A stretch of 64,000 nt of DNA from Tricholomella constricta (Eukaryota > Basidiomycota > Agaricomycetes > Agaricales > Lyophyllaceae): assembly GCA_013368375.1 (NCBI GenBank), contig JAACJP010000002.1, positions 1,426,001 to 1,490,000 on the forward strand, in the 5' to 3' direction. Positions 1-64,000 of this stretch are shown here, in pieces. The translations under genes and the position numbers were made by a program. The notes beneath the pieces were generated by a model. That model was not told the origin of the DNA. It ran no database searches and was given only the letters and a program-made list of their open reading frames with translations. The number at the start of each line of letters is the position of its first letter. The first letter of the stretch is position 1.

Positions 1-2780
1 GTCATCCGGCATACCACTACCCACAAGTAGTTGTATCCATCCACTTCCGGGAACGGACCTACAAAGTCCATCCCGATCGACTCCCATGGCTTCGTGGGTA
101 TCGGTAACGAGTGCACCAGCCCCGCCGGTGCTCGGTACTCTCCTTTCGTCGTTATACACGTCTGGCAGGACGCGCAAAACGCCTCGACTTCACGCTGAAG
201 TCGTGGCCACCAGTACCACCGTCGCACATAGTCGGCGGTACGTTGTGGACCGAAGTGGCCCACTACTCGGTGTGCACGTTCAATCACTTGCCCGTGCAGT
301 GATTGTGCCCCGTTCTTTGCGGAGGGGATGCATAGCACCTCCTCTCCGCCCCTATTCTTCCCCCACACCAGTCCTTCCTTTACCCGAAAGGATGGGTGCT
401 GAGCGGGTGCGCTCACTACCTTTTTAAACAGCGGGTCCGTCTCGTACCCCGCTTTCACCGCGGAGAGGAATATCTCATTCCCCTCCCCGTTCTCGACTGT
501 CGATCTCAGGTCCGCTCCGCGTTCCCGCGACTGAAATACGGTGGGGTCGTCCGCACTGTTCGCGACCGACTCCCCCGCGTCGCCGTTCTCGGCGGCGGCC
601 GCTAGCTCTGCCGCCCTCACATCTCGCTCTTGCACCAAATCCCGGAGCACCGCTATTCTGCTGTGCTCCTGCTTAAACGCTTTTTGCTGGATCTGTCGTT
701 CCACGACCTTATCCACCACTTCTCGTACCCTATCCCACGGCAAGTCGTCGTGTCTTGGGTCGAGTCGAACATCTGCGTTAACGTAGTCGTTCATCGTGAA
801 TCTGTCATCCCAGACATCACTCTCGTGATATCTGGACAGCGCATCCGCTACTTTATTTAGTGATCCTTTGACATAACGAATGTCAAAGTCAAAGCGAGAT
901 AGATATTCCATCCATCTCGTCTGGCGGCTAGATAGCCGCCTCTGCGTCTGGAAGAACTCCAGTGCCTTGTGGTCGGTTACCACATGTATGCGGTACCCTA
1001 TAAGCTTATCCTCCCACTTAAGGAGGGCTTCTAGTATCGCTATCGTCTCTTGCTCGAACACACGATAGTGTCTTTGAGCATCCGTAAATTTGCGGGACAT
1101 AAATCCCGCCGGCCTACATGTCTGCCATGTCGGTCCCTGTCCGTACATTGCGCCCACGCCGGATACCGACGCGTCGCAGATAACCCATATGGGTTCATCC
1201 TTGCCATGGTCCAATGGCACCAGGACAGGTGTTTTGCAACACGCGTCCTTAATTGCTTGAAAGCATGACTCGTGGATGGGCCTCCATGCGAAGGCCTGTC
1301 CATTCTGTGTCATTGCTGACAGTGGTGTCGTATACGACGATATATCTGGCAGAAAGTGCGCCAGATACTGTACAAGACCCAGAAATCTCTGGATATCGCC
1401 GTAGTTTCGCGGTCTCCGCCATTCGCGGATACGCGCCATCTTGTCCGCTGTCGCGTGCAATCCCTTGTCGTCGATTACATGCCCTAGGCAATCGACTTTA
1501 TCGGAGTAAAGTTCACACTTTTCCTTCTTAAGGTAGAACTTGTTCTCCCTTATCTTGTCAAAAACGAGCTTGAGATGCTTCTCGTGCTCATCTACCGTAG
1601 CGCTGTATACGAACAAGTCGTCCAAGTATACATGTAGAAATATTCCGATAAAGTCTCGAAATATCATCGTCATGACTCTCTGAAACGTCGCTGGCGCGTT
1701 ACAGTCCCCTATCTGCATTGTGTGGCTCACAAATGTGCCAAACACAGTTGCGAACGCGCTTTTGCGCACGTCCGGCGGATGGACGCGTACTTGCTCGTAT
1801 GCATCCGAAAAATCGATTTTTGATCGAATTTTTGCTCGTGCCACATCCAGTCGGATCTGGTCCTGGTCCGGGAACGGCGTCACATCCTTAATCGTGTTCG
1901 CATTCCTTTTCCGACCGTCGACTGCTGTTCGCAGTCGGCCGTCTTTCTTTGGTATACAAAGCATTGGTGCAGCTTGTGACGTCTGCACCGACTCCCACCA
2001 TCCCGCGCGTGTGTAACGCGCGATCTTCTCCATCAGTTGTGTCCGAAGTGAATCCGGGCACCGTGGCAAGTGGTAATGGTACTGCTTGTCATCGTCGACG
2101 AGATTAATGTGGTGATTAACCCCTCGTACCGGAGGTAGTTCCTCCGGTACCCCATTCATGATGTCCTTACAGGACTCCATCCATGCGTCCCGCAATCGCG
2201 GGATATCCTCCTCTGTAAGGGCGCCCATCTGAGCTACCCGCTTTCGGTGTCTCTCCGTCACTGCACGCAGCGACTCGCTGACGTGCTCATCCGTAAACGG
2301 ATCATCCACTTCCGGTATTACCGGGAATACCGCACGTATTGCTTCCCGTGGTACCCGTTCCGGGTACCGCGTCCTTGTAAATTCCTGTACGATCTCCTCG
2401 AGTTCGCGCAGATCCTTCAGTGTGTGGTAGCGGCTTCGTCCGCTTCTAAGAATGTCGGGTGCTTCGTCCACCATTCTTTCAATGTCTTCGGTCGACAACA
2501 CATCGTCGTCCTCCATGATTACCGGGAATGACCTCGGTAATCCCGTTCCCGGAGTGGGCGCATCCACGTCCTCCTCCTCCTCGATCCTCACTCGCCGTCG
2601 CCCTTCCGACGTCCGCGTGCCTTCACTCGGCTTCTCTTCTGGGGTTATTCCTAACCCCCTCCCGTCTGTGTCCGACCGTTCGTCGTTACACACTATCAGA
2701 GGCTCGCTCGTTGCCAGTCCCCGATACCGTGGTCGCTCGTCTACATCGTCGACCACGCGCACTCTGCCTTCCCGCGGTAG
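1..2780 (-). CDS. pol: Element 1 pol: reverse transcriptase, RNase H and integrase (C-terminus cut by window edge)
   Basis: Open on the minus strand from the stop of gag-pro to the window edge, in the same frame as gag-pro. After an acidic linker of about 200 residues comes the RT: KIDFSDAYEQVRV holds the first catalytic Asp, and YLDDL (about 1614-1628) holds the active-site Asp pair. RNase H follows with VICDASVSGVGAMYG (about 1130-1180) and a VTDHKALEFF block. The integrase starts with an H-H-C-C zinc motif (GHFGPQRTADYVRRWYWWP, then CASCQTC). The core begins at GMDFVGPFPEVDGYNYLWVV, where the first catalytic Asp is visible, and the frame then leaves the window. Pol has no ATG at its start, so it must be made as a fusion with Gag-Pro. 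No disabling stop was found in the visible part. Confidence 0.93.
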
Positions 2781-2783
2781 TCA
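2778..2783 (-). promoter_or_regulatory. Candidate stop-codon readthrough site UGA CUA between gag-pro and pol
   Basis: Gag-pro ends with GYGQE and a UGA stop. The next codon is CUA, and pol continues without interruption in the same frame. UGA followed by CUA is an established leaky context, reported in alphaviruses, in animals and in the basidiomycete Ustilago maydis. Readthrough would give a Gag-Pro-Pol fusion at low frequency, the usual need of retroelements. The hexamer and frame are read directly; readthrough here is inferred. Confidence 0.7.
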
Positions 2784-5700
2784 TTCCTGACCATACCCTG
2801 CGTCGCTGCGCCTCAATGCGCTTCGTCGCGCCATTTCTCGGGTCTCCTCCTCGACCGTAAACGTCGGAGCAGGACTCCCGCTTATCCGAACACAGTTATG
2901 CCGGAAATCCAGTTCGATTTCCAGCTGCCTCATCAATGCGACGCCAATAATGGCGTCGTATTTATCCAAGTTTACTATATCAAAGTAAACTTGCGCGTCT
3001 ATCGCCTCATACTTCATTGGGACTGTCGTTCCGTAGTTGATCACTGATCGACTACCCTTCGTTCCCAACTGTAGCGGCACCACTTCCTCCAGTTGGTGCA
3101 CTTTCATTTTCGCCACTTTGGCAAATTCGGGGGACACGGCCTCCGCCGTGCATCCCGAGTCAAATAGGGTGAACGCTTTCAGCCCATTAATTTCTACCAA
3201 TGCCGTAAAGCATTGGCGCTCCTGCGCTTTGCGCGTTGGACGTTTAAGAAGTCGTGTAGACTTCTTAACCACAATGGGTCGGGTTCCCGTCCCCGTCCCA
3301 GCCGCTGTATTCGCCGCGAACATCTGTGCGGCCTCTCCCTCGTCTTCCGACTCACTATCGCTGACTTCCACTAATAGTGGAATTCCCTCCTCCCCCGAGT
3401 CATCCTCGAGGGTCCTCCCGAAGCACAGTCGTTCGACTGTGTCTCTGTCGTCGTCGGAACCGTACTCCTCGTACTGTTCCAACGCATAGTCCTCCCCTTC
3501 GGACTCATATTGCTCCCCCAGAAGAGGCGTCTCGCTCTCTTCTGGTTCTACGGGCGCTGTTGCTGCTGGTCGTTCGCCGCCGCATCGTACATCGTGGCTG
3601 CGTCCAGCCACTTCCGTGTCCGACGTATCGTCCACGATATCCCGCACCGCGTTCAGTCGCGCAGTGCTGCTCTTGTTCTTAGGGCACTTGCGGCTTCTCG
3701 CAAAATGCTCCAGGCTGCCGCAATCGAAGCAGGCTAGCCGCTTCTCGCCTGAGGGCTTCGTCCCTCCGTCTACGCCCTTCGCAGGCGTCGCTGGCGGTTT
3801 CTTACCGTCCGATTTCGGTTCTGACCGTTGTCCTCCCGGACCTGTCGGCTTGTAGGGTGGTCGGCTCCCACCCTCATACGTTCTCGTTGGAGCCCGCGCT
3901 ACAGCGGTATCCTTCTTTTCCGATGATTTTCGGGCTACTGCCTCATAATCATCGTATCCGCGAAGTACTCGGTTTGCCTGCTCAATTTTGAGCCCGGCTT
4001 CGAGTATGTCTCGCATTCGCGACGTCTCCGCCGTGAATCCCCTGTTCAAGATTTCCTTGCGCAGGTATCTTGGGATACCGGTCATAAACCGCCATTTGAA
4101 TGTATACGGGTCGGGTGGCATTACCATCCGTTCCGCATATCTCTTTAATTGATGGAAGAATTCATTTATTCCGCCATGTGCGCTATACACAGCGCGTTCG
4201 AACCCTACATAAGCATCCTGCAACGATGCTTCATGAATAAACCGGTCATATAATCCGGTAATGACGTCCTTGAACGTCCAGTCTCGACGTCGCCGGTGAA
4301 TACCGTCGACGTTGTCCGTAAACCATACAGCGGCGGCCCCCTTGAGGTACATCCCTGCGTACAAGATTCGCTCTCGCTCCCGGTCCTGTCCCCCAAGCTG
4401 GTTGATCTCCATCCAGCGGAGCACGCTATATAGCCATGTATCGAATTCTTCCATACTTGGCGCCCCGTTATATTCCTCGGGCATGGGCACTCGCAGTGCT
4501 CCAGGCCTCGCTCCTCCCTGTTGCATAGCTATAATGCTATCCAACTTTTCATCAATCGTTGCATGATATCGACCATGCACTTTCAGGAGATACTCTCCTT
4601 GGCGCTGCAGTCCGCTCGCCCCGAACGACCTTACCGGCCGTTGTGGAGTTACCAACTGCTGCTGGCCTCCTCCATAGTGTACCCCCGGAGTGCGACTCGG
4701 TAGTCGTATTCCCCCGTAGTACTGTGGGTTGTTCGGAGGATTACTCCGTCCATCCCAGCCGCCCGTTGGGTGGCTAGCGTGAGTCGGGCGTGGCGTCGTC
4801 GTTCCTCGCCCACCGGACCCGTATTCCGGTCTCACTGGTGCAAGCGGCGCATTAGTGTGCCCTCCTTCGAACTCGCTTTCCGAGTTCTCCTCGGCTTCCG
4901 AGTTGTCCTCCTCTCCACCGTATCCGCCTGGGTTTGCCGCCTCCAGTCGTGGTTCTGGAAGCGGCCTTGTGGTCGCAACACTGTTGCGTCCGCTACCTCT
5001 CACCGCCTCGGTGACCCGCCCACTAGGCAGTTCTGCGCAGTGCGTAACGATTTCGTCGTCGCACGAGGGCCCTCGTTTATATGACGTCGGGCCTTCTCCT
5101 GATAAATCCCAGGTCCGACTGTATGAAGTCGCTGCTGGTTCCGCCTTGGGTGGGTTCATCGCCCGTTCGTAGGCTGCGTGTCTCACGCGCGCCTGCGAGC
5201 TTGTCTCGTCTTGCTGGCGAGGCTGCCGCAAACTTTGGTTTACGGCTTCCATCGTATCTAACGATGGTAAGGCTACGTCCCGCTGGGTTACAACCTGGCG
5301 GTATGGTTCCTCGTGGTCCTGTTGTACGAGTGGTGATTCCACCTGCTCGAACACTTCATCATACTTCCTCAGCCCCTCTTCCACAAGAGAGCTGAGCTGT
5401 GCCCGGGAGGGAGTTACTCCCTTCCGGCTTCCTGATCTTAGTTGTAGAACGATGGATTCTACTACTATCTCCTGGTCTTTTCGGAGGGCCGATTGTCCCC
5501 CAGTCGCTTCGACGCATTTTTCAAACGCGTCGTTTACTAGGTTAACTAGCACATCTCGGGGAGGCATGATGCCGTCCCTGCTAAACATCCGTATGTTTAA
5601 TACTATGCTTTCCACTAATAAATCACGGTCATCCACCACAGATGACGAAGGCAGCGTTCCGCTGCTTTCTCGTTTCGCTGGTTTCTTCTCAGCCCGGCGA

Positions 5701-6070
5701 TTTCGTCGGGCTGCGGTCGACATCATCTTTGACGATCGCGATGCGGGCACATCAGTGAGTTCACTGGTGCCAAATATTGCTGGGTGACCATGTTCGTCAT
5801 CCCGCATCTTTACTGAGCTCCTCGATATATTATCGAAGGGCGCAGGAAACACGCCCTGGCGTTCCTGCGAGGTGCCCGATACGGGTTCCTCTTTGGGTTT
5901 CCGGTCGCTCCAACCGGGTCCCACCTGGGAGCCCCCTTCTCGGATACTGACGGGCCTTGTCAAAATTGCGCTCTGAGGTCGAGCGCTGCTGCGCTCGTCC
6001 TCTAGATGATAGTTTCTATCATCTGGGTGTGACTTTGCCACGTCACGCTTAGGCTCCACTCTGTCGCCGC
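2781..6070 (-). CDS. gag-pro: Element 1 gag-pro, main part (N-terminus displaced to 19125-19249)
   Basis: Structural Gag and aspartic protease of element 1. About 330 low-complexity Ser/Arg/Glu-rich residues are followed by the Gag core, which contains motifs such as EEFDTWLYSVLRWMEI and GAAAVWFTD (about 4290-4460). A zinc knuckle CFDCGSLEHFARSRKC follows near 3700; its spacing C-x2-C-x4-H-x6-C is longer than the usual x4. An acidic linker leads to the retropepsin-type protease with LFDSGCTAEAV near 3155 and a DAIIGVALMRQLEIELD region near 2930. The frame can be read upstream to about 6314, but that extension lies in the inserted LTR of element 2 and is an artefact of the insertion. The real N-terminus is at 19249. 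The gene is broken by the insertion but not otherwise decayed. Confidence 0.88.
6067..6070. repeat. Target-site duplication of element 2, left copy (CCGC)
   Basis: CCGC directly precedes the TG of the 5' LTR and recurs directly after the CA of the 3' LTR at 19125-19128. Keeping one copy restores the gag frame of element 1, which supports the assignment. Confidence 0.8.
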
Positions 6071-7107
6071 TGATGAGCACCGTCCCGCGCTGTACACAGA
6101 ACCTGCCCATAATAGACAGCAACCGCTGCGCCACGACGAACACGGTCCCGGATGCGACCAAAGCACCGAACCGACCGACCGACAATACGACCGACCGACC
6201 GACAATACGACCAAACGACCGACGCACCGACCAAGAAACAGAGTAACTTGAAACGCCAGTTCTCCTCTCTGGGCGCACGGAGCACGGAACGCCGTACAAC
6301 CTGTCAACGACCACGCACGTTTGTATGCCAAGGTCTCAACCCGGCGACAACCAAACCCGATTTGAAATTATCATCGGAAACACCTTTGCCCAGCCATTCG
6401 CAGAGAGGATCCGGCCGTACCACGGAGTTCCGCACCCAAGAGCCGCTACCGATCGCAAAGCCACCACCGATCATACATCCGACCCGACACCGCGAGCCGA
6501 TCAAAAGCCCCTTTGCCGAGCCAAAGAGCGCCACACTCTCTAAAAAGCGTCGCGCGGTACCAAGCTTGGCGGCGCTTCTCACCATAAACTAGTAAAAAAC
6601 ACCTGCCTCACCGGCTCGCGAGAGGCGAGTCGGTCGCATAGTATAAAAACATCCCCATGTACTACCTACCTCCCCCAGTGAATTACAGCCCGTATTTTCC
6701 CTCACACTCAGAGTGAATAGCTCAAAACCGTCGTCTCCGTCGTCTCTGCACCGTCCTCATCGTATAAACCGTCGCCACTGTCGTAAACCTCGTAACTGCC
6801 GTCTCTGTCGCCTCGTACTCGTCGCTAGAACCCGTGAGTTCTCCATATTAACTTTGTTCGTCTCGTTGTCGCACAACCGACACCAAGAAGTCGTGTTACC
6901 GACCCGTTCCGCCTGGGAACGATCGTATTCTGTCGTATCGCCGTCGGTTCGACTAACTACGAGTCGGATCGTCTTTACTTTAATCAAACCACCCCTTTCA
7001 AACCCTGCACACTTGCGTGTTTGGGAACTTTTAACATTTCTCGCCCCCCATAGTTGTTAGTTGTTTTGTTGTTGTGCACAGCACCTACAGGCCTCCTAGC
7101 TCTATCA
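6071..7107 (+). repeat. 5' LTR of element 2 (1,037 bp)
   Basis: TG...CA termini, and the same length and sequence as 18088-19124. It contains two tandem copies of CCGACCGACCGACAATACGA near 6173-6212 and a TATAAAA box at 6642-6648. Six-frame reading gives several short open stretches here, but none has coding features and they recur in both copies only because the DNA is duplicated. Confidence 0.95.
6642..6648 (+). promoter_or_regulatory. TATA box in the 5' LTR of element 2
   Basis: TATAAAA sits about 465 bp before the LTR end, in the context GCATAGTATAAAAACATCC. It is the best TATA match in the LTR and would place the start of the genomic transcript near 6670-6680. The same box occurs at 18659-18665 in the 3' LTR. 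Confidence 0.6.
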
Positions 7108-7592
7108 TTCTGGAGCCCACCGCGAGGGTTTTAAAAGCCACCGCCGGACACGCAACCTCATTCCTCTTGTTCATAAAAACCTACGACTCGTCGACCATTC
7201 CGCCCGCAACCCGACAAGAAGCTAAAGCCCGAACCCTCCGTGCCGAAATTCGCGCTGCTCTCGGACAAGCCGACACCGACTCAGAATCGCTCTCCCCGTT
7301 CTTCCGCTCAGTAACCCCACACCGCGCGATCCATAACAACCTCAGCCCGCTCTTCTATAGCCCTTCGTCGACACTACCGTCGCCTACCCCGACCGATCAA
7401 ACACCGCTCCCCGAACCAACCGCGCAACCCGACCTAGCTTTCGACCCCTTTGCGTCGGAACCTCCTACCACTGATCAAGGAGTTGAATTTAGACTCCCCT
7501 ATCTATCGCCCGCGACCCCGGAAATCTCAGATTCTTCTTCACCGTCGTATTCCCCCTCCCCGTCCCCTATCCCGAAGCCAATACCATCTATC
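7108..7592 (+). other. Element 2 leader: putative primer site and long open frame without ATG
   Basis: A putative primer-binding site, TGGAGCCCACCGCGAG, starts at 7111, three bases inside the LTR; the tRNA is not identified. The frame that becomes gag is already open from 7074, inside the LTR. It encodes about 173 Pro/Ser/Thr-rich residues before the first in-frame ATG at 7593. Either translation starts upstream at a non-AUG codon, or a spliced leader supplies a start, or the stretch is open by chance in GC-rich DNA. Confidence 0.55.
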
Positions 7593-9896
7593 ATGGCACA
7601 ACCACCAATCATTATAAAGCCGATGCCCGCACGCGGACAAAGCTCGGCACCGACGTTCGTGCCCGAACGTGCGCGTGAACTGCGCCGATATTTCTCGGAC
7701 TTAAATCATCTCTTCATCGAGTGTAACGTCGTAGATGAACAAGAGCAGAAAACGCACACTACACGATACACCGACATCGATACCGCGGATCTGTGGGAGC
7801 AACTTGACGAGTTCGCGGTCGGCACCACATACGACGATTGGCGAAAAGCGATAATGGCGCTTTACCCAGGCGCAAGCGAAGAAAGAAAGTATTCAATGGC
7901 CGACCTCGACTACCTGATCAGGGAACGACACCGACTCGGGATCCAGTCGAATAGCGACCTCGGGGAATATTACCGACAGTTCCTTTCTGTTACCCAGTTC
8001 CTTGTCAGCAAAAACCGACTTTCGATAAACGAACGCGACCGCCAATTCCGTCGCGCGTTCCAGTCAGATCTATGGTCAAAGATCCATCGCAGGCTCGAGA
8101 TCCTAAATCCGAACCACCATCCCGACGACCCCTACGCCACAGAAACCGTTCGCGCTGCAGCTGAACATATCCTCCACGGAACAAACGCCGGCCAACGACA
8201 GGAAGCGCCATCGGGCGCGCCCCCACAAATTACGATCGCGCCAAGCGGGTCGTTAACGGGCGCGACCAAGTCGCCTAACACGGGACAGCCCCTCAAGTTG
8301 GAAGAGCTTTACGAAAGAATAAACCTGTTGGAACAACATATCCAACGCTTAGGACAAGACAAAGGAAGCGACGGCGGCCGACCGAATCAGTCACCTAATG
8401 ACAACTGCCACTTCTGCGGTGGTGAAGGACATTATATTCCTAACTGTCCCATACATCAAACATACGCGACCGAAGGACGCTGCCGACGAACCGACGACAA
8501 CAAAATAGGTCTGCCAAGCGGCGCGCGCATACCGGCGGGAACCCCAGGTCGATACATAAAAGACAAGTTAGACGAGTGGCACAGACGCAACCCCGGCCAA
8601 ATGGCGACAGGACAGCTATCAGCGAACGCGAACCCGACCGAAAGCATGATGTTGGAAATACTACAGTTTAACGACGTCACCGACCATGACCTAAAAATCG
8701 AGGATCGCATGATCGTGTTAGAACGAGAACTCAACACCCTGCGTGCAAGGAAAGAGGTGTTCGACGGCGTAGAACTTATTAGCCGCGCACCGCAAAAGCG
8801 ACCCGTCACGGTCGAAACCGTTCAAGACGCCGACCAACCAAGGATCGCACCAGTCAACAACTCAGCGCCCGCGTCGCAGCCCGTCTCGGGCGCGACGAAA
8901 GGCCAAGCCAAGGCTCCCCCGCCACCGTCCAACATACCTCTGACCCCCAGTAGCAAGACCGACGCCACAGGCACTGCCCGCGACCAGACTCCAGTACACC
9001 CTTTTTCTAACATTCCTGAGAACCGATACATCCCTCCTACCACGCGAAACTTAGCCGCCACGGAGAAGGCGAAAGCCGACAGCGCGTATCGCACACAAGC
9101 GCCCATTACAGATCCGACCAAATCAACGACTCTATTCGAACGCGCACTCGACGCCACCATACCGGTCACAGTTCGAGAACTCTGCGGGGTAGCGCCAGAG
9201 GTTCGCGGAAAGTTTAGGGAAGCTAATACCCCGAAGCGCATCGTCGCCGGCAACCTCACAACGGTATACCAAGAAGTCCCCACGTCGGCGTTCATTGAGG
9301 AACTCGACGCACTACCTTGCGAATCCAACAGCGACAACGCGACGCCACCGCCCGGAGCGCTAGTCACCGGCGACATCTACGACACGTATTACCAGACACT
9401 ACTACCTGGCGAGCATCCGGACCGACTGATCGTCGCAATGGAATCGCATGCACTCAGATCGATCATGATAATGGTCGACGCAAGAGAACAGATAGAAAGC
9501 ATCGTCGACAGCGGGTGCCAGATCATAGCCATGTCGGAAGAAGTTTGCCATGGACTAGGGGTCAAATACGACCCAACTATAGTGCTACAGATGCAATCAG
9601 CGAACGGAACAACCGACCCGTAGCTCGGTCTAGCACGAAACGTACCTTGTACGATAGGAGAGGTCACGCTCTACCTCCAAATGCACGTCATTCGCAACCC
9701 CGCATACGATATACTCCTCGGCCGCCCGTTCGACGTACTTACTTGCTCTAACGTGAAAACGAGATCCGCCGACGATACAATCATAACCATCACCGACCCG
9801 AACACTCGAGAGGTCATCGCGATACCGACCTTCGCGCGCGGACAACGTCGCCGCCCCAAAACCGACGTAAATTTTCGTATACTCTCGAGGAAATAA
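7593..9896 (+). CDS. gag-pro: Element 2 gag-pro with an in-frame UAG in the protease
   Basis: The first in-frame ATG (7593) begins MAQPPIIIKPMPARG. Next comes the helical Gag capsid-like region (about residues 20-185) with WRKAIMALYPGASEE and FRRAFQSDLWSKIHRRLE. A zinc knuckle CHFCGGEGHYIPNC (C-x2-C-x4-H-x4-C) lies near 8407-8448. The C-terminal retropepsin has SIVDSGCQIIAMS near 9500 and the second half RNPAYDILLGRPFDVLT near 9691-9740. A TAG at 9621-9623 splits the protease between QSANGTTDP and LGLARNVP. The frame resumes immediately and runs to TAA at 9894-9896, so one base change accounts for the stop. Expected product if read through: a Gag-Pro of 767 residues. Gag alone would be unaffected except for a truncated protease. 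Confidence 0.88.
9869..9875 (+). promoter_or_regulatory. Candidate -1 ribosomal frameshift site A AAT TTT
   Basis: In the gag-pro frame the codons read GTA AAT TTT CGT, preceded by A in the right place to form the X XXY YYZ heptamer A AAU UUU. It lies 18 bases before the frame-0 stop at 9894. A shift of -1 enters the pol frame (TTT TCG TAT...), which stays open to 13639. No downstream pseudoknot was modelled. Confidence 0.7.
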
Positions 9897-12800
9897 GTCG
9901 AGATCACGGCGATCTTGCACTCCTCCTCGAGTACGACCCACTAAGCTATACCCCGACTGTCCTTTCTTTCTGCGAACTACCAACCGAATTTAATAGCGAC
10001 GCCACCTACGACGCGCAACTAGCCTCACTCTACGTCGCGGCATCCGAACTAACCACACCAGCAATCGCCGACAAATCCGTTAATACCAACTCTGCCCCTC
10101 TGGAACGAACGACCCTCTGCACTATTTTACCGAACAACGAGCGCCATAGTGGACGCCACACCCAATCCCTGACCAACGCCGCCACCGACGCCTTCGTTGT
10201 GAAAATCAAAGGCGTACAAACCAAAAAGAAGTACAAACCAGTAGCGCAAAAAGTGCGATCGATCATAGCAAGTTGTCCCGACCACTTCCGCATCGAGCGC
10301 AAAATATCGGGCGACCCTCTCGCCGACATGCCGACTCTGCTCCCCAACCCGCCACCTTTCCAACCCACCGGCCGCTACACTCTAGAGCGAAAAAACGACT
10401 TAGACCGTGAACACCCAGACTTCTTAACGCCCTCCGAACGAGCAATTATGCACGACCTCATGTGTAAGCAGAATCTCGCTTTCGCATGGGACGATTCCGA
10501 ACGCGGTAGTTTTCGATCGGATTTCTTTCCCCCTATCGATATCCCGGTCGTTGCACATACACCCTGGATCGAACGAAATATCCCCATACCGCCTGGCATC
10601 TACGATGAAGTTTGCGACATTATCAAAACTAAACTCGCCGCCGGCGTTTACGAACCGTCCAACTCCAGCTACCGATCGCGTTGGTTTTGCACTCTAAAGA
10701 AAAATGGCAAATTCCGCCTCGTCCACAGCCTCGAACCGCTCAACCGAGTAACCATCCGACACTCGGGTGTCACTCCGATACCAGACCATGTCGCTGAACA
10801 ATTCGCCGGTCGCATTTGTGGCGCAATGTTAGACCTGTTTGTCGGCTACGACGAACGGCTAATCGCACCGTCGTCGCGCGACCTTACCACTTTCCAAACA
10901 CCTTTCGGCGCGTTACGCCTAGTCACCTTACCTATGGGCTGGACCAACTCCGTCCCAATCTTCCACGACGACGTCACTCACATCCTGCAACCGGAGATCC
11001 CGGACTATACACTGCCTTATATCGACGACGCTGCTATAAAGGGACCAGCAACTTGGTACCCCGACCCGGACACAGGATTGCCGAAAACACACCCCGACAA
11101 TGCCGACGTGCGATTCGCGATCTGGGAGTTTTTCAACAACGTTAACCGAATCCTCCAGCGCATGAAGTACTGCGGCGGCACCTTCTCCGGCAAGAAGCTG
11201 ACTTTATGCGCCCCACAATTTAAAGTCCTCGGACACGTCTGCACGCCCAATGGTCGCATACCCGACGCGGACCGACTCGCTTTACTACGTAATTGGAAGT
11301 CGTGCGCCACCCTATCAGAGTTACGCGCGTTTTTAGGAACGGTCGGAGTACTAAGGATATTCGTCAAAAACTTTGCTCATCGCGCACACCACCTCGTAAA
11401 ACTAACCCGCAAGGATGCAGTCTTCGAGTTCGGCCCCGACCAGATCGCAGCGCAGCGCGACATCGTCGAGGCGATCGCAGAAGCGAAACCCCTCGTGCCC
11501 ATCGACTACGCCTCGGACGACCCCGTCATCCTGGCCGTCGACACTTCCCACATAGCAGTCGGATTCTACCTCTGTCAAGCCGACCCCGTCGATCGGAAAC
11601 GACGCAGATACAATCGGTTCGGTTCCATTACACTGAACGACCGCGAATCACGGTTCTCTCAACCAAAACTCGAATTTTACGGCCTATTTCGGGCGCTTGG
11701 CGCGTTACGACTGTACGTTATAGGCGTCCGCAACTTGGTCGTCGAAGTCGACGCGCGCTACATTAAAGGAATGCTCTCCAACCCCGACATCCAGCCGTCA
11801 GCTTCCATAAACAGGTGGATCGTATCTGTCCTCATGTTCCACTTCGAACTTGTCCATGTTAAAGGCACGTTCCATGGACCCGACGGTTTGTCCCGGCGCC
11901 CACGACAACCCGACGATCCAGCCGACAACTACGACGCAGAAGAAGCCGACTTCGAAGATTGGGTCGACCGGATGCAAGGACTCATGCACATTATTCAACC
12001 GCTGCCACAGCCGCCGTCGCCATTACATGTGTGCCAGATCTTCGCTATGGCTCAGGTCTCAAGTAAAGAGGAGATGGTGGCAGTATACACGGACGCGGTA
12101 CCACCAGACTCAACGACTCACGAACTCGCAACCGATTCCCCACAACAACCCAGAATCCGTACCGACGACGATACAGGAATAACCGACCCAAATGCGAATT
12201 CGACCGACATGTCATACGACGACGTGCCCAGGACCGACGCCGCTAAAGCCCAAGACCAACGCATAGATACGGTTAGACAATGGTTAACCAACCTCGAACG
12301 GCCAGAAGGCATGTCCGACGATCAGTACGCCACCTTCATCCGATACGCCACCGGGTTCTTCCTAGACGGAACACGACTCTGGAGAAGAGATAGCCAAGGC
12401 GCACATAAACTAGTCGCCCGCCCCAACGCACGACTAGAGATTCTGCGATCCGTCCACGACAACCTCGGACACAAGCGCTTCTACGCGACACGCGCAACCT
12501 TGCTCGAACGCTTCTGGTGGCCTAATGTTCGGGCCGACGTCGTGTGGTTCGTACAGACATGTCACATATGCCAGATCCAGCAAACGACCAAAGTCCTGAT
12601 CCCCCCGGTCGTTGCGACACCCGCGCCACTGTTTGCAAAAATGTACATCGACACTATGCACCTACCGCCGTCGAATGGTTTCAAATACATTGTCCAAGGT
12701 CGTTGCTCCTTGATTCACTTTCCCGAATGGCGCGCGCTACGAAAAGAAAACAGTCGCACCCTCGGCGATTGGATGTATGAAGACATCATCTGCCGGTGGG

Positions 12801-13639
12801 GCGGACTGCGCGAAATCGTAACCGACAACGGTCCGGCCTTCATCAAAGCCGCTGAACACCTCACAAAGAAATACCACATACACAACATTCGGATCTCAGG
12901 TTATAACTCCAGAGCCAACGGACTCGTCGAGCGGTCCCATTTCGACGTTCGACAGTCCCTTTTCAAAGCCGCCGACGGAAACGAAAGCAAATGGTCGCAA
13001 TCAGCTTATACGGTTTTCTGGGCCGAACGGGTCACAATCCGCAAACGAATGGGATGCTCCCCCTACTACGCCGCGACAGGTACTCAACCCCTTCTGCCGC
13101 TCGATATCGTTGAAGCCACGTACCTCCAACCGCCACCCGACTCTATCCTATCCTCCACCGACCTCTTGACGCGACGCGCGATCGCCTTACAAAAACGGAC
13201 GACCGACCTAGAGCGACTACATTCAGACGTATACGCGGCGCGAAGACAAGCGGCGATTCGCTTTGAACTTAAACACGCCAGAACCTTGCGCGACTATAAC
13301 TTTAAACGCGGAAACCTCATCCTAATGCGCAACACGAAAATCGAGAAGTCGCTCAACCGCAAAATGCGATCTAGATACCTAGGACCGCTCGTCGTGATCT
13401 CGCGCAACCGCGGGGGCGCCTACATCCTCTGCGAACTGGACGGCACCGTCTTACACCGGCCTGTAGCAGCGTTCAGACTCGCGCCCTACTTCGCGCGAAA
13501 CAACATCCTCCTACCCGACAGCGCTCTGGACATAGACACCAAGCGACTTAGAGAACTGGAAGCAACAACAATCACCGACGACGAAGACCGACCTGAAGTC
13601 GTAGACGACGACTCCGAATCGGAAAACGAGCAAAACTAG
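9872..13639 (+). CDS. pol: Element 2 pol: reverse transcriptase, RNase H and integrase
   Basis: Open in the -1 frame relative to gag-pro from the slippery site to TAG at 13637-13639, about 1,255 residues. RT: GRICGAMLDLFVGYDERL carries the first catalytic Asp and YIDD at 11018-11029 the Asp pair. RNase H: VILAVDTSHIAVGFYLCQ, ITLNDRESRFSQPKLEFYGL and VVEVDARYIKGML. Integrase: zinc motif H-x-H...CHICQ near 12450-12580, then catalytic D (YIDTMHLP, about 12645), D (VTDNGPAF, about 12820) and E (NGLVERSHF, about 12920). All catalytic residues are present and no stop interrupts pol. It has no ATG near the start, so expression should depend on the frameshift. It produces the cDNA and inserts it into the genome. 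Confidence 0.93.
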   Translation, partial: FSYTLEEISRDHGDLALLLEYDPLSYTPTVLSFCELPTEFNSDATYDAQLASLYVAASELTTPAIADKSVNTNSAPLERTTLCTILPNNERHSGRHTQSLTNAATDAFVVKIKGVQTKKKYKPVAQKVRSIIASCPDHFRIERKISGDPLADMPTLLPNPPPFQPTGRYTLERKNDLDREHPDFLTPSERAIMHDLMCKQNLAFAWDDSERGSFRSDFFPPIDIPVVAHTPWIERNIPIPPGIYDEVCDIIKTKLAAGVYEPSNSSYRSRWFCTLKKNGKFRLVHSLEPLNRVTIRHSGVTPIPDHVAEQFAGRICGAMLDLFVGYDERLIAPSSRDLTTFQTPFGALRLVTLPMGWTNSVPIFHDDVTHILQPEIPDYTLPYIDDAAIKGPATWYPDPDTGLPKTHPDNADVRFAIWEFFNNVNRILQRMKYCGGTFSGKKLTLCAPQFKVLGHVCTPNGRIPDADRLALLRNWKSCATLSELRAFLGTVGVLRIFVKNFAHRAHHLVKLTRKDAVFEFGPDQIAAQRDIVEAIAEAKPLVPIDYASDDPVILAVDTSHIAVGFYLCQADPVDRKRRRYNRFGSITLNDRESRFSQPKLEFYGLFRALGALRLYVIGVRNLVVEVDARYIKGMLSNPDIQPSASINRWIVSVLMFHFELVHVKGTFHGPDGLSRRPRQPDDPADNYDAEEADFEDWVDRMQGLMHIIQPLPQPPSPLHVCQIFAMAQVSSKEEMVAVYTDAVPPDSTTHELATDSPQQPRIRTDDDTGITDPNANSTDMSYDDVPRTDAAKAQDQRIDTVRQWLTNLERPEGMSDDQYATFIRYATGFFLDGTRLWRRDSQGAHKLVARPNARLEILRSVHDNLGHKRFYATRATLLERFWWPNVRADVVWFVQTCHICQIQQTTKVLIPPVVATPAPLFAKMYIDTMHLPPSNGFKYIVQGRCSLIHFPEWRALRKENSRTLGDWMYEDIICRWGGLREIVTDNGPAFIKAAEHLTKKYHIHNIRISGYNSRANGLVERSHFDVRQSLFKAADGNESKWSQSAYTVFWAERVTIRKRMGCSPYYAATGTQPLLPLDIVEATYLQPPPDSILSSTDLLTRRAIALQKRTTDLERLHSDVYAARRQAAIRFELKHARTLRDYNFKRGNLILMRNTKIEKSLNRKMRSRYLGPLVVISRNRGGAYILCELDGTVLHRPVAAFRLAPYFARNNILLPDSALDIDTKRLRELEATTITDDEDRPEVVDDDSESENEQN

Positions 13640-14108
13640 CCGCTCAACCTCTGACTACCCGTATACCCCCCCCTTTTTTTTTAATGATATTTCGACATCT
13701 ATCCCTCTCCGGTTTCTACTTAAACGTCCCACGACCCGACCATTCGCGAAGTCCAACACCCCGAGCGACAGTTTTTCCATTCGTTCTTTTAACCCCCACT
13801 CAATTTTCAGGATCACACACTTAATACCTGACTTCGCAGGAAAACAGCACGGCGTATATTACATTTTAGCCCATTTTACGGGCTCCGACAAGTCCAAATA
13901 CAGAACAGAAAAACGCGACGCCTCTAGCGGAGGAACGACGCGGCCACAACACCAAGAAAAAACGCGACGCCTCTAGCGGAGGAACGACGCGGCCACAACA
14001 CCAAGAAAAACCGACCCAACAACCACCGACACCATGCGACGCTTCTAGCGGAGGAACGACGCGACCACGACCCCAAGACAAACGACGCGACGCCACCGCC
14101 GACTACCT
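13640..14108 (+). other. Spacer between pol and accessory genes of element 2
   Basis: Contains a C8-T9 run at 13666-13682 (A9G8 on the minus strand) 26 bp after the pol stop, and three GC-rich tandem repeats at 13909-14077. No coding sequence was recognised. For the minus-strand accessory gene A this is the 3' flank. Confidence 0.6.
13909..14077. repeat. Three tandem repeats with a palindromic core in element 2
   Basis: A 48-49-bp unit is repeated twice almost exactly, then a third time after a 23-bp insertion. Each contains GCSTCTAGCGGAGGAACGACGC; the CCTC-TAGCG-GAGG part is a small inverted repeat that survives in units 1 and 2. It lies 32 bp beyond the stop of accessory gene A. Confidence 0.85.
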
Positions 14109-16222
14109 CTACTCCTCCACCAAGTCACCTTCCACCTCCTCTTCGTCGCCCTCTTCGCCAGTTTCCACCGCTTCTTCCTCCGACGCCGCGCAGCTGTCGC
14201 TTTCCGAAAACTCGACACCGTCCGCTCGCATTAACTGAGAACGTCGCCTGCGGAGCGCAGTGATCGCGTTTGCTGTACCAGCGAATTGTTCGCGCACTCG
14301 GATAAGGCTCCAACGGGCGATCTCCTGCCGCGATTCCCAAAGGTGCAGCTCCTGAATTAGCGAACGCAACATGGCGTTGCGCGACGTTAGAGCCCGGTCG
14401 ACGTCCCCCAGGGGAAGCGAGGCGACACGCGACAAATCGGTGGCGTAGCCTAAGCCATCCAAATCACGGTTGCGTGGAAGACTGGTTCCTCGGGGTACAC
14501 GACCACCGTGGACGGCGCTGGCGCCCATGCCCGACCCCTCAACGGTGTATTGAGCTTCCTGCAGAGCCCCTACAGTCGGCCCCCAGTCTTCGTCACTGAA
14601 CGCAGTAAGGGCGCGCGCCCGGCGACGCGAGACGGAAGGCGACACGGTCTCCACGTCCTCCTCGGAGTCCTCCACGACGGGCTTGGAGGCGACGCGACGA
14701 CGACTCCGCGGACGCGCGTTCTTGACAACTGCCGCGTCGGACTTGTACTTCACGGTTTCGCACCGCTTGGAGAAGATTTTGCACCGCGCACAGATCCCGC
14801 CCTCAGGTTTCTGAAAGCAGTCAACGGCGGCGTCGGCACAGCGATCACACTACAGCGTCGTCAGAATGCGACCGACCCGACAGAACACACAGCGACTTAC
14901 CGGCTCGTCACGGATGAAGTGGTTCGGGTGGGCGACTTTGAACTCCTCTAGCCGCTCCAACCACTTAAACTCGGCGGCGGCCTTCTTCGCTGCCGTGGCC
15001 TGCTCCCGCTTCTTGGCCGCCGTGGCCCCCTTCTTGCCAGTCGCCTTCCCCGCCTTGACCGCCCCCGGCACCTTCTCTGTCTTGGGTACCACCTCCACAA
15101 CCTCAGGCGCGGACCCCTCGCCTTCGTCGTCGACAGCGCGCTTCCGCTTGCGGCTAGATGACGCTGGTACCGTGTCGATGAGGACGATGGGTGGTCCACC
15201 TACCGAAGGTGTCAGAGGGAGCCCGTCGATCGGACTAAAAATGACGGGTGAAGCAAACGCGAACTCACCAGCGGCACCCGTTTTCGGACGTCCACCTCCG
15301 GCCGACATGTGGGGTAACGTCACCGGGCGATATGCAGGGTCGCGCACGCTCAACACCTTGGCCCTAGCTTTAACCTTCCCCTTTGGAGGAGCGGAAGCGA
15401 CGGGCGACGCGGGGGGTGCCCGATCGAGCATAACGACGTCGGACGCCGGAGGTGAGCGCGACAGGAGGGGGGGTCGCATCGGCTCCAGGGCTTCCCGCCC
15501 CATCCGCTCCGCCATCGCCATAACTCTCGCCGCTTCCGCTTCCCGCACGACACCCGCTACAGTGTGGGTATCGCTACCAGCCGGGCCGGCGATACCACGG
15601 GGTGGCGCACCCGACTCCGGATGAAGGGGCGCGTCGTCGACTGTCGCGGACACTGGGAGGACACTTTCAGTTCCCACAGGAACCCCTGCTACCGTAGCAG
15701 CCGAACTCGGTGCAGCCGCAGTCGTAGCGGTAGTTTCGGCATCGGTCGTGGGCAGACGCGGGTCGGTTGGTAGGGCCGCCACAGCCGTTAACGCTGGCAG
15801 GTCCTCGGGCGCCACCGACTGGGCGGCGCGTATGTTGGCCGCCGCACCCAAGCGAGCACGACGGGTGCGACGACGGCGCGCGTTTTCACTCTAGGAAGGC
15901 TGGATAAGCAGCCCACCCACGGACCAGTCAAAACAACTAAACCGCGACGCACCTCAGGTTCTAACCCACCAAACGGCCCCCTCCACTCAGCATCCCCCCC
16001 TACGACAGCCCAGACCGCACGCAACGCGGATTCCTCCTCAGGCCATACCCAACGCGGTTCCTCGCCCCCCTGGGCACGTAATGCCGACACTCCCTCCAGC
16101 AACCCCTCGAGAATGGCGAGACGTGCTTCACGCGACGCATCGGCAGACAGCGCCCGCCAGTCGTCCCAGTCGCCCTGAAGGTCCTCGAGGATGAGTGCAT
16201 AGTTGGGTGGCAGGTCAGCCAT
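14109..16222 (-). CDS. Accessory gene A of element 2: C6 zinc-cluster protein, antisense to gag-pol
   Basis: Three exons, both introns in phase 0: 16222-15953 (270 nt), 15890-14901 (990 nt), 14849-14109 (741 nt); predicted 666 residues. Introns of 62 and 51 nt have GTGCGT/TAG and GTAAGT/TAG ends. Exon 1 encodes MADLPPNYALILEDL and a Trp/Glu-rich helical block. Exon 2 is long, low-complexity and Ala/Pro/Lys-rich, with a possible nuclear signal SSSRKRKRAVDDE, and ends in WLERLEEFKVAHPNHFIRDEP. Exon 3 opens exactly at C-x2-C-x6-C-x8-C-x2-C-x6-C (14849-14760), the spacing of the fungal Zn(II)2Cys6 cluster. A conserved block DVDRALTSRNAMLRSLIQE and an acidic tail follow. Its function is unknown; DNA or RNA binding is inferred only from the cluster. 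The minus-strand introns would not be spliced from the plus-strand genomic RNA, so they can persist through retrotransposition. Confidence 0.75.
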
Positions 16223-16628
16223 GCCTGAAGACGGTGTGGGAGGGAAAAAGAGGGAGCCGAGAAAGACAGAGGGTCCTTGGGAAACTTGACGCGAGGTCAA
16301 ATTCTGTTGCACCGCCACCGCCATCTCACGCCACACACGCGTCAGTTCTAGAATTCTCTCGACCGGTCTCCGGACCGACTGAGGACAGTCGGCATTTCAA
16401 GTAAGGCGGAGACGAACTACAGATGAAACGACAGCCGATACTAGCAACCGACACCGCCAACCACAAAACCGACCGACACAACGAACCGACCTGCGCCACT
16501 TAAAACACGAAAAAATTCGAGCTATAAAGAACAACCCAATTTGAAGGCCCGAACCATAAAATAGGTATATACGGGATACGCGACCGGTAACAAACGTGAC
16601 CCGACCGCAACACACGACAAAACCAAAG
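16223..16628. other. Interval between accessory genes A and B
   Basis: This is the 5' flank of gene A and the 3' flank of gene B. It holds the diverged hairpin/polypurine copy (16373-16411) and an AT-rich stretch with TATATA near 16565 on either strand, which might drive gene A. No coding sequence is recognised. Confidence 0.5.
16373..16411 (+). repeat. Hairpin plus polypurine segment, internal copy
   Basis: The stem CCGACTG-AGGA-CAGTCGG (16375-16392) is followed by ATTTCAAGTAA and the purine run GGCGGAGA. The same arrangement at 18050-18087 stands directly before the 3' LTR. Here no LTR follows, so it appears to be a relic of an earlier 3' end left by duplication of the accessory unit. Confidence 0.8.
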
Positions 16629-17925
16629 TCAAGGCGACGAACCCTCGCCACGATCGTCGCGTACGCCACAGTCGACATCGCTCCCACTACCGTTGCCCCC
16701 ACTCCTCGAATTAACCATCGCAGACGCACCAACTAACTCGGCGCGCCGGGCCTGAAGCAAGTCAAGGGCCGACGACGTAGACACGACCTGCTCGTAAAGC
16801 TGACGGGACGACGAACGCATGATCTCTTGGCGCGATTCAAGGACTTGAATTTCCTGGACCAAAGTGCGCAAGAAAACGGTGCGCGCCGATAGCGCCCGAT
16901 CTACATCTGCAAGACCAAACCGCGAAATAACCGACAACGGCTGAGTGAAGCCCAAACCGCGCAAATCTTCGTTACGAAGGAAGTCCTCAGGGCGGAACAC
17001 CGGGCTCTGATAAAGGGGACCCGCACCCCGGTCTACTGAACTTGCCGAACGAGTTACGACAAGGCGCGGAGCGGCCCTTGCCAGATCGGGCGAACGGACC
17101 TCGTCGAACAGCGGAGGGGGCATACACGCGTCGCAAGAGTGGCCCTCTACTGAACACGACACGAACTGGTGCGGAGCTGGCCGAAACGACCCCACTTCGT
17201 TCGTCTCGCACCGTCTAGATTGAATCTCGCAAACCGCGCAAACCTCAATGTCGCTGCGCTGAATGCAGCCCAAGCCGTAGCTCACACAACGATCGCACTA
17301 GCCAATAGATGAACGAAAGAGTAAGGACGCAAGAAGACCGACGACTTACCGCTTCGCTACGAGTGTAATGCTCAGGGTACTCCTCCTTAAATTCCTCGAG
17401 ACGTGCCAGCCACAAGCGGTGTCGCATCCCTTGTGCCGCCAATACCGACTCCCCGGAGAGCTCGACGACAGACTCTTCTTGGTCCCCGTCTCCAACAGAG
17501 GAAGCGCACGAACGCTCCCGAACGACAGACCCTGCCTTTTCTTCAGCGAAGGTGGCGCGCGTACGGACGACCGTCTCTCGGCGAGGGTAATCGGACTACC
17601 AACTAGCGCGTTAGTACTCTGCAGAAACGACCAAATAACCAGCAAGCGAACGCACACTCGGTTCTAGATCCGCGAACCGCTCGGACCATTCGGGGTCGGA
17701 CTCGATCGTAGACCATATGTTAGATAATGCCTCTTCCTCGTCGCCCCACATCCAACGCCAGGGACTAGCCACCGGCGACCTAAGCACTTCGAGGCTGTTC
17801 GACAAGTATTGTAGCACACGGGTGCGCGCGTAACGAGGGGAGTCGGCCGACAGCGATTGCCATTCGTCCCAGTCTCGTTCCAAGAAGCGGAGAGTGCGCT
17901 GAAGATCGACAGGAGGTCTCGACAT
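16629..17925 (-). CDS. Accessory gene B of element 2: diverged second copy of gene A
   Basis: Three exons, again with phase-0 introns: 17925-17656 (270 nt, the same length as in gene A), 17595-17350 (246 nt), 17297-16629 (669 nt); predicted 394 residues. Intron 1 has a textbook branch site TACTAAC. Exon 1 begins MSRPPVDLQRTLRFLERDWDEW, matching gene A in register (DWDDWRALSADA versus DWDEWQSLSADS). Exon 2 is only 82 codons against 330 in A, but ends with the matching block WLARLEEFKEEYPEHYTRSEA. Exon 3 opens at a C6 cluster with identical spacing (17297-17208), followed by a second Cys/His group (SCSVEGHSCDAC) and the shared block DVDRALSARTVFLRTLVQE. A TATATATATA stretch lies about 25-40 bp upstream of the ATG. 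The two copies are far diverged at protein level, yet both stay open and splice-competent. Confidence 0.75.
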
Positions 17926-18087
17926 AACGATGGGTAAACCAATCAAGAACCCGAGTATATATATAGGTCGCCAGCGCGCCGGCACCGCCACTTCCTCCTA
18001 CCCCTGCCCCTCTTTTCCAAGACGAACGCCCCCTGACCGATGCACGGGACCGACTGAGGACAGTCGGTATTTCAAGTAAAGAGGAGA
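17926..18087 (+). other. 3' end of element 2 internal region: gene B promoter, hairpin and polypurine tract
   Basis: Contains a TATATATATA run near 17953-17963, suited to minus-strand transcription of gene B, the hairpin CCGACTG-AGGA-CAGTCGG at 18050-18067, and the polypurine tract AAGTAAAGAGGAGA at 18074-18087 that abuts the 3' LTR and should prime plus-strand DNA synthesis. Confidence 0.75.
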
Positions 18088-19124
18088 TGATGAGCACCGT
18101 CCCGCGCTGTACACAGAACCTGCCCATAATAGACAGCAACCGCTGCGCCACGACGAACACGGTCCCGGATGCGACCAAAGCACCGAACCGACCGACCGAC
18201 AATACGACCGACCGACCGACAATACGACCAAACGACCGACGCACCGACCAAGAAACAGAGTAACTTGAAACGCCAGTTCTCCTCTCTGGGCGCACGGAGC
18301 ACGGAACGCCGTACAACCTGTCAACGACCACGCACGTTTGTATGCCAAGGTCTCAACCCGGCGACAACCAAACCCGATTTGAAATTATCATCGGAAACAC
18401 CTTTGCCCAGCCATTCGCAGAGAGGATCCGGCCGTACCACGGAGTTCCGCACCCAAGAGCCGCTACCGATCGCAAAGCCACCACCGATCATACATCCGAC
18501 CCGACACCGCGAGCCGATCAAAAGCCCCTTTGCCGAGCCAAAGAGCGCCACACTCTCTAAAAAGCGTCGCGCGGTACCAAGCTTGGCGGCGCTTCTCACC
18601 ATAAACTAGTAAAAAACACCTGCCTCACCGGCTCGCGAGAGGCGAGTCGGTCGCATAGTATAAAAACATCCCCATGTACTACCTACCTCCCCCAGTGAAT
18701 TACAGCCCGTATTTTCCCTCACACTCAGAGTGAATAGCTCAAAACCGTCGTCTCCGTCGTCTCTGCACCGTCCTCATCGTATAAACCGTCGCCACTGTCG
18801 TAAACCTCGTAACTGCCGTCTCTGTCGCCTCGTACTCGTCGCTAGAACCCGTGAGTTCTCCATATTAACTTTGTTCGTCTCGTTGTCGCACAACCGACAC
18901 CAAGAAGTCGTGTTACCGACCCGTTCCGCCTGGGAACGATCGTATTCTGTCGTATCGCCGTCGGTTCGACTAACTACGAGTCGGATCGTCTTTACTTTAA
19001 TCAAACCACCCCTTTCAAACCCTGCACACTTGCGTGTTTGGGAACTTTTAACATTTCTCGCCCCCCATAGTTGTTAGTTGTTTTGTTGTTGTGCACAGCA
19101 CCTACAGGCCTCCTAGCTCTATCA
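18088..19124 (+). repeat. 3' LTR of element 2 (1,037 bp)
   Basis: Begins TGATGAGCACC right after the polypurine tract and ends CTATCA before the target duplication. Same length as the 5' LTR, with no difference seen in the stretches compared. Confidence 0.95.
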
Positions 19125-19128
19125 CCGC
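19125..19128. repeat. Target-site duplication of element 2, right copy (CCGC)
   Basis: Matches 6067-6070. A 5-bp duplication can be drawn only if the LTR is taken to start with G rather than TG, so 4 bp is preferred. Confidence 0.8.
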
Positions 19129-19249
19129 TCCCGGCGACTCCACTTCCCGATGGATTCTCTTCTCGCGGCTTCGGATTGTCCGGCGCCACGGATCCCGACC
19201 GGTTTTGGTCAGAAGGCTTCGGTTTCGAAGTCTTCTTTTTGTTGGACAT
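19125..19249 (-). CDS. gag: Element 1 gag, N-terminal fragment
   Basis: ATG at 19249 opens a basic, Ser/Pro-rich segment beginning MSNKKKTSKPKPSDQN. It runs for about 41 codons until the 3' LTR of element 2. Joined across the insertion, through the shared 4-bp duplication, the sequence reads VAGSGDRVEPKRDV with no frame change. This places the first codons of element 1 here, about 13 kb from the rest of the gene. The codons shown beyond the junction in this copy belong to the LTR. Confidence 0.82.
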
Positions 19250-19356
19250 TTTTGGAATTGAAATGTTTTAGGGGTGTTCCCTTGAAGTAAGGGTGTTTAA
19301 AAAACTGTAAGGGTGTGGATAGACTTAGGAGTTCACACCAAACTAAACACGACCAC
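19250..19356 (-). other. Element 1 leader with putative primer-binding site
   Basis: This untranslated leader lies between the 5' LTR and the gag ATG of element 1. One base inside the LTR the minus strand reads TGGTCGTGTTTAGT (about 19342-19355). It starts with TGG, as expected of a site complementary to the CCA end of a tRNA. The donor tRNA was not identified. Short AAGGGTGT direct repeats lie at about 19270-19320. Confidence 0.5.
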
Positions 19357-19497
19357 TGATTGGATTGTGTGTAGATGTAGGTATGTATAAGTCTAAAGAT
19401 TATATAATACAGAGGTGCTGGCTATATATGGCCAGCACCTTTAGAAATAAACAAAGACAAACAACGATCGCTACCATATTCGGTAACGCCCGTTACA
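19357..19497 (-). repeat. 5' LTR of element 1 (141 bp)
   Basis: On the minus strand it begins TGTAACGGGCGTTACC and ends CCAATCA, giving TG...CA termini. The start is a small hairpin (GTAAC/GTTAC), a common fungal gypsy LTR end. A perfect 10-bp inverted repeat AGGTGCTGGC/GCCAGCACCT at 19412-19439 encloses a TATATA core that could serve as the TATA box. The partner LTR is off the window, so the boundaries rest on termini and on the adjoining primer site. Confidence 0.7.
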
Positions 19498-19511
19498 CTC
19501 GGCCCGGTTTC

Positions 19512-19866
19512 TGTTGGTAGGATTTCTAACGCCGTTTACTGGAAGGACGGCGTTTGGCCCATAACCTGTTAGAATCCTAACCGGTAGATCACTATAAGTG
19601 ATAAGTAAATTGACTGATTATATTGTGGGACCCGTACCTATAAGTGATAAGTAGAAACTATTCTACAGTTAGTTACGTGTCCGTGAACATTAGTATGATG
19701 TAGGTACTCACCCTTAGTCCGATATAATTGACTAAGGGTGCTTGTAAGTATAGTACAGTATATATATAATCTAAGTGTCCTTTGATACGAAGAGATAAAG
19801 GGAAACTGGACAAAGAATGATCGGGCTTACACAAAGGGTGTATTCGGTGCCCTTCACCTTCCAACA
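19512..19866 (-). repeat. Ty1/copia-type LTR (355 bp)
   Basis: The ends are inverted repeats: on the minus strand it starts TGTTGGAAGG and ends CCTACCAACA. A purine-rich GAGGAGGAG tract lies just outside its minus-strand start, as expected of a 3' LTR. One terminus is embedded in a larger imperfect palindrome (19516-19583). The other LTR is not present nearby. Confidence 0.75.
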
Positions 19867-19910
19867 CTCCTCCTCAACGAATACACTCTCCTCCTCGAAT
19901 GGAATTTTGG

Positions 19911-20053
19911 CTAGAGTAGGCCGAGTAGTGCGCGGAGGCGAACGAAGACGGAACGATCAAGAGGTTTTGTGAATACATCTGCGACGTTGTTCTTCGTGTT
20001 CACGTATCGAACGACGCCTGACGCGTTCCAATCGAAATACTGAGGAGTATACC
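19911..20053 (-). pseudogene. Ty1/copia pol fragment (end of RNase H)
   Basis: The minus strand encodes QYFDWNASGVVRYVNTKNN followed by VADVFTKPLDRSVFVRLRALLG and a stop at 19911-19913. VNTKNNVADVFTKPL is the hallmark C-terminus of copia polyproteins. Sequence upstream of about 20053 no longer resembles pol, so only the last 45 or so codons remain next to the LTR. Confidence 0.8.
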
Positions 20054-21799
20054 TGTGTTTGCAGAGATGATCAGGGACGTCGTAGGCATACCATGATGGG
20101 CGTGCTTACACCGGATGCAGAGATGATGTTGGTATCCCAAGCACTTTTGGTGACCTTGACGTTTTCTATCCCATGCTCTTTCTTGGCTGGTTGCCCAAAA
20201 ACATGGCTGTTGGAGACACATATTCGTCCGATCAGTTTATCAAACAACATACCGATACTTGGATGCTCGAACAAAGCGTGACTTGGAATCCGGGCTAGAC
20301 GAAGAACGCAAGGGTTGTACACAGCTGGGAAATAGATTGCGGTGATCCTGGGTTTAATGTTGCCTGAGTTGATTGCAGTCCGGACCACGGCCAACACAAG
20401 CTTGCCACAAGCAAGATCAACCCAGGATTGATGGCGTGGAGACCAAACGGCACCTGAACCCAGTCCAACCCAAGTTCAGCACGTGAGATCAGCCATGTGA
20501 AATGGTCGCTGTGCCCTGGTACTGCTCATTCGGGATTCCTTTCTACGCCCTCAGATGCACTTGCATAATAGAAAAGAACTAATATATTGGTATATGCAGA
20601 TAGGAGAAGCTACAGAAAAAGCTACAGAGAAAATAGAATAAGTTGAAAGTGTCACCTTCTGGATTGATGGACGACGTGGCATATCTGTTGAGTTCAAGTG
20701 AGAAATGAGCTTTTCAAGAAGAAGCTGGGACTCACCACGCAATCAACACGGCGGGGATTACATTGGCCAAAATTCTGTTGAATATGAGTACATGGAGTCC
20801 TTGAAGGGGCGAACATGACTTACAGAGTACCGCGGAATCAGACAAGTTCATGGAAGGGAGCAAAGAGAGGGTAAAGACCTGAACAGTGGTTTAGTGTGTG
20901 TTTCATTGAAAAGAAGTCAATTCTCACCTTAGAAAATGGTGGTTGGGCCATCAGTAACCAGATGATGCTGTGAGCAAAGTAAACGAACAGTGAGGGGGAT
21001 GCAACACACCTTTTCTCTCAAACTTATCTGCCACCAAGGAGCCAGGTCAGCGTTCCGGAAAAGAGGAAACTGGCAAGAATAGAACGAGAAGTAGACGCTG
21101 AGTAAGACCAGGACAGCATTCAGCGAAGCCAAGATGTGGTGGTGTCACCCCGAATCCTCTGCAGAGCGCTAGACCAAGACCACTTGATGGAGAGCATATT
21201 AAGGCAAGAGAGAGCTGGTCAGGCAGTGAAGGGAAATCGAGGCGGGCAGCTATAGACATGACCCAGAGCGGGGCACGACGACATCGACGGGTGGGGAGAA
21301 GGACGAAGAAATCAATTTTCAGAAATGCGACAAAGTTCAAGAATCAACACACACGTGAACTAAAGCACGTGATGACATGGAGGCCTTGTTTGGTTGCGCC
21401 TGGCGTGAGAAGTAACTTGGATCAGGTTCACCCCCGGTTCAGCCGGGCCTGAAGGGTGCGTCAGGTCTGGGTTGCGGTTCATCACAGTCCAACCAGACCA
21501 AGATCATCTCATAAACGGACCCAAGGTGACCAGATCTTTGATTCCCAGTCTATCCTGTATCAAACGATCCTACCGCTACCCCAATCTAACTCCTGGTTGT
21601 GTAGGTGTAAACTGCAGATAAATGTTGCTTGGAAACCATTCCTGATCACAAACTTGGCAGAGAATGAGGGAAACGGGATGCGAAGAAGAAGACTAACTCA
21701 TTGTAAAACAACAATAATGGTTATGTAATTTGAACGTCATGAAAACATTCATGTGCGGACGCATTGTAAAATAGTAGACCAACATATACAGTCAACTAG
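20054..21799. other. Unassigned interval between the copia fragment and the HNH gene
   Basis: Short open stretches only, none with recognisable domains or convincing splice continuity. Sequences such as GGCCTTGTTTGGTTGCGCC (about 21383-21401) resemble plant-type transposon ends, but no matching inverted copy was found. Confidence 0.4.
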
Positions 21800-23048
21800 T
21801 CAAACCCGTGTCATGCTGCGACATATGTCGTCAGCACTGGCAAAGCGCCAAGGTCCTACCTCATCCCCTCCGAACAACCTGGGTCTGTTCTGCAGCTCTT
21901 CCCATGTAACCGGCTGCTCCTCTGCATATTCCATCAGCTGCACATCTTCTCCCACATACAAATCGTCGGAGGTGTGTTCTGTCTGAGATGAAACATCACT
22001 TTCTATAGGTGTAGGGCCAGGTGGGGATCCGCGAGTTTCCACCGATGAACTGGCAGTAATGTTGGACATGAAGCCACGATTGGTCTGAGTTGGCAAGGGG
22101 TTCATGGGTGGCGTTGAGCTTGGAACCGCTGGTAATACAGGCGCACTCGGGTGAGCATTTGACCGTTCTATGTCAGCACAAAAAGCCTCGTAGTCCGGAA
22201 CGGTGATAACAGGTGTTGGATCTGACCGGTTTGGCTGGCGATGATAAAGCTCCAGGAGATTCGATATTTCTGGTAGTGCTGCCTCGCTCTTCTGGCCTCG
22301 GAGACGAGCTACATTTGACAGATGGGGTAGTGCCTCCGCCATGAGTGCGATATGGGAGGCTCCGAAATGTAATAGGGGGCAGAGGCGGTTATCAAGATTG
22401 TCGAAAATGAACAGAGAGGAATCATATGGTGTAGGGTTGTGAATCTGGATGCAAAGTGGACCGCCGCGGAGGGGAATATAGTCAAACTCATTGATGAGCT
22501 TCAAACGGCAGTATGTTAGCGAGTCTGCGAGGCCCGAAATTTCCAACAGCACACACCGGCGGGAACGTACGACCAGGATCACTTTCCCCGCGCGTAACCA
22601 GATCCTCTCGCATCGCAAAATCACTAAGCTCGTGATCCAACATCACCTTTCTTACTTGTGGACTTGGAACGAGGACGAATTGCCCTGACTCGAATTGACG
22701 ATGGTGATTAGGACACACTATGTAGAATAGTGAGACACAGAACATGTAGACGTAGCTGCTACTCACAACAGATCAAATTGGATGCGTCGTCCTTGCGGAA
22801 GTTGGACAGCGAAGGTGCCACCTGGCGTATCCATTCTACCTACCAATTTGGTGAACTTCAACGACAGGCTCTTGAAGAGTTAACTGGTCACTCACCGTGC
22901 GATGGTCGTCACTGTTGCGAGCAACGACATGGGTAATATCAATCGTACCGAACCCACACAGAACGCATAGAGAACCGTCGCGGGATGTAATAAGAGCTTT
23001 CTGAGAATCGGATACGGAGCTTGAACCGTCTGAACTGGATTGCGGCAT
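21800..23048 (-). CDS. HNH-nuclease-domain protein
   Basis: Four exons: 23048-22896, 22839-22767, 22717-22557, 22498-21800; predicted 361 residues. Frames join cleanly (phases 0, 1, 0), and the last intron has a GCTAAC branch site. After a Ser-rich start comes the HNH region: SLCVLCGFGTIDITHVVAR supplies a CxxC zinc half and the core His. After the intron, NLICLCPNHHRQFESGQFVLVP supplies the second Cys and the NHH motif. This is the fungal HNH family that is often multicopy in mushrooms. The C-terminal half (exon 4) has IHNPTPYDSSLFIFDNLDN and a Pro/Ser-rich tail without known motifs. Nuclease activity is inferred from the fold; the biological role of these fungal proteins is not known to me. 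It is divergent from the PI-PLC-like gene. Confidence 0.8.
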
Positions 23049-23544
23049 TTTCGCAAGAGTTCGGTCAGGAGCCTGACAGGAGGAGCTTTCTTGGAACGGA
23101 GCTTGAATTCACGCTCGATTTGTTGTTATGAGGAAAGAAGTGACCAGACGTAGAAATCAATCAAGTGAGAATAACACTGCGTTGAATACCAGTTTATATA
23201 GTAAGTCTATAGGAGTAAGAAAAGGAGCATGTTAAGTGTAAATATAGAGATTTGACAGAAATAGGTGGATAAGTCTAGGATTGTAAGAAGAATGTGATAA
23301 AGTGAAATAGGGAGTGTGAAATACTATTTGTTAGCAGTCACTTTCCCGTAGAGTTGCTGTCCAGTGTCTAGCTGCAGGCAAGATCGTGTTGGCGCACCCT
23401 GGTCGTCTTTTCGGAAAGTGCTTGATATCAAATGCATTATGAATGTCTCGTTTCCCCGAGATTACTTTGCCGGATAAAGCCACGTGACTGTGCATAGAGG
23501 CCCATCAAGTACCTCATCGTATTGGCGTGCAATCCTAGCTCGCT
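23049..23544. other. Shared upstream region of HNH and PI-PLC-like genes
   Basis: This 496-bp divergent intergenic region is AT-rich in the middle, with TTTATATAG near 23191-23199. No coding sequence is seen. Confidence 0.5.
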
Positions 23545-25105
23545 ATGCATATAACACTCCTCAATCTTTCCCAAGAATGCATATCCTGCCGCAATGTATT
23601 AGAGAAACACTTTACTGCTCCTTTGGACCTGTTACTTGCCCCTTCGCAGCCGAGCACAGTGGATCTTGCAAAATATCGCAAGCTGGCTCTACTACCTACA
23701 AGGAATGGAACGCAGCCCGATACTGGGTCTAAAGAATGGCTTGTTGAACCGGAAGAATTTGTGATACAAGTCTCATTGCCGCTTGGTGCACTCTGGCGCG
23801 TCGTTCCCGTCCGTGATGGATGTCCCTGGAGGATATATCTTAACAAGGTTTGGACTAATGCTGACCATTGCTGAAAGTTCTGACTGCCCTCCAGATAACC
23901 AAAACGCACCACAGGCTCCTCATACTCCCGCGACGGAATCTGTCTTCGTTCTTAACGGGGATGCCTGATACATTGCCACTGTCGTCTTTATGTCTTCCGG
24001 GTACGTGATCCCGTTCACATTGATGACCTTCCAGGTCGCTGATGCTTGTGAATCTTCAAGGAACACATAATTCGTACGTTAATGTATAGACTGTGCTGCA
24101 ATTCCCTTACGCACATTTTGAAGCATGGCTTTTTACGGATGGCCGATCTCTCAGTGCCAAGAGCTATCCACTCCTCTCGCTGTTCAGCTGCAGTCAGGCA
24201 TCCGTGTCATAGACGTCCGACTGGCTATCATCAACAATCGACTAGTTGCATACCACGGAATATACCCTCAGCGCACTCCATTCCAGGATATTCTATCCAC
24301 TTTGAATGACTTTCTCACAGCGCCAGCTACCCGCCGGGAAACGATCGTCATGTCTATCAAGCAAGAAGATTTTGCGAAGAATTCTTACCTTGACTTTTCG
24401 CGCTTGGTCCACGAGGAGATTTTTAACGGGCCTGGAGGACGAGATATGTGGTATCTGCGAAACCGAATACCATCTCTCGGTGAAGTCAGAGGCAAGGTCG
24501 TTCTATTTAGTCGATTCGGGGGAAATGGCGAAGGTTGGGAGGATGGCTGGGAGGGATTAGGGATCCACCCTCTTGTTTGGCCGGATAGCGAGAAGTTTGG
24601 GTTCTCCTGGCAATGCAAGGATACCCTCATCAGGACGCACGACTGGTAAGCATATGGTCTATATGATACCACCACAACGAGCTCAATTTTTCCCAGGTAT
24701 AATATACCATCTTTCTTGGCGATACCAGAGAAAGTCTCTCTCGCCGCCCAAATCCTTCTTCCTGCGCCTAATAACCCGCCGATGCCCACTCTCGCCATAA
24801 CATTTCTCTCTGCTACCTCCTTTCCACTTGCGTTACCCCCTACAGTTGCTAAAGGCTTCGGATGGCCCAGGCTGGGTCTTGGAGTCGAGGGCGTCAACGG
24901 CAGATTCGTCCAGTGGATCTTGCATAACTTTGACGAGCACGAGTCAGCAGGCTCACTCGCTGAGAAGGTCGACAATAACAACGAAGATCCCCGTATTCGA
25001 GGCTGGGTGCTCATGGACTTCTACGAGGAGCCGGGGTCAGCTATCATCCCGTTGTTGGTGGAATGTAATTTCAGAGGGCGGAGAAGTGGGGAGGAGGGTT
25101 GGTGA
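23545..25105 (+). CDS. PI-PLC X-domain phosphodiesterase-like protein
   Basis: Five exons: 23545-23847, 23895-24000, 24061-24073, 24124-24645, 24697-25105; predicted 450 residues. An N-terminal beta-rich region (about 1-100) precedes the catalytic X domain of bacterial-type phosphatidylinositol phospholipase C. Exon 2 ends in DTLPLSSLCLPG. The 13-nt exon 3 adds the first catalytic His (LPGTHNS), and exon 4 continues with MAFYGWPISQCQ, then DVRL (substrate-binding Arg) and YHGI (second His). Family members usually have Asp after the first His; here it is Asn. Without the micro-exon the frame breaks and the catalytic His is lost, which strongly supports it. The C-terminus reads WVLMDFYEEPGSAIIPLLVECNF. 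A signal peptide is not obvious. Likely reaction: cleavage of phosphoinositides or a related phosphodiester. Confidence 0.85.
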
Positions 25106-26095
25106 GAACGGCGCTCTGCTTTCCCCTCTAGTCCATCCTCCCCGTATCATATACCCGCATGTACGCCTTCAGTAATTTACTTGTCCGCAATGCTTACCCT
25201 CGACTGCACTTCAGTATCTTATTATAATTTATCTGCGTTTCGGCTACAGGCTCGACGGCCGATCAACGAGCTCGATGGCTGCCAATTACTAGTTGCCCAT
25301 CACCATCACACAACCTGCCAGGCGGACCATATCAGTATGGCAACGAAACATTTCTCTAGCATCCCTGAGTCCTGCCTTTCAATCAGATCTTGAGCCTTAG
25401 ATGAACCATACCCGGCTCTTCAAGCTTCAACCTTCACCGCAGGATGATTTCATATGCGCAGTGTCGTCACAGGGCAGGAAGTGGCGTAATAGAATCAATA
25501 TCGGGTTCGCAAACGCCTGTTTCAGAGGGACTTTTGCTCTTCGTCAAACGGTGCCACACTGGTACGTCATGTACGAGCACTTGATTCCCACCATCCAAGT
25601 AGACCGATCTCATGCGACACGAGGCTAGATGGAAATGAATCCTTCAGCGTTCATAGTTGAAGCTGTAACTATTACCATTAAGTGACTCGAAGGACAGGCG
25701 CTCAAGCCTGATGACTTTAAATCCCCATCCAGTGAATGGAATTGGGCAAATCATTACCATTTCCACTCCGCAAGCGAGTCAACTGGCCGCAGGAGATCCG
25801 GACATGCTGATGCTGAGTCAAAAGAAGGCTGTCCCGCAACGAGGGTACTGGAAAGAAGTAGCATCGCCAAGTCGCCAAGACAAAGGTTGTGTTGAACATT
25901 ACAGGAAGGTTCGCACTCAATCTCCGGAAAGTCATATCCAATTGTCCTAAGGAGGATTGGAGCGTATAAGCGACGACTGGGGTCCCAGCCCCAGAAGTAG
26001 AGCATGGATTTATAACGTTCATGTTTTATCGCTTTCCGTGATAAAAATACAAAGTTCATGACGTACTGCTTCCCACCGATCCAGCAATGCATCCA
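25106..26095. other. Intergenic, PI-PLC-like to glutathione reductase
   Basis: The two genes converge on this 990-bp interval. Open stretches on both strands lack domains or splice continuity. Nothing recognised. Confidence 0.5.
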
Positions 26096-27913
26096 TTAAC
26101 GAAGGGTAACCAGCTCTGTGTCGCCCACCTCGTCAGTATACGACCTCATCGGAATAAAAGAACTGCGTACCTTCCGCGGAGGTGGGATGAATGGCGACCG
26201 TGTCGTCCAAATCTTGCTTAGTCGCTGAAATATGATCCCGTAAGCCTGGAGCAGCAGCTGACAGAGTTGACAGATGGATATACGAACCTCCCATCTTGAC
26301 GGCGACGCCAAAGCCCTGCATGATTTCGTCGCTACCCATACCAATGATGTGAACTCCAACGACACGTTCCTCGGGCCCCACGCAAATGAGCTTGTACACC
26401 GTGGGCTCCTTGTGTTCTTCCTCGATCATCGAGAAGTACAAAGCACGGAATGAAGATTTGTCTGTGCGGGCGGGTAAGACTGGAGGCGCCAACCTGAAAC
26501 AGCAGATACCTACAGATTTTCACACTGTCGCCGTATTTTTTGCGAGCCTGTGGTTCAGTGAGTCCGACGGTGCCAATGGTAGGGTGACTAATATATATAA
26601 CGTTAATGATCCATCGGTATACTAGAAAAATATCTGGAGACTTACGAGAAAACAACAGTTGGGATGTTGGAATAGTCGAGCTTGTCCTTGTTGAACTTCT
26701 CAGGCCCGAAAAGGCGATTGGATAGCCTGCGTCCTGCGGCGATGGCGACAGGGGTCAGGAGAGCTTTTCCTTGGACATCACCAATGGCATAAATGCCCGG
26801 GACGTTGGTGTTCTGATACTCGTCCACGACGACATTGCCCATCTTGTCTAACTTAACGCCTGCAGTTTCCAAGCCCAGATCCTTAGTGAGCGGATGGCGC
26901 CCAATAGCCCACAAGACTGTGTCGACTTCGATCTTCTCGCCCTTGTCGGTGTGGACTGTTAGGGTCTGGCCTTTGACTCCCTCAACCTTCAGGACTTGAC
27001 TCGATTTGTGAAACTTAACACCAGTCTTCTCCATCCATGGCGTCAGTGTTTCCTGGATTGTGGGATCAAAAGTTCGAAGAACAGTCTCTCCACGGATGAT
27101 CAAATGGGTCTCAGTACCAAGACTATTGAACACCCCCGCGAGCTCGACCGCGATGTAGCCAGCTCCGACCACGGCGACGCGTTTTGGCTGCTCGGCGAGA
27201 TCGAAGAACCCGTCCGAGTCAATGCCGAGGGAAGCGCCAGGGATGTCTTCGTCAGAAGGAATCGTGGGGGTGCCGCCGACAGTGAGGCAGATTTTGTCCG
27301 CGTTGAGTGTATATTTTCCCTTTCCGTCAGGACGCGTGACTTCGATTGTGTTGGCGGAGGTAAGCCGAGCCAAACCATGGTGGTACTCGACGCCCTCTTT
27401 CTCAAAGTTAGTGGCGTAGATGCCGTTGAGTTTGCGGATATATGCGTCGCGCTGGGGTTTGAAGGCGGCCCAGTCGAATTGGGGAGCATCTATGCCTTGG
27501 AACTTGTAGCCTGACGCATGATGGGCGATCTTGTCTTGCAGATCTGCAGCATGCCACATGATCTGTGAGAAAGTGCAGTCAGAAAACGCGCATATTAGGT
27601 ATCCAAATGCTGGTTAGCACCTTCTTCGGTACACATCCTATAATTTACAGTCGTAGTCAGCGAGGAACATGAGATAACTGTTTTGTTTTTTCACTCACCG
27701 ACGTTGACACAAGTCCCACCGAGATACGGGTCAACTTCCACGACAGCAACTTTCTTGCCATAAAGCGCTGCTCGGCGCTAATAAGGAGTTATGAGCATAT
27801 CCGCTACGAGCCGAGCATATTGTACATACCGAAGATGCAGATCCACCGCTACCTCCTCCGATGAGGATATAGTCGTATTTGTCGACGGTGGGCTTGTCAA
27901 AGATGGGAGGCAT
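26096..27913 (-). CDS. GLR1: Glutathione reductase
   Basis: Eight exons: 27913-27830, 27777-27699, 27637-27621, 27562-26646, 26587-26514, 26461-26288, 26224-26171, 26115-26096; predicted 472 residues, normal for fungal glutathione reductase. It reduces glutathione disulfide with NADPH, using FAD. The FAD-binding glycines are in [14 protein letters not shown]; the redox disulfide is [13 protein letters not shown], split by an intron so that a 17-nt exon encodes GCVPKK; the NADPH site is [15 protein letters not shown]. The second FAD block is [11 protein letters not shown], and the active-site His of the partner subunit is in [14 protein letters not shown] at the C-terminus. All catalytic residues are present. 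Upstream of the ATG the frame stays open and encodes a Ser/Thr/Arg-rich stretch, suggesting a possible mitochondrial form. The 17-nt exon's donor (GTGCTA) is weak, but frame and homology require it. Confidence 0.92.
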
Positions 27914-28863
27914 GGTGGAGGATGTGGTACTGGAGAAAGACCTGGAGATCTTATCAATTACAAAGCACGTCAGCCGTAAAATGCAAAAAAGCAATTGGAA
28001 TAAGCCGACCTGGAGAAGCCTATGGGTGGTCGTCTGGCTTGCACTTGGCAGTCTTATATGAATGGCTTGAGAGAGAGGTGTTCGGAGCGCCAGGATTGCT
28101 TCTTGATGGCTCTAGGAGGCCTTGTATCCCAATAAAACGCGCAATTTTCAGTGGGGCTGATATTAATACCGAACCAGTCAGCGAGCATGTACTTGCTCAC
28201 ATAAGCCACGTCGCGATGCACACGTGACCGATGAAGGCGTTATTCCGACTCCATCACGCCCCTGGCATTCAAACAGATATCCATAGAGCTCCAGAGTCCA
28301 GAGATGGGGGATGACCGGGACCGGTGACCATTCGAATCTTGGGCTCGAGCGTGGACAGTCATCTCCTCGCATCACTGCGAACTGGTCGGCGTTCTCATCC
28401 ATACAGTTCTCAAGGCGCGAAGCACTCGAAAGCACTTTTATTAAGCCACGAGTTATTATCATCTCGACAGATTGACTTCCACGTGTTGCCGAACGAGTCA
28501 GCCAGCAGTGTGATCATGTTATCTCCTACAGTCTCTAAATAAAGGAAGAGCTTATTACTGGCACTGTGTGATCAGCAGCGATGTGTCAGATACGGATATC
28601 ATAAGCCTGCAGGTTCAAGGAGTATCTACAACTGCCTTTGGGAGACTAAGCGATGTCCCCGCTGACTGTGAAATCTGTTAGATTAATCTGATCTGTGTTG
28701 TCGAGCCTCGTGTCGCCAATTAACCTCGCACCATCCAATCACCTCTGGCGCCCACAATGGCGATTTCCCCTTTGTATCCCCTGCGTCTTCTCATACCATG
28801 TACCACAACGGATGTGACAGGGCAAGGAACTGCTCATATGAGCTAGCGGAGACCCCAGAGTCA
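27914..28863. other. Upstream region of glutathione reductase and unassigned DNA
   Basis: The first 80 bp are open in frame with the reductase (minus strand) without an ATG. The remainder has short open stretches only, with no recognisable product. Confidence 0.4.
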
Positions 28864-29044
28864 TCACATGTCCAGGAGGGCATGGTCAGCGCTGCGGTCT
28901 AGCCATCGATACCATCGATGGAAGAACACCAGGATGAATCCTTTGAAGGCGTTGTAAACGAAGTAGTTTGTGACAATGTGAAGGGCGAGCAGAGAAAGGG
29001 AGGAGAACACCGATACACCGATGTGATCATGATCAGCAAGGGAC
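28864..29044 (-). CDS. Possible last exon of a membrane-protein gene
   Basis: After a good 3' splice site (CCAG at about 29045) the minus strand is open to TGA at 28864-28866. It encodes a hydrophobic helix (SVFSSLSLLALHIVTNYFVY), then NAFKGFILVFFHRWYRWLD and DHALLDM. Further upstream (29400-29905) other open stretches have membrane-like patches, such as GPMFVAIYFCTVVGIVPG and RRIFVLMTLHAIELQTFRK, so a multi-exon membrane protein may extend to about 29905. I could not join these pieces in one frame. It may be a real gene with unresolved exons or a decaying one. Confidence 0.35.
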
Positions 29045-32000
29045 CTGGATCTCGATTGCCTTCATGCCCGATTTACGTCAGGGTGCATTGTACGTGTGAA
29101 GGAAGGAGAGGGCGCATCAGCGTATCTTGTTGTTCATGCTAAAGACGACGTGAAATCAGAAGTTGTGGTTGAAAAGGGGTGCTGAGATGTTGGGGTGAGA
29201 GATTCCATAGTTTGTCCATGGGCTTCTTTTCCAACATGACATACACAGGTGGAGTGGAAGAGAATTGGTTCAACACCACAATTTCCATTGTCCATGGTCT
29301 ACCATCTAGAATAGGCTGACCGCACCTACAGAGAATGATCGAAGTTTGCACATCACCTTTTCTTCTCGGCCTTCCGGAATGTCTGGAGCTCGATGGCGTG
29401 AAGTGTCATCAAGACAAATATGCGACGGGAAAACGTGGAACACACCTTTGGAAAAGAGATGCACTAATAACGCAGAAATGCGCGGTAAGCGAATGACTTC
29501 GGCATGAGGGTGTTCCGGGGGCTAATTTACGATCCAGGAAATCAGTGTGTAACAATCTGTAACAATTGAACCACCTTCGGAAAAAATGCTGATAAATGAG
29601 TCTGGACTCTGGAACCGACTGGCAAGAGGCTGTGCGTTGACACGGGCAGTCTCCAGGGACGATTCCCACAACCGTACAGAAATAAATGGCGACAAACATG
29701 GGTCCGGAAAAGAGTGCCCTGTATCCTGATGATGCCATCTGTTCGAAACCCATATGTGGATGTCTCCATATTTTCGAAGATATCAAGTACAGTAAGCACC
29801 CCGCATGGTGCGCGCGATTGGCGACCGAGTTGACTAACCGTAATGTTGGCTTTGGAAGCTAAGCGTGACCTTGTAGTATCAATTCCATCGGCGAGCACTG
29901 CCATTTCATAGCATCTTGCTTAACGATTACTCGCTTTAGGCCAACGGTGCAGTGGTCGGCCCGTTTCAAGGCGTCAGATATGACGAGTATTGGTAGGATC
30001 GAAGTATTTTCGAAGGTCCGTGGCGCATAAAGAAGATGAGGATACCTCCAGTGGAGATGTTATTCTGGTGCTCTCCAATTTTGTGGAACCGCCTGAAATG
30101 GTGTTATTAGTGTTCCATTCATGCCATTGTGGTTTATGCGCTCACATATGTAAAACGAGGAGCATTCGCATTTATACCGGTATACAAGAATGCATCGAGG
30201 ATCCAATATTAGTCCAATGTATCACAGGGTCAAGTGTATACACTAAAGCCAATCGGTGCTCAGGATATCCCCCAGCGCGTGTCACCAAGGGTCGGAAATG
30301 AGCATCATCCGCGAGCCAGCCAGCTATTTTTACCTCGGATATCAGTGCAACCGAGAATTTGGGCGCCCCTAGGTGGCCCTAGGCTGCATTAATTATAGTA
30401 GAGATGTGGGTTCGGGCGTACATACATGAACGTCGAGTGAAGCCAAAGATCCCATTCGACACGCTGTAAATTGGAGTTTGGTTTTCTTTCCTGGGGGTTG
30501 ACGGCCGCATTTGGTTTCTCGTATTTTTCTTTTGCCATATGGGAGGAAGCCATTGACGTCGTCCAGAGTCCAAACGTCATGCAATCATGCTCCGATAGGC
30601 GAAATGACCGAAGTAGATTCAGACGCACATCGAGAGTTTTTGTAAGCCCAGTATCACCATGCAAGGATCTGTTTCAAGAAATGGTTTTGCTTGCTTGCTC
30701 CTCTACAGGAGAGTCCTGGACGGGCTAAACGCGTCATCGATCGTTTGATGAAGAGGCCATTTAGAGGAATCCAGTAGCCAAACGGGCGAGCCATTGTTCC
30801 AGCGGCGAGTCGCACAGTTGGGCATCAGAAGCAATGGGTATTCGGGGGCTTGCATCCAGAGTACAGAAGAGGGAAAGCATTTGCTGTTACACTAGCTCTT
30901 TGACGCAGTATACACCGGGGTGTGGAGTTCGAAAGTTATTATAGGCGATAGGGTCTTCAATCATGGGTTAGTTCTGGGTAAATAGGTCGCAAAATTTGGG
31001 TTCTGTTCAAGTATGACGTCCATTCGAACTGCAGGGACAGAAGATGGAGTAATCGGCGCCCTTTGGATTCGGATTCGTTCGTAATTTTCAAATTATTGGA
31101 TGGCCTAGGTCGACAGAGTCGTACTGTAAGACGTGATGAAGCCATGAGGCCGGAGGAAACGCGAAATGACCCAGAAGACGTCGCAAGTCCTGATAACTGC
31201 GGCTTGCGAACGTGCGTGGAGGGAGCCAATGATGCAAAGAGCTTGATTTCGTCAGCTCTATTCTGGGAGCCAGGACACGAAGAGCATGGGATTAAGAAGC
31301 ATCCATCGAACCGGGTCAGTCGGGGCCGTCGTGTCTAAATTTGGCTTGCATGCTCGCCGTGCATAGGTCAACGAGGCCCGCTAGTGATACCCTCGGTACA
31401 TTGCGTGCAATCAATATTGGGTCACCTGGATCAGTGAAAGTAACCAGATGTATTCAGAAACGCGTTATGCATCTTCTGGGGGCGAAAACGGCTAAAGCAG
31501 AGACGCACGATGAACCTGAAGTTGGTCGGAAGAAGCAACTTTCCCTCCGATGACGCAGACCTCGTATGCCACGTCACGAGTGGCAAATTCCCAGCGAGAA
31601 CTCCAACATTCGTCTTCCTAAAGTGTGTCCTTGACCGTCGAGGGTCGGATGTTCAGGAATTAGCCTCCATGCCCGTTAAACGCTGAACGAACGTTGTACC
31701 GCAGCCGGTGTGATCGAATCTACGTCAATCAAATTTGAAGGTCATCTCCAACGCTTACACGCACATGCACGCGGATCGCATACCGCGGCGGGGAGTTCCG
31801 TTATCTCGACAAAACCACACAGCGGTTATCAAGTGCATTTGTGCCCGACGGGGGTGCGGAGGATATACTGAGATAGTGAAGGTAGACAAGGGAGCAGGGC
31901 CGGATAGCTCGATAGTATAGTCTCATGTAGATGGGAAACGAGATAGAAACGGTCACAGCCGGCGGCCTGAAGATACCCCGCGACGTAGATGTTGCTTCGA

Positions 32001-34975
32001 GTTACAGCAACGTGTCCTTCCGTCGGCGACTCCCGCCCAAAATGGATTCCAAAGTGATGCCTTGAGAAATGAGTTGCGGTGATGTCGCTAGTTCTGGTAC
32101 TCGGGGAAGACACGTTCGTACTCGCGCTAACTACAACGAGCACATTCGTCGCTTCGATTGCGCTCTTGTTTTATGCGAGATGGGGCATGGGATGTGTGTT
32201 GTCGTAAATGGAAAACGGAGATAACAGTGGGGATGGGCGTCGGAGCAATCCAAAGCGCATTTGGGGATGGATGTTCTCAATGAGTCAGTTTTGGTGCGAG
32301 TTCGCTTTGATGATGGGCGCAACTTTCAAGTGATGGGAAACCGGTCTGTAGAGCGCGGAGGCCGAAAATTGTGGTAAGATTAGATTAGATTGGATTCAAG
32401 GATTCGCCTCAGGCTCCTCGTCCTTTACGCCACCCTTCTATCATCTTGGACATTGCAGGCACCAGCGTCAGCTCGGTGTAACTGGACTGGCTTATTTTTA
32501 CACTACCTGATCAAACTCATTTTCTTTACATCAGTCTATTCTGAGCTATCCTGGAACGTGCGCGACAAGAGAATGCGGTCGCTTGCGTCTTTTCTTCTTT
32601 GATAATTCTTACGCAGAACGATCTCGGCCACCCTTCTGTCACTCAACAGCTCTGGGGTCCTGGCTGCCTCCCACCCGGCACTTCAATGCACATGAAATAC
32701 AATCCTCGACATGCACGCGCGTCCCAGTGCGTACATTCCACTCTACTGGGGCAGCGGACCCACAGAAATCGACACATGCCCACATATCCATCTACGCGCA
32801 CGCATGATACGCAAATTCCCGACGACGCGTGCCTTCATATTAACTAGTCCTTCGGGTCTAGCCAGACGGTCTTTCAAGTGAGTATTCCTTCCCACTGAGG
32901 CCGCTATCCCCGTCGCTCGTTTTCCATTCAGGATCAGGTGTCCGAAATTTCAGTCTTCTGTTATTAACACATCTTTGGTCACTGGGCCTTCGGCCAGCGG
33001 CGTGCGCGTCTTGCGTTTCGCGCCACGCTTTCCGTTGCTCGGACAACGGTATACAACATCCACAGCCAACGTCTCGTACATTTGGTACCAAGGCAATCAC
33101 TGACTCGTACGTCGAGAAACAGCAGACCACGGGGAAGCTCAGTATACTTCCCATAGCGTGGCATAACGCGGGGGCGGGGGCGCGCAGCGGGGCAGCAACG
33201 CTTTGCGGGGTTCGGGTTGCGGGGGGTGCGCGCAATGGCGTGTCACGGCGCGCGCGTGATGCGAGAGTCCTGAGCCCCCGGCGAAGCTCAGCGCCCGGTC
33301 AGCCACCCGGGCCAAGGAGCTTGTATGTTGCGTGGTGAGGAGGGCAGGCTCGGTGTCTCCCGGGCGAGCGTCAGGCCTCAGGATTCAGGCACGCCCACGC
33401 CACGGTTGGCGAGTCTTGGGAAGGTATCATCGCCGTTTCCAGGCGCACCATGCAAGTACTGGCAGGTTTTGGCTTTTGCACGTCTGAGGGGATTTTTTCC
33501 TCGAAGCCAGTGTCGGCGTCGGCGTCGACGGAGACATTTGGGCCCGAAGGCGTACTATATGCATATGATGCACAACTGCCTAGCGACTCGACTGGCACTG
33601 TAATATTCATGCCAGCTCAGCGCTCAGGTACTGTTGCATGCTACCAGCCGTTCGAAAAAATTCGCGCCCCAAACTTGCCACCACCTGGCCATGGACCTCG
33701 CTACGACGACAACGCAGAGCCCAAATCGCGATCGACGCCTCCAACGGCGGGCGCCTTATCTTTGAATCGCGATTCCGAGGCCGAGGCCGATTCTTCATTG
33801 AAACCATATACAGTTGTATTTCCAGGTTCCTCCTCACGCGCACGGAAAAGGATGTGGATGACCCCAGCTTCTCCTATATTCCAACTCGATGACAATTTCT
33901 TTTGTTTACTCGTTGTGCTTTCGAGCATAAACGATGATTGGCGAGGTCAGGCAAGGCGTCATGCGATCAAGTGCCAATATCCAATACTGAATAACCAATT
34001 CACATTCACAATCTACAGCCTATCATGCTTCAAGGATACGCGACCCAGGCGACCGCCCCTGGAGAAGATATATTATATGGAATATACCGAATATCGAATA
34101 TCGAATACCGAAGGCACGCGCCGCGGACGTGCAATACGAGATGAACGTGAATAAAGATAATTTTTTCGGGCGTCGGGCGACGATTCCGATAACCGGGGAG
34201 ACCCCGAGAAAAAAAAAAAGAGTCCAGAATCCCAGCTGAGAGCCTAGGCTGTTCGGCGGGGGGACAGGCACAAGTGCGTCTCTGCAAAGAGGTGCGTGTG
34301 TGAGGGGTGGGATGGCGGCCGGGATTTACTTATGCAATGCGTACACGCTGTGTAGCAGTAGCGTGCGGTGACATGGGGACGTATGTGGCACCTGCAGGCG
34401 AGGAAAGCCGCTGGGCGGGTGTGCGAGCCCCGTGATCTAATATCGAATATTGGACATTAGCCGAGCGTGTCCCGAGTTCCGACTGTTGCCCGAGGATTGG
34501 AAGGCACGGTCAGGGAAAAGCCGGTCGGTTAGGTGGTGGATGAGTGCAAAGTCGAGGGTGATCGCAGTTTGTGAGCGAGGCGCAGAGTAGAGCGCTGATG
34601 GCAAGTTCCGTATGTGAAAGGATAGGGGATGACGATGACGATGACTCACGAATCGAGCTCGAATGAAGTGCGAGGAGCAAGGAAATCAGGCAACGTCTGG
34701 CATCTGCCGAGTAGGCTGATAGATACGCAGTCGAGGGAAGCCTTGGCAAGCAAAGTCACGGTGAGACGCGGAGGGGCCACGGGGGCGGGAGTTGCCCAAA
34801 ATGGAAGGAGACCGGTGTGATCTAGAGCTGGATCGGGATCGGAGATACGGATGCATTCGAAGAGAGTTGGATGACGGAGATGTGGCGATCGAGACACGTG
34901 TCGAAGCAGGACCCCGGAATACGAGATCTGGATCAGTGAGCCACAAAACAGCGTCAAGCAGCGACGGCTGCGACC
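29045..34975. other. Gene-poor interval
   Basis: Nearly 6 kb in which I recognise no gene apart from the possible membrane-protein exons at 29400-29905. A GC-rich stretch lies at about 33160-33310. Short TATTCGATATTCGG-like repeats occur at about 34078-34112 and again near 34440, and an A12 run at 34210-34221. A non-coding RNA or a fast-evolving gene could be hidden here. Confidence 0.4.
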
Positions 34976-36691
34976 ATGTCTGTCTCCGTCCTCCACCCCG
35001 ACATGCCCTCGCTGTCCGCCTCGTCGTCCACCGCCTCTTCCTCCGCGTCCTCAGTCAACAGCATCCCCGCCCGCCGTATTCGTTTTGCCCCCCTGCCTGA
35101 TCCCCGCGCCCTCGATGACGACCAAGACGACGATGACCCCTTGCACCTCCCCGCCCTGCCCGACTCCAAGCCTTGCTCGCTCTCATCATCGACCGCCAGC
35201 GATGCCGAGGACCATCCTCCGTCGTCCCCAAAGCCCACAACCCAGCAGCTTCTCTCCCATCCCCCCATCCCCCATGCCCCCTCGTGGTCCAAGCCTAAAT
35301 CCCTCAACCTCCTGCGCCCCTTTCCCTTCAGAAAATCTGCCCCTGCTCCGTCCTCTGCATCTGAGCACTCCCTCACTCCAACTCAGTCCCTTGACACCCC
35401 CTCCAACGCCACTCCAACTAGCTCCTTTTCCCTGATGAATTTTTCCACAGAGGAGATTCTCACCCTCGGCACCATCAACCTCTTCCGCGCCTCTTCCAAG
35501 TCTAACGATTCTGCCATCCCCGCCAAACGCCCAACCAGCCCTAGCTCAAGCTCCGGCTGGGGCTTTGGCCTCAGCCGCTGGTCCTCCACCGGCTCCTGCA
35601 GCAAGGGCTCTCCCCTATCTCGCTCTCAGAGCGCCCAATCCTACAACCCCTCCATCTCCAGCAAACTCAAACTCGGCTCATCCTCCTCTAACAACAACAA
35701 ACCAAAGAAACCCCGCTCCAGCTCCGTTGCCTCTACAGCCTCCACCGCGTCCTCCGCCGATGGCAAGAGCGCCCCCCTCGCCAAATCCGCGTCTTTACCC
35801 GGGCCCGTGCGCAAAGGCACCCGCATGCTCAACGGTCGCGTCTATGGCGGGCCCAAGCGCCCCAACCGCGACCCGAATGCCAACCCCTTTGCGAATGCCC
35901 GCGACGAGTTGGAGTTCGTGGAGTGGGGGTATGGCGGCATGGGCAGCGTCCGTGGCGGCCGCCATGCCGGTGTCACTGGCGACGCGGCTGACAAGGAGCG
36001 CACCAAGTGGGAGCGCCTCCAGAGCGATGCGACTTTCATGGGCAGTGGCACCAGTGGCGCCGGCGAGAAGAAGGGTGTGGGCGGCGAGGAGGACGATGGG
36101 AGTGGCATGGGTTGGGTTAAGAAACGCAAGGAGCAGAGAGAAAAGGAGAAGAAAGAGCTGGAAGAGAGAGAGAAGGCCGAGAAGGAGAAGCTCGAGGCGG
36201 AGCAGGACACCCCTGCGCCGCCGCCCGCGGAACCGCAGCCGCAGCCGCAAGCAGAAACAACCGTCTCAGAAGCTCTGTCGATATCCTTGCCAGACTCTGC
36301 TCCTGTTGCCGCCCCGGTAACGGAGCCCCCGCCCGTCGTATCCTCCGTCTCCCTTCCCGCACCTGTCCTTGAGCACAATTTAACTGCCGTCACCCTCCCT
36401 GCACACCTTTCGCGACATCACTCCCACACCCACCGTCGCACAGTAAGCCGTACCACATCCGTCGATGTCGTCCCCGGTGCTGCATCTGGGCCGGCGCCGC
36501 CGCCTGTGCGCGAGGATATATCGTCCTCGAGCGAGTCCGAATCCGAGTCTGAGGACGATGACGAATGTCAACGAGATGAGGACCAGGACGACGACGATGA
36601 TGATGAAGAGGAAGGAGAGGACGAGGAGGCGGAGAGGAGGAGGAAGACAGCGCTTGGGGCGGGCGTCGAGAAGATCAGCCGGCATAATTGA
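34976..36691 (+). CDS. Low-complexity protein with a conserved NPFANARDE/GYGGMGSVRGG core
   Basis: Single exon, 571 residues, ATG in the context GCGACCATGTCTG. The N-terminal 260 residues are Ser/Pro-rich. A core at about residues 278-330 (RMLNGRVYGGPKR, NPFANARDELEFVEWGYGG, MGSVRGGR) is the only ordered-looking part. Next come DGSGMGWVKKRKEQREKEKK and a charged helix, a His/Ser patch, and an acidic tail (SESESEDDDE, then a DDDDDDEEE run). The core looks like one I associate with uncharacterised basidiomycete proteins. No enzyme motif, signal peptide or membrane segment is seen. It may be a regulatory or scaffold protein, but the sequence does not say which. Long antisense frames over it come from its codon bias. 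Confidence 0.75.
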   Translation: MSVSVLHPDMPSLSASSSTASSSASSVNSIPARRIRFAPLPDPRALDDDQDDDDPLHLPALPDSKPCSLSSSTASDAEDHPPSSPKPTTQQLLSHPPIPHAPSWSKPKSLNLLRPFPFRKSAPAPSSASEHSLTPTQSLDTPSNATPTSSFSLMNFSTEEILTLGTINLFRASSKSNDSAIPAKRPTSPSSSSGWGFGLSRWSSTGSCSKGSPLSRSQSAQSYNPSISSKLKLGSSSSNNNKPKKPRSSSVASTASTASSADGKSAPLAKSASLPGPVRKGTRMLNGRVYGGPKRPNRDPNANPFANARDELEFVEWGYGGMGSVRGGRHAGVTGDAADKERTKWERLQSDATFMGSGTSGAGEKKGVGGEEDDGSGMGWVKKRKEQREKEKKELEEREKAEKEKLEAEQDTPAPPPAEPQPQPQAETTVSEALSISLPDSAPVAAPVTEPPPVVSSVSLPAPVLEHNLTAVTLPAHLSRHHSHTHRRTVSRTTSVDVVPGAASGPAPPPVREDISSSSESESESEDDDECQRDEDQDDDDDDEEEGEDEEAERRRKTALGAGVEKISRHN

Positions 36692-39600
36692 CTATCGTCA
36701 AAGTCGGCCTAGGGGCTCTAGGGAGGTGTGTGTGCGTTGTGCGCTCTAGATCTGATGTGCTTCTCCGGTTTTTGCTTTTTGGGTTTTGGGTTTTGCATTG
36801 GGGTGCGGGGTATGGGGAAAGGAGGAGAAATTCCGAGATCGAGGGATATATTCATACCCAAATCACCATCCGCACCCCACACGCCTCGCGTTCTCGATAT
36901 CAGCATCAGGTTCCACGGTGGACTTTCTTCATTCCTTCCTCTAATGCATACGCATATGCGTGATTGCATCTTTTCCTCCTGGCGCCCTTCCGATGGGCTT
37001 GGCATGCCTCTGCGCACCTCCGCTCTGCTATCACAGCAGACTTCGTTCAAACCATCGCCGTTCCGCGCTATTCGACACGAGGAAACACACCCTTCTCTCG
37101 TCTTCTTCTATCCTACATTCACAAGTATTGCCTCGCTCTTCCGTTTCATCAACGCTCCCCCATCTGCCACTCGCCGCCATTCCATCCCCTCACCGCTCCA
37201 CGTCTCGTTCAAGGATACATGCACACACACGCGCCATGACATGAAACGACTTGTCACGATTCAAAGAATTACAGAATTACAGGCCTCCCGCTGCCCACCC
37301 ACGCACACCTACATGTGATATATACCCTCGCGGTGAATCAATTAAACGTCTACATTCAGCATACAGACACAGTACGTCTCCTGATTTCCTTGATTCACGT
37401 TGATGGGGGTTCTAATCACGTTGCTTTGGTTGCAGTTTCGTGATTGTCTACCACGACAGTCTGCAGCCCCTATCCCATCCCATCCCATCCCATCGTATAT
37501 CATCCTGCATCTGCATCCTAAAAATCCCCCTCTCGCAGCCGCCGCCGTGCGCGTGTAGACCTGTTCTATTCCCGGTCCGCTCCCTCTTCTTCACCTTCGC
37601 ATGCCTTTCGCGTTCGTGATCTTGACCCCCCAACCCAACCCTCCACTTCCCTCCCCCGTTCCCACTCTTGCTTCTTTCTTTATTTCTCTTCGTGCTGGAT
37701 CAACGCGCGGTCTCGCGACCGTGCCGCTCCGTTTTCTTGTTTCTTGTCTGTATCATACCATTTCTCGCCTCCCTTTCTCCTCTCCTTGTCTCTTTCGTTC
37801 GTGTTCATCGTATCGATATATCACCATGAACCCTTTTGGCATCGAACTCGTTTTGTCCACCACTCGTCTCGTCTCCGTCTCCGTCCCGTCTGTGCCGCCT
37901 GCTTATTTATATTCCTTACTATCCCCACTCCATCCATCCATCCCTCATCCCATCCCATCCATCAATCCCTCATCCCATCCCAAATACCAGTCCCAGCCTC
38001 AATTCAATTTATCAATCTCTAGTAATTAACAACAATGAAATTTGCATTGCATTTTGCATTTATCCATTCATGCATCCATCCATCCATCCCATCATGCATC
38101 ATTGTCAATCCGTCCATTTACGGCGGGTGAAACTGGATGAGACATTCACGGGCGCGGGGCGATGCTTTGTTTATTTATGAATATGAATGATAGGGACCAG
38201 AGATCGACGTATGTACGTCGAGGGGGCCGGCGCCCGACGGCCAAGAGGCTTGGCTGGATCCTTCCTGGTTTGTCCCTATCCAAGTCGGTGAGTGGCGCTG
38301 GTGGCTGGAGACAGGATTGCTGGTAACTGGATGGACAGGGAAGGGTGGATTAATTGTAGTTATATAATATATTTGCTCTCGCATTTGGGGAGTATCGTAT
38401 AGCATCCAACCAGTATACATGAAGGTGAGTACACACAACCCCGAGCTCCGACCGCTCATGGACACAAACACAACACTCCATTTTCAGTCCTGTGCGCGGA
38501 CAAACGACATGACACGCAGGTAATCTTCGCACTACTATTATATGACCGTCGCGATACCGGGGCGTGGGTAGTACGGAGTGCGGGCTCGTCGGACGTTGTA
38601 TATTGCGAGTCTCTTCGGAATCGGGCCCGCCTGGAACCACAGTCATAAAATCAATAACGGACACACACACACGGGCATGGGCACAATTTGAAGAGGGCCT
38701 GGGCTCGCCCGACCGCGTCCAGTCTGTCCGTCCGTCCGTCCGTCCCGTAGGGGAAGGTCCGAAGGACTTGGCAGATGGTTTGTAACAGGTATTGTTACAC
38801 AGACAAGACATGGTATGCATGTAATTCGGAATTTGTTAATACAAGGCCGGCAGGTGTTAAGCATCTGAATCCAGTGGACCCCGCTGACAGGCTCCGGGAA
38901 GCGAGTCAGAGAACGGTCGAGGGTCGTAATTTCTTGCGCGTTGACTTCAGGTTGTGTGGTTTGATTTCGAATGGAATGGAGTCCGTGGAAGTGGGGATTA
39001 TTCTTCGCTCGCTTGATTTATGTGCCTCGTCGTCCCTAATACAGGGACTCGAGGGAAGTTATCGTGAACCTGGATGAACAGGGTTGACAAGGTGCCGGAA
39101 GAAGATGAATTGGGTTGACGTTTTAGGGCTGATAGACTGGCGAGGACCCCGTTGACTCCTTTGAGGCATTGAATATTGAGTGGTCGGTCGAATGGAGTCG
39201 CCGACGTACGGAGAAGGGCTTCCGTGTCGTTGAAGACGCAGGAAGGATTTGATTTGATTTTTTTTGGTATTGGATATCATACATACGAATTTCTTTTTTG
39301 TGCGGGCGCATAGCACGATATGGCGGTCCTTCAAAGCTGGAAGGCGGCAGGTGCATTTATCGGACAACAGTGGTCTCGCTAAATCAGAGGTCGCCCAGTA
39401 GAGACGCTGACAAAGTCGAGGTACCCAGTTGGCTGAAAAGCGAAACAGAGCCACGTTCGGGGGGCCAGGATTCAGAGGTTGCCTTGCAGGATCCGTCCCA
39501 GAGGTCGATGTGCCTCGTCTAACCGGACAAACTGATACCCCAAAGGTAATCGCACCTGAAACTTAACCATAAGTATCATACTCATACGTAAAATGTGCAG

Positions 39601-40839
39601 TACTTCTCTGAGGCGTTCATGAAACTTTACAGAGTGAAATGATTTTATTGTCGCCACCGGACCGTACCTAGTCTCATCTCGGTTTGACCGGTGGACGCTC
39701 TCAGCGGTATCTAAAGAGCCTACAAGTAACGTCCACTGGAACCTTGAGGTTACTTCAAATTGTCAGAATTAATAGATGATTACCTGACGCACAATGCGAG
39801 TTTTACGGTTACGCAGTGCGCAGAGCCATGAGCTGGACTTCCGAGGGGTTTGCGCTGGCGCGCGGACGCAGTTCGATGACTGGGACGGTGATTCAACGGT
39901 CGTGTGCCATGTTTCCTTGAAAACATACATTAACAGCATGACAACTCGAAGCCGCTGCAAGTGAACATGAATTGTGGGCGTATGGACCTTGGACACCGCT
40001 TCATGTTAAATGGAACGAGCAGTGATTGATCCGTCCCTGCTGCGGCTGTCCATGTCATCTGTGGAGTTCATTGTATGTTGTGCGAATGGAAGGAGAGAAG
40101 ACATCTCGATTTAGTAGCTGTCCGTTGAGCTCAATATCTAATCTATCTGGATCTATCTATCGATCCATCTAAACGTTGTCTGGACGCGTCGAGTTGGAAC
40201 CAAAATTTAACCTCGTATGTTGAACCTCTGATGCAGGGTTGCAAGCGGTCGGACGCAATTGCAAGGTAGAATGGATTCAACGGGACTTGCCATTCGGTGT
40301 GCGTGTCGGAATCAGTCATCGCGTTCAGACGCGTCGACGGTGTTAGCGTGTCCAGGCGTGTCCTATGCCCTTTATGGGAACAGCACCCTCTTTTCAATGA
40401 TAGCACCTTCTTGCCCTGTTTGTTCCTTTTTTTTCACTGAAGCTGCCTATATGAGGTTGTTCCGAAAACATTATATATGTGGTGTGGTGGGGAAGCCGAA
40501 CTGGAAAGTCCAAGGCTCAAGCTTTCTCGTGAAGCGCTCCGTTGCAGCTTCGTTATCAGCTGTCAACTGGTTGGCAAGTCGCCTCTGCTCAGCGTCATTT
40601 CGCTCGTGTTCTTCAGCGCACTTCGACTTGTAGGGAGGTGGGTGGCTGTCTGTTTTGTGAAGAGCCGCGGCTTTTTTTCCACCGGAGGAGTCAATAAAAA
40701 TGAAGTGTTTGTGATTATGGGGAACAGGTGTATTTTTATCCTGTCCAGAACATTTCTGGCTGGCCATAGAGGTAGGAGATGCGCTTCGGAGCGTCCACCC
40801 CGACCTGGTTGGATGATCCGACCACCTGCCTCCTCCTCT
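36692..40839. other. Intergenic interval with simple repeats
   Basis: The first 500 bp may hold the 3' UTR of the preceding gene. Pyrimidine-rich DNA and (CATC)n/(CATCC)n repeats occupy 37926-38100, and a (GTCC)n run lies at 38726-38745. No gene was recognised; small open stretches lack domains or splice continuity. Confidence 0.45.
37926..38096. repeat. Imperfect CATC/CATCC microsatellite cluster
   Basis: Two clusters of CATC, CCATC and CATCC units (37926-37995 and 38065-38096) are separated by AT-rich DNA. Probably a slippage product, with no sign of function. Confidence 0.75.
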
Positions 40840-43550
40840 CTAAACCGCGGTGGCTGGACCTGCAAGGAAGGCCTCCGTGATCTGTTGTGATAATATATCT
40901 AAGTGTCCACCAGTATTGTTATTTAGCTGTTGATCGGTGGATGGCCCTGCAAGGAAGGCCTCCGCCATCTGTTGTGATACCATATTCAAGTGTCCACCAC
41001 CAGTATTGTTATGTAGCCGTCGATAGATAGCGAATACCTTTCGGAAGCTGTGCGCAGGGTTTCGCATATTGACTCTAATCGGCCGAAAATGTGGAGTCTG
41101 CAAAGCATCCAAATGAAGTGTGAAATGCCGGTCGAAGTGGTGTGCGTGTTCGCCTTCACTGTAACCTTCAGGTATAGCTTCAGGGTGTCTAAATTCAAAC
41201 GGTTAACTCGAAAATGCTAATGAGTGACAAACATCACTCACAGTTCCTTTAAATGGTCCAAGGAATCTCGCCAAGGTACCTGCCTTTTGCATTCGATGCA
41301 AATCCAACAACTGCTGTGGGCCCAGTGACCAGAGACTGGGCTCATTTGGGCATATTCCAACAATTCAGCGAGCAAACCCTCGTGTTCTCCGAACGTTGGC
41401 ACCTGCACTACATTAGCTACCTCGGAGTCATAATGGCCCATCGTGTGCTTGACCTTGGTAATATTATTACTAATTCCGTAAATAATTGGCAACGGAAACA
41501 AACGTACCACTGCAGGCCATCTCATCAGTAACCGGCCTTCCTGAGGGTTCACACATTTGCGACATTCGAAACGAGGATCCAGAGAGTTCAAAGAGGCGCT
41601 TGTTAAGGAATCTGGATCGAATCCGCAATCACGCAATACGAGCCTAGCTCTGCGATATGCGCTGTCGTCGAACTGGATGTTATCTCCCATGTTCCAAGGC
41701 GAACAGAATAAATCGCGAAAGTAAGGGTCGGCATCCCGGTGAAGAAAGTCAATGTAGGTGGTGCAACTATGGACCAGAATTCGGGGATACGATATTTCCT
41801 TTGCGCAGCACATGCAGCGAAAGAAGATCGTGGCCAGCCGTAATGTAGATTCCGTGGCCTCAGCGCCTATTTCGGGATGAGCCTTCATCATCTCGATTAG
41901 CTCTGCGTCTTTAGAATTGCGCCATGTCTCGACAACCTGGGGGAAGTCCACCATTGCTTCTTTAAAATGAGTCTCGAGGACCTCCTCTTCAATCGGCGTG
42001 TCCTCGATAACAGCCCTGAAAGAAGTCAAGATAGCGACGTCGGCAACAGGGGGAAGTATTGCATGTAATTGCTGCGTCGATGCGTAATTCTTCAAAACTT
42101 CCGACAGGACTCGGCCACGCTTATGTATCATGGCTCTGCGTTCCATATCTATGCGATACGCTTTTCTTTTCTGCATAAAATCGATCAAGGTCGTTTTGAT
42201 GTTGCCCCAAACTGGTTTCGTCAACGTTGATTCGACATGACCCAAGAGGAGACCCTTACTTCGTTCGGTGAGGTCCCTGGGTTGCCTGACAAGTTTTTGT
42301 TCAGATAGCTGTTCACAGTGATCCTCGCTTTCAAGTTTTGCGATTTCCGTCCCCCAACCTAGAGCGCCAGGGTTAAAAGCGAGTTCAAATTTCATGGTAA
42401 AATTCGTACCGAGGTCTGATAATCTCTCCTTTATCCTACATGTCATCTGTTCATCAGTATATTCATATTGCGAAGGAAGAAGCTCATTCGACTAACGCTT
42501 CATATCGCCTTTGTCGAATACTTTCGAGTTCGTTTGACCGTTCTTCAGTTCTGTTCTGATTCCACACGCTGCATCGTTCTGCATGCTAGCGAAGATTGTA
42601 AGAATCAAACTTCTTTACTCCAAATCTATACACACCTCCATTTGCGCCTTGTATTCTGTATGTTTGGAATGGAACCATTCTTTCAAGGCGGGACTTTTAA
42701 GAGCATTCATTTCAGCTTGATACCGAGAAAGTGTGCGCCGACAATAGGCTTTCTTGTAGCAGGCTAATAACACTATTCAGTCAAAGTACGAGTCGCACTC
42801 AATGGTCAAGCTTACTCCCCGTAAGTTCGATGAATGGAACGATGCTGAGAGGAACTCCGAAGGCGTGCGGATCTGAAACAAAGCTTAAAAATATATTTCA
42901 GATGTTATATATCATGAAGGACAACATTTTGAAATCATACTTCTCCAGTGCGCATGCTTTACAACTCCTTGTCCGAGTAGTCCACATAATCGCTTGAGAG
43001 GGAACGTGCGTTTTCAAGCAGAACTAAATCACTCGTGAGGAAACCTGGAAGATCGAAGTCGGGAAAAGACGAACATGACAATATGGAAAGAAAATTAGGT
43101 TTGCGTATTGGGGTTCGCTCAAGTCATTAGGACAGTCCGGTAGGCCGACTATCTGTGAACGAGCATTCTTCCAGACATACTTTGCTGAGCGATGCATAAG
43201 TATATTTCTCAAAGCCTTGGATGTTCGCGAAAGATGAAGAAGACCAGCAGGGGAAAGGTGCGCGAAAATCTATTGATGAGATTATTATACATTCCGTTGA
43301 GAGGCCCCAGCAGCTTTGGTGACTTTACCTCGAACAGAATGTCAAGAGGCATTTCATTTATGGTTTCCAGCTTCCCTCGCTTTCCTCGCGTCGTCCTGGG
43401 CTTCGAGCCACCAGTTTTCGTCTTGGTACTCGTCCTCTGAACTTTCTTTGGCGGTGGAACATCTGTGTCGTCCTCGTCGCTGTCAGGGTCTATCGTATAT
43501 ACAGGCTGTTCAGCTGTTGGCTTGCGGAGGCGTTCTGAACGCCGTTGCAT
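40840..43550 (-). CDS. F-box protein 1 with CxxC zinc motif and duplicated C-terminal segment
   Basis: Multi-exon. Firm exons: 43550-43329 (222 nt), 43269-43075 (195 nt), 43023-42941 (83 nt), then at least one exon near 42850, a long exon starting near 42446 that contains one 54-nt intron and ends at 41242, and the last exon 41188-40840. After a basic/acidic N-terminus (IDPDSDEDDTDVPPPKK) comes the F-box (INEMPLDILFE-IFAHLSPAGLLHLSRTSK), which would bind Skp1 in an SCF ubiquitin ligase. The motif CHFC...RSCKAC resembles a zinc site and is followed by a helical region. Near the C-terminus are CRKC and CWICIEC. The last exon has two copies of a 28-residue unit (NNTGGGHLNMVSQQMAEAFLAG and NNTGGHLDILSQQITEAFLAG). 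It is paralogous to the gene at 51674-53997, with identical exon-2 length and matching phases. Targets unknown. Confidence 0.8.
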
Positions 43551-43779
43551 CGAAGGTACTTAAGGGATATGGTTGGCAACAAAGACCAGCAAAGACCCCA
43601 TTTATGTAAATTGAAATTTCCAGAAACGTAACATCACCTGACTACGTGCGGCGCGTATTCTAAATTTAGACGCGACGCGTCGAGGAAGTGTCATGCCCTT
43701 CTGTTTTATACCTACGGTTGCAAACGTATACAAGTAAAATAGAGTTAAAATATATAATCCAATCGAAACAAAGGCAGTT
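43551..43779. other. Short interval between F-box protein 1 and the amidohydrolase gene
   Basis: This 229-bp tandem spacing is the 3' flank of the amidohydrolase and the 5' flank of F-box protein 1. No further feature seen. Confidence 0.4.
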
Positions 43780-46700
43780 TAATCTGCGTTGAACTGTGGA
43801 AGCACCTGTTTCTTCCCTTTCAACGGCCACACCTCCTCCATCGTTGCTGCATCCCAAATACGTCCACCTCGGGCCACAAAGCGAATATCACGCGTATTGG
43901 AGAGGTCGCCGTTTAAAATGTCGACGCCAGGAGGATAGATCAGGAAGTCCGCCAACTTCTTCCCAGAAAGTGAGCCGATGGAAGAGGACAGTCCAAGCGT
44001 CTTGGCCGCAGATGAAGTGGCAGCGCGTAAGACCTGAAGAACAAGGATAAGTCAACAAGGTTCGAAATAAATTTAACAAAATGCGGAAAGAGTGACAACG
44101 ATCTGACCTCGTAGTTACTTAACCCGCCCTGCTTGGTAAAGAACATCTCCGCGTGATAGTTCAAACCCAATGGCGGCTCTCCATGAGCACCAATATGGGT
44201 CAAGAGTCCCTTGTCAACCATTTTGGCAATAGATGCAGAGGTATTGAAGAATTGATAAGCTGTGGAATATCAAACACCATTGAGTGGCTTGCAGGAAACA
44301 ATTACAAATGAGTTACAATTCGCAGGACGTGATGTGGACTCGGTCAGAAGCTGTAGCTGATCGTGCCTTGTGAAACGCCTTAACCTGGAACGACAGCAGT
44401 GAGACTCTGAGAATATACCGAATCAAATTTAAGACGTACTTGGGATCGTTGGGAATATCATGTGTCGCCCATACATATTGTTCGCCCCAGGCGCCACCGT
44501 AGCTGACGATGTGGGTAGGGGTGGCTCCCGTCCCACTCACGGCGTAGAGTGTGAGAACGTCATCATAGAGAGTTGGTACGGGCAACGCATGTTCAATAGT
44601 CGTCATACCTACGTGTGCGAGATCAAGCAGGACTGATATGAAGGCACAAGATACTTACCATCGATGATATAGGTCAGATCCCAGTCATAGTTCATACCTC
44701 CTTCAGGCACACACAGCATGCTCAGGTTTTTGGCAGCCAGCAAAAGCCTCTGTCGTGAAGCGCTGTTGGATGTTCAATCAAAGGCGGATACGAAAATCCA
44801 GGAACGTAGACATACCGCGAAGGTAAGTTATAGTTCTTGTAGGAGATACTAGCAGGACCACCCTCAGCCTTGATCCTCACGAGCGCAGAATGCGCTTCTG
44901 CTTGATCAACAATATCCTGATGAATACCCGCCTCGCCAGCACCATAGATGATATCTCCGACAGTGAAGATGCGAGGTCCAATGAGCTGTCCACTCTCGAC
45001 ACGGCTCCGCTCGACGAAACCGGTCACCGTATCTGCGCTGGGACTTAAGGGCGAAATTAAAAGACGCGACAGGAGAGGCAATCCCAGCTGCCTACTTGTG
45101 CAAGGTCGTGACACCATAGGCCAGGAATGTCTCCATTTCCCAAGACTTAGCGGGGTAGCGGCCATTGAATCCATCCCAATGGGCGTGTACGTCAATGAAG
45201 CCAGGAAGAACAAACCCTGCAACAGGATGAACATTAAAACGACACAAATTGAAATGACATTCACCTCCTTCGGCGTTAATGGCCGTGGCGGGTCCGCCAG
45301 GAATCAAGCTCTCAGCCTGGGCGAGGGTACCTACAGAGCTAATTACACCCCCACGAGCGACAACAATACCACCAGTGATAAGGTCCCATCGTACATCGCC
45401 GGTAGCCATCGTCAGAAGGGTTGCGTTGTAAATGACGACGACGTCGTGTCCGTCAGCGTCGTTTTTCAGACGTGCAATGTCGGTCGAGTGCTCGATGATG
45501 ACCTCTTGGTATTCAAGGAGGTTCTTGACGCACGAAATGCCGAAGTTGATCTGGTCTTCGTTGATAGCGGTAGAGCACTTCTCCAGCCTGGAAATTTCCA
45601 ACGAATGAAGGAAGGGGCCTACAAGCACAATGAGTCACTTATGTACCAGGAATTGCGTGAAATCATACCAAGGAACCAGAAGATCCTTTTGCCATCCCTG
45701 GTAAATGTCACGTCGTGTCCTCCATCCAAGCTCACCCTCGCCAAACCTTTCGTAGCATTACCAGGCTTGGACCACACTTCCTCTCCTTGCTCAACCTTAT
45801 CTTCAGGCGCAAAATACACATGGAAGAAGTCCACAAACGCGACATTCCCTGCAACATACCCCGTGTTTGATTTTCGAGGCGCAACGACGAGCTCGGTGGA
45901 AGTTTTTCCAGAGACAACGGTAGCATGTGGATACCGCCCAAATTTGTTCGCACCAGCCGCGAGGTCAATCACAAAAGCGCGATCAGACTGTTGCACGAGC
46001 AGCTTCCTGTTATTCTCCAAGAAGCGCAAGTTGGCACGGTCGTCCACGTCGATCTCCGACTTCACGAAGCGCAGGTTCCTTATTTCAATTGATTGCGACT
46101 TGGAGTGCTCGGCTGGAAGCGTAATGTCGCCGATGTAGAGTCCAGTGCCGGCAGTGGCAAGGATGTCGCCCGTCAGTAAATCACCTCCGCTCTTCAGAAA
46201 GGCGATCTGTCGGCTGGCGCCATCGCATTCGCAGAGGACAGGTGAGAAGTACCGCCCGAGAGGCAGCCCAGCGAGTTCATGTGCGGCTCCCGAGCGGAGA
46301 TTGGCGAGCTCGAAGGTGCTGAAGTGCGTGTCTGACCAGCGCGCGTGCAGGACGAGATTGTCGGCACCATGCACGAAGGAGGGAGAGTAATAGGGCGATG
46401 ATTTGTGCAGGACTGGGACCTGTGTGGGGGATTTCTGGCCGACTTTCTGCACATATGTTACCCCAGCAGCTTGGAAGACAACCTGGTCGCCATGGTCATC
46501 CACGCGCAATTCTTTGAAAGCGTGGACTCGCTGCGTCGCCTGTGTCTCCGACTTCAGGAGGTCAAGCTCGCTGTGCCGAGTCTCAGCGAGGCGTTTTTCG
46601 ACGTGCGCGACGAAGGGAATGGGGGAAGGAGCGGTAGAAGAGGCGATCTTCTCGCCACGCTCGTTGTTGGTGAGAGAGACTGTGTAGATTTGCCCTGCAG

Positions 46701-48255
46701 CCCAGATAATGACAGCGTCGTCTGATGGAGTAAATGCGAACGATGGATAGGTGCCCATGGGTGCAGAAACACTGCTGAGATCGTACGTAAGCCCGTACCA
46801 GACGTGGTGGATGGTACCTGTTTGGAGATCCCTGGAAGAGCATTTCGTTAAGCCTAGAGATTATTCTGAAGGTATAGCTATCACCTACTTCAGAACGAGA
46901 GCTTCTTTGTCACGGACACGACGCACAAATGCGAGCGTCCGACCATCGCGGGACAGCTCGGGGCGACTGGCGCCGCCAGGGGAGACTTGAGCCAGAGTTT
47001 CCGTGTCATTAGTAGTTAGATTCTTCTGAAAGATGGCGTATATTCCTTTGTGAACGTCTATGAAAAAGGTCATAATCTGGGATGCAAACGAAAAGGATGC
47101 ATCGTGTACCTTTGCTGTAAGTAAACGCCGCCTGGTCGCGAACGTTCTTGGAATATATAACACTGTCGCCGTTATGATTCCAGATTAGCTGCTCGGGACC
47201 AATCTGTTGGTCGCCGTATTGCTCCGCCGACCACCCAGCGGGAAGGGTTCGGCTCACGACGCGTTTACCATCACCAGCAACAATGGCGCGCTTATTGCCA
47301 GATTCCAGATCTTCCACGGACGGCACAGGATATTCCCAGCCTTCACCTGCCCCGAGACTACGACCGGAGGTATACCACTTGGTGGCGATGACTTTGGAGC
47401 CTGAAGGGTGGAAGCGCGCGTCGGATACCCATCGGTAGGTTTCGTTCGTGACGCGTTGAGCTGCATGTGGAGGTTGAGCGAATAACGGACTGAAAAGAGG
47501 CTGCAGGGACTCTCACCGCCGATCCGACCTTCCCTCACGAGCCGGTTATACTTCCTCTGGGGAGTTTCCTTCAGTCCATCGGCCAGCAAACAATCCTCAT
47601 CTGCTTTGACTTCTAAAGCCGCCCGCAGGTCATCGTTCTCCGGTTGAACAGACCTCAAGTCCATCATCTCGCATCCTCTCCAGCTCGTTACCCAGATGTT
47701 CTCTACGCCCAGCTCTGCATCACTCCGGAACACGAGTCGATCACCCTGAGGAGAGAAGCGTGGGTCGGAATCGTGCGGGACACCAAGCATAATGGGACGA
47801 GCCCTCGTTAGGCCTTTCGCCGCTACCTCCGCCGCGGGAAGACAGTACAAGTCCCCGATCATGTCGAACACGATGTCCCCCGACTTGGGATGGACATCGA
47901 GGCGCAGCCAGGTACCCTCTTGGACATCATATTCTAGCTCGCGAGGGAAAGGGAAGTCAGTAGAGATGTCCCAGTGCGTTTGCTCGCGGAGTGGCCAGAT
48001 GTTATCTTTCCATTCGGATGCGGGGTCGGCGGAGGTCGCTTTCAACGGCACCTTGATCAGAGAAGTTTGGAATTGGAGAAAGGACCATGGCGTTGGTAGG
48101 ACGCTGGATAGAGTGACGGCTGCGGAACATAGTGCGAGGAATTTGAAGACGCGTAGGAAGGCGTTGGACTTCTTGGGTTGTTGTCGTCGAGTTGTTATGG
48201 TGTATGGAAGCTCGTTATCAACGCCCACACTGTCGTAGACAGCCTTGGACGCCAT
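43780..48255 (-). CDS. Membrane-anchored beta-propeller/amidohydrolase fusion protein
   Basis: A gene of at least ten exons from ATG 48255 to TAA 43780-43782. Near the N-terminus one membrane segment (about residues 33-55, FLRVFKFLALCSAAVTLSSV) suggests a signal anchor with the rest outside the cytosol. TolB/PD40-type propeller repeats follow (DVHPKSGDIVFDMIGDLYCL, SDPRFSPQGDRLVFRS, RPELSRDGRTLAFVRRV, SLDGGHDVTFTRDGKRIFW). The C-terminal third is a metal-dependent amidohydrolase: entry strand YNATLLTMATG, the metal motif GFVLPGFIDVHAHWDG, the helix FLAYGVTTLHK, a late IGAHGEPPLGLNYHAEM, and the closing segment KLADFLIYPPGVDIL...VARGGRIWDAATMEEVWP. This combination occurs in bacteria and fungi as a large secreted or periplasmic hydrolase of unknown substrate. 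Not every exon border was resolved; the product should be about 1,200-1,300 residues. Confidence 0.82.
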
Positions 48256-48741
48256 GTAACGATTTGGAAGTTGAACAAGAGCCGCAGTTTTCTTACGTAG
48301 AATCTGTGAATGGGCCGGGGTATATATATAGGGTCAGTCCGAGCGAACACCTATGCGACGACTCGCTGATCAAGCCCAATGATATGCATCAATTCAACAT
48401 GAACTTCCCGCAGCACATGCCTCCGCCGACAACTCTCCCACTTCTTCAGCTCTCGCAGATGACATTGACAGATGGAGACCTCCGTTTCTCAGACCACTGC
48501 CTCAGTCGGAAATGGTAGCGCCCCTACACTCGGACTTGTCCCATAGAAATCTCTCACTGGCCACCATCACCGTGGAGAAACAGAACGTTGCGAGGGTAGA
48601 AGAAAGGACTGAATGAGAGTTTCTAGGCGATAAACAGTTGCAGGCGTATGCAGTAGGTTGACAGTCATAGATCATAAGATATCGTGAAATGTCGTTAATG
48701 TCGTGCGTCGTGCTCTTTAAAAACCAATTGCTTCAGATACG
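48256..48741. other. Interval between the amidohydrolase and the acidic-tailed protein
   Basis: The 5' flank of the amidohydrolase has TATATATATA near 48321-48330, about 70 bp before its ATG on the minus strand. Nothing else is recognised. Confidence 0.5.
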
Positions 48742-49422
48742 TTACGCATCGTCAGCAGCTGCCTCCTCCTCTTCTTCCTTGTCTGCCTCATCGTCCCTTG
48801 GTTCATCCTCATCTCTCTCTTCGCCAGATTTAGCCTGCTTGCTGCCAAGTACAGTGGCATTGATCCTGATGATTATCTTGTCAGCTGCGTGGAGTTATGA
48901 AGGCGACGCAGCACGTACGTCAACATGACCTGGACCTTTTCCTTTGTGTCGGATTCCGAATTCAGAAGTTCGACAGTGATGCGTTTGCTGCCCTTCCAGC
49001 CATAGCTGCCTGTCGAGAACGAACTTGGGAGAAGAGTGAGGTTCCCAATAAATCCTGGGTCAGCTGTCACGGCTGAGACGGCCTCAGTTTTCGGGTCGGC
49101 AATGGTAGGAGGGGTGTGTGTCAGGTTCACATGGACTGGTAGAGCAGTAGCTTTGAATGTCGCAGCGGGAATCGCGGGCTGTGGGGCGGCAAGGTTTCGC
49201 AGAGCAGTGAGTACAATTAATGACAAAAAAAGGCGGCGTACTTTGACTCCTCTCTTGGGGCCCTTCTTGGCTTTCGGTGGAGTCTGTGAATTATCAGTCT
49301 TTGCGATTTTTGACGCGCGTGTGCTTGCGCCAGAATCCGGAGAGGCGCGCTTGGTTCCTTGATGGGATGAGTGTTTAGTTGACTGAACAGTATAATGGGC
49401 CTTTAGGATACTCACCAGCCAT
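48742..49422 (-). CDS. Small basic-to-acidic protein with a 7-nt first exon
   Basis: Four exons: 49422-49416, 49357-49242, 49178-48919, 48865-48742; predicted 168 residues. The first exon is only ATGGCTG and joins to give MAGTKRASPDSGAS. A Lys/Arg-rich N-terminus (TKRASPDSGASTRASKIAKT, PPKAKKGPKRGVK) looks like a nuclear signal. The middle is a beta-rich domain (PAIPAATFKATALPVHVNLT, GFIGNLTLLPSSFSTGSYGW, KRITVELLNSE, KVQVMLTINATVLG). The tail is strongly acidic (SGEERDEDEPRDDEADKEEE). A basic start, small beta domain and acidic tail recall histone chaperones such as nucleoplasmin-like proteins, but I see no diagnostic motif, so this is only a suggestion. Confidence 0.75.
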
Positions 49423-51673
49423 TGTAAATAAAATAAGTAGTGGGATGGGAAGATGGTGGGAGAAGATGAAGAGCAGATATACCCTGGTTGCGGGTTGAGA
49501 AGCGCTATATAACCAGAAATTAGGTGGCCCATGGCGACCGATGACGTCACGCGACTCGCGACATTGTGTCCGTCACGAGGGAGTCAAGCAGCCATTGTCT
49601 CTGGCGGCGGCCATTTCTGCTGAATGCGACGAAGGCGAGGCACGCGCTCAAACCGCATGCAACACAAAGCAAAGAGCCACTCCACTGAGCAGACTGGTGG
49701 CCCAGGGTCGCATCTGCAAAAAGACAATACTTCAACACTCGAGCTTGAGGCCGGCGGTCGTATGCGAGAAGGACGCCAGAGAATCGCGACAGGCGATGGC
49801 GTTGGATCCAAACCTTGGATAAGGGAAGCTGTGTTTGTTGCTGATTGCCCCTTGGCCATCTTTTCGAAGTGAGTGACGACAATAGGTGGTTCGAGGACCA
49901 CACAGCTCACAAAACGCGACGGTATCCCCAGATTTCTGGACTACTGCAACTTCTGGATATGTTGCGCATCGCTCGGAGCAGGACCAACCTAGCGCAGCGT
50001 TCTGCTTTGACAGTATCGTTCGAAGCAAGAGCAAATTGCGAGAACCTTCCGCCATGCCCTCCAGCTTGATCAAGCGAACCCGCATATACTAGCGTTCAAC
50101 AACCATTTTCACGTATCTTCCTCGCTCATTTACTCGGATCTCGCCAGGATGACCCTAGTGTTGTTATGCCGCGAAATGCGATAAAATTTCGTAGGACGCG
50201 TCCGTTCGGTGCCGCAAGAACTGCATGCAAAAAACGGTATGCCTCGTTCAATCCATGCTACATACGAAATCTAGAGATTAACAGTTTGCGGTCAATAGGT
50301 TCCTCAATGCGAGATCTATTCAAGCGCGATCTGTCCGCCTCCCCTCGAACTATATTTTCTCCGCCCCTTCCAGAACACGATTGATCATGAGTCGATTGAT
50401 CTGAGTATCCTCCTTTTGACGCGAAATCACGCGTCAGGGCCCGCAAATTCTGACAACGTCAAAAGTTCCGCTGGAATCTGTCGGTGACTAGCAAGAGTGG
50501 AAATTATTCCTCGTGCGCTAATACCGACGTATACAAGGACGATGTCTCGCTCGTTACGACACACTCTGTGGATGCGACCTCAGCCCAATTGCGTCTCTCC
50601 GCTTCTTGATGTTCGACCATGCGCCGACTGAGCGTGAAATCAGGAATTGACGAGCTCTCCAACAGTATTGAGGGATGGATCTTTCAGAAGCCATTTCTGT
50701 AGCGCGCAACATCCTGGCGCTGTATGGTCTTACCTCGGATACGGCTGACCACATTAAACGTTGATAAATTCAATGACATTAGAAGTTGCGCATCCTGTCG
50801 GCATCGGGATCATAGTCATGACATGGAGGCAGGCCAGTATCCCGTGATGTTCTCCCTCTACGGAGCACTCATAGGGAATAGCTAGGACAAATATGTCTTC
50901 GTCAATGCTCATCGTCGTTTCGACAGTGTTTTTCCTGTGTGGGCAATGTTAACGCCTATCTGCAAGGACAAGGCGTGGGGACTTTATCATGAGTGGAGGA
51001 AAAAGGAAGGCCGCAATGGCTTCAAGTATGTGAGCTCTTACCATCAATATCTACCGGAAAGCGAATCTCTAAAGGACAACGTCAGAATCGCGAAAGGTCG
51101 ATTATCATACCTCGAATGAGCTTTTCCTACTTCCTAGGCATGGGAAGGACCCAGCGAGGATAGACTACGCACCGAATCTCTCACTTCATCGGTGGCCTGA
51201 CCTTCCAGTGTTATTTCCAGGCCTGTAATCAAGGCAGAGCCAAATTCATAGACGCTGCCAGACTGGCAATCTTTGCCGACGGGAAGGACATTAATTTTGA
51301 CTTCCCTGAAAAAGACGACTTTCCATATGGCGCAAATTGTTGACAGCTTCCCGATCTAGGTCACCGATCATACTACCAATCACGCCACCACTGTGCAGAA
51401 CTAGATGGCGATGGGCGTGGCCACAAGCCACCGACGTGACCATCCCCACTTGCCACCATCCACCCGGCGCGTTGTTACCCCTGCATCACGTCCCTGAAAA
51501 CGAGATAAAAAACTGCTACTTACCTCCGGACCCCCGCAGAATTCAGCATCACGTGGAAACCTTGCTTCGTCTTTCATAAACCCCTTGTGTCAATGCGCAT
51601 ATGGCATACACCCTGTTTGCACTCTTCTAGCTTCTCAAAGAGAGGTTTTCTTCTTTCTTGACCCTAAGCTCCG
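49423..51673. other. Unassigned interval upstream of F-box protein 2
   Basis: 2.25 kb with several open stretches on both strands (for example 49732-50085 minus, 50937-51119 plus) but no recognised domain. The stretch at 50937-51340 has a coding-like look (WAMLTPICKDKAWGLYHEW) and could be part of a decayed or unresolved gene. Confidence 0.4.
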
Positions 51674-53997
51674 ATGGAACTACTGCTTTCCCCAGAACAA
51701 GCTCAAAAGCGGAGATGGGCAGATGATGCTTATCCTCTCACACGTTCATCAGTCCCCGTGGCTCTGAAGCCGCTGCGCGGGCGCAAAGGGAGGCTGACAC
51801 GCCTCCCTGACCTCCCCCTCGACATTTTATTTGAGGTGAGCTGAGACTAAACTGAAGTTTCTTTCACCATTGTTTTTCTGACGTTCGCCTAGATATTTAA
51901 ACATCTACGCCCCCTTGACCTTTTGCGCCTGGCGCGCTCCTGGATAAAAATGCGCGCGTTCCTTATGAGTCGCAACTCAAGATGGGTTTGGAGGCAGGCC
52001 CTCTCCTGCGTCGAGGACCTTCCTGGCTGCCCACTAGGCATGTCGGAACCCCAGTTCACGAACCTTGTGTTCTCGCCTCATTGCCATGTCTGTCTCCTTC
52101 ATTCATTTCAAGTGTTTATCCTGAAAAGTGCCTCGTTCTAGTACTGCGGCACAGAGCCAGTACCAACCATTATTTGGCTAACGAGGAACAGAGCCTGCAA
52201 AAAATGCTTTCCAAACCAGTGAGCCTATTTCACAATTGTTTCAAGTTTCAGTTTCACGCACGGTTTCTATTACTGATTCGGATCTCCGGTATCGATAAGT
52301 TTCCAGCAGGCCAAAAACCTCCGTGATGATTCGAGGTTCTCTGCCCTCCCAGATGAGTGCTGGAAATTCGCCCAAATAACTGGGAGAATTATCCATAGTA
52401 CTGCCTTTACGCCAATCACTAGCCGCGACACGCGCCGCCACATCGTAAATCTAGACATCCTTGAGAAACTGTCCGAGGAGCACGCGTTTGTGAAAGGGCG
52501 GCCGACTGACTTGGAGAATTGGCTCACCAAAACACGACTTGATCACGAGGCCTGGGCAAAAGCTGCGGTGCGTGCTGTTCCTCGCTGGGCAACGCGCCTC
52601 GAGGTTTAGACCAGAATAGGAAACCATAGCTGGATGGCAGCATAATCAGGCGCAGAAGCGCAGCCTAGAGCTTGACGCTGCTCGTCAGCGAAGGTTTGAT
52701 GCGTGAGCCCTGCATATGTTTTGATGATAATGTACTAGCCTTGCTCATTCTTACACTCATAGAATTATTAGGAACCTGAACGCCACCGGTACGCTGTTTC
52801 ACCTTGTGACCTTTACGTACCAATCATTCTGTTCGCGGAAGGTTGGAAAGATGACCTTGAGAACATGGATCTCAATCTCCTTCGACGACACGAGCTCGTA
52901 AGGATACCCAGGGATCTTACGGAACGCGGTGAGCACGTTTAATCTTCTAGCCGTATTTACGCAGCCTGACTTGCTCCCTGTCGCAGTTTGGATGAGGATA
53001 GAGCCGAAAATGATCGACTTTATGGAACGAGTCGGGTCAAGGCTCCGCGAAGAATATCGTCTGGACCAAATCACACGGCGTCGGCGGCTTTTCTCACAAT
53101 ATGTTACGGAGTGCCATACCTATTACGCGATCCCGGCGCCTATCTCGGAGTTGTCTCAATTGGAGCCCTTCAAATCTATCATAGAAAGTTCACCTGTGGA
53201 CCAGGTTATCTCCCTTGACAGTTTTCCTTCTCCTCATGTGATGTATCAGCTTTTCTGCCGCTGGCAGAAGCAGCGGAAACATAACCTCGTCCAAATTATG
53301 CAGAAGTCGGCCCTGGTCCCCTGGTATGTCGGTGCCCCACAAATCAATCTCGCGACGACCTTCTTCTACTGCAAAGGCCCCGGGATGAGGGAGCCGATCG
53401 GCCAAGAGGACGCTCTTGTACATCCTGCAACGTTCTCTTGGCGCCCTGAGCGCGACTATTCCTCGGCGTACTTGACGCGTCTCTTTGAAGATTTTCAGCA
53501 GGAATTCTGGAACTTCGGTGGCGACAGGGTATCCTTTCACGAGCCCGCATATATTGCTGCACGATCGATTGTGAAAGCATGTGGCAGCGATCCGGAGACG
53601 ACGACCGCGGCAGCAATGGATAGATGGTCTCATCTTTTCGAATGCACTTCCTGTGAAAGTTGGACGGCTGGCAAGTTGGTGATGACTTGGCGGCGAGCGG
53701 TACGTTTTCACGTTTTCTGTTACTTTATTGTTGTTGACATCGCGCCCCTCGAAGATCATCCACGCCATCGACCATTTGAGTCTATATGCGAATTTACCTC
53801 CGCCACACTGGGTTGTTATGCATCGAACTGATCCAAATTACGCCACCGTTGTGGCTCAGATTGTTGCCGAGGTACCCTTTTTTCGTTGCCACATGTGCTA
53901 CATTTTCGGGAGTGCTGTATTTGTATCTACTCATATCAAGGAAAGGTACGCTGTCAACATTCAGAGTCCTTCGAATGTGTTAAATGGCATTTACTAG
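51674..53997 (+). CDS. F-box protein 2, paralogue of F-box protein 1
   Basis: Multi-exon. Firm exons: 51674-51835 (162 nt), 51893-52087 (195 nt), 52142-52218 (77 nt), then an exon starting near 52310 and further exons to about 53997. Start MELLLSPEQAQKRRWADDAY; F-box RLTRLPDLPLDILFE-IFKHLRPLDLLRLARS; zinc-like motif CHYCGTEPVPTIIWLTRNRACKKC spanning an intron; a coiled stretch HNQAQKRSLELDAARQRR; then a long helical body (KMIDFMERVGSRLREEYRL) and a CTSCESW motif. The exon-2 length and the intron positions inside the F-box and the CxxC motif match F-box protein 1, so the two arose by duplication and now lie in opposite orientation about 8 kb apart. The likely role is substrate selection in an SCF ubiquitin ligase. 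The last exon borders (AEERYAVNIQSPSN...) are tentative. Confidence 0.75.
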
Positions 53998-54224
53998 GCA
54001 CATCCTCCCTCAGACGGTGAGGGTAATAAGACAGCCTCACTCAGCAGTCAGGGTGCGCAACAGCTTGACTTCACGTTAAGACAGCGGAGACGTCACTTCG
54101 ACACAAGCTCGCATTTCGGTGGACAGCGTCCCACCACGATTCTGTTTCTCCATATTTTTCCTCTTACGAGTATTCGGTATATTAGACTTACATATCCGGG
54201 GGGGATACTGTACATACATATTTG

Positions 54225-55195
54225 CTACAGATCAAAGTCGAAGTCCGAGTCCGAGTCATTGCCTTTTGCCTTTGCGCTATCCCTGATGTTTTTCTGCGGT
54301 CTAACATTTGTCGACGTAGCTGCTGATCGCATGCGCGATGACGGGTCGTCATCTTCATCTTCGCTTTCATCGTCGTCATCTGTTCTTCTATCTTCGGAAC
54401 GACGACGCTCGGGCAAATGTAGAGCGCCTGTGACCATCAGTATAGCTTCAAGCTCTGGTTTATAGAATTAGATTTGTCGAGGAGACAGTGAAGTTTTCCT
54501 CACCCTCGATGCGTCGCTCCTTATCCGCGCCCCATGCGGTAATCTGATTTCGGATGTCTCCTTTTTTATATACAATGAACATCGGCACGCGACTTTCAGG
54601 CAGATTTGGGATGCATTTGTCGCCCACTATACAGACAAATTTCGTCCGCGGATAGCGTGCTGCGAGCATACGGACATGCTCAAAGGCTCGATCGGACCGT
54701 GGAATACTGTAGTACGATTATTTTTGAGAAAGTGTCGCAGGAGGCCGAGGAAACGCACCCGTCTTTGTACAAGAAGCAGACCACACCAGTCCCCGTCTCT
54801 TCATCGTCATCTTCCTCGTCGATCTTACTGGCATCTGTGACTTCGCGTGTGTAGTCGTCTCGCCCGATAGGATAAACCCGACCGAAACGCGCTCTTTTAT
54901 CTTCCTTGCGTTCCTCTGCCAGACGTTGACGTCGATATGCAGCAACCATTCGCTCAGTTTCGTCATTAGGAGCGTCTTCGCTGAATTCCTGTAGTTCCGA
55001 TGGTGTAAAGTCATTGAGCAGATCATCAAAGGTAGGCGATGGTGGAGGAGAAGGAGAAGGAGGTGTCGGTTCCCGTGGTGGTATAATTCCATGTTTTCGA
55101 AGAGCATCATTGCTAAATATCTTCTTTTAGTATAGTTCTTGATTGTAAAATTCATGTACGCACAACTCTGTATCCTCATTGGGGTTGACCGCCAT
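54225..55195 (-). CDS. PLP2: Phosducin-like protein (PLP2/PhLP3 type), thioredoxin fold
   Basis: Four exons: 55195-55164, 55112-54759, 54706-54504, 54454-54225; predicted 272 residues, typical for the family. Start MAVNPNEDTEFNDALRKHGI, the usual N-terminus of phosducin-like proteins 2/3. A Pro-rich linker leads to a helical region (RMVAAYRRQRLAEERKEDKR) and then a thioredoxin-like domain: FLYKDGIPRSDRAFEHVRML, RYPRTKFVCIVGDKCIPNLP, VPMFIVYKKGDI. As in relatives, the redox CxxC of true thioredoxins is absent. The C-terminus is acidic (DDDDESEDEDDD and DSDSDFDFDL). These proteins assist the CCT/TRiC chaperonin in folding actin, tubulin and G-beta proteins. It is divergent from Dicer with only 357 bp between the start codons. 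Confidence 0.88.
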
Positions 55196-55552
55196 TTGAG
55201 ATAAGATCGAAAGTCAGATGAGAGTTAAATCAGGGGTTGAATCGTAAGAAGTCGAGAGCGACTACGAGGATCTTAAAGTCTTCAGTGGTTCAATTTCAAA
55301 GATACGATGATTCTGTGCACTGCGTACGATTTGAGAACTGCGGCGTCAGAAGAGGTTGCGATCAGGGCGGTTTCCGAGTTTGACTCGGAGACGACGCGAC
55401 ATTACACGTGACCTATCAGGGCGCGTCGCGGACGAAGTTCTCAACACCCATGCATTATTTTATGGCGCTGATCACCCTTCAGCGGTTGCTGTGCGTTTAT
55501 AAATGACCGCCTTAGAGTCACTGAAACTACTGGCGCCTTTCCTGTCATCGCG
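55196..55552. promoter_or_regulatory. Shared divergent promoter of PLP2 and the Dicer gene
   Basis: 357 bp between two head-to-head ATGs. GC-rich in the middle (GACGACGCGACATTACACGTGACC near 55390), with a CACGTG E-box at 55405-55410 and AT-rich ends. The sequence shows arrangement only; shared control is inferred. Confidence 0.45.
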
Positions 55553-58500
55553 ATGTCTACCACTGTTTCTGCCATTCAAGAGAGTCCGACGCTGGAGAGT
55601 CTATTGCCTCGTAGGTATCAGGAAGAAGTGTTTTCGAGAGCTCAAAAAGGTGACTCTCATTTGTGCCCCGGCAGCTTTTTGCCAAATCTTCTGATCGAGG
55701 CAACTAGGCAACGTTATCGCTGCGCTGAACACGGGATCGGGAAAGACTTTGATCAGTCTGTTACTCATTCGATGGATATCCGCCCTGGAGACATCGAAGG
55801 GAAAAGTGATCATATTCTTGGTCCCCAAAGTTGCGCTGGTTGAACAGCAGGGAAACTTCATCGCACAAAACACCCCACTTCGAGTGATCAAACTACACGG
55901 TGCTTTGGAGATTGATTTGACTGATAGACCTCGATGGAATAAAAAATTCACGCAACATGACGTATTCGTCATGACTGGTAATATCAACCCTATTCCTCCA
56001 TTGTGGCCGTTCTTATACCTGCTTTAGCCCAGATATTTCTAAACCTTTTGACCCATTCCCTCTGGAGCATCGACAAGGTTTCTCTCATGATTTTCGATGA
56101 GTGTCACCATGCTCGGAAGAACCATCCATACAATGGCATAATGCGAGAATATTTTCGAGTAACCGTCGTGACCCGCCGACCCAAGGTCTTTGGAATGACT
56201 GCCTCCCCGATATGGAATCCCAAAGACACGATAGGCTCGTTGACAACTCTCGAAGCAAACATGGATTCAAAAGTCATTGGTGTACGTGCCAATGTCGAAG
56301 AATTGAATAAATACTCTCCCAAACCCATTGAAGTAAGCCTCATCTCGAATCAGTCTCGGGGTTTTCGCTAATATCTGTTTAGGTCATCAGAGAGTACCCT
56401 TTCCCTCCAGAAGAATACGGTGACTACCCCTCCCCATCGCTATGGAATTGCCTCGAAGTCTTTGAAAAAGACATCTGGGCTGAGCTTGAAGTACCATGGG
56501 CTAGTGTGAAAATGCGCTACTACTCAACATTATACAACCTGGGCCCGTACGCTGCGTCGCTTTTCTTGCATGACGAACTGGAGCAACACGTCTCTCGGAT
56601 ACATGACAGTTACCTGGAAAATTTGCAGGCTGTAAACTACAGTGCCGAAATGGACGTACCGTCTCATGTCAAGCTCAAATCTCTTCCACCTGATTTTTGG
56701 CAAATTCAACAGATTCACGCTGATTTCGGGAATTTTTTTACCCCCTTATCGCCCTCTAACAATTGCCCCATTCCCGTGCCGTTAACGTGGTGTACACCCA
56801 AGGTCCACACTCTTGTGGACGTTCTGCTCAAGTATTATACCCCAGACTTTCAAGGAATCGTATTCGTGGAACAACGGCAGACCGCAGCGTGTTTAGCAAG
56901 GATATTACCTGTGGTAGTAGAGCTCAAAGGACTCATCCGCTGTGGGTCACTAATGGGGCAGGGTGTCAATGGTGATGGAATAGCAAAACCTACGCCCGCT
57001 GGTCACAAGGCTTCAGTGGATTCGTTTCGCAGGGGCGACATCAACCTTCGTAATGTCATTTTCCTTATTCTCCCCAGTTTTCCTTTCTAATTTAACATTG
57101 TCAGTGATCGCAACTTCAGTTGCTGAGGAAGGCCTTGATTTTCCGGTAAGATCCGCCCATCCATGGTCATGGAATAGATCACGCAATACGTTCTTGCATA
57201 GGCTTGTGATCTTGTTATACGCTTCGACCCCCTCGCGCACATGGTCGGATACGTTCAATCTCGTGGACGAGCCAGGAACAAATCGTCGACTTTTGTCATC
57301 ATGATTCAGAAGGATGATGTCTCTCACTTGAACCGGTATAATGCCCTTAGGACAGTGGAGCCAGAGGTCAACAAGGTTTTCCAAACTCGCCACGAAGCCA
57401 GCGACGGTCTCACTCAGGAAGATCATGATGATGAGGAAGTCAGTCCGGCTGATCTTGCAGAACGCGAGCGATTCGTCGTGGAATCGTCCGGTGCTGTCTT
57501 AACCTATGACAACGCAATTCAACTCCTTCATCGTCTCTGTTCCCTGATCCCCCGCGATCCATTCACACCGCCACACGTTCCAAAGTTTTCAGGTGACTTC
57601 CTGGTCACGCTTACTCTTCCATCGAGCATTCCTTTGCCTGAAGAACATTTGATGTTCACTGGACCACCTCGACGCTCAAAGAAGGAAGCCAAACGTGCAG
57701 CAGCTTTCATGGCTGTGAAACGATTGCACGAACTTGATGTTTACGACGAGTATCTTCTGCCGATCGCGCGCTCTAAATCGCATGAGACTGAGGATATCGA
57801 CGGACGGCCCCTTACCGACGTGTCCCAGGTACCAACTATGATGAACGTGTTGGTCAAGGATCCTTGGCTGACTGGACCGAGCCTGTGGCTTCACCTTGTC
57901 TATCTTAACAACCACGCAATAGCTGCTCTTATAACTGGTACTATCCTCCCTCCTGTCGATGTCTTCTGTGGCACAGCTTTGGTGCATACGCGACCTGGAG
58001 AGCCAATGATATTCGACGACGACGAAGATGAATGGCGGAAGCGAAAACTCATGCTCGAGTTCACTGGGCATGGAATATGGTTCCGCATCACTGCGCGACC
58101 ATTCACGCTTCCTCCAAGCGTCTTCCTCGTCCCCGTAACTCAGTACCACCAACCCGACTTCGAAGCCATGGAACGTCTCGTCACGAAGCCCCGCGGATGT
58201 TCCGATTGGAGCAATGTCACCGAAAATGACCTTGACAACCTCATGATCATGAATACCAATGAATTCGGTCGCCCTTTGTTACTACGAAATATTCGCCATG
58301 ACTTAACCCCTCTATCAGCGCCACCGCCTGGATCTCGCGAGCATGGTGCCGAAACATATTACCAGTATTTCATGAAAAGATGGACACGGAAAAAAAGGCA
58401 GGCGCGCGTTCCTACGGATGGACCCTTGGTGGAAGCAGCCATACTTCCTCGCTCTTTCGACGGGATGTACACATTGAACTCGGAGGGAGTCAGCTCCGCC

Positions 58501-60139
58501 GATGCCGAGCATACCGTCCTCAATGGACTTGTGGCGCCGCGAGACTGTTGTCAATGGATTGCCATGTCAGCCGACGTCCGCAGAGCGTTTGAAATCTTAC
58601 CTAGTCTGTGCCACCGAATCACTGACATCTATCGTGTGCGACGTGCCCGGTATGGGCTTGGTCTTCCGCCGATCAGAGACGATCTCCTCGTTGAGGCTCT
58701 CACACTACCCAGTGCGGACGTTGGCTACAGCAATCAAAGAATGGAGACCTTGGGAGACGCCGTCCTTGAGCTCTGCACGACCGTTCATCTCTACAACAAA
58801 TACCCCCACCGGCATGAGGGCCAACTTTCTGTCCTGAGGCAGAATGCCATCTCCAACCGTTACTTGCTTGGTCGGGCGAAAGAACTCGGGCTGGAGACAT
58901 ACCTGACAAGCGAACACAACAGCGTTCACACGTGGAGATATGTGGAGACTGTCGAAAAATCGTTGGATCCTTTCGCAAAACCGCGTACTCTTCGATGTTA
59001 CCCTCGTCGAAGCCTGCAAGATTGTATGGAGGCGCTTCTCGGCGCAAGCTTTATTACCGGCAGTATTCCCATGGCTCTTCACACTGGAACAGCTCTAGGG
59101 TTATCGTTTGGGGGAGCCATCCCTTGGTCACTGCGATACAGTCGCAATCCTGTGGCGTCTTCTGTTTCGAGTTTATTCGTGGGTTTGGAAGAAAGCCTCG
59201 GGTACACCTTTCACCGAAACGAGCTCCTTGTAGAAGCCATGACCCATGCTTCATTCTCGCTGTCTTCTGGCGGTGCCTCGTATCAGCGTCTGGAGTTTCT
59301 CGGTGACGGTGAGGCGCAACGCTCCAGTAGTCAATTCTCCGTATTCACATGCTCTATATACTCAGCCCTATTGGACCTGGTCGTCGTCAAATATCTTTAC
59401 GACAAGTTCCCCAATGCAACCTCTCATGAACTGGCCTTGCCGAAAGCGAAGGCAGTTTGTGCACCAGCTCTAGCCTCTGTCGCTGTCAAGCGATTAGGCC
59501 TACACAAGATCATGCTCATCAACCGCCTCGATCTAACTGAGGCAATCAATGCTTACGTCCCCCTCCTAGAATCGTCATCTGGTCAGGAAATAGTCGAACG
59601 AGGTTGGAAGTACGATCCCCCCAAGGCACTTAGTGACGTCTTCGAGAGTGTAATGGGAGCCGTTCTCGTTGACTCGGCCTATAACTACGAAAAGGCTGCT
59701 ACAGTAGCAGAGCATGTCATGGAGGACATCTTGTTGGCTTTGTCTCCTTCCGTTTCCAGAGATCCTGTATCCACACTCGTCGAGTGGATCGCTTCGGTCG
59801 GTTGCAAAAGACTTTCTATCGAGTAAGCGTATTTTCAAGGATCCGTCCGAGGTGAATTCTGATCATCGCGATGGCAGAAAAAAATGCAGATTAAGGGATG
59901 GTGTTGAAAGCGAGGGAATGGCCGTCCTGGTGCATGATATCCTTGTGGCAGGCCCGATCGTAGCGGCAAGCCGATCTGTTGCCAGATTCGTTGCCGCCGA
60001 AAAGGCCTTGCACTTGCTCAGAGATTCCGACGGCGCAAAGTCTCTGTCGCGTCTGTGTGATTGTCGAGCGACCCGGTGGGCTGATGAAAACGAAGAATTC
60101 GCAGACACACTAGACGATTACGACGTGTTGGGAGACTGA
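55553..60139 (+). CDS. dcl: Dicer-like RNase III
   Basis: Eight exons with fully consistent phases: 55553-55649, 55708-55977, 56028-56332, 56383-57049, 57105-57145, 57202-59308, 59366-59822, 59878-60139; predicted 1,401 residues. It cuts double-stranded RNA into small RNAs for gene silencing. Domains: helicase with Walker A NTGSGKT (about 40-46) and Walker B FDECHH (about 145-150); helicase C with TSVAEEGLDFP and QSRGRAR (about 450-480); Dicer-dimerisation fold (about 525-625); RNase IIIa with QRMETLGDAVLEL (about 972-984) and DCMEALLGAS; RNase IIIb with YQRLEFLGD-ALLDL (about 1155-1168) and DVFESVMGAVLVDSA; and a degenerate dsRNA-binding end. The catalytic Glu/Asp residues of both RNase III domains are present. 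I could not recognise a canonical PAZ domain between the dimerisation fold and RNase IIIa, as in several fungal Dicers. Confidence 0.93.
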
Positions 60140-60753
60140 CGATCTGTCATTATTCGGGAGGAAATGCAATTGGAGGCGCTTTGAGTATACATTTATTAAA
60201 AGAGCCAAACGCTAGATGCATATGGCGCGTATCCATGATGACTGTTCTTGATCGAACATGCTCAATTTTGGGCTCTACGATCTCCCTCAACTCCAAGGTC
60301 CACCTTGCTATTTATAATGCTGTACTATATTTGTTCGTCTGAAATCGGATCTTGCCGTGTTTCTATCCGTGCAATATGGCCAAATCTTCAAGTATGTACA
60401 GGCTTACATCAGTATGAGTATCGACGCGTCGTCCAAAACTTGAAGGGACCGCTTGAAGCTCGTGACCAGTCACGCCGGCGAGCCTGAGTCGTACTTACGC
60501 GTCGCGTCCTCACCTTTTCAATTTGCCTCTCAGTCTGCCTTAAAATCCAAGGGGATCAAAGCTCCTTTTATACGTTAGCTCAAGGGATAGGGTCGTGTGA
60601 CCCAATCATATTGATTATCAGCTTCCCTTGTCTCCAGCACTTGATGTCAATCGCCACAGCTCGGACGACGGAATCATCAGACGAAACACCGAAGCATTCG
60701 ACCCAAACAGTATTTAAGCCAGTCAGCTAACTGCTAAACTCATCCGTACCAAC
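60140..60753. other. Intergenic, Dicer to the AhpD/CMD-like gene
   Basis: 614 bp in tandem orientation. It contains the 3' flank of Dicer and the promoter of the next gene. No additional feature was recognised. Confidence 0.5.
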
Positions 60754-61699
60754 ATGGCGATCCTTGCGACCACCTCGTTTCTGAACCACTTGAAATACAC
60801 CTATCCTCGGAAAAACCTCCGTGAAGGTGAGCTAGGATTTTCCAACCTCTTCATAGCTTGAATCTATCCTCTCTTTTCTAGTTTCTAATCCTTGGTACAT
60901 TGTTGCTGCCGTCGCCTTCTGCGCAAGCAATAGAGCCGAGGAAGTCCCTCGTGTTTTCCAACATGTCCTGGGCGACCTGAAGGCAGAGGGTGGTAGCATT
61001 GAGGAGCAGCGGCTGCTTGTCCGCAAGGTTCGAGATGCCGTATTCAAGGCAGGCTTGACAGCTGGATATCCACGGGTAAGGATTCCCGTCAACTCAAACC
61101 TGCAGGTGAAATATTGAGTAAACATCTCAAGACTATCAACAGCCTCGTTGCCCTCAACGAGGTCACGCCAGAAGAGCTTCGCGACACAAAGACTATGAGG
61201 TGAGCTCGCATAATGATACAATGTAGCATCGGTACATTGACACATCACCCTAATTTCCAAGGCGCACTGATATCCCCATGGAGCAGTATGAGAAGACAGG
61301 CGAGGCCTTGTTTCGCAGTATCTATGGTGAGACTGCGGACTCGGTGCAGAACCTGTTGGACACAATTTATCCAGACATGGGTCAGTGGTTCGGCGCACGT
61401 CTATCATGGTCCAGGTCTCATTTTTCTCGACAGGATGGTTCTCGAATACCATTGGATATGGTTTAACATATGGGTTCACCGAAATCTTGTCGCCCTTGGA
61501 GACATCCTACACGTTGGTGGCCGCACTTATAGCAAGCGACAGTCCCCGACAGATTCAGTGGCACCTTGACGGTGCACGGAGGGGTGGAGCAACATTTGAA
61601 GAAGTTCAGGCTGTCCGCACAATTTCGATGGAAGTCGCCGCCCTGTCAGGGATTAAATGGAGGGACGGGGTCCCGGAGGTCAAGGACACTGTCGCTTAA
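60754..61699 (+). CDS. AhpD/carboxymuconolactone decarboxylase-like protein
   Basis: Five exons: 60754-60826, 60882-61075, 61132-61199, 61262-61380, 61434-61699; predicted 239 residues; every junction keeps frame. It reads MAILATTSFLNHLKYTYPRK, VSNPWYIVAAVAFCASNRAE, FKAGLTAGYPR, SLVALNEVTPEELRD, GEALFRSIYGETADSVQNLL, GYGLTYGFTEILSPLETSYT, LVAALIASDSPRQIQWHLDG. The helical layout (an alkylhydroperoxidase-D-like bundle with ARRGGATFEEVQAVRTISME) fits the CMD family. I do not see the catalytic CxxC of AhpD, so a peroxidase role is unlikely. The function of these fungal members is unknown. It converges with the nucleotidyltransferase gene 71 bp downstream. Confidence 0.75.
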
Positions 61700-61770
61700 A
61701 CGAGGTAAAGAAAGTGCACTCCGTATATACCACGTCCAAGTATTGCAAAACATGGACTACGCTGAGGTTC

Positions 61771-62409
61771 CTATTCTGCCCCCTTGAGTCGAACTGCATG
61801 CGCTTCTTTGACCTCCCCCCATTCAAGGCCGAGCCAATTCCAGTCGCTTTCATCTCGCCCACCTTGGACAAAGTCATGTAGTTCAGCCACTGTCAAAGTG
61901 ATGGAACTCAGCTCTCTTCCCTCTTGCACCTTCTTCCTCAACCCTCGTAACACAGAGTCAGCCGTGATCATGTGCTGTAAAACCTTGAAACCATCCTTCC
62001 GTTTCCCTTTCAACCAGAATTTCTTCGCTTTTTCGTGGTCTACGGGATGCCGAGAGGTAACCCACGCGTCCAGTACATGGATGTCTTGTACCAGACGCTT
62101 CATGGACTCGCCTTCCTGAAGGACACATGCCTCGTCACCGCTTAGCAAACAGCATACAGTTTCGATTAGGCTCCCGCCCTGCACCCGTGCAGCAAACTCC
62201 TCCTTCGTCAACAGAGTGATGTCGTATTGGCCTTTGTGTTGACTTCTGAGTGTCTCTAAGCCGAGCCGTTCGGCGACAAGGAGAAGATCAAAATCACTGC
62301 CTTCCGTATGTGTACCCCACAAGCGAGAACCAACGAGATATATGTGGCTGACATGGGCGTCCTGAGGCCTCAGGGAATGGAGGATTTGAGAAACCTTCAA
62401 GCCAGACAT
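61771..62409 (-). CDS. Nucleotidyltransferase-domain protein
   Basis: Single exon, 212 residues, ATG at 62409. The N-terminal half is a minimal polymerase-beta-like nucleotidyltransferase: YLVGSRLWGTHTEGSDFDLLLV carries the GS-x-W/Y-G motif and the paired catalytic Asp residues (SDFD, about 39-42), and YDITLLTKEEF continues the strand. The C-terminal half is helical (HEKAKKFWLKGKRKDGFKVL) and may bind the substrate. Such proteins transfer a nucleotide to protein, RNA or a small molecule; the substrate cannot be told. The third catalytic acid is probably Asp in QYDITLL. The intronless structure is unlike most neighbours, but codon use does not look foreign. Confidence 0.8.
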   Translation of the reverse strand: MSGLKVSQILHSLRPQDAHVSHIYLVGSRLWGTHTEGSDFDLLLVAERLGLETLRSQHKGQYDITLLTKEEFAARVQGGSLIETVCCLLSGDEACVLQEGESMKRLVQDIHVLDAWVTSRHPVDHEKAKKFWLKGKRKDGFKVLQHMITADSVLRGLRKKVQEGRELSSITLTVAELHDFVQGGRDESDWNWLGLEWGEVKEAHAVRLKGAE

Positions 62410-62780
62410 GCAATTTCAATCTGTATCGATTCGACCGTGGACTGTCGGAGAGTGAACGAGCCATGATCAGTCTTGGACGTTCATGATTCTCTTTTTTTTT
62501 TTTTAGCAAGCCCGGATTACCTAGGAAATGGCCCACCCAGGTCATGAGATAGTGAAAATGAGAAGACTTCGGATGGCAATGGCTCGGGATGACCGGACAA
62601 GTGAGGGTGAGAGGTATTCCGGCAGGCGACTCAAGGTGTCACGTGCAGGCTTTTTGGCCACAATGCTTTCGGTAACGGGTTTGAACAGCCATCCCACCAT
62701 TCTTCACTCTTGACAACGTCCTCGACGCCAAACTGTCCTCTTCACGTCCTGACAGCCTTTGATCAAACTCTAGGGTCCAC
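62410..62780. other. Divergent interval between the nucleotidyltransferase and the last gene
   Basis: 371 bp with a run of about 14 T near 62491-62505 on the plus strand. Nothing else is recognised. Confidence 0.4.
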
Positions 62781-64000
62781 ATGGACGACTTGAGCATCAC
62801 CGATAGTGATGCGCTCACCCTGGGTCCCTCCGTAGCTGCAATATTGGGTATTAAAGGCACTCTTCGCTTTCGACCCCATGGGTCTACCCAGAAGGCCCAC
62901 GTCATCTTACGACGCGTCACAGTCTCAGAAGACTCGAGTGACGATGATGATACTAGCAATGTCGTGCGCTTTAGCCTATTTGCACAGAAACGAATAGAAG
63001 TAAAACCGGGCAAGGAGATTCTACTTACGGTCGCTTCACATAACGGGCCTTTCAAGGACCAACCCGTCGTCCTGGAAGGTGATACTCTGTCTGCTGGAGA
63101 TACTTCAGACGAGGAGGATGATACTCAAGTGGCTGATGAAGAGGACACTTACTTGCCTCCTGCTGCGATGCCACCCAAGATGCGTAAAGCATGGGCCAAA
63201 AAGCCTGACGATATGAGCCTAGTAACGCGTGAGTTATCTTATTGACTTCAAATATTCTACCAATCGACCACGTCTCCAGCAATACTAGAGCGACCTGCAA
63301 TTACCCACACATCGATCGGTATTCAGGTGGAACCTTCGTATGTTTCCGCATCGACCCAGGCGCAACCCTCGTGCACATCTGCATCATCACAAACGCACGT
63401 TATCTCTGTTTCTGCATCAGTCCAGGTTGATCCTTCGCCTCCCCGTCGAACCTCAACCGCGGTACAAACGACAGATACTAGATATACGAGCTCAAACGTT
63501 CAAACTGATGAAGTGATACCGAAATATAGCCTGAAAAATGAACGTGGCGCGCTCTTACCCAAAGATATTGTTGTAGGTCTACGCAGCTCTGGCTTGTTTG
63601 ATAACTTCTCATGACTATCAGGACGAGATGAGGGAGAGAAGTCTATCTCCAATGGAACTGGACTCTCCCCCTGATTCACCTCATTTATCTACTCCCTTGC
63701 TTGACTCCCCTCGCGAAAGCTCTCGAACTCCTGCGTTATCGCCCATTAACGTACCAGATTTGGTTGCGAAACTCGACCACCCTCCCACAAGACCGTCACC
63801 GACATCTTCGATCGCATCTAGTTCTGGTGCCCAGGACATGCAACTGTCTCCTATTGGATTGAAGTCATCTTCAAATCTTATCAGCGTCTTAGCGTCCGAC
63901 ATTATTCTACCAAAGCCCTATCTTTCCTCCACGCAAGATGTTAACATCATCCGCCACGTTGTATCAGAGTCGATACCCATTTCCTCCGGACATGCTCCCA
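62781..64000 (+). CDS. Hypothetical acidic, low-complexity protein (3' end outside the window)
   Basis: ATG at 62781 (MDDLSITDSDALTLGPSVAA). Exon 1 runs to about 63229 and encodes a possible beta domain (GTLRFRPHGSTQKAHVILRR, VVRFSLFAQKRIEVKPGKEI), an acidic stretch (TSDEEDDTQVADEEDTYLPP) and PPKMRKAWAKKPDD. A 54-nt intron joins to TPILERPAITHTSIGIQVEP and a Ser/Thr/Val-rich repeat-like region (SASTQAQPS, SASVQVDPS, TAVQTTDT, NVQTDEV). A second intron (about 63570-63620, donor GTAGGT) joins DIV to DEMRERSLSPMELDSPPD, and the frame is open to the window end. No known domain was recognised; the protein looks largely disordered. The gene is incomplete. Confidence 0.65.

Follow-up and report, generated by a model that had tools for sequence, protein, structure and literature searches.

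A Ty3/gypsy element with two antisense genes

The window, by which we mean the whole 64,000-nt stretch of DNA analysed from the mushroom-type fungus Tricholomella constricta, holds a Ty3/gypsy element at 6071–19124. Sequence comparison within the window shows its LTRs to be identical across 1037 nt, as their appearance had suggested, and CCGC lies on the outer flank of each. The gag ORF has zinc-knuckle and protease matches below Pfam cut-offs, and the reverse transcriptase of pol was recognised by eye only (YIDD). Behind pol lie two paralogous, antisense, three-exon genes, gene 1 (666 aa) and gene 2 (394 aa). A host gene with Dicer domains is also present in the window.

6071–7107, plus strand: 5' LTR, 1037 nt, identical to 18088–19124; TGATGAG...CTATCA
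7593–9623, plus strand: gag ORF, counted from an ATG chosen here; ends at a TAG within the protease motif
9752–13639, plus strand: pol ORF, limits taken from stop to stop; Pfam finds integrase zinc-binding and RNase H domains
14109–14849, minus strand: gene 1 exon 3; Cys6 cluster, coiled-coil-like part, acidic tail
14901–15890, minus strand: gene 1 exon 2; linker, KRKR stretch, WLERLEEF motif
15953–16222, minus strand: gene 1 exon 1; 90-aa domain
16629–17297, minus strand: gene 2 exon 3; Cys6 cluster, predicted long helix
17350–17595, minus strand: gene 2 exon 2
17656–17925, minus strand: gene 2 exon 1; 90-aa domain, helical in the model made for gene 2
18072–18087, plus strand: polypurine tract (PPT), immediately 5' of the 3' LTR
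18088–19124, plus strand: 3' LTR, identical to 6071–7107

The original prediction placed two antisense three-exon genes behind the pol of a gypsy element, and its gene models were reproduced exactly. Exon 1 measures 270 nt in each gene, and the introns, at matching places as predicted, are all phase 0 with GT..AG ends (62 and 51 nt in gene 1, 60 and 52 nt in gene 2). In both genes the first Cys codon directly follows the end of intron 2.

An open two-intron model of gene 2 was obtained at 22 of the 24 places tried, a count of non-independent models because the caller takes only open ones and several copies are near-identical. The misses were L016, where exon 1 alone was found, and L029, which belongs to another subfamily. 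All 22 models have a 270-nt exon 1, an exon 2 length divisible by 3 and an intron 2 of 52, 53, 57 or 63 nt, and 20 share GTAAGT as the second donor. Gene 1 has four exons in other lineages. Of 21 modelled copies of gene 1, the expected open frame is present in 15, and six (L009, L013, L015, L017, L023 and L030) are damaged; L011b, incomplete at a stretch edge, was excluded.

Retention and selection in the host genome

Only the one element had been described at first; its description stands, but what the 44-Mb genome contains is a large family to which the antisense genes belong. Exon-1 matches group into at least 83 loci (about 83; 149 of 150 matches were used, with one split piece dropped, and the count is a lower bound), and 66 of the 83 have two such matches. 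A gypsy pol lies on the expected side and strand in 69 of the 83 loci, compared with 5 for the same-strand control; this too is a lower bound, taken from the first 96 of 106 pol matches with 122 of 636 pol candidates scored. We analysed 24 stretches (L009–L032) and the window in sequence, and the other loci, including L001–L008, from match tables. In most stretches inspected, the antisense genes are flanked by pol on one side and an LTR on the other; no pol was found in L017, and the L029 stretch ends before the LTR.

Selection on both copies had been predicted, and the dN/dS check agrees. Median dN/dS was 0.22 for gene 1 lineage A, 0.27 for gene 1 lineage B and 0.34 for gene 2 (NG86, non-independent pairs with dS above 0.05, damaged gene 1 copies kept). 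These values support purifying selection on both genes as components of the element. For the host genome, the number of loci, the pol context and this selection exclude a one-off, decaying capture. The broader reading that the genes are captured host genes or passengers in decay draws on the six damaged gene 1 copies, yet we regard it as extremely improbable: it runs against the same locus counts, including the loci with two matches, against the selection, and against the best 54 matches to gene 2 exon 3, where in 52 the sole stop is one TAG that by position is the intron end.

Outside the host genome, neither gene 2 alone nor a five-sequence profile found homologues at E up to 0.01. The database of that search does contain pol relatives, 1207 of them at E up to 1e-20 and the nearest 69% identical; viral contigs yielded none. 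The absence of accessory homologues is weak evidence, because these exons diverge fast relative to pol and the search needs shared five-residue words: L029 pol is 88% identical to the window pol, compared with 33–56% for the accessory exons where alignable.

The cysteine cluster and the shared upstream block

The proteins of both genes contain the cluster C-x2-C-x6-C-x8-C-x2-C-x6-C, and Zn2Cys6 factors follow the pattern C-x2-C-x6-C-x5-12-C-x2-C-x6-8-C. In the 22 exon 3 sequences that we selected for alignment, the six cysteines are invariant and their spacing conforms to this pattern throughout. The label of a shared C6 cluster in the original prediction is therefore right by Cys spacing, but the Pfam cut-off for Zn2Cys6 is not reached: PF00172 was found in two of the 22 sequences (best E 0.034, below the curated cut-off), and the full-length window proteins had no match to it at E up to 1. 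A structure model of gene 2 exon 3 (mean pLDDT 61) predicts a short helix at each CxxC, in a cluster region at about 65, and a 70-residue helix mostly above 80. Its top two Foldseek matches are the Gal4 and Leu3 DNA-binding domains, and such chains make up 4 of 12 matches, at E of 2.0–10 and none significant. These Foldseek matches and the PF00172 matches weakly suggest a true Zn2Cys6 domain.

In gene 1 the cluster is the best-conserved part in five of six pairs and tied for the top in the sixth, and KRKR runs and an acidic tail occur in all four gene 1 proteins examined. Gene 2 lacks the cluster at three distant loci (L029, L031 and L032). Transposase_28 (PF04195) matched neither the window proteins (E up to 1) nor the 22 exon 3 sequences (E up to 10), and the window proteins matched no bZIP family at E up to 1.

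It could be the antisense RNA that matters rather than the protein, by pairing with genomic RNA and feeding or escaping RNA silencing; the antisense mRNAs would overlap about 4 kb of sense RNA, and the window has its Dicer-domain host gene. The dN/dS values, the conserved splice sites and the invariant cysteines nevertheless point to selection at the protein level, and we consider this reading very unlikely.

Upstream of both genes lies a common block, in which a palindrome is followed by GCACCGCCAC and then by the gene start.

16309–16318, no strand assigned: motif GCACCGCCAC of gene 1, 66 nt from the palindrome
16375–16392, no strand assigned: palindrome CCGACTGAGGACAGTCGG in the gene 1 upstream region
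16397–16412, plus strand: PPT-like copy that follows the gene 1 palindrome and differs from the PPT by 2 mismatches
17956–17965, minus strand: TATA-like TATATATATA 5' of the gene 2 ATG
17982–17991, no strand assigned: motif GCACCGCCAC of gene 2, 68 nt from the palindrome
18050–18067, no strand assigned: palindrome CCGACTGAGGACAGTCGG in the gene 2 upstream region, adjoining the PPT

A TATA-like element was looked for upstream of gene 1 in the window, and none was found. At up to 2 mismatches the palindrome occurs at 153 places in the genome, and its reversed control at 0. Among the 100 of these 153 that were listed, 95 sit 94–427 nt 5' of an antisense exon 1, and 94 of 149 exon-1 matches have a palindrome among those listed. 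GCACCGCCAC, at up to 1 mismatch, has a copy close to 49 of the 52 palindromes examined, where the background is 0.027 per 200 nt, and the compound of palindrome and GCACCGCCAC has 79 exact matches compared with 0 for the control. The PPT also recurs in pol, there without a palindrome, so the palindrome goes with gene starts. To judge by its position and recurrence, the block would be the promoter of each antisense gene, and the palindrome, of the form CCG-N12-CGG, is a candidate target site.

Exchange of gene 1, proposed function and known systems

Gene 1 is exchanged between members of the family like a cassette. Over the same 19 pairs of undamaged copies, between-lineage dS is 1.7–3.1 for gene 1, compared with 0.23–0.50 for pol and 0.08–0.32 for gene 2. 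AU tests, with damaged gene 1 copies kept, reject shared trees, and the picture was unchanged when the lineage comparison was redone with undamaged gene 1 copies only. In the distant element L032, gene 1 exon 1 is 68% identical to lineage C and 37% to its own subfamily. In the window, the likeness to lineages B and C is lost at 13637–13668 (or 13962) and resumes at 16243–16298 (or 16364), which delimits one further feature:

13640–16300, no strand assigned: swapped cassette, the stretch over which likeness to lineages B and C is interrupted

The dS contrast, the AU rejection and the affinity of L032 would all suit a role for gene 1 in copy control or superinfection exclusion, with ancient alleles, swapped between elements, setting which elements interfere with one another. 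The palindrome, however, does not differ among the gene 1 lineages and falls outside the exchanged region, so there is no sign of operators specific to a lineage. Host-driven diversification or chance template switching would also give a like pattern, and we hold the copy-control reading to be unlikely. About as doubtful is a role after transcription, in which the proteins would carry or tether the replication complex, in nuclear entry or integration site choice, with the cluster contacting target DNA or protein. Retention alongside pol in 69 of the 83 loci is in keeping with such a role, as are the cluster, the basic runs and the long helix, but the role would account neither for a shared upstream block that accompanies both gene starts nor for a gene 1 that is exchanged between elements of similar pol.

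On the best reading, one we think has about an even chance of being correct, the antisense strand of the element encodes two Zn2Cys6-like nuclear regulators that form an autoregulated pair. Each gene would be transcribed from its own promoter, marked by the palindrome and, after it, GCACCGCCAC and the start. The proteins would pair through a C-terminal coiled coil and bind DNA through the Zn2Cys6-like cluster. As the palindrome is their likely target, we propose that the two proteins control the expression of their own genes and, at the palindrome beside the 3' LTR, also the transcription or chromatin state of the element. Antisense introns would persist despite copying through RNA because, we propose, the element copies via sense RNA, where antisense splice sites are unread. 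A more tentative extension, somewhat less probable, sees a two-part antisense circuit in which the variable gene 1 circulates as an exchangeable cassette under diversifying pressure, much as phages trade modules for immunity or regulation, with pol, gene 2 and the promoter block remaining common property; the gene 2 of one subfamily, having lost the DNA-binding cluster, may be a partner or antagonist of gene 1.

Likeness to the fungal Zn2Cys6 factors Gal4 and Leu3 lies in the Cys spacing, the order of cluster, linker and long helix, and the CGG-type palindrome nearby; the proteins here differ in falling below the Pfam cut-off, in the low basic charge of the segment from Cys 2 to Cys 3, and in being retrotransposon-borne. 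HBZ of HTLV-1 is likewise an antisense, spliced gene on the 3' LTR side, and encodes a nuclear regulator, the role proposed here. Unlike this pair, it is a single bZIP gene with its promoter in the LTR.

Antisense extra genes in gypsy elements have been known for years from plants and some fungi, as the original prediction noted, with Retand, Grande and Boty as examples; the literature also names retroviral antisense genes as an analogy (PMC7264820, PMC11963269). Boty/BcGypsy1 of Botrytis is a fungal gypsy element with an extra antisense gene, brtn (PMC8365987, PMC7264820); it is an ascomycete case with one gene named, compared with two here. Searches of open-licence PMC papers turned up no duplicated pair of spliced genes that carries a Cys6 cluster, has a promoter block in common and swaps its gene 1.

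The closest parallel is the aORF-3R of plant Ty3/gypsy elements (Retand TRP28, Grande gene23, RIRE2 and PvRetro13), described as antisense, between pol and the 3' LTR in most copies, with products suspected to be DNA-binding or nuclear regulators and, for Grande gene23, its own promoter upstream (PMC11963269, PMC7264820). The genes described here likewise lie between pol and the 3' LTR, antisense to gag-pol and in most copies. They differ in belonging to a fungal element, in being two paralogous, intron-containing genes with a Cys6 cluster, in their shared palindrome block and swapped gene 1, and in that TRP28 gave no match to them at E up to 1. A single 44-Mb genome thus offers spliced antisense genes with measured selection, a gene swap that can be compared against the elements' own pol, and a recurrent upstream signature in two parts that is nearly confined to these genes, and it shows how introns can last in an RNA-copied element. 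Where the function of antisense extra genes in LTR retrotransposons is described as unknown (PMC11963269, PMC7264820), this family turns the matter into direct questions: whether the protein binds the palindrome, and whether the type of gene 1 decides which elements affect each other.

Structure of the element and its antisense genes

Gene 1 and gene 2, paralogous genes each carrying a Cys6 cluster, occupy the minus strand of about 4.4 kb lying 3' of pol in the Ty3/gypsy element of the window.

Features of the element (window positions)
6071-19124: Ty3/gypsy element
ending at 9623, plus strand: gag, with Pfam matches below cut-offs
9752-13639 (stop to stop), plus strand: pol, with Pfam integrase zinc-binding and RNase H domains
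minus strand: gene 1, 666 aa, exon 1 of 270 nt
minus strand: gene 2, 394 aa, exon 1 of 270 nt

The two LTRs (1037 nt each) are 100% alike, and CCGC flanks both outer sides. Within pol, the reverse transcriptase was recognised by eye and the integrase core reached a Pfam E of only 0.15. The exons, phases and splice sites originally predicted for the two antisense genes were reproduced by our gene models; all introns are in phase 0, and the final intron stops directly before the first cysteine of the cluster.

Several other features of the window were recorded. In this copy, a TAG (9621-9623) falls within the protease motif of the gag-protease frame, and a further 90 codons behind it are open in the same frame; this may represent either recoding or a broken copy. 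Near the start of each LTR (6170-6223 and 18187-18240) is a 20-nt tandem array of ACCGACCGACCGACAATACG, possibly regulatory repeats. Just behind gene 1, at 13909-14010, a 49-nt tandem repeat occurs twice with a CCTCTAGCGGAGG hairpin, followed by a third, diverged copy seen by eye. A long minus-strand ORF (2781-6314), which reaches to and across the 5' LTR start, has zinc-knuckle and protease-like motifs by eye and is putatively gypsy gag-like.

Retention and selection across the genome

The pair is not confined to one element; in the same 44-Mb genome, exon 1 matches form at least 83 loci (149 of 150 matches grouped), with a tandem pair in 66 and a single match in 17. In 69 of the 83 loci a gypsy pol is present with the position and orientation predicted, versus 5 in the same-strand control (96 of 106 pol matches counted). 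The distance from pol to exon 1 is 1.8-2.3 kb in 67 of these 69, and several of the 14 loci lacking pol sit close to contig ends. Among the 120 pol relatives listed, three carry an organism name, Mycena chlorophos or Agrocybe chaxingu, and share 57-62% identity; an agaricomycete host is therefore likely.

Gene models were surveyed in 20 stretches of 10 kb and four shorter ones. An open two-intron model of gene 2 was obtained in 22 of the 24 places tried, with exon 1 of 270 nt in all 22 and a GTAAGT donor in 20; exon 2 lengths vary only by multiples of 3, and intron 2 measures 52, 53, 57 or 63 nt. Loci L015 and L011b require a different donor, accompanied in L015 by an exon 2 frameshift, and the C-terminus is altered in L025. 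Of the best 54 gene 2 exon 3 matches, 52 are interrupted by no stop other than a single TAG; judged by position, this TAG is probably the intron's own end. Gene 1 falls into three lineages: A, the window type, has three exons, while undamaged copies of B and C have four, all in phase 0, with exon 1 of 267 nt in C. Open models of the predicted form were obtained for 15 of the 21 gene 1 copies modelled; the remaining 6 are damaged.

Both accessory genes are under selection, in agreement with the original prediction. Median dN/dS among copies (NG86, pairs with dS > 0.05) is 0.22 for gene 1 lineage A (39 pairs, 11 sequences), 0.27 for lineage B (26 pairs, 8 sequences) and 0.34 for gene 2 (216 pairs, 22 sequences). 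Since pol of the same elements gives about 0.04 (for example, dN 0.013 and dS 0.35), the accessory genes are constrained, yet evolve faster than pol.

Exchange of gene 1 and a shared upstream block

In 19 cross-lineage element pairs with undamaged gene 1, gene 1 dS is 1.7-3.1 (dN 0.58-0.67), against 0.23-0.50 for pol and 0.08-0.32 for gene 2. Within lineage B, comparing one half (L018) with the other (L020 and L021) gives dS of 1.2-1.3 for gene 1, 0.39-0.47 for pol and 0.18-0.21 for gene 2. The window copy and L009, both lineage A although L009 is damaged, give 0.65, 0.05 and 0.12, respectively. Between L020 and L021, gene 1 is in step with pol (0.39 versus 0.45) and it is gene 2 that deviates, at 0.09. 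A difference in rate is an unlikely cause of such an excess at synonymous sites. Lineages B and C cease to resemble the window where pol ends (13637-13668, or 13962); the resemblance restarts directly upstream of gene 1 (16243-16298, or 16364). In AU tests on eight elements, the tree of each region was rejected for the other two (p <= 0.001), and gene 1 exon 1 of the distant L032 has 68% identity to lineage C versus 37% to L029, of its own subfamily. These results point to gene 1 as an exchanged cassette, its divergence reflecting recombination among element lineages, most simply through template switching between co-packaged RNAs.

Upstream of both genes lies a palindrome, CCGACTGAGGACAGTCGG, followed by a tract resembling the polypurine tract (PPT); in the case of gene 2, the PPT adjoining the 3' LTR itself forms this tract. 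The palindrome occurs at 153 genome places with at most 2 mismatches, and the reversed pattern at none. Among the 100 places listed, 95 precede an antisense exon 1 by 94-427 nt (121-173 nt in most cases); no palindrome was found at one gene 2 start, that of L011b. In the loci read, 49 of 52 palindromes have a second motif, GCACCGCCAC (at most 1 mismatch), 45-72 nt away (0.027 expected per 200 nt); the three palindromes without it belong to gene 1 of L013, gene 1 of L014 and one site in L016. Exact matches to the compound pattern number 79 in the genome, against 0 for its control, and distant loci keep both motifs with a few changes, though the surrounding DNA is mostly dissimilar. In L013 and L014, both lineage C, the region upstream of gene 1 is longer and contains an extra diverged palindrome-like copy, CTGAGGACAGTCAG.

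A further PPT copy lies inside pol near the element's middle (12059-12074), 16/16 identical to the 3' PPT. It was found in 8/8 elements checked, including a distant one (at most 1 mismatch), always without the palindrome, which therefore belongs with the gene starts. A mid-element PPT resembles the central PPT of lentiviruses.

Possible function and known systems

In the simplest reading, antisense transcripts would encode two nuclear regulators, the products of gene 1 and gene 2, acting as an autoregulated pair; the proteins would bind zinc, dimerise and affect expression through a DNA target. Sense genomic RNA would not present the antisense introns as introns, so that they would be copied along and their persistence needs no special explanation. 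Elsewhere in the window, a host ORF at 57241-59826 combines a Dicer dimerisation domain with two stretches of RNase III; the host has an RNA silencing gene.

Our search of literature available without subscription did not find a Cys6 gene pair that is both duplicated and spliced, an upstream block common to the two genes, or exchange of gene 1. The kind of arrangement is already known, given the precedents of Retand, Grande, RIRE2, PvRetro13 and Boty. Retand elements of plants have been surveyed (PMC11963269), brtn, the antisense gene of Boty, is cited in PMC8365987, and a review names Grande, RIRE2 and PvRetro13 along with Boty, from a fungus, and compares them with retroviral accessory genes (PMC7264820).
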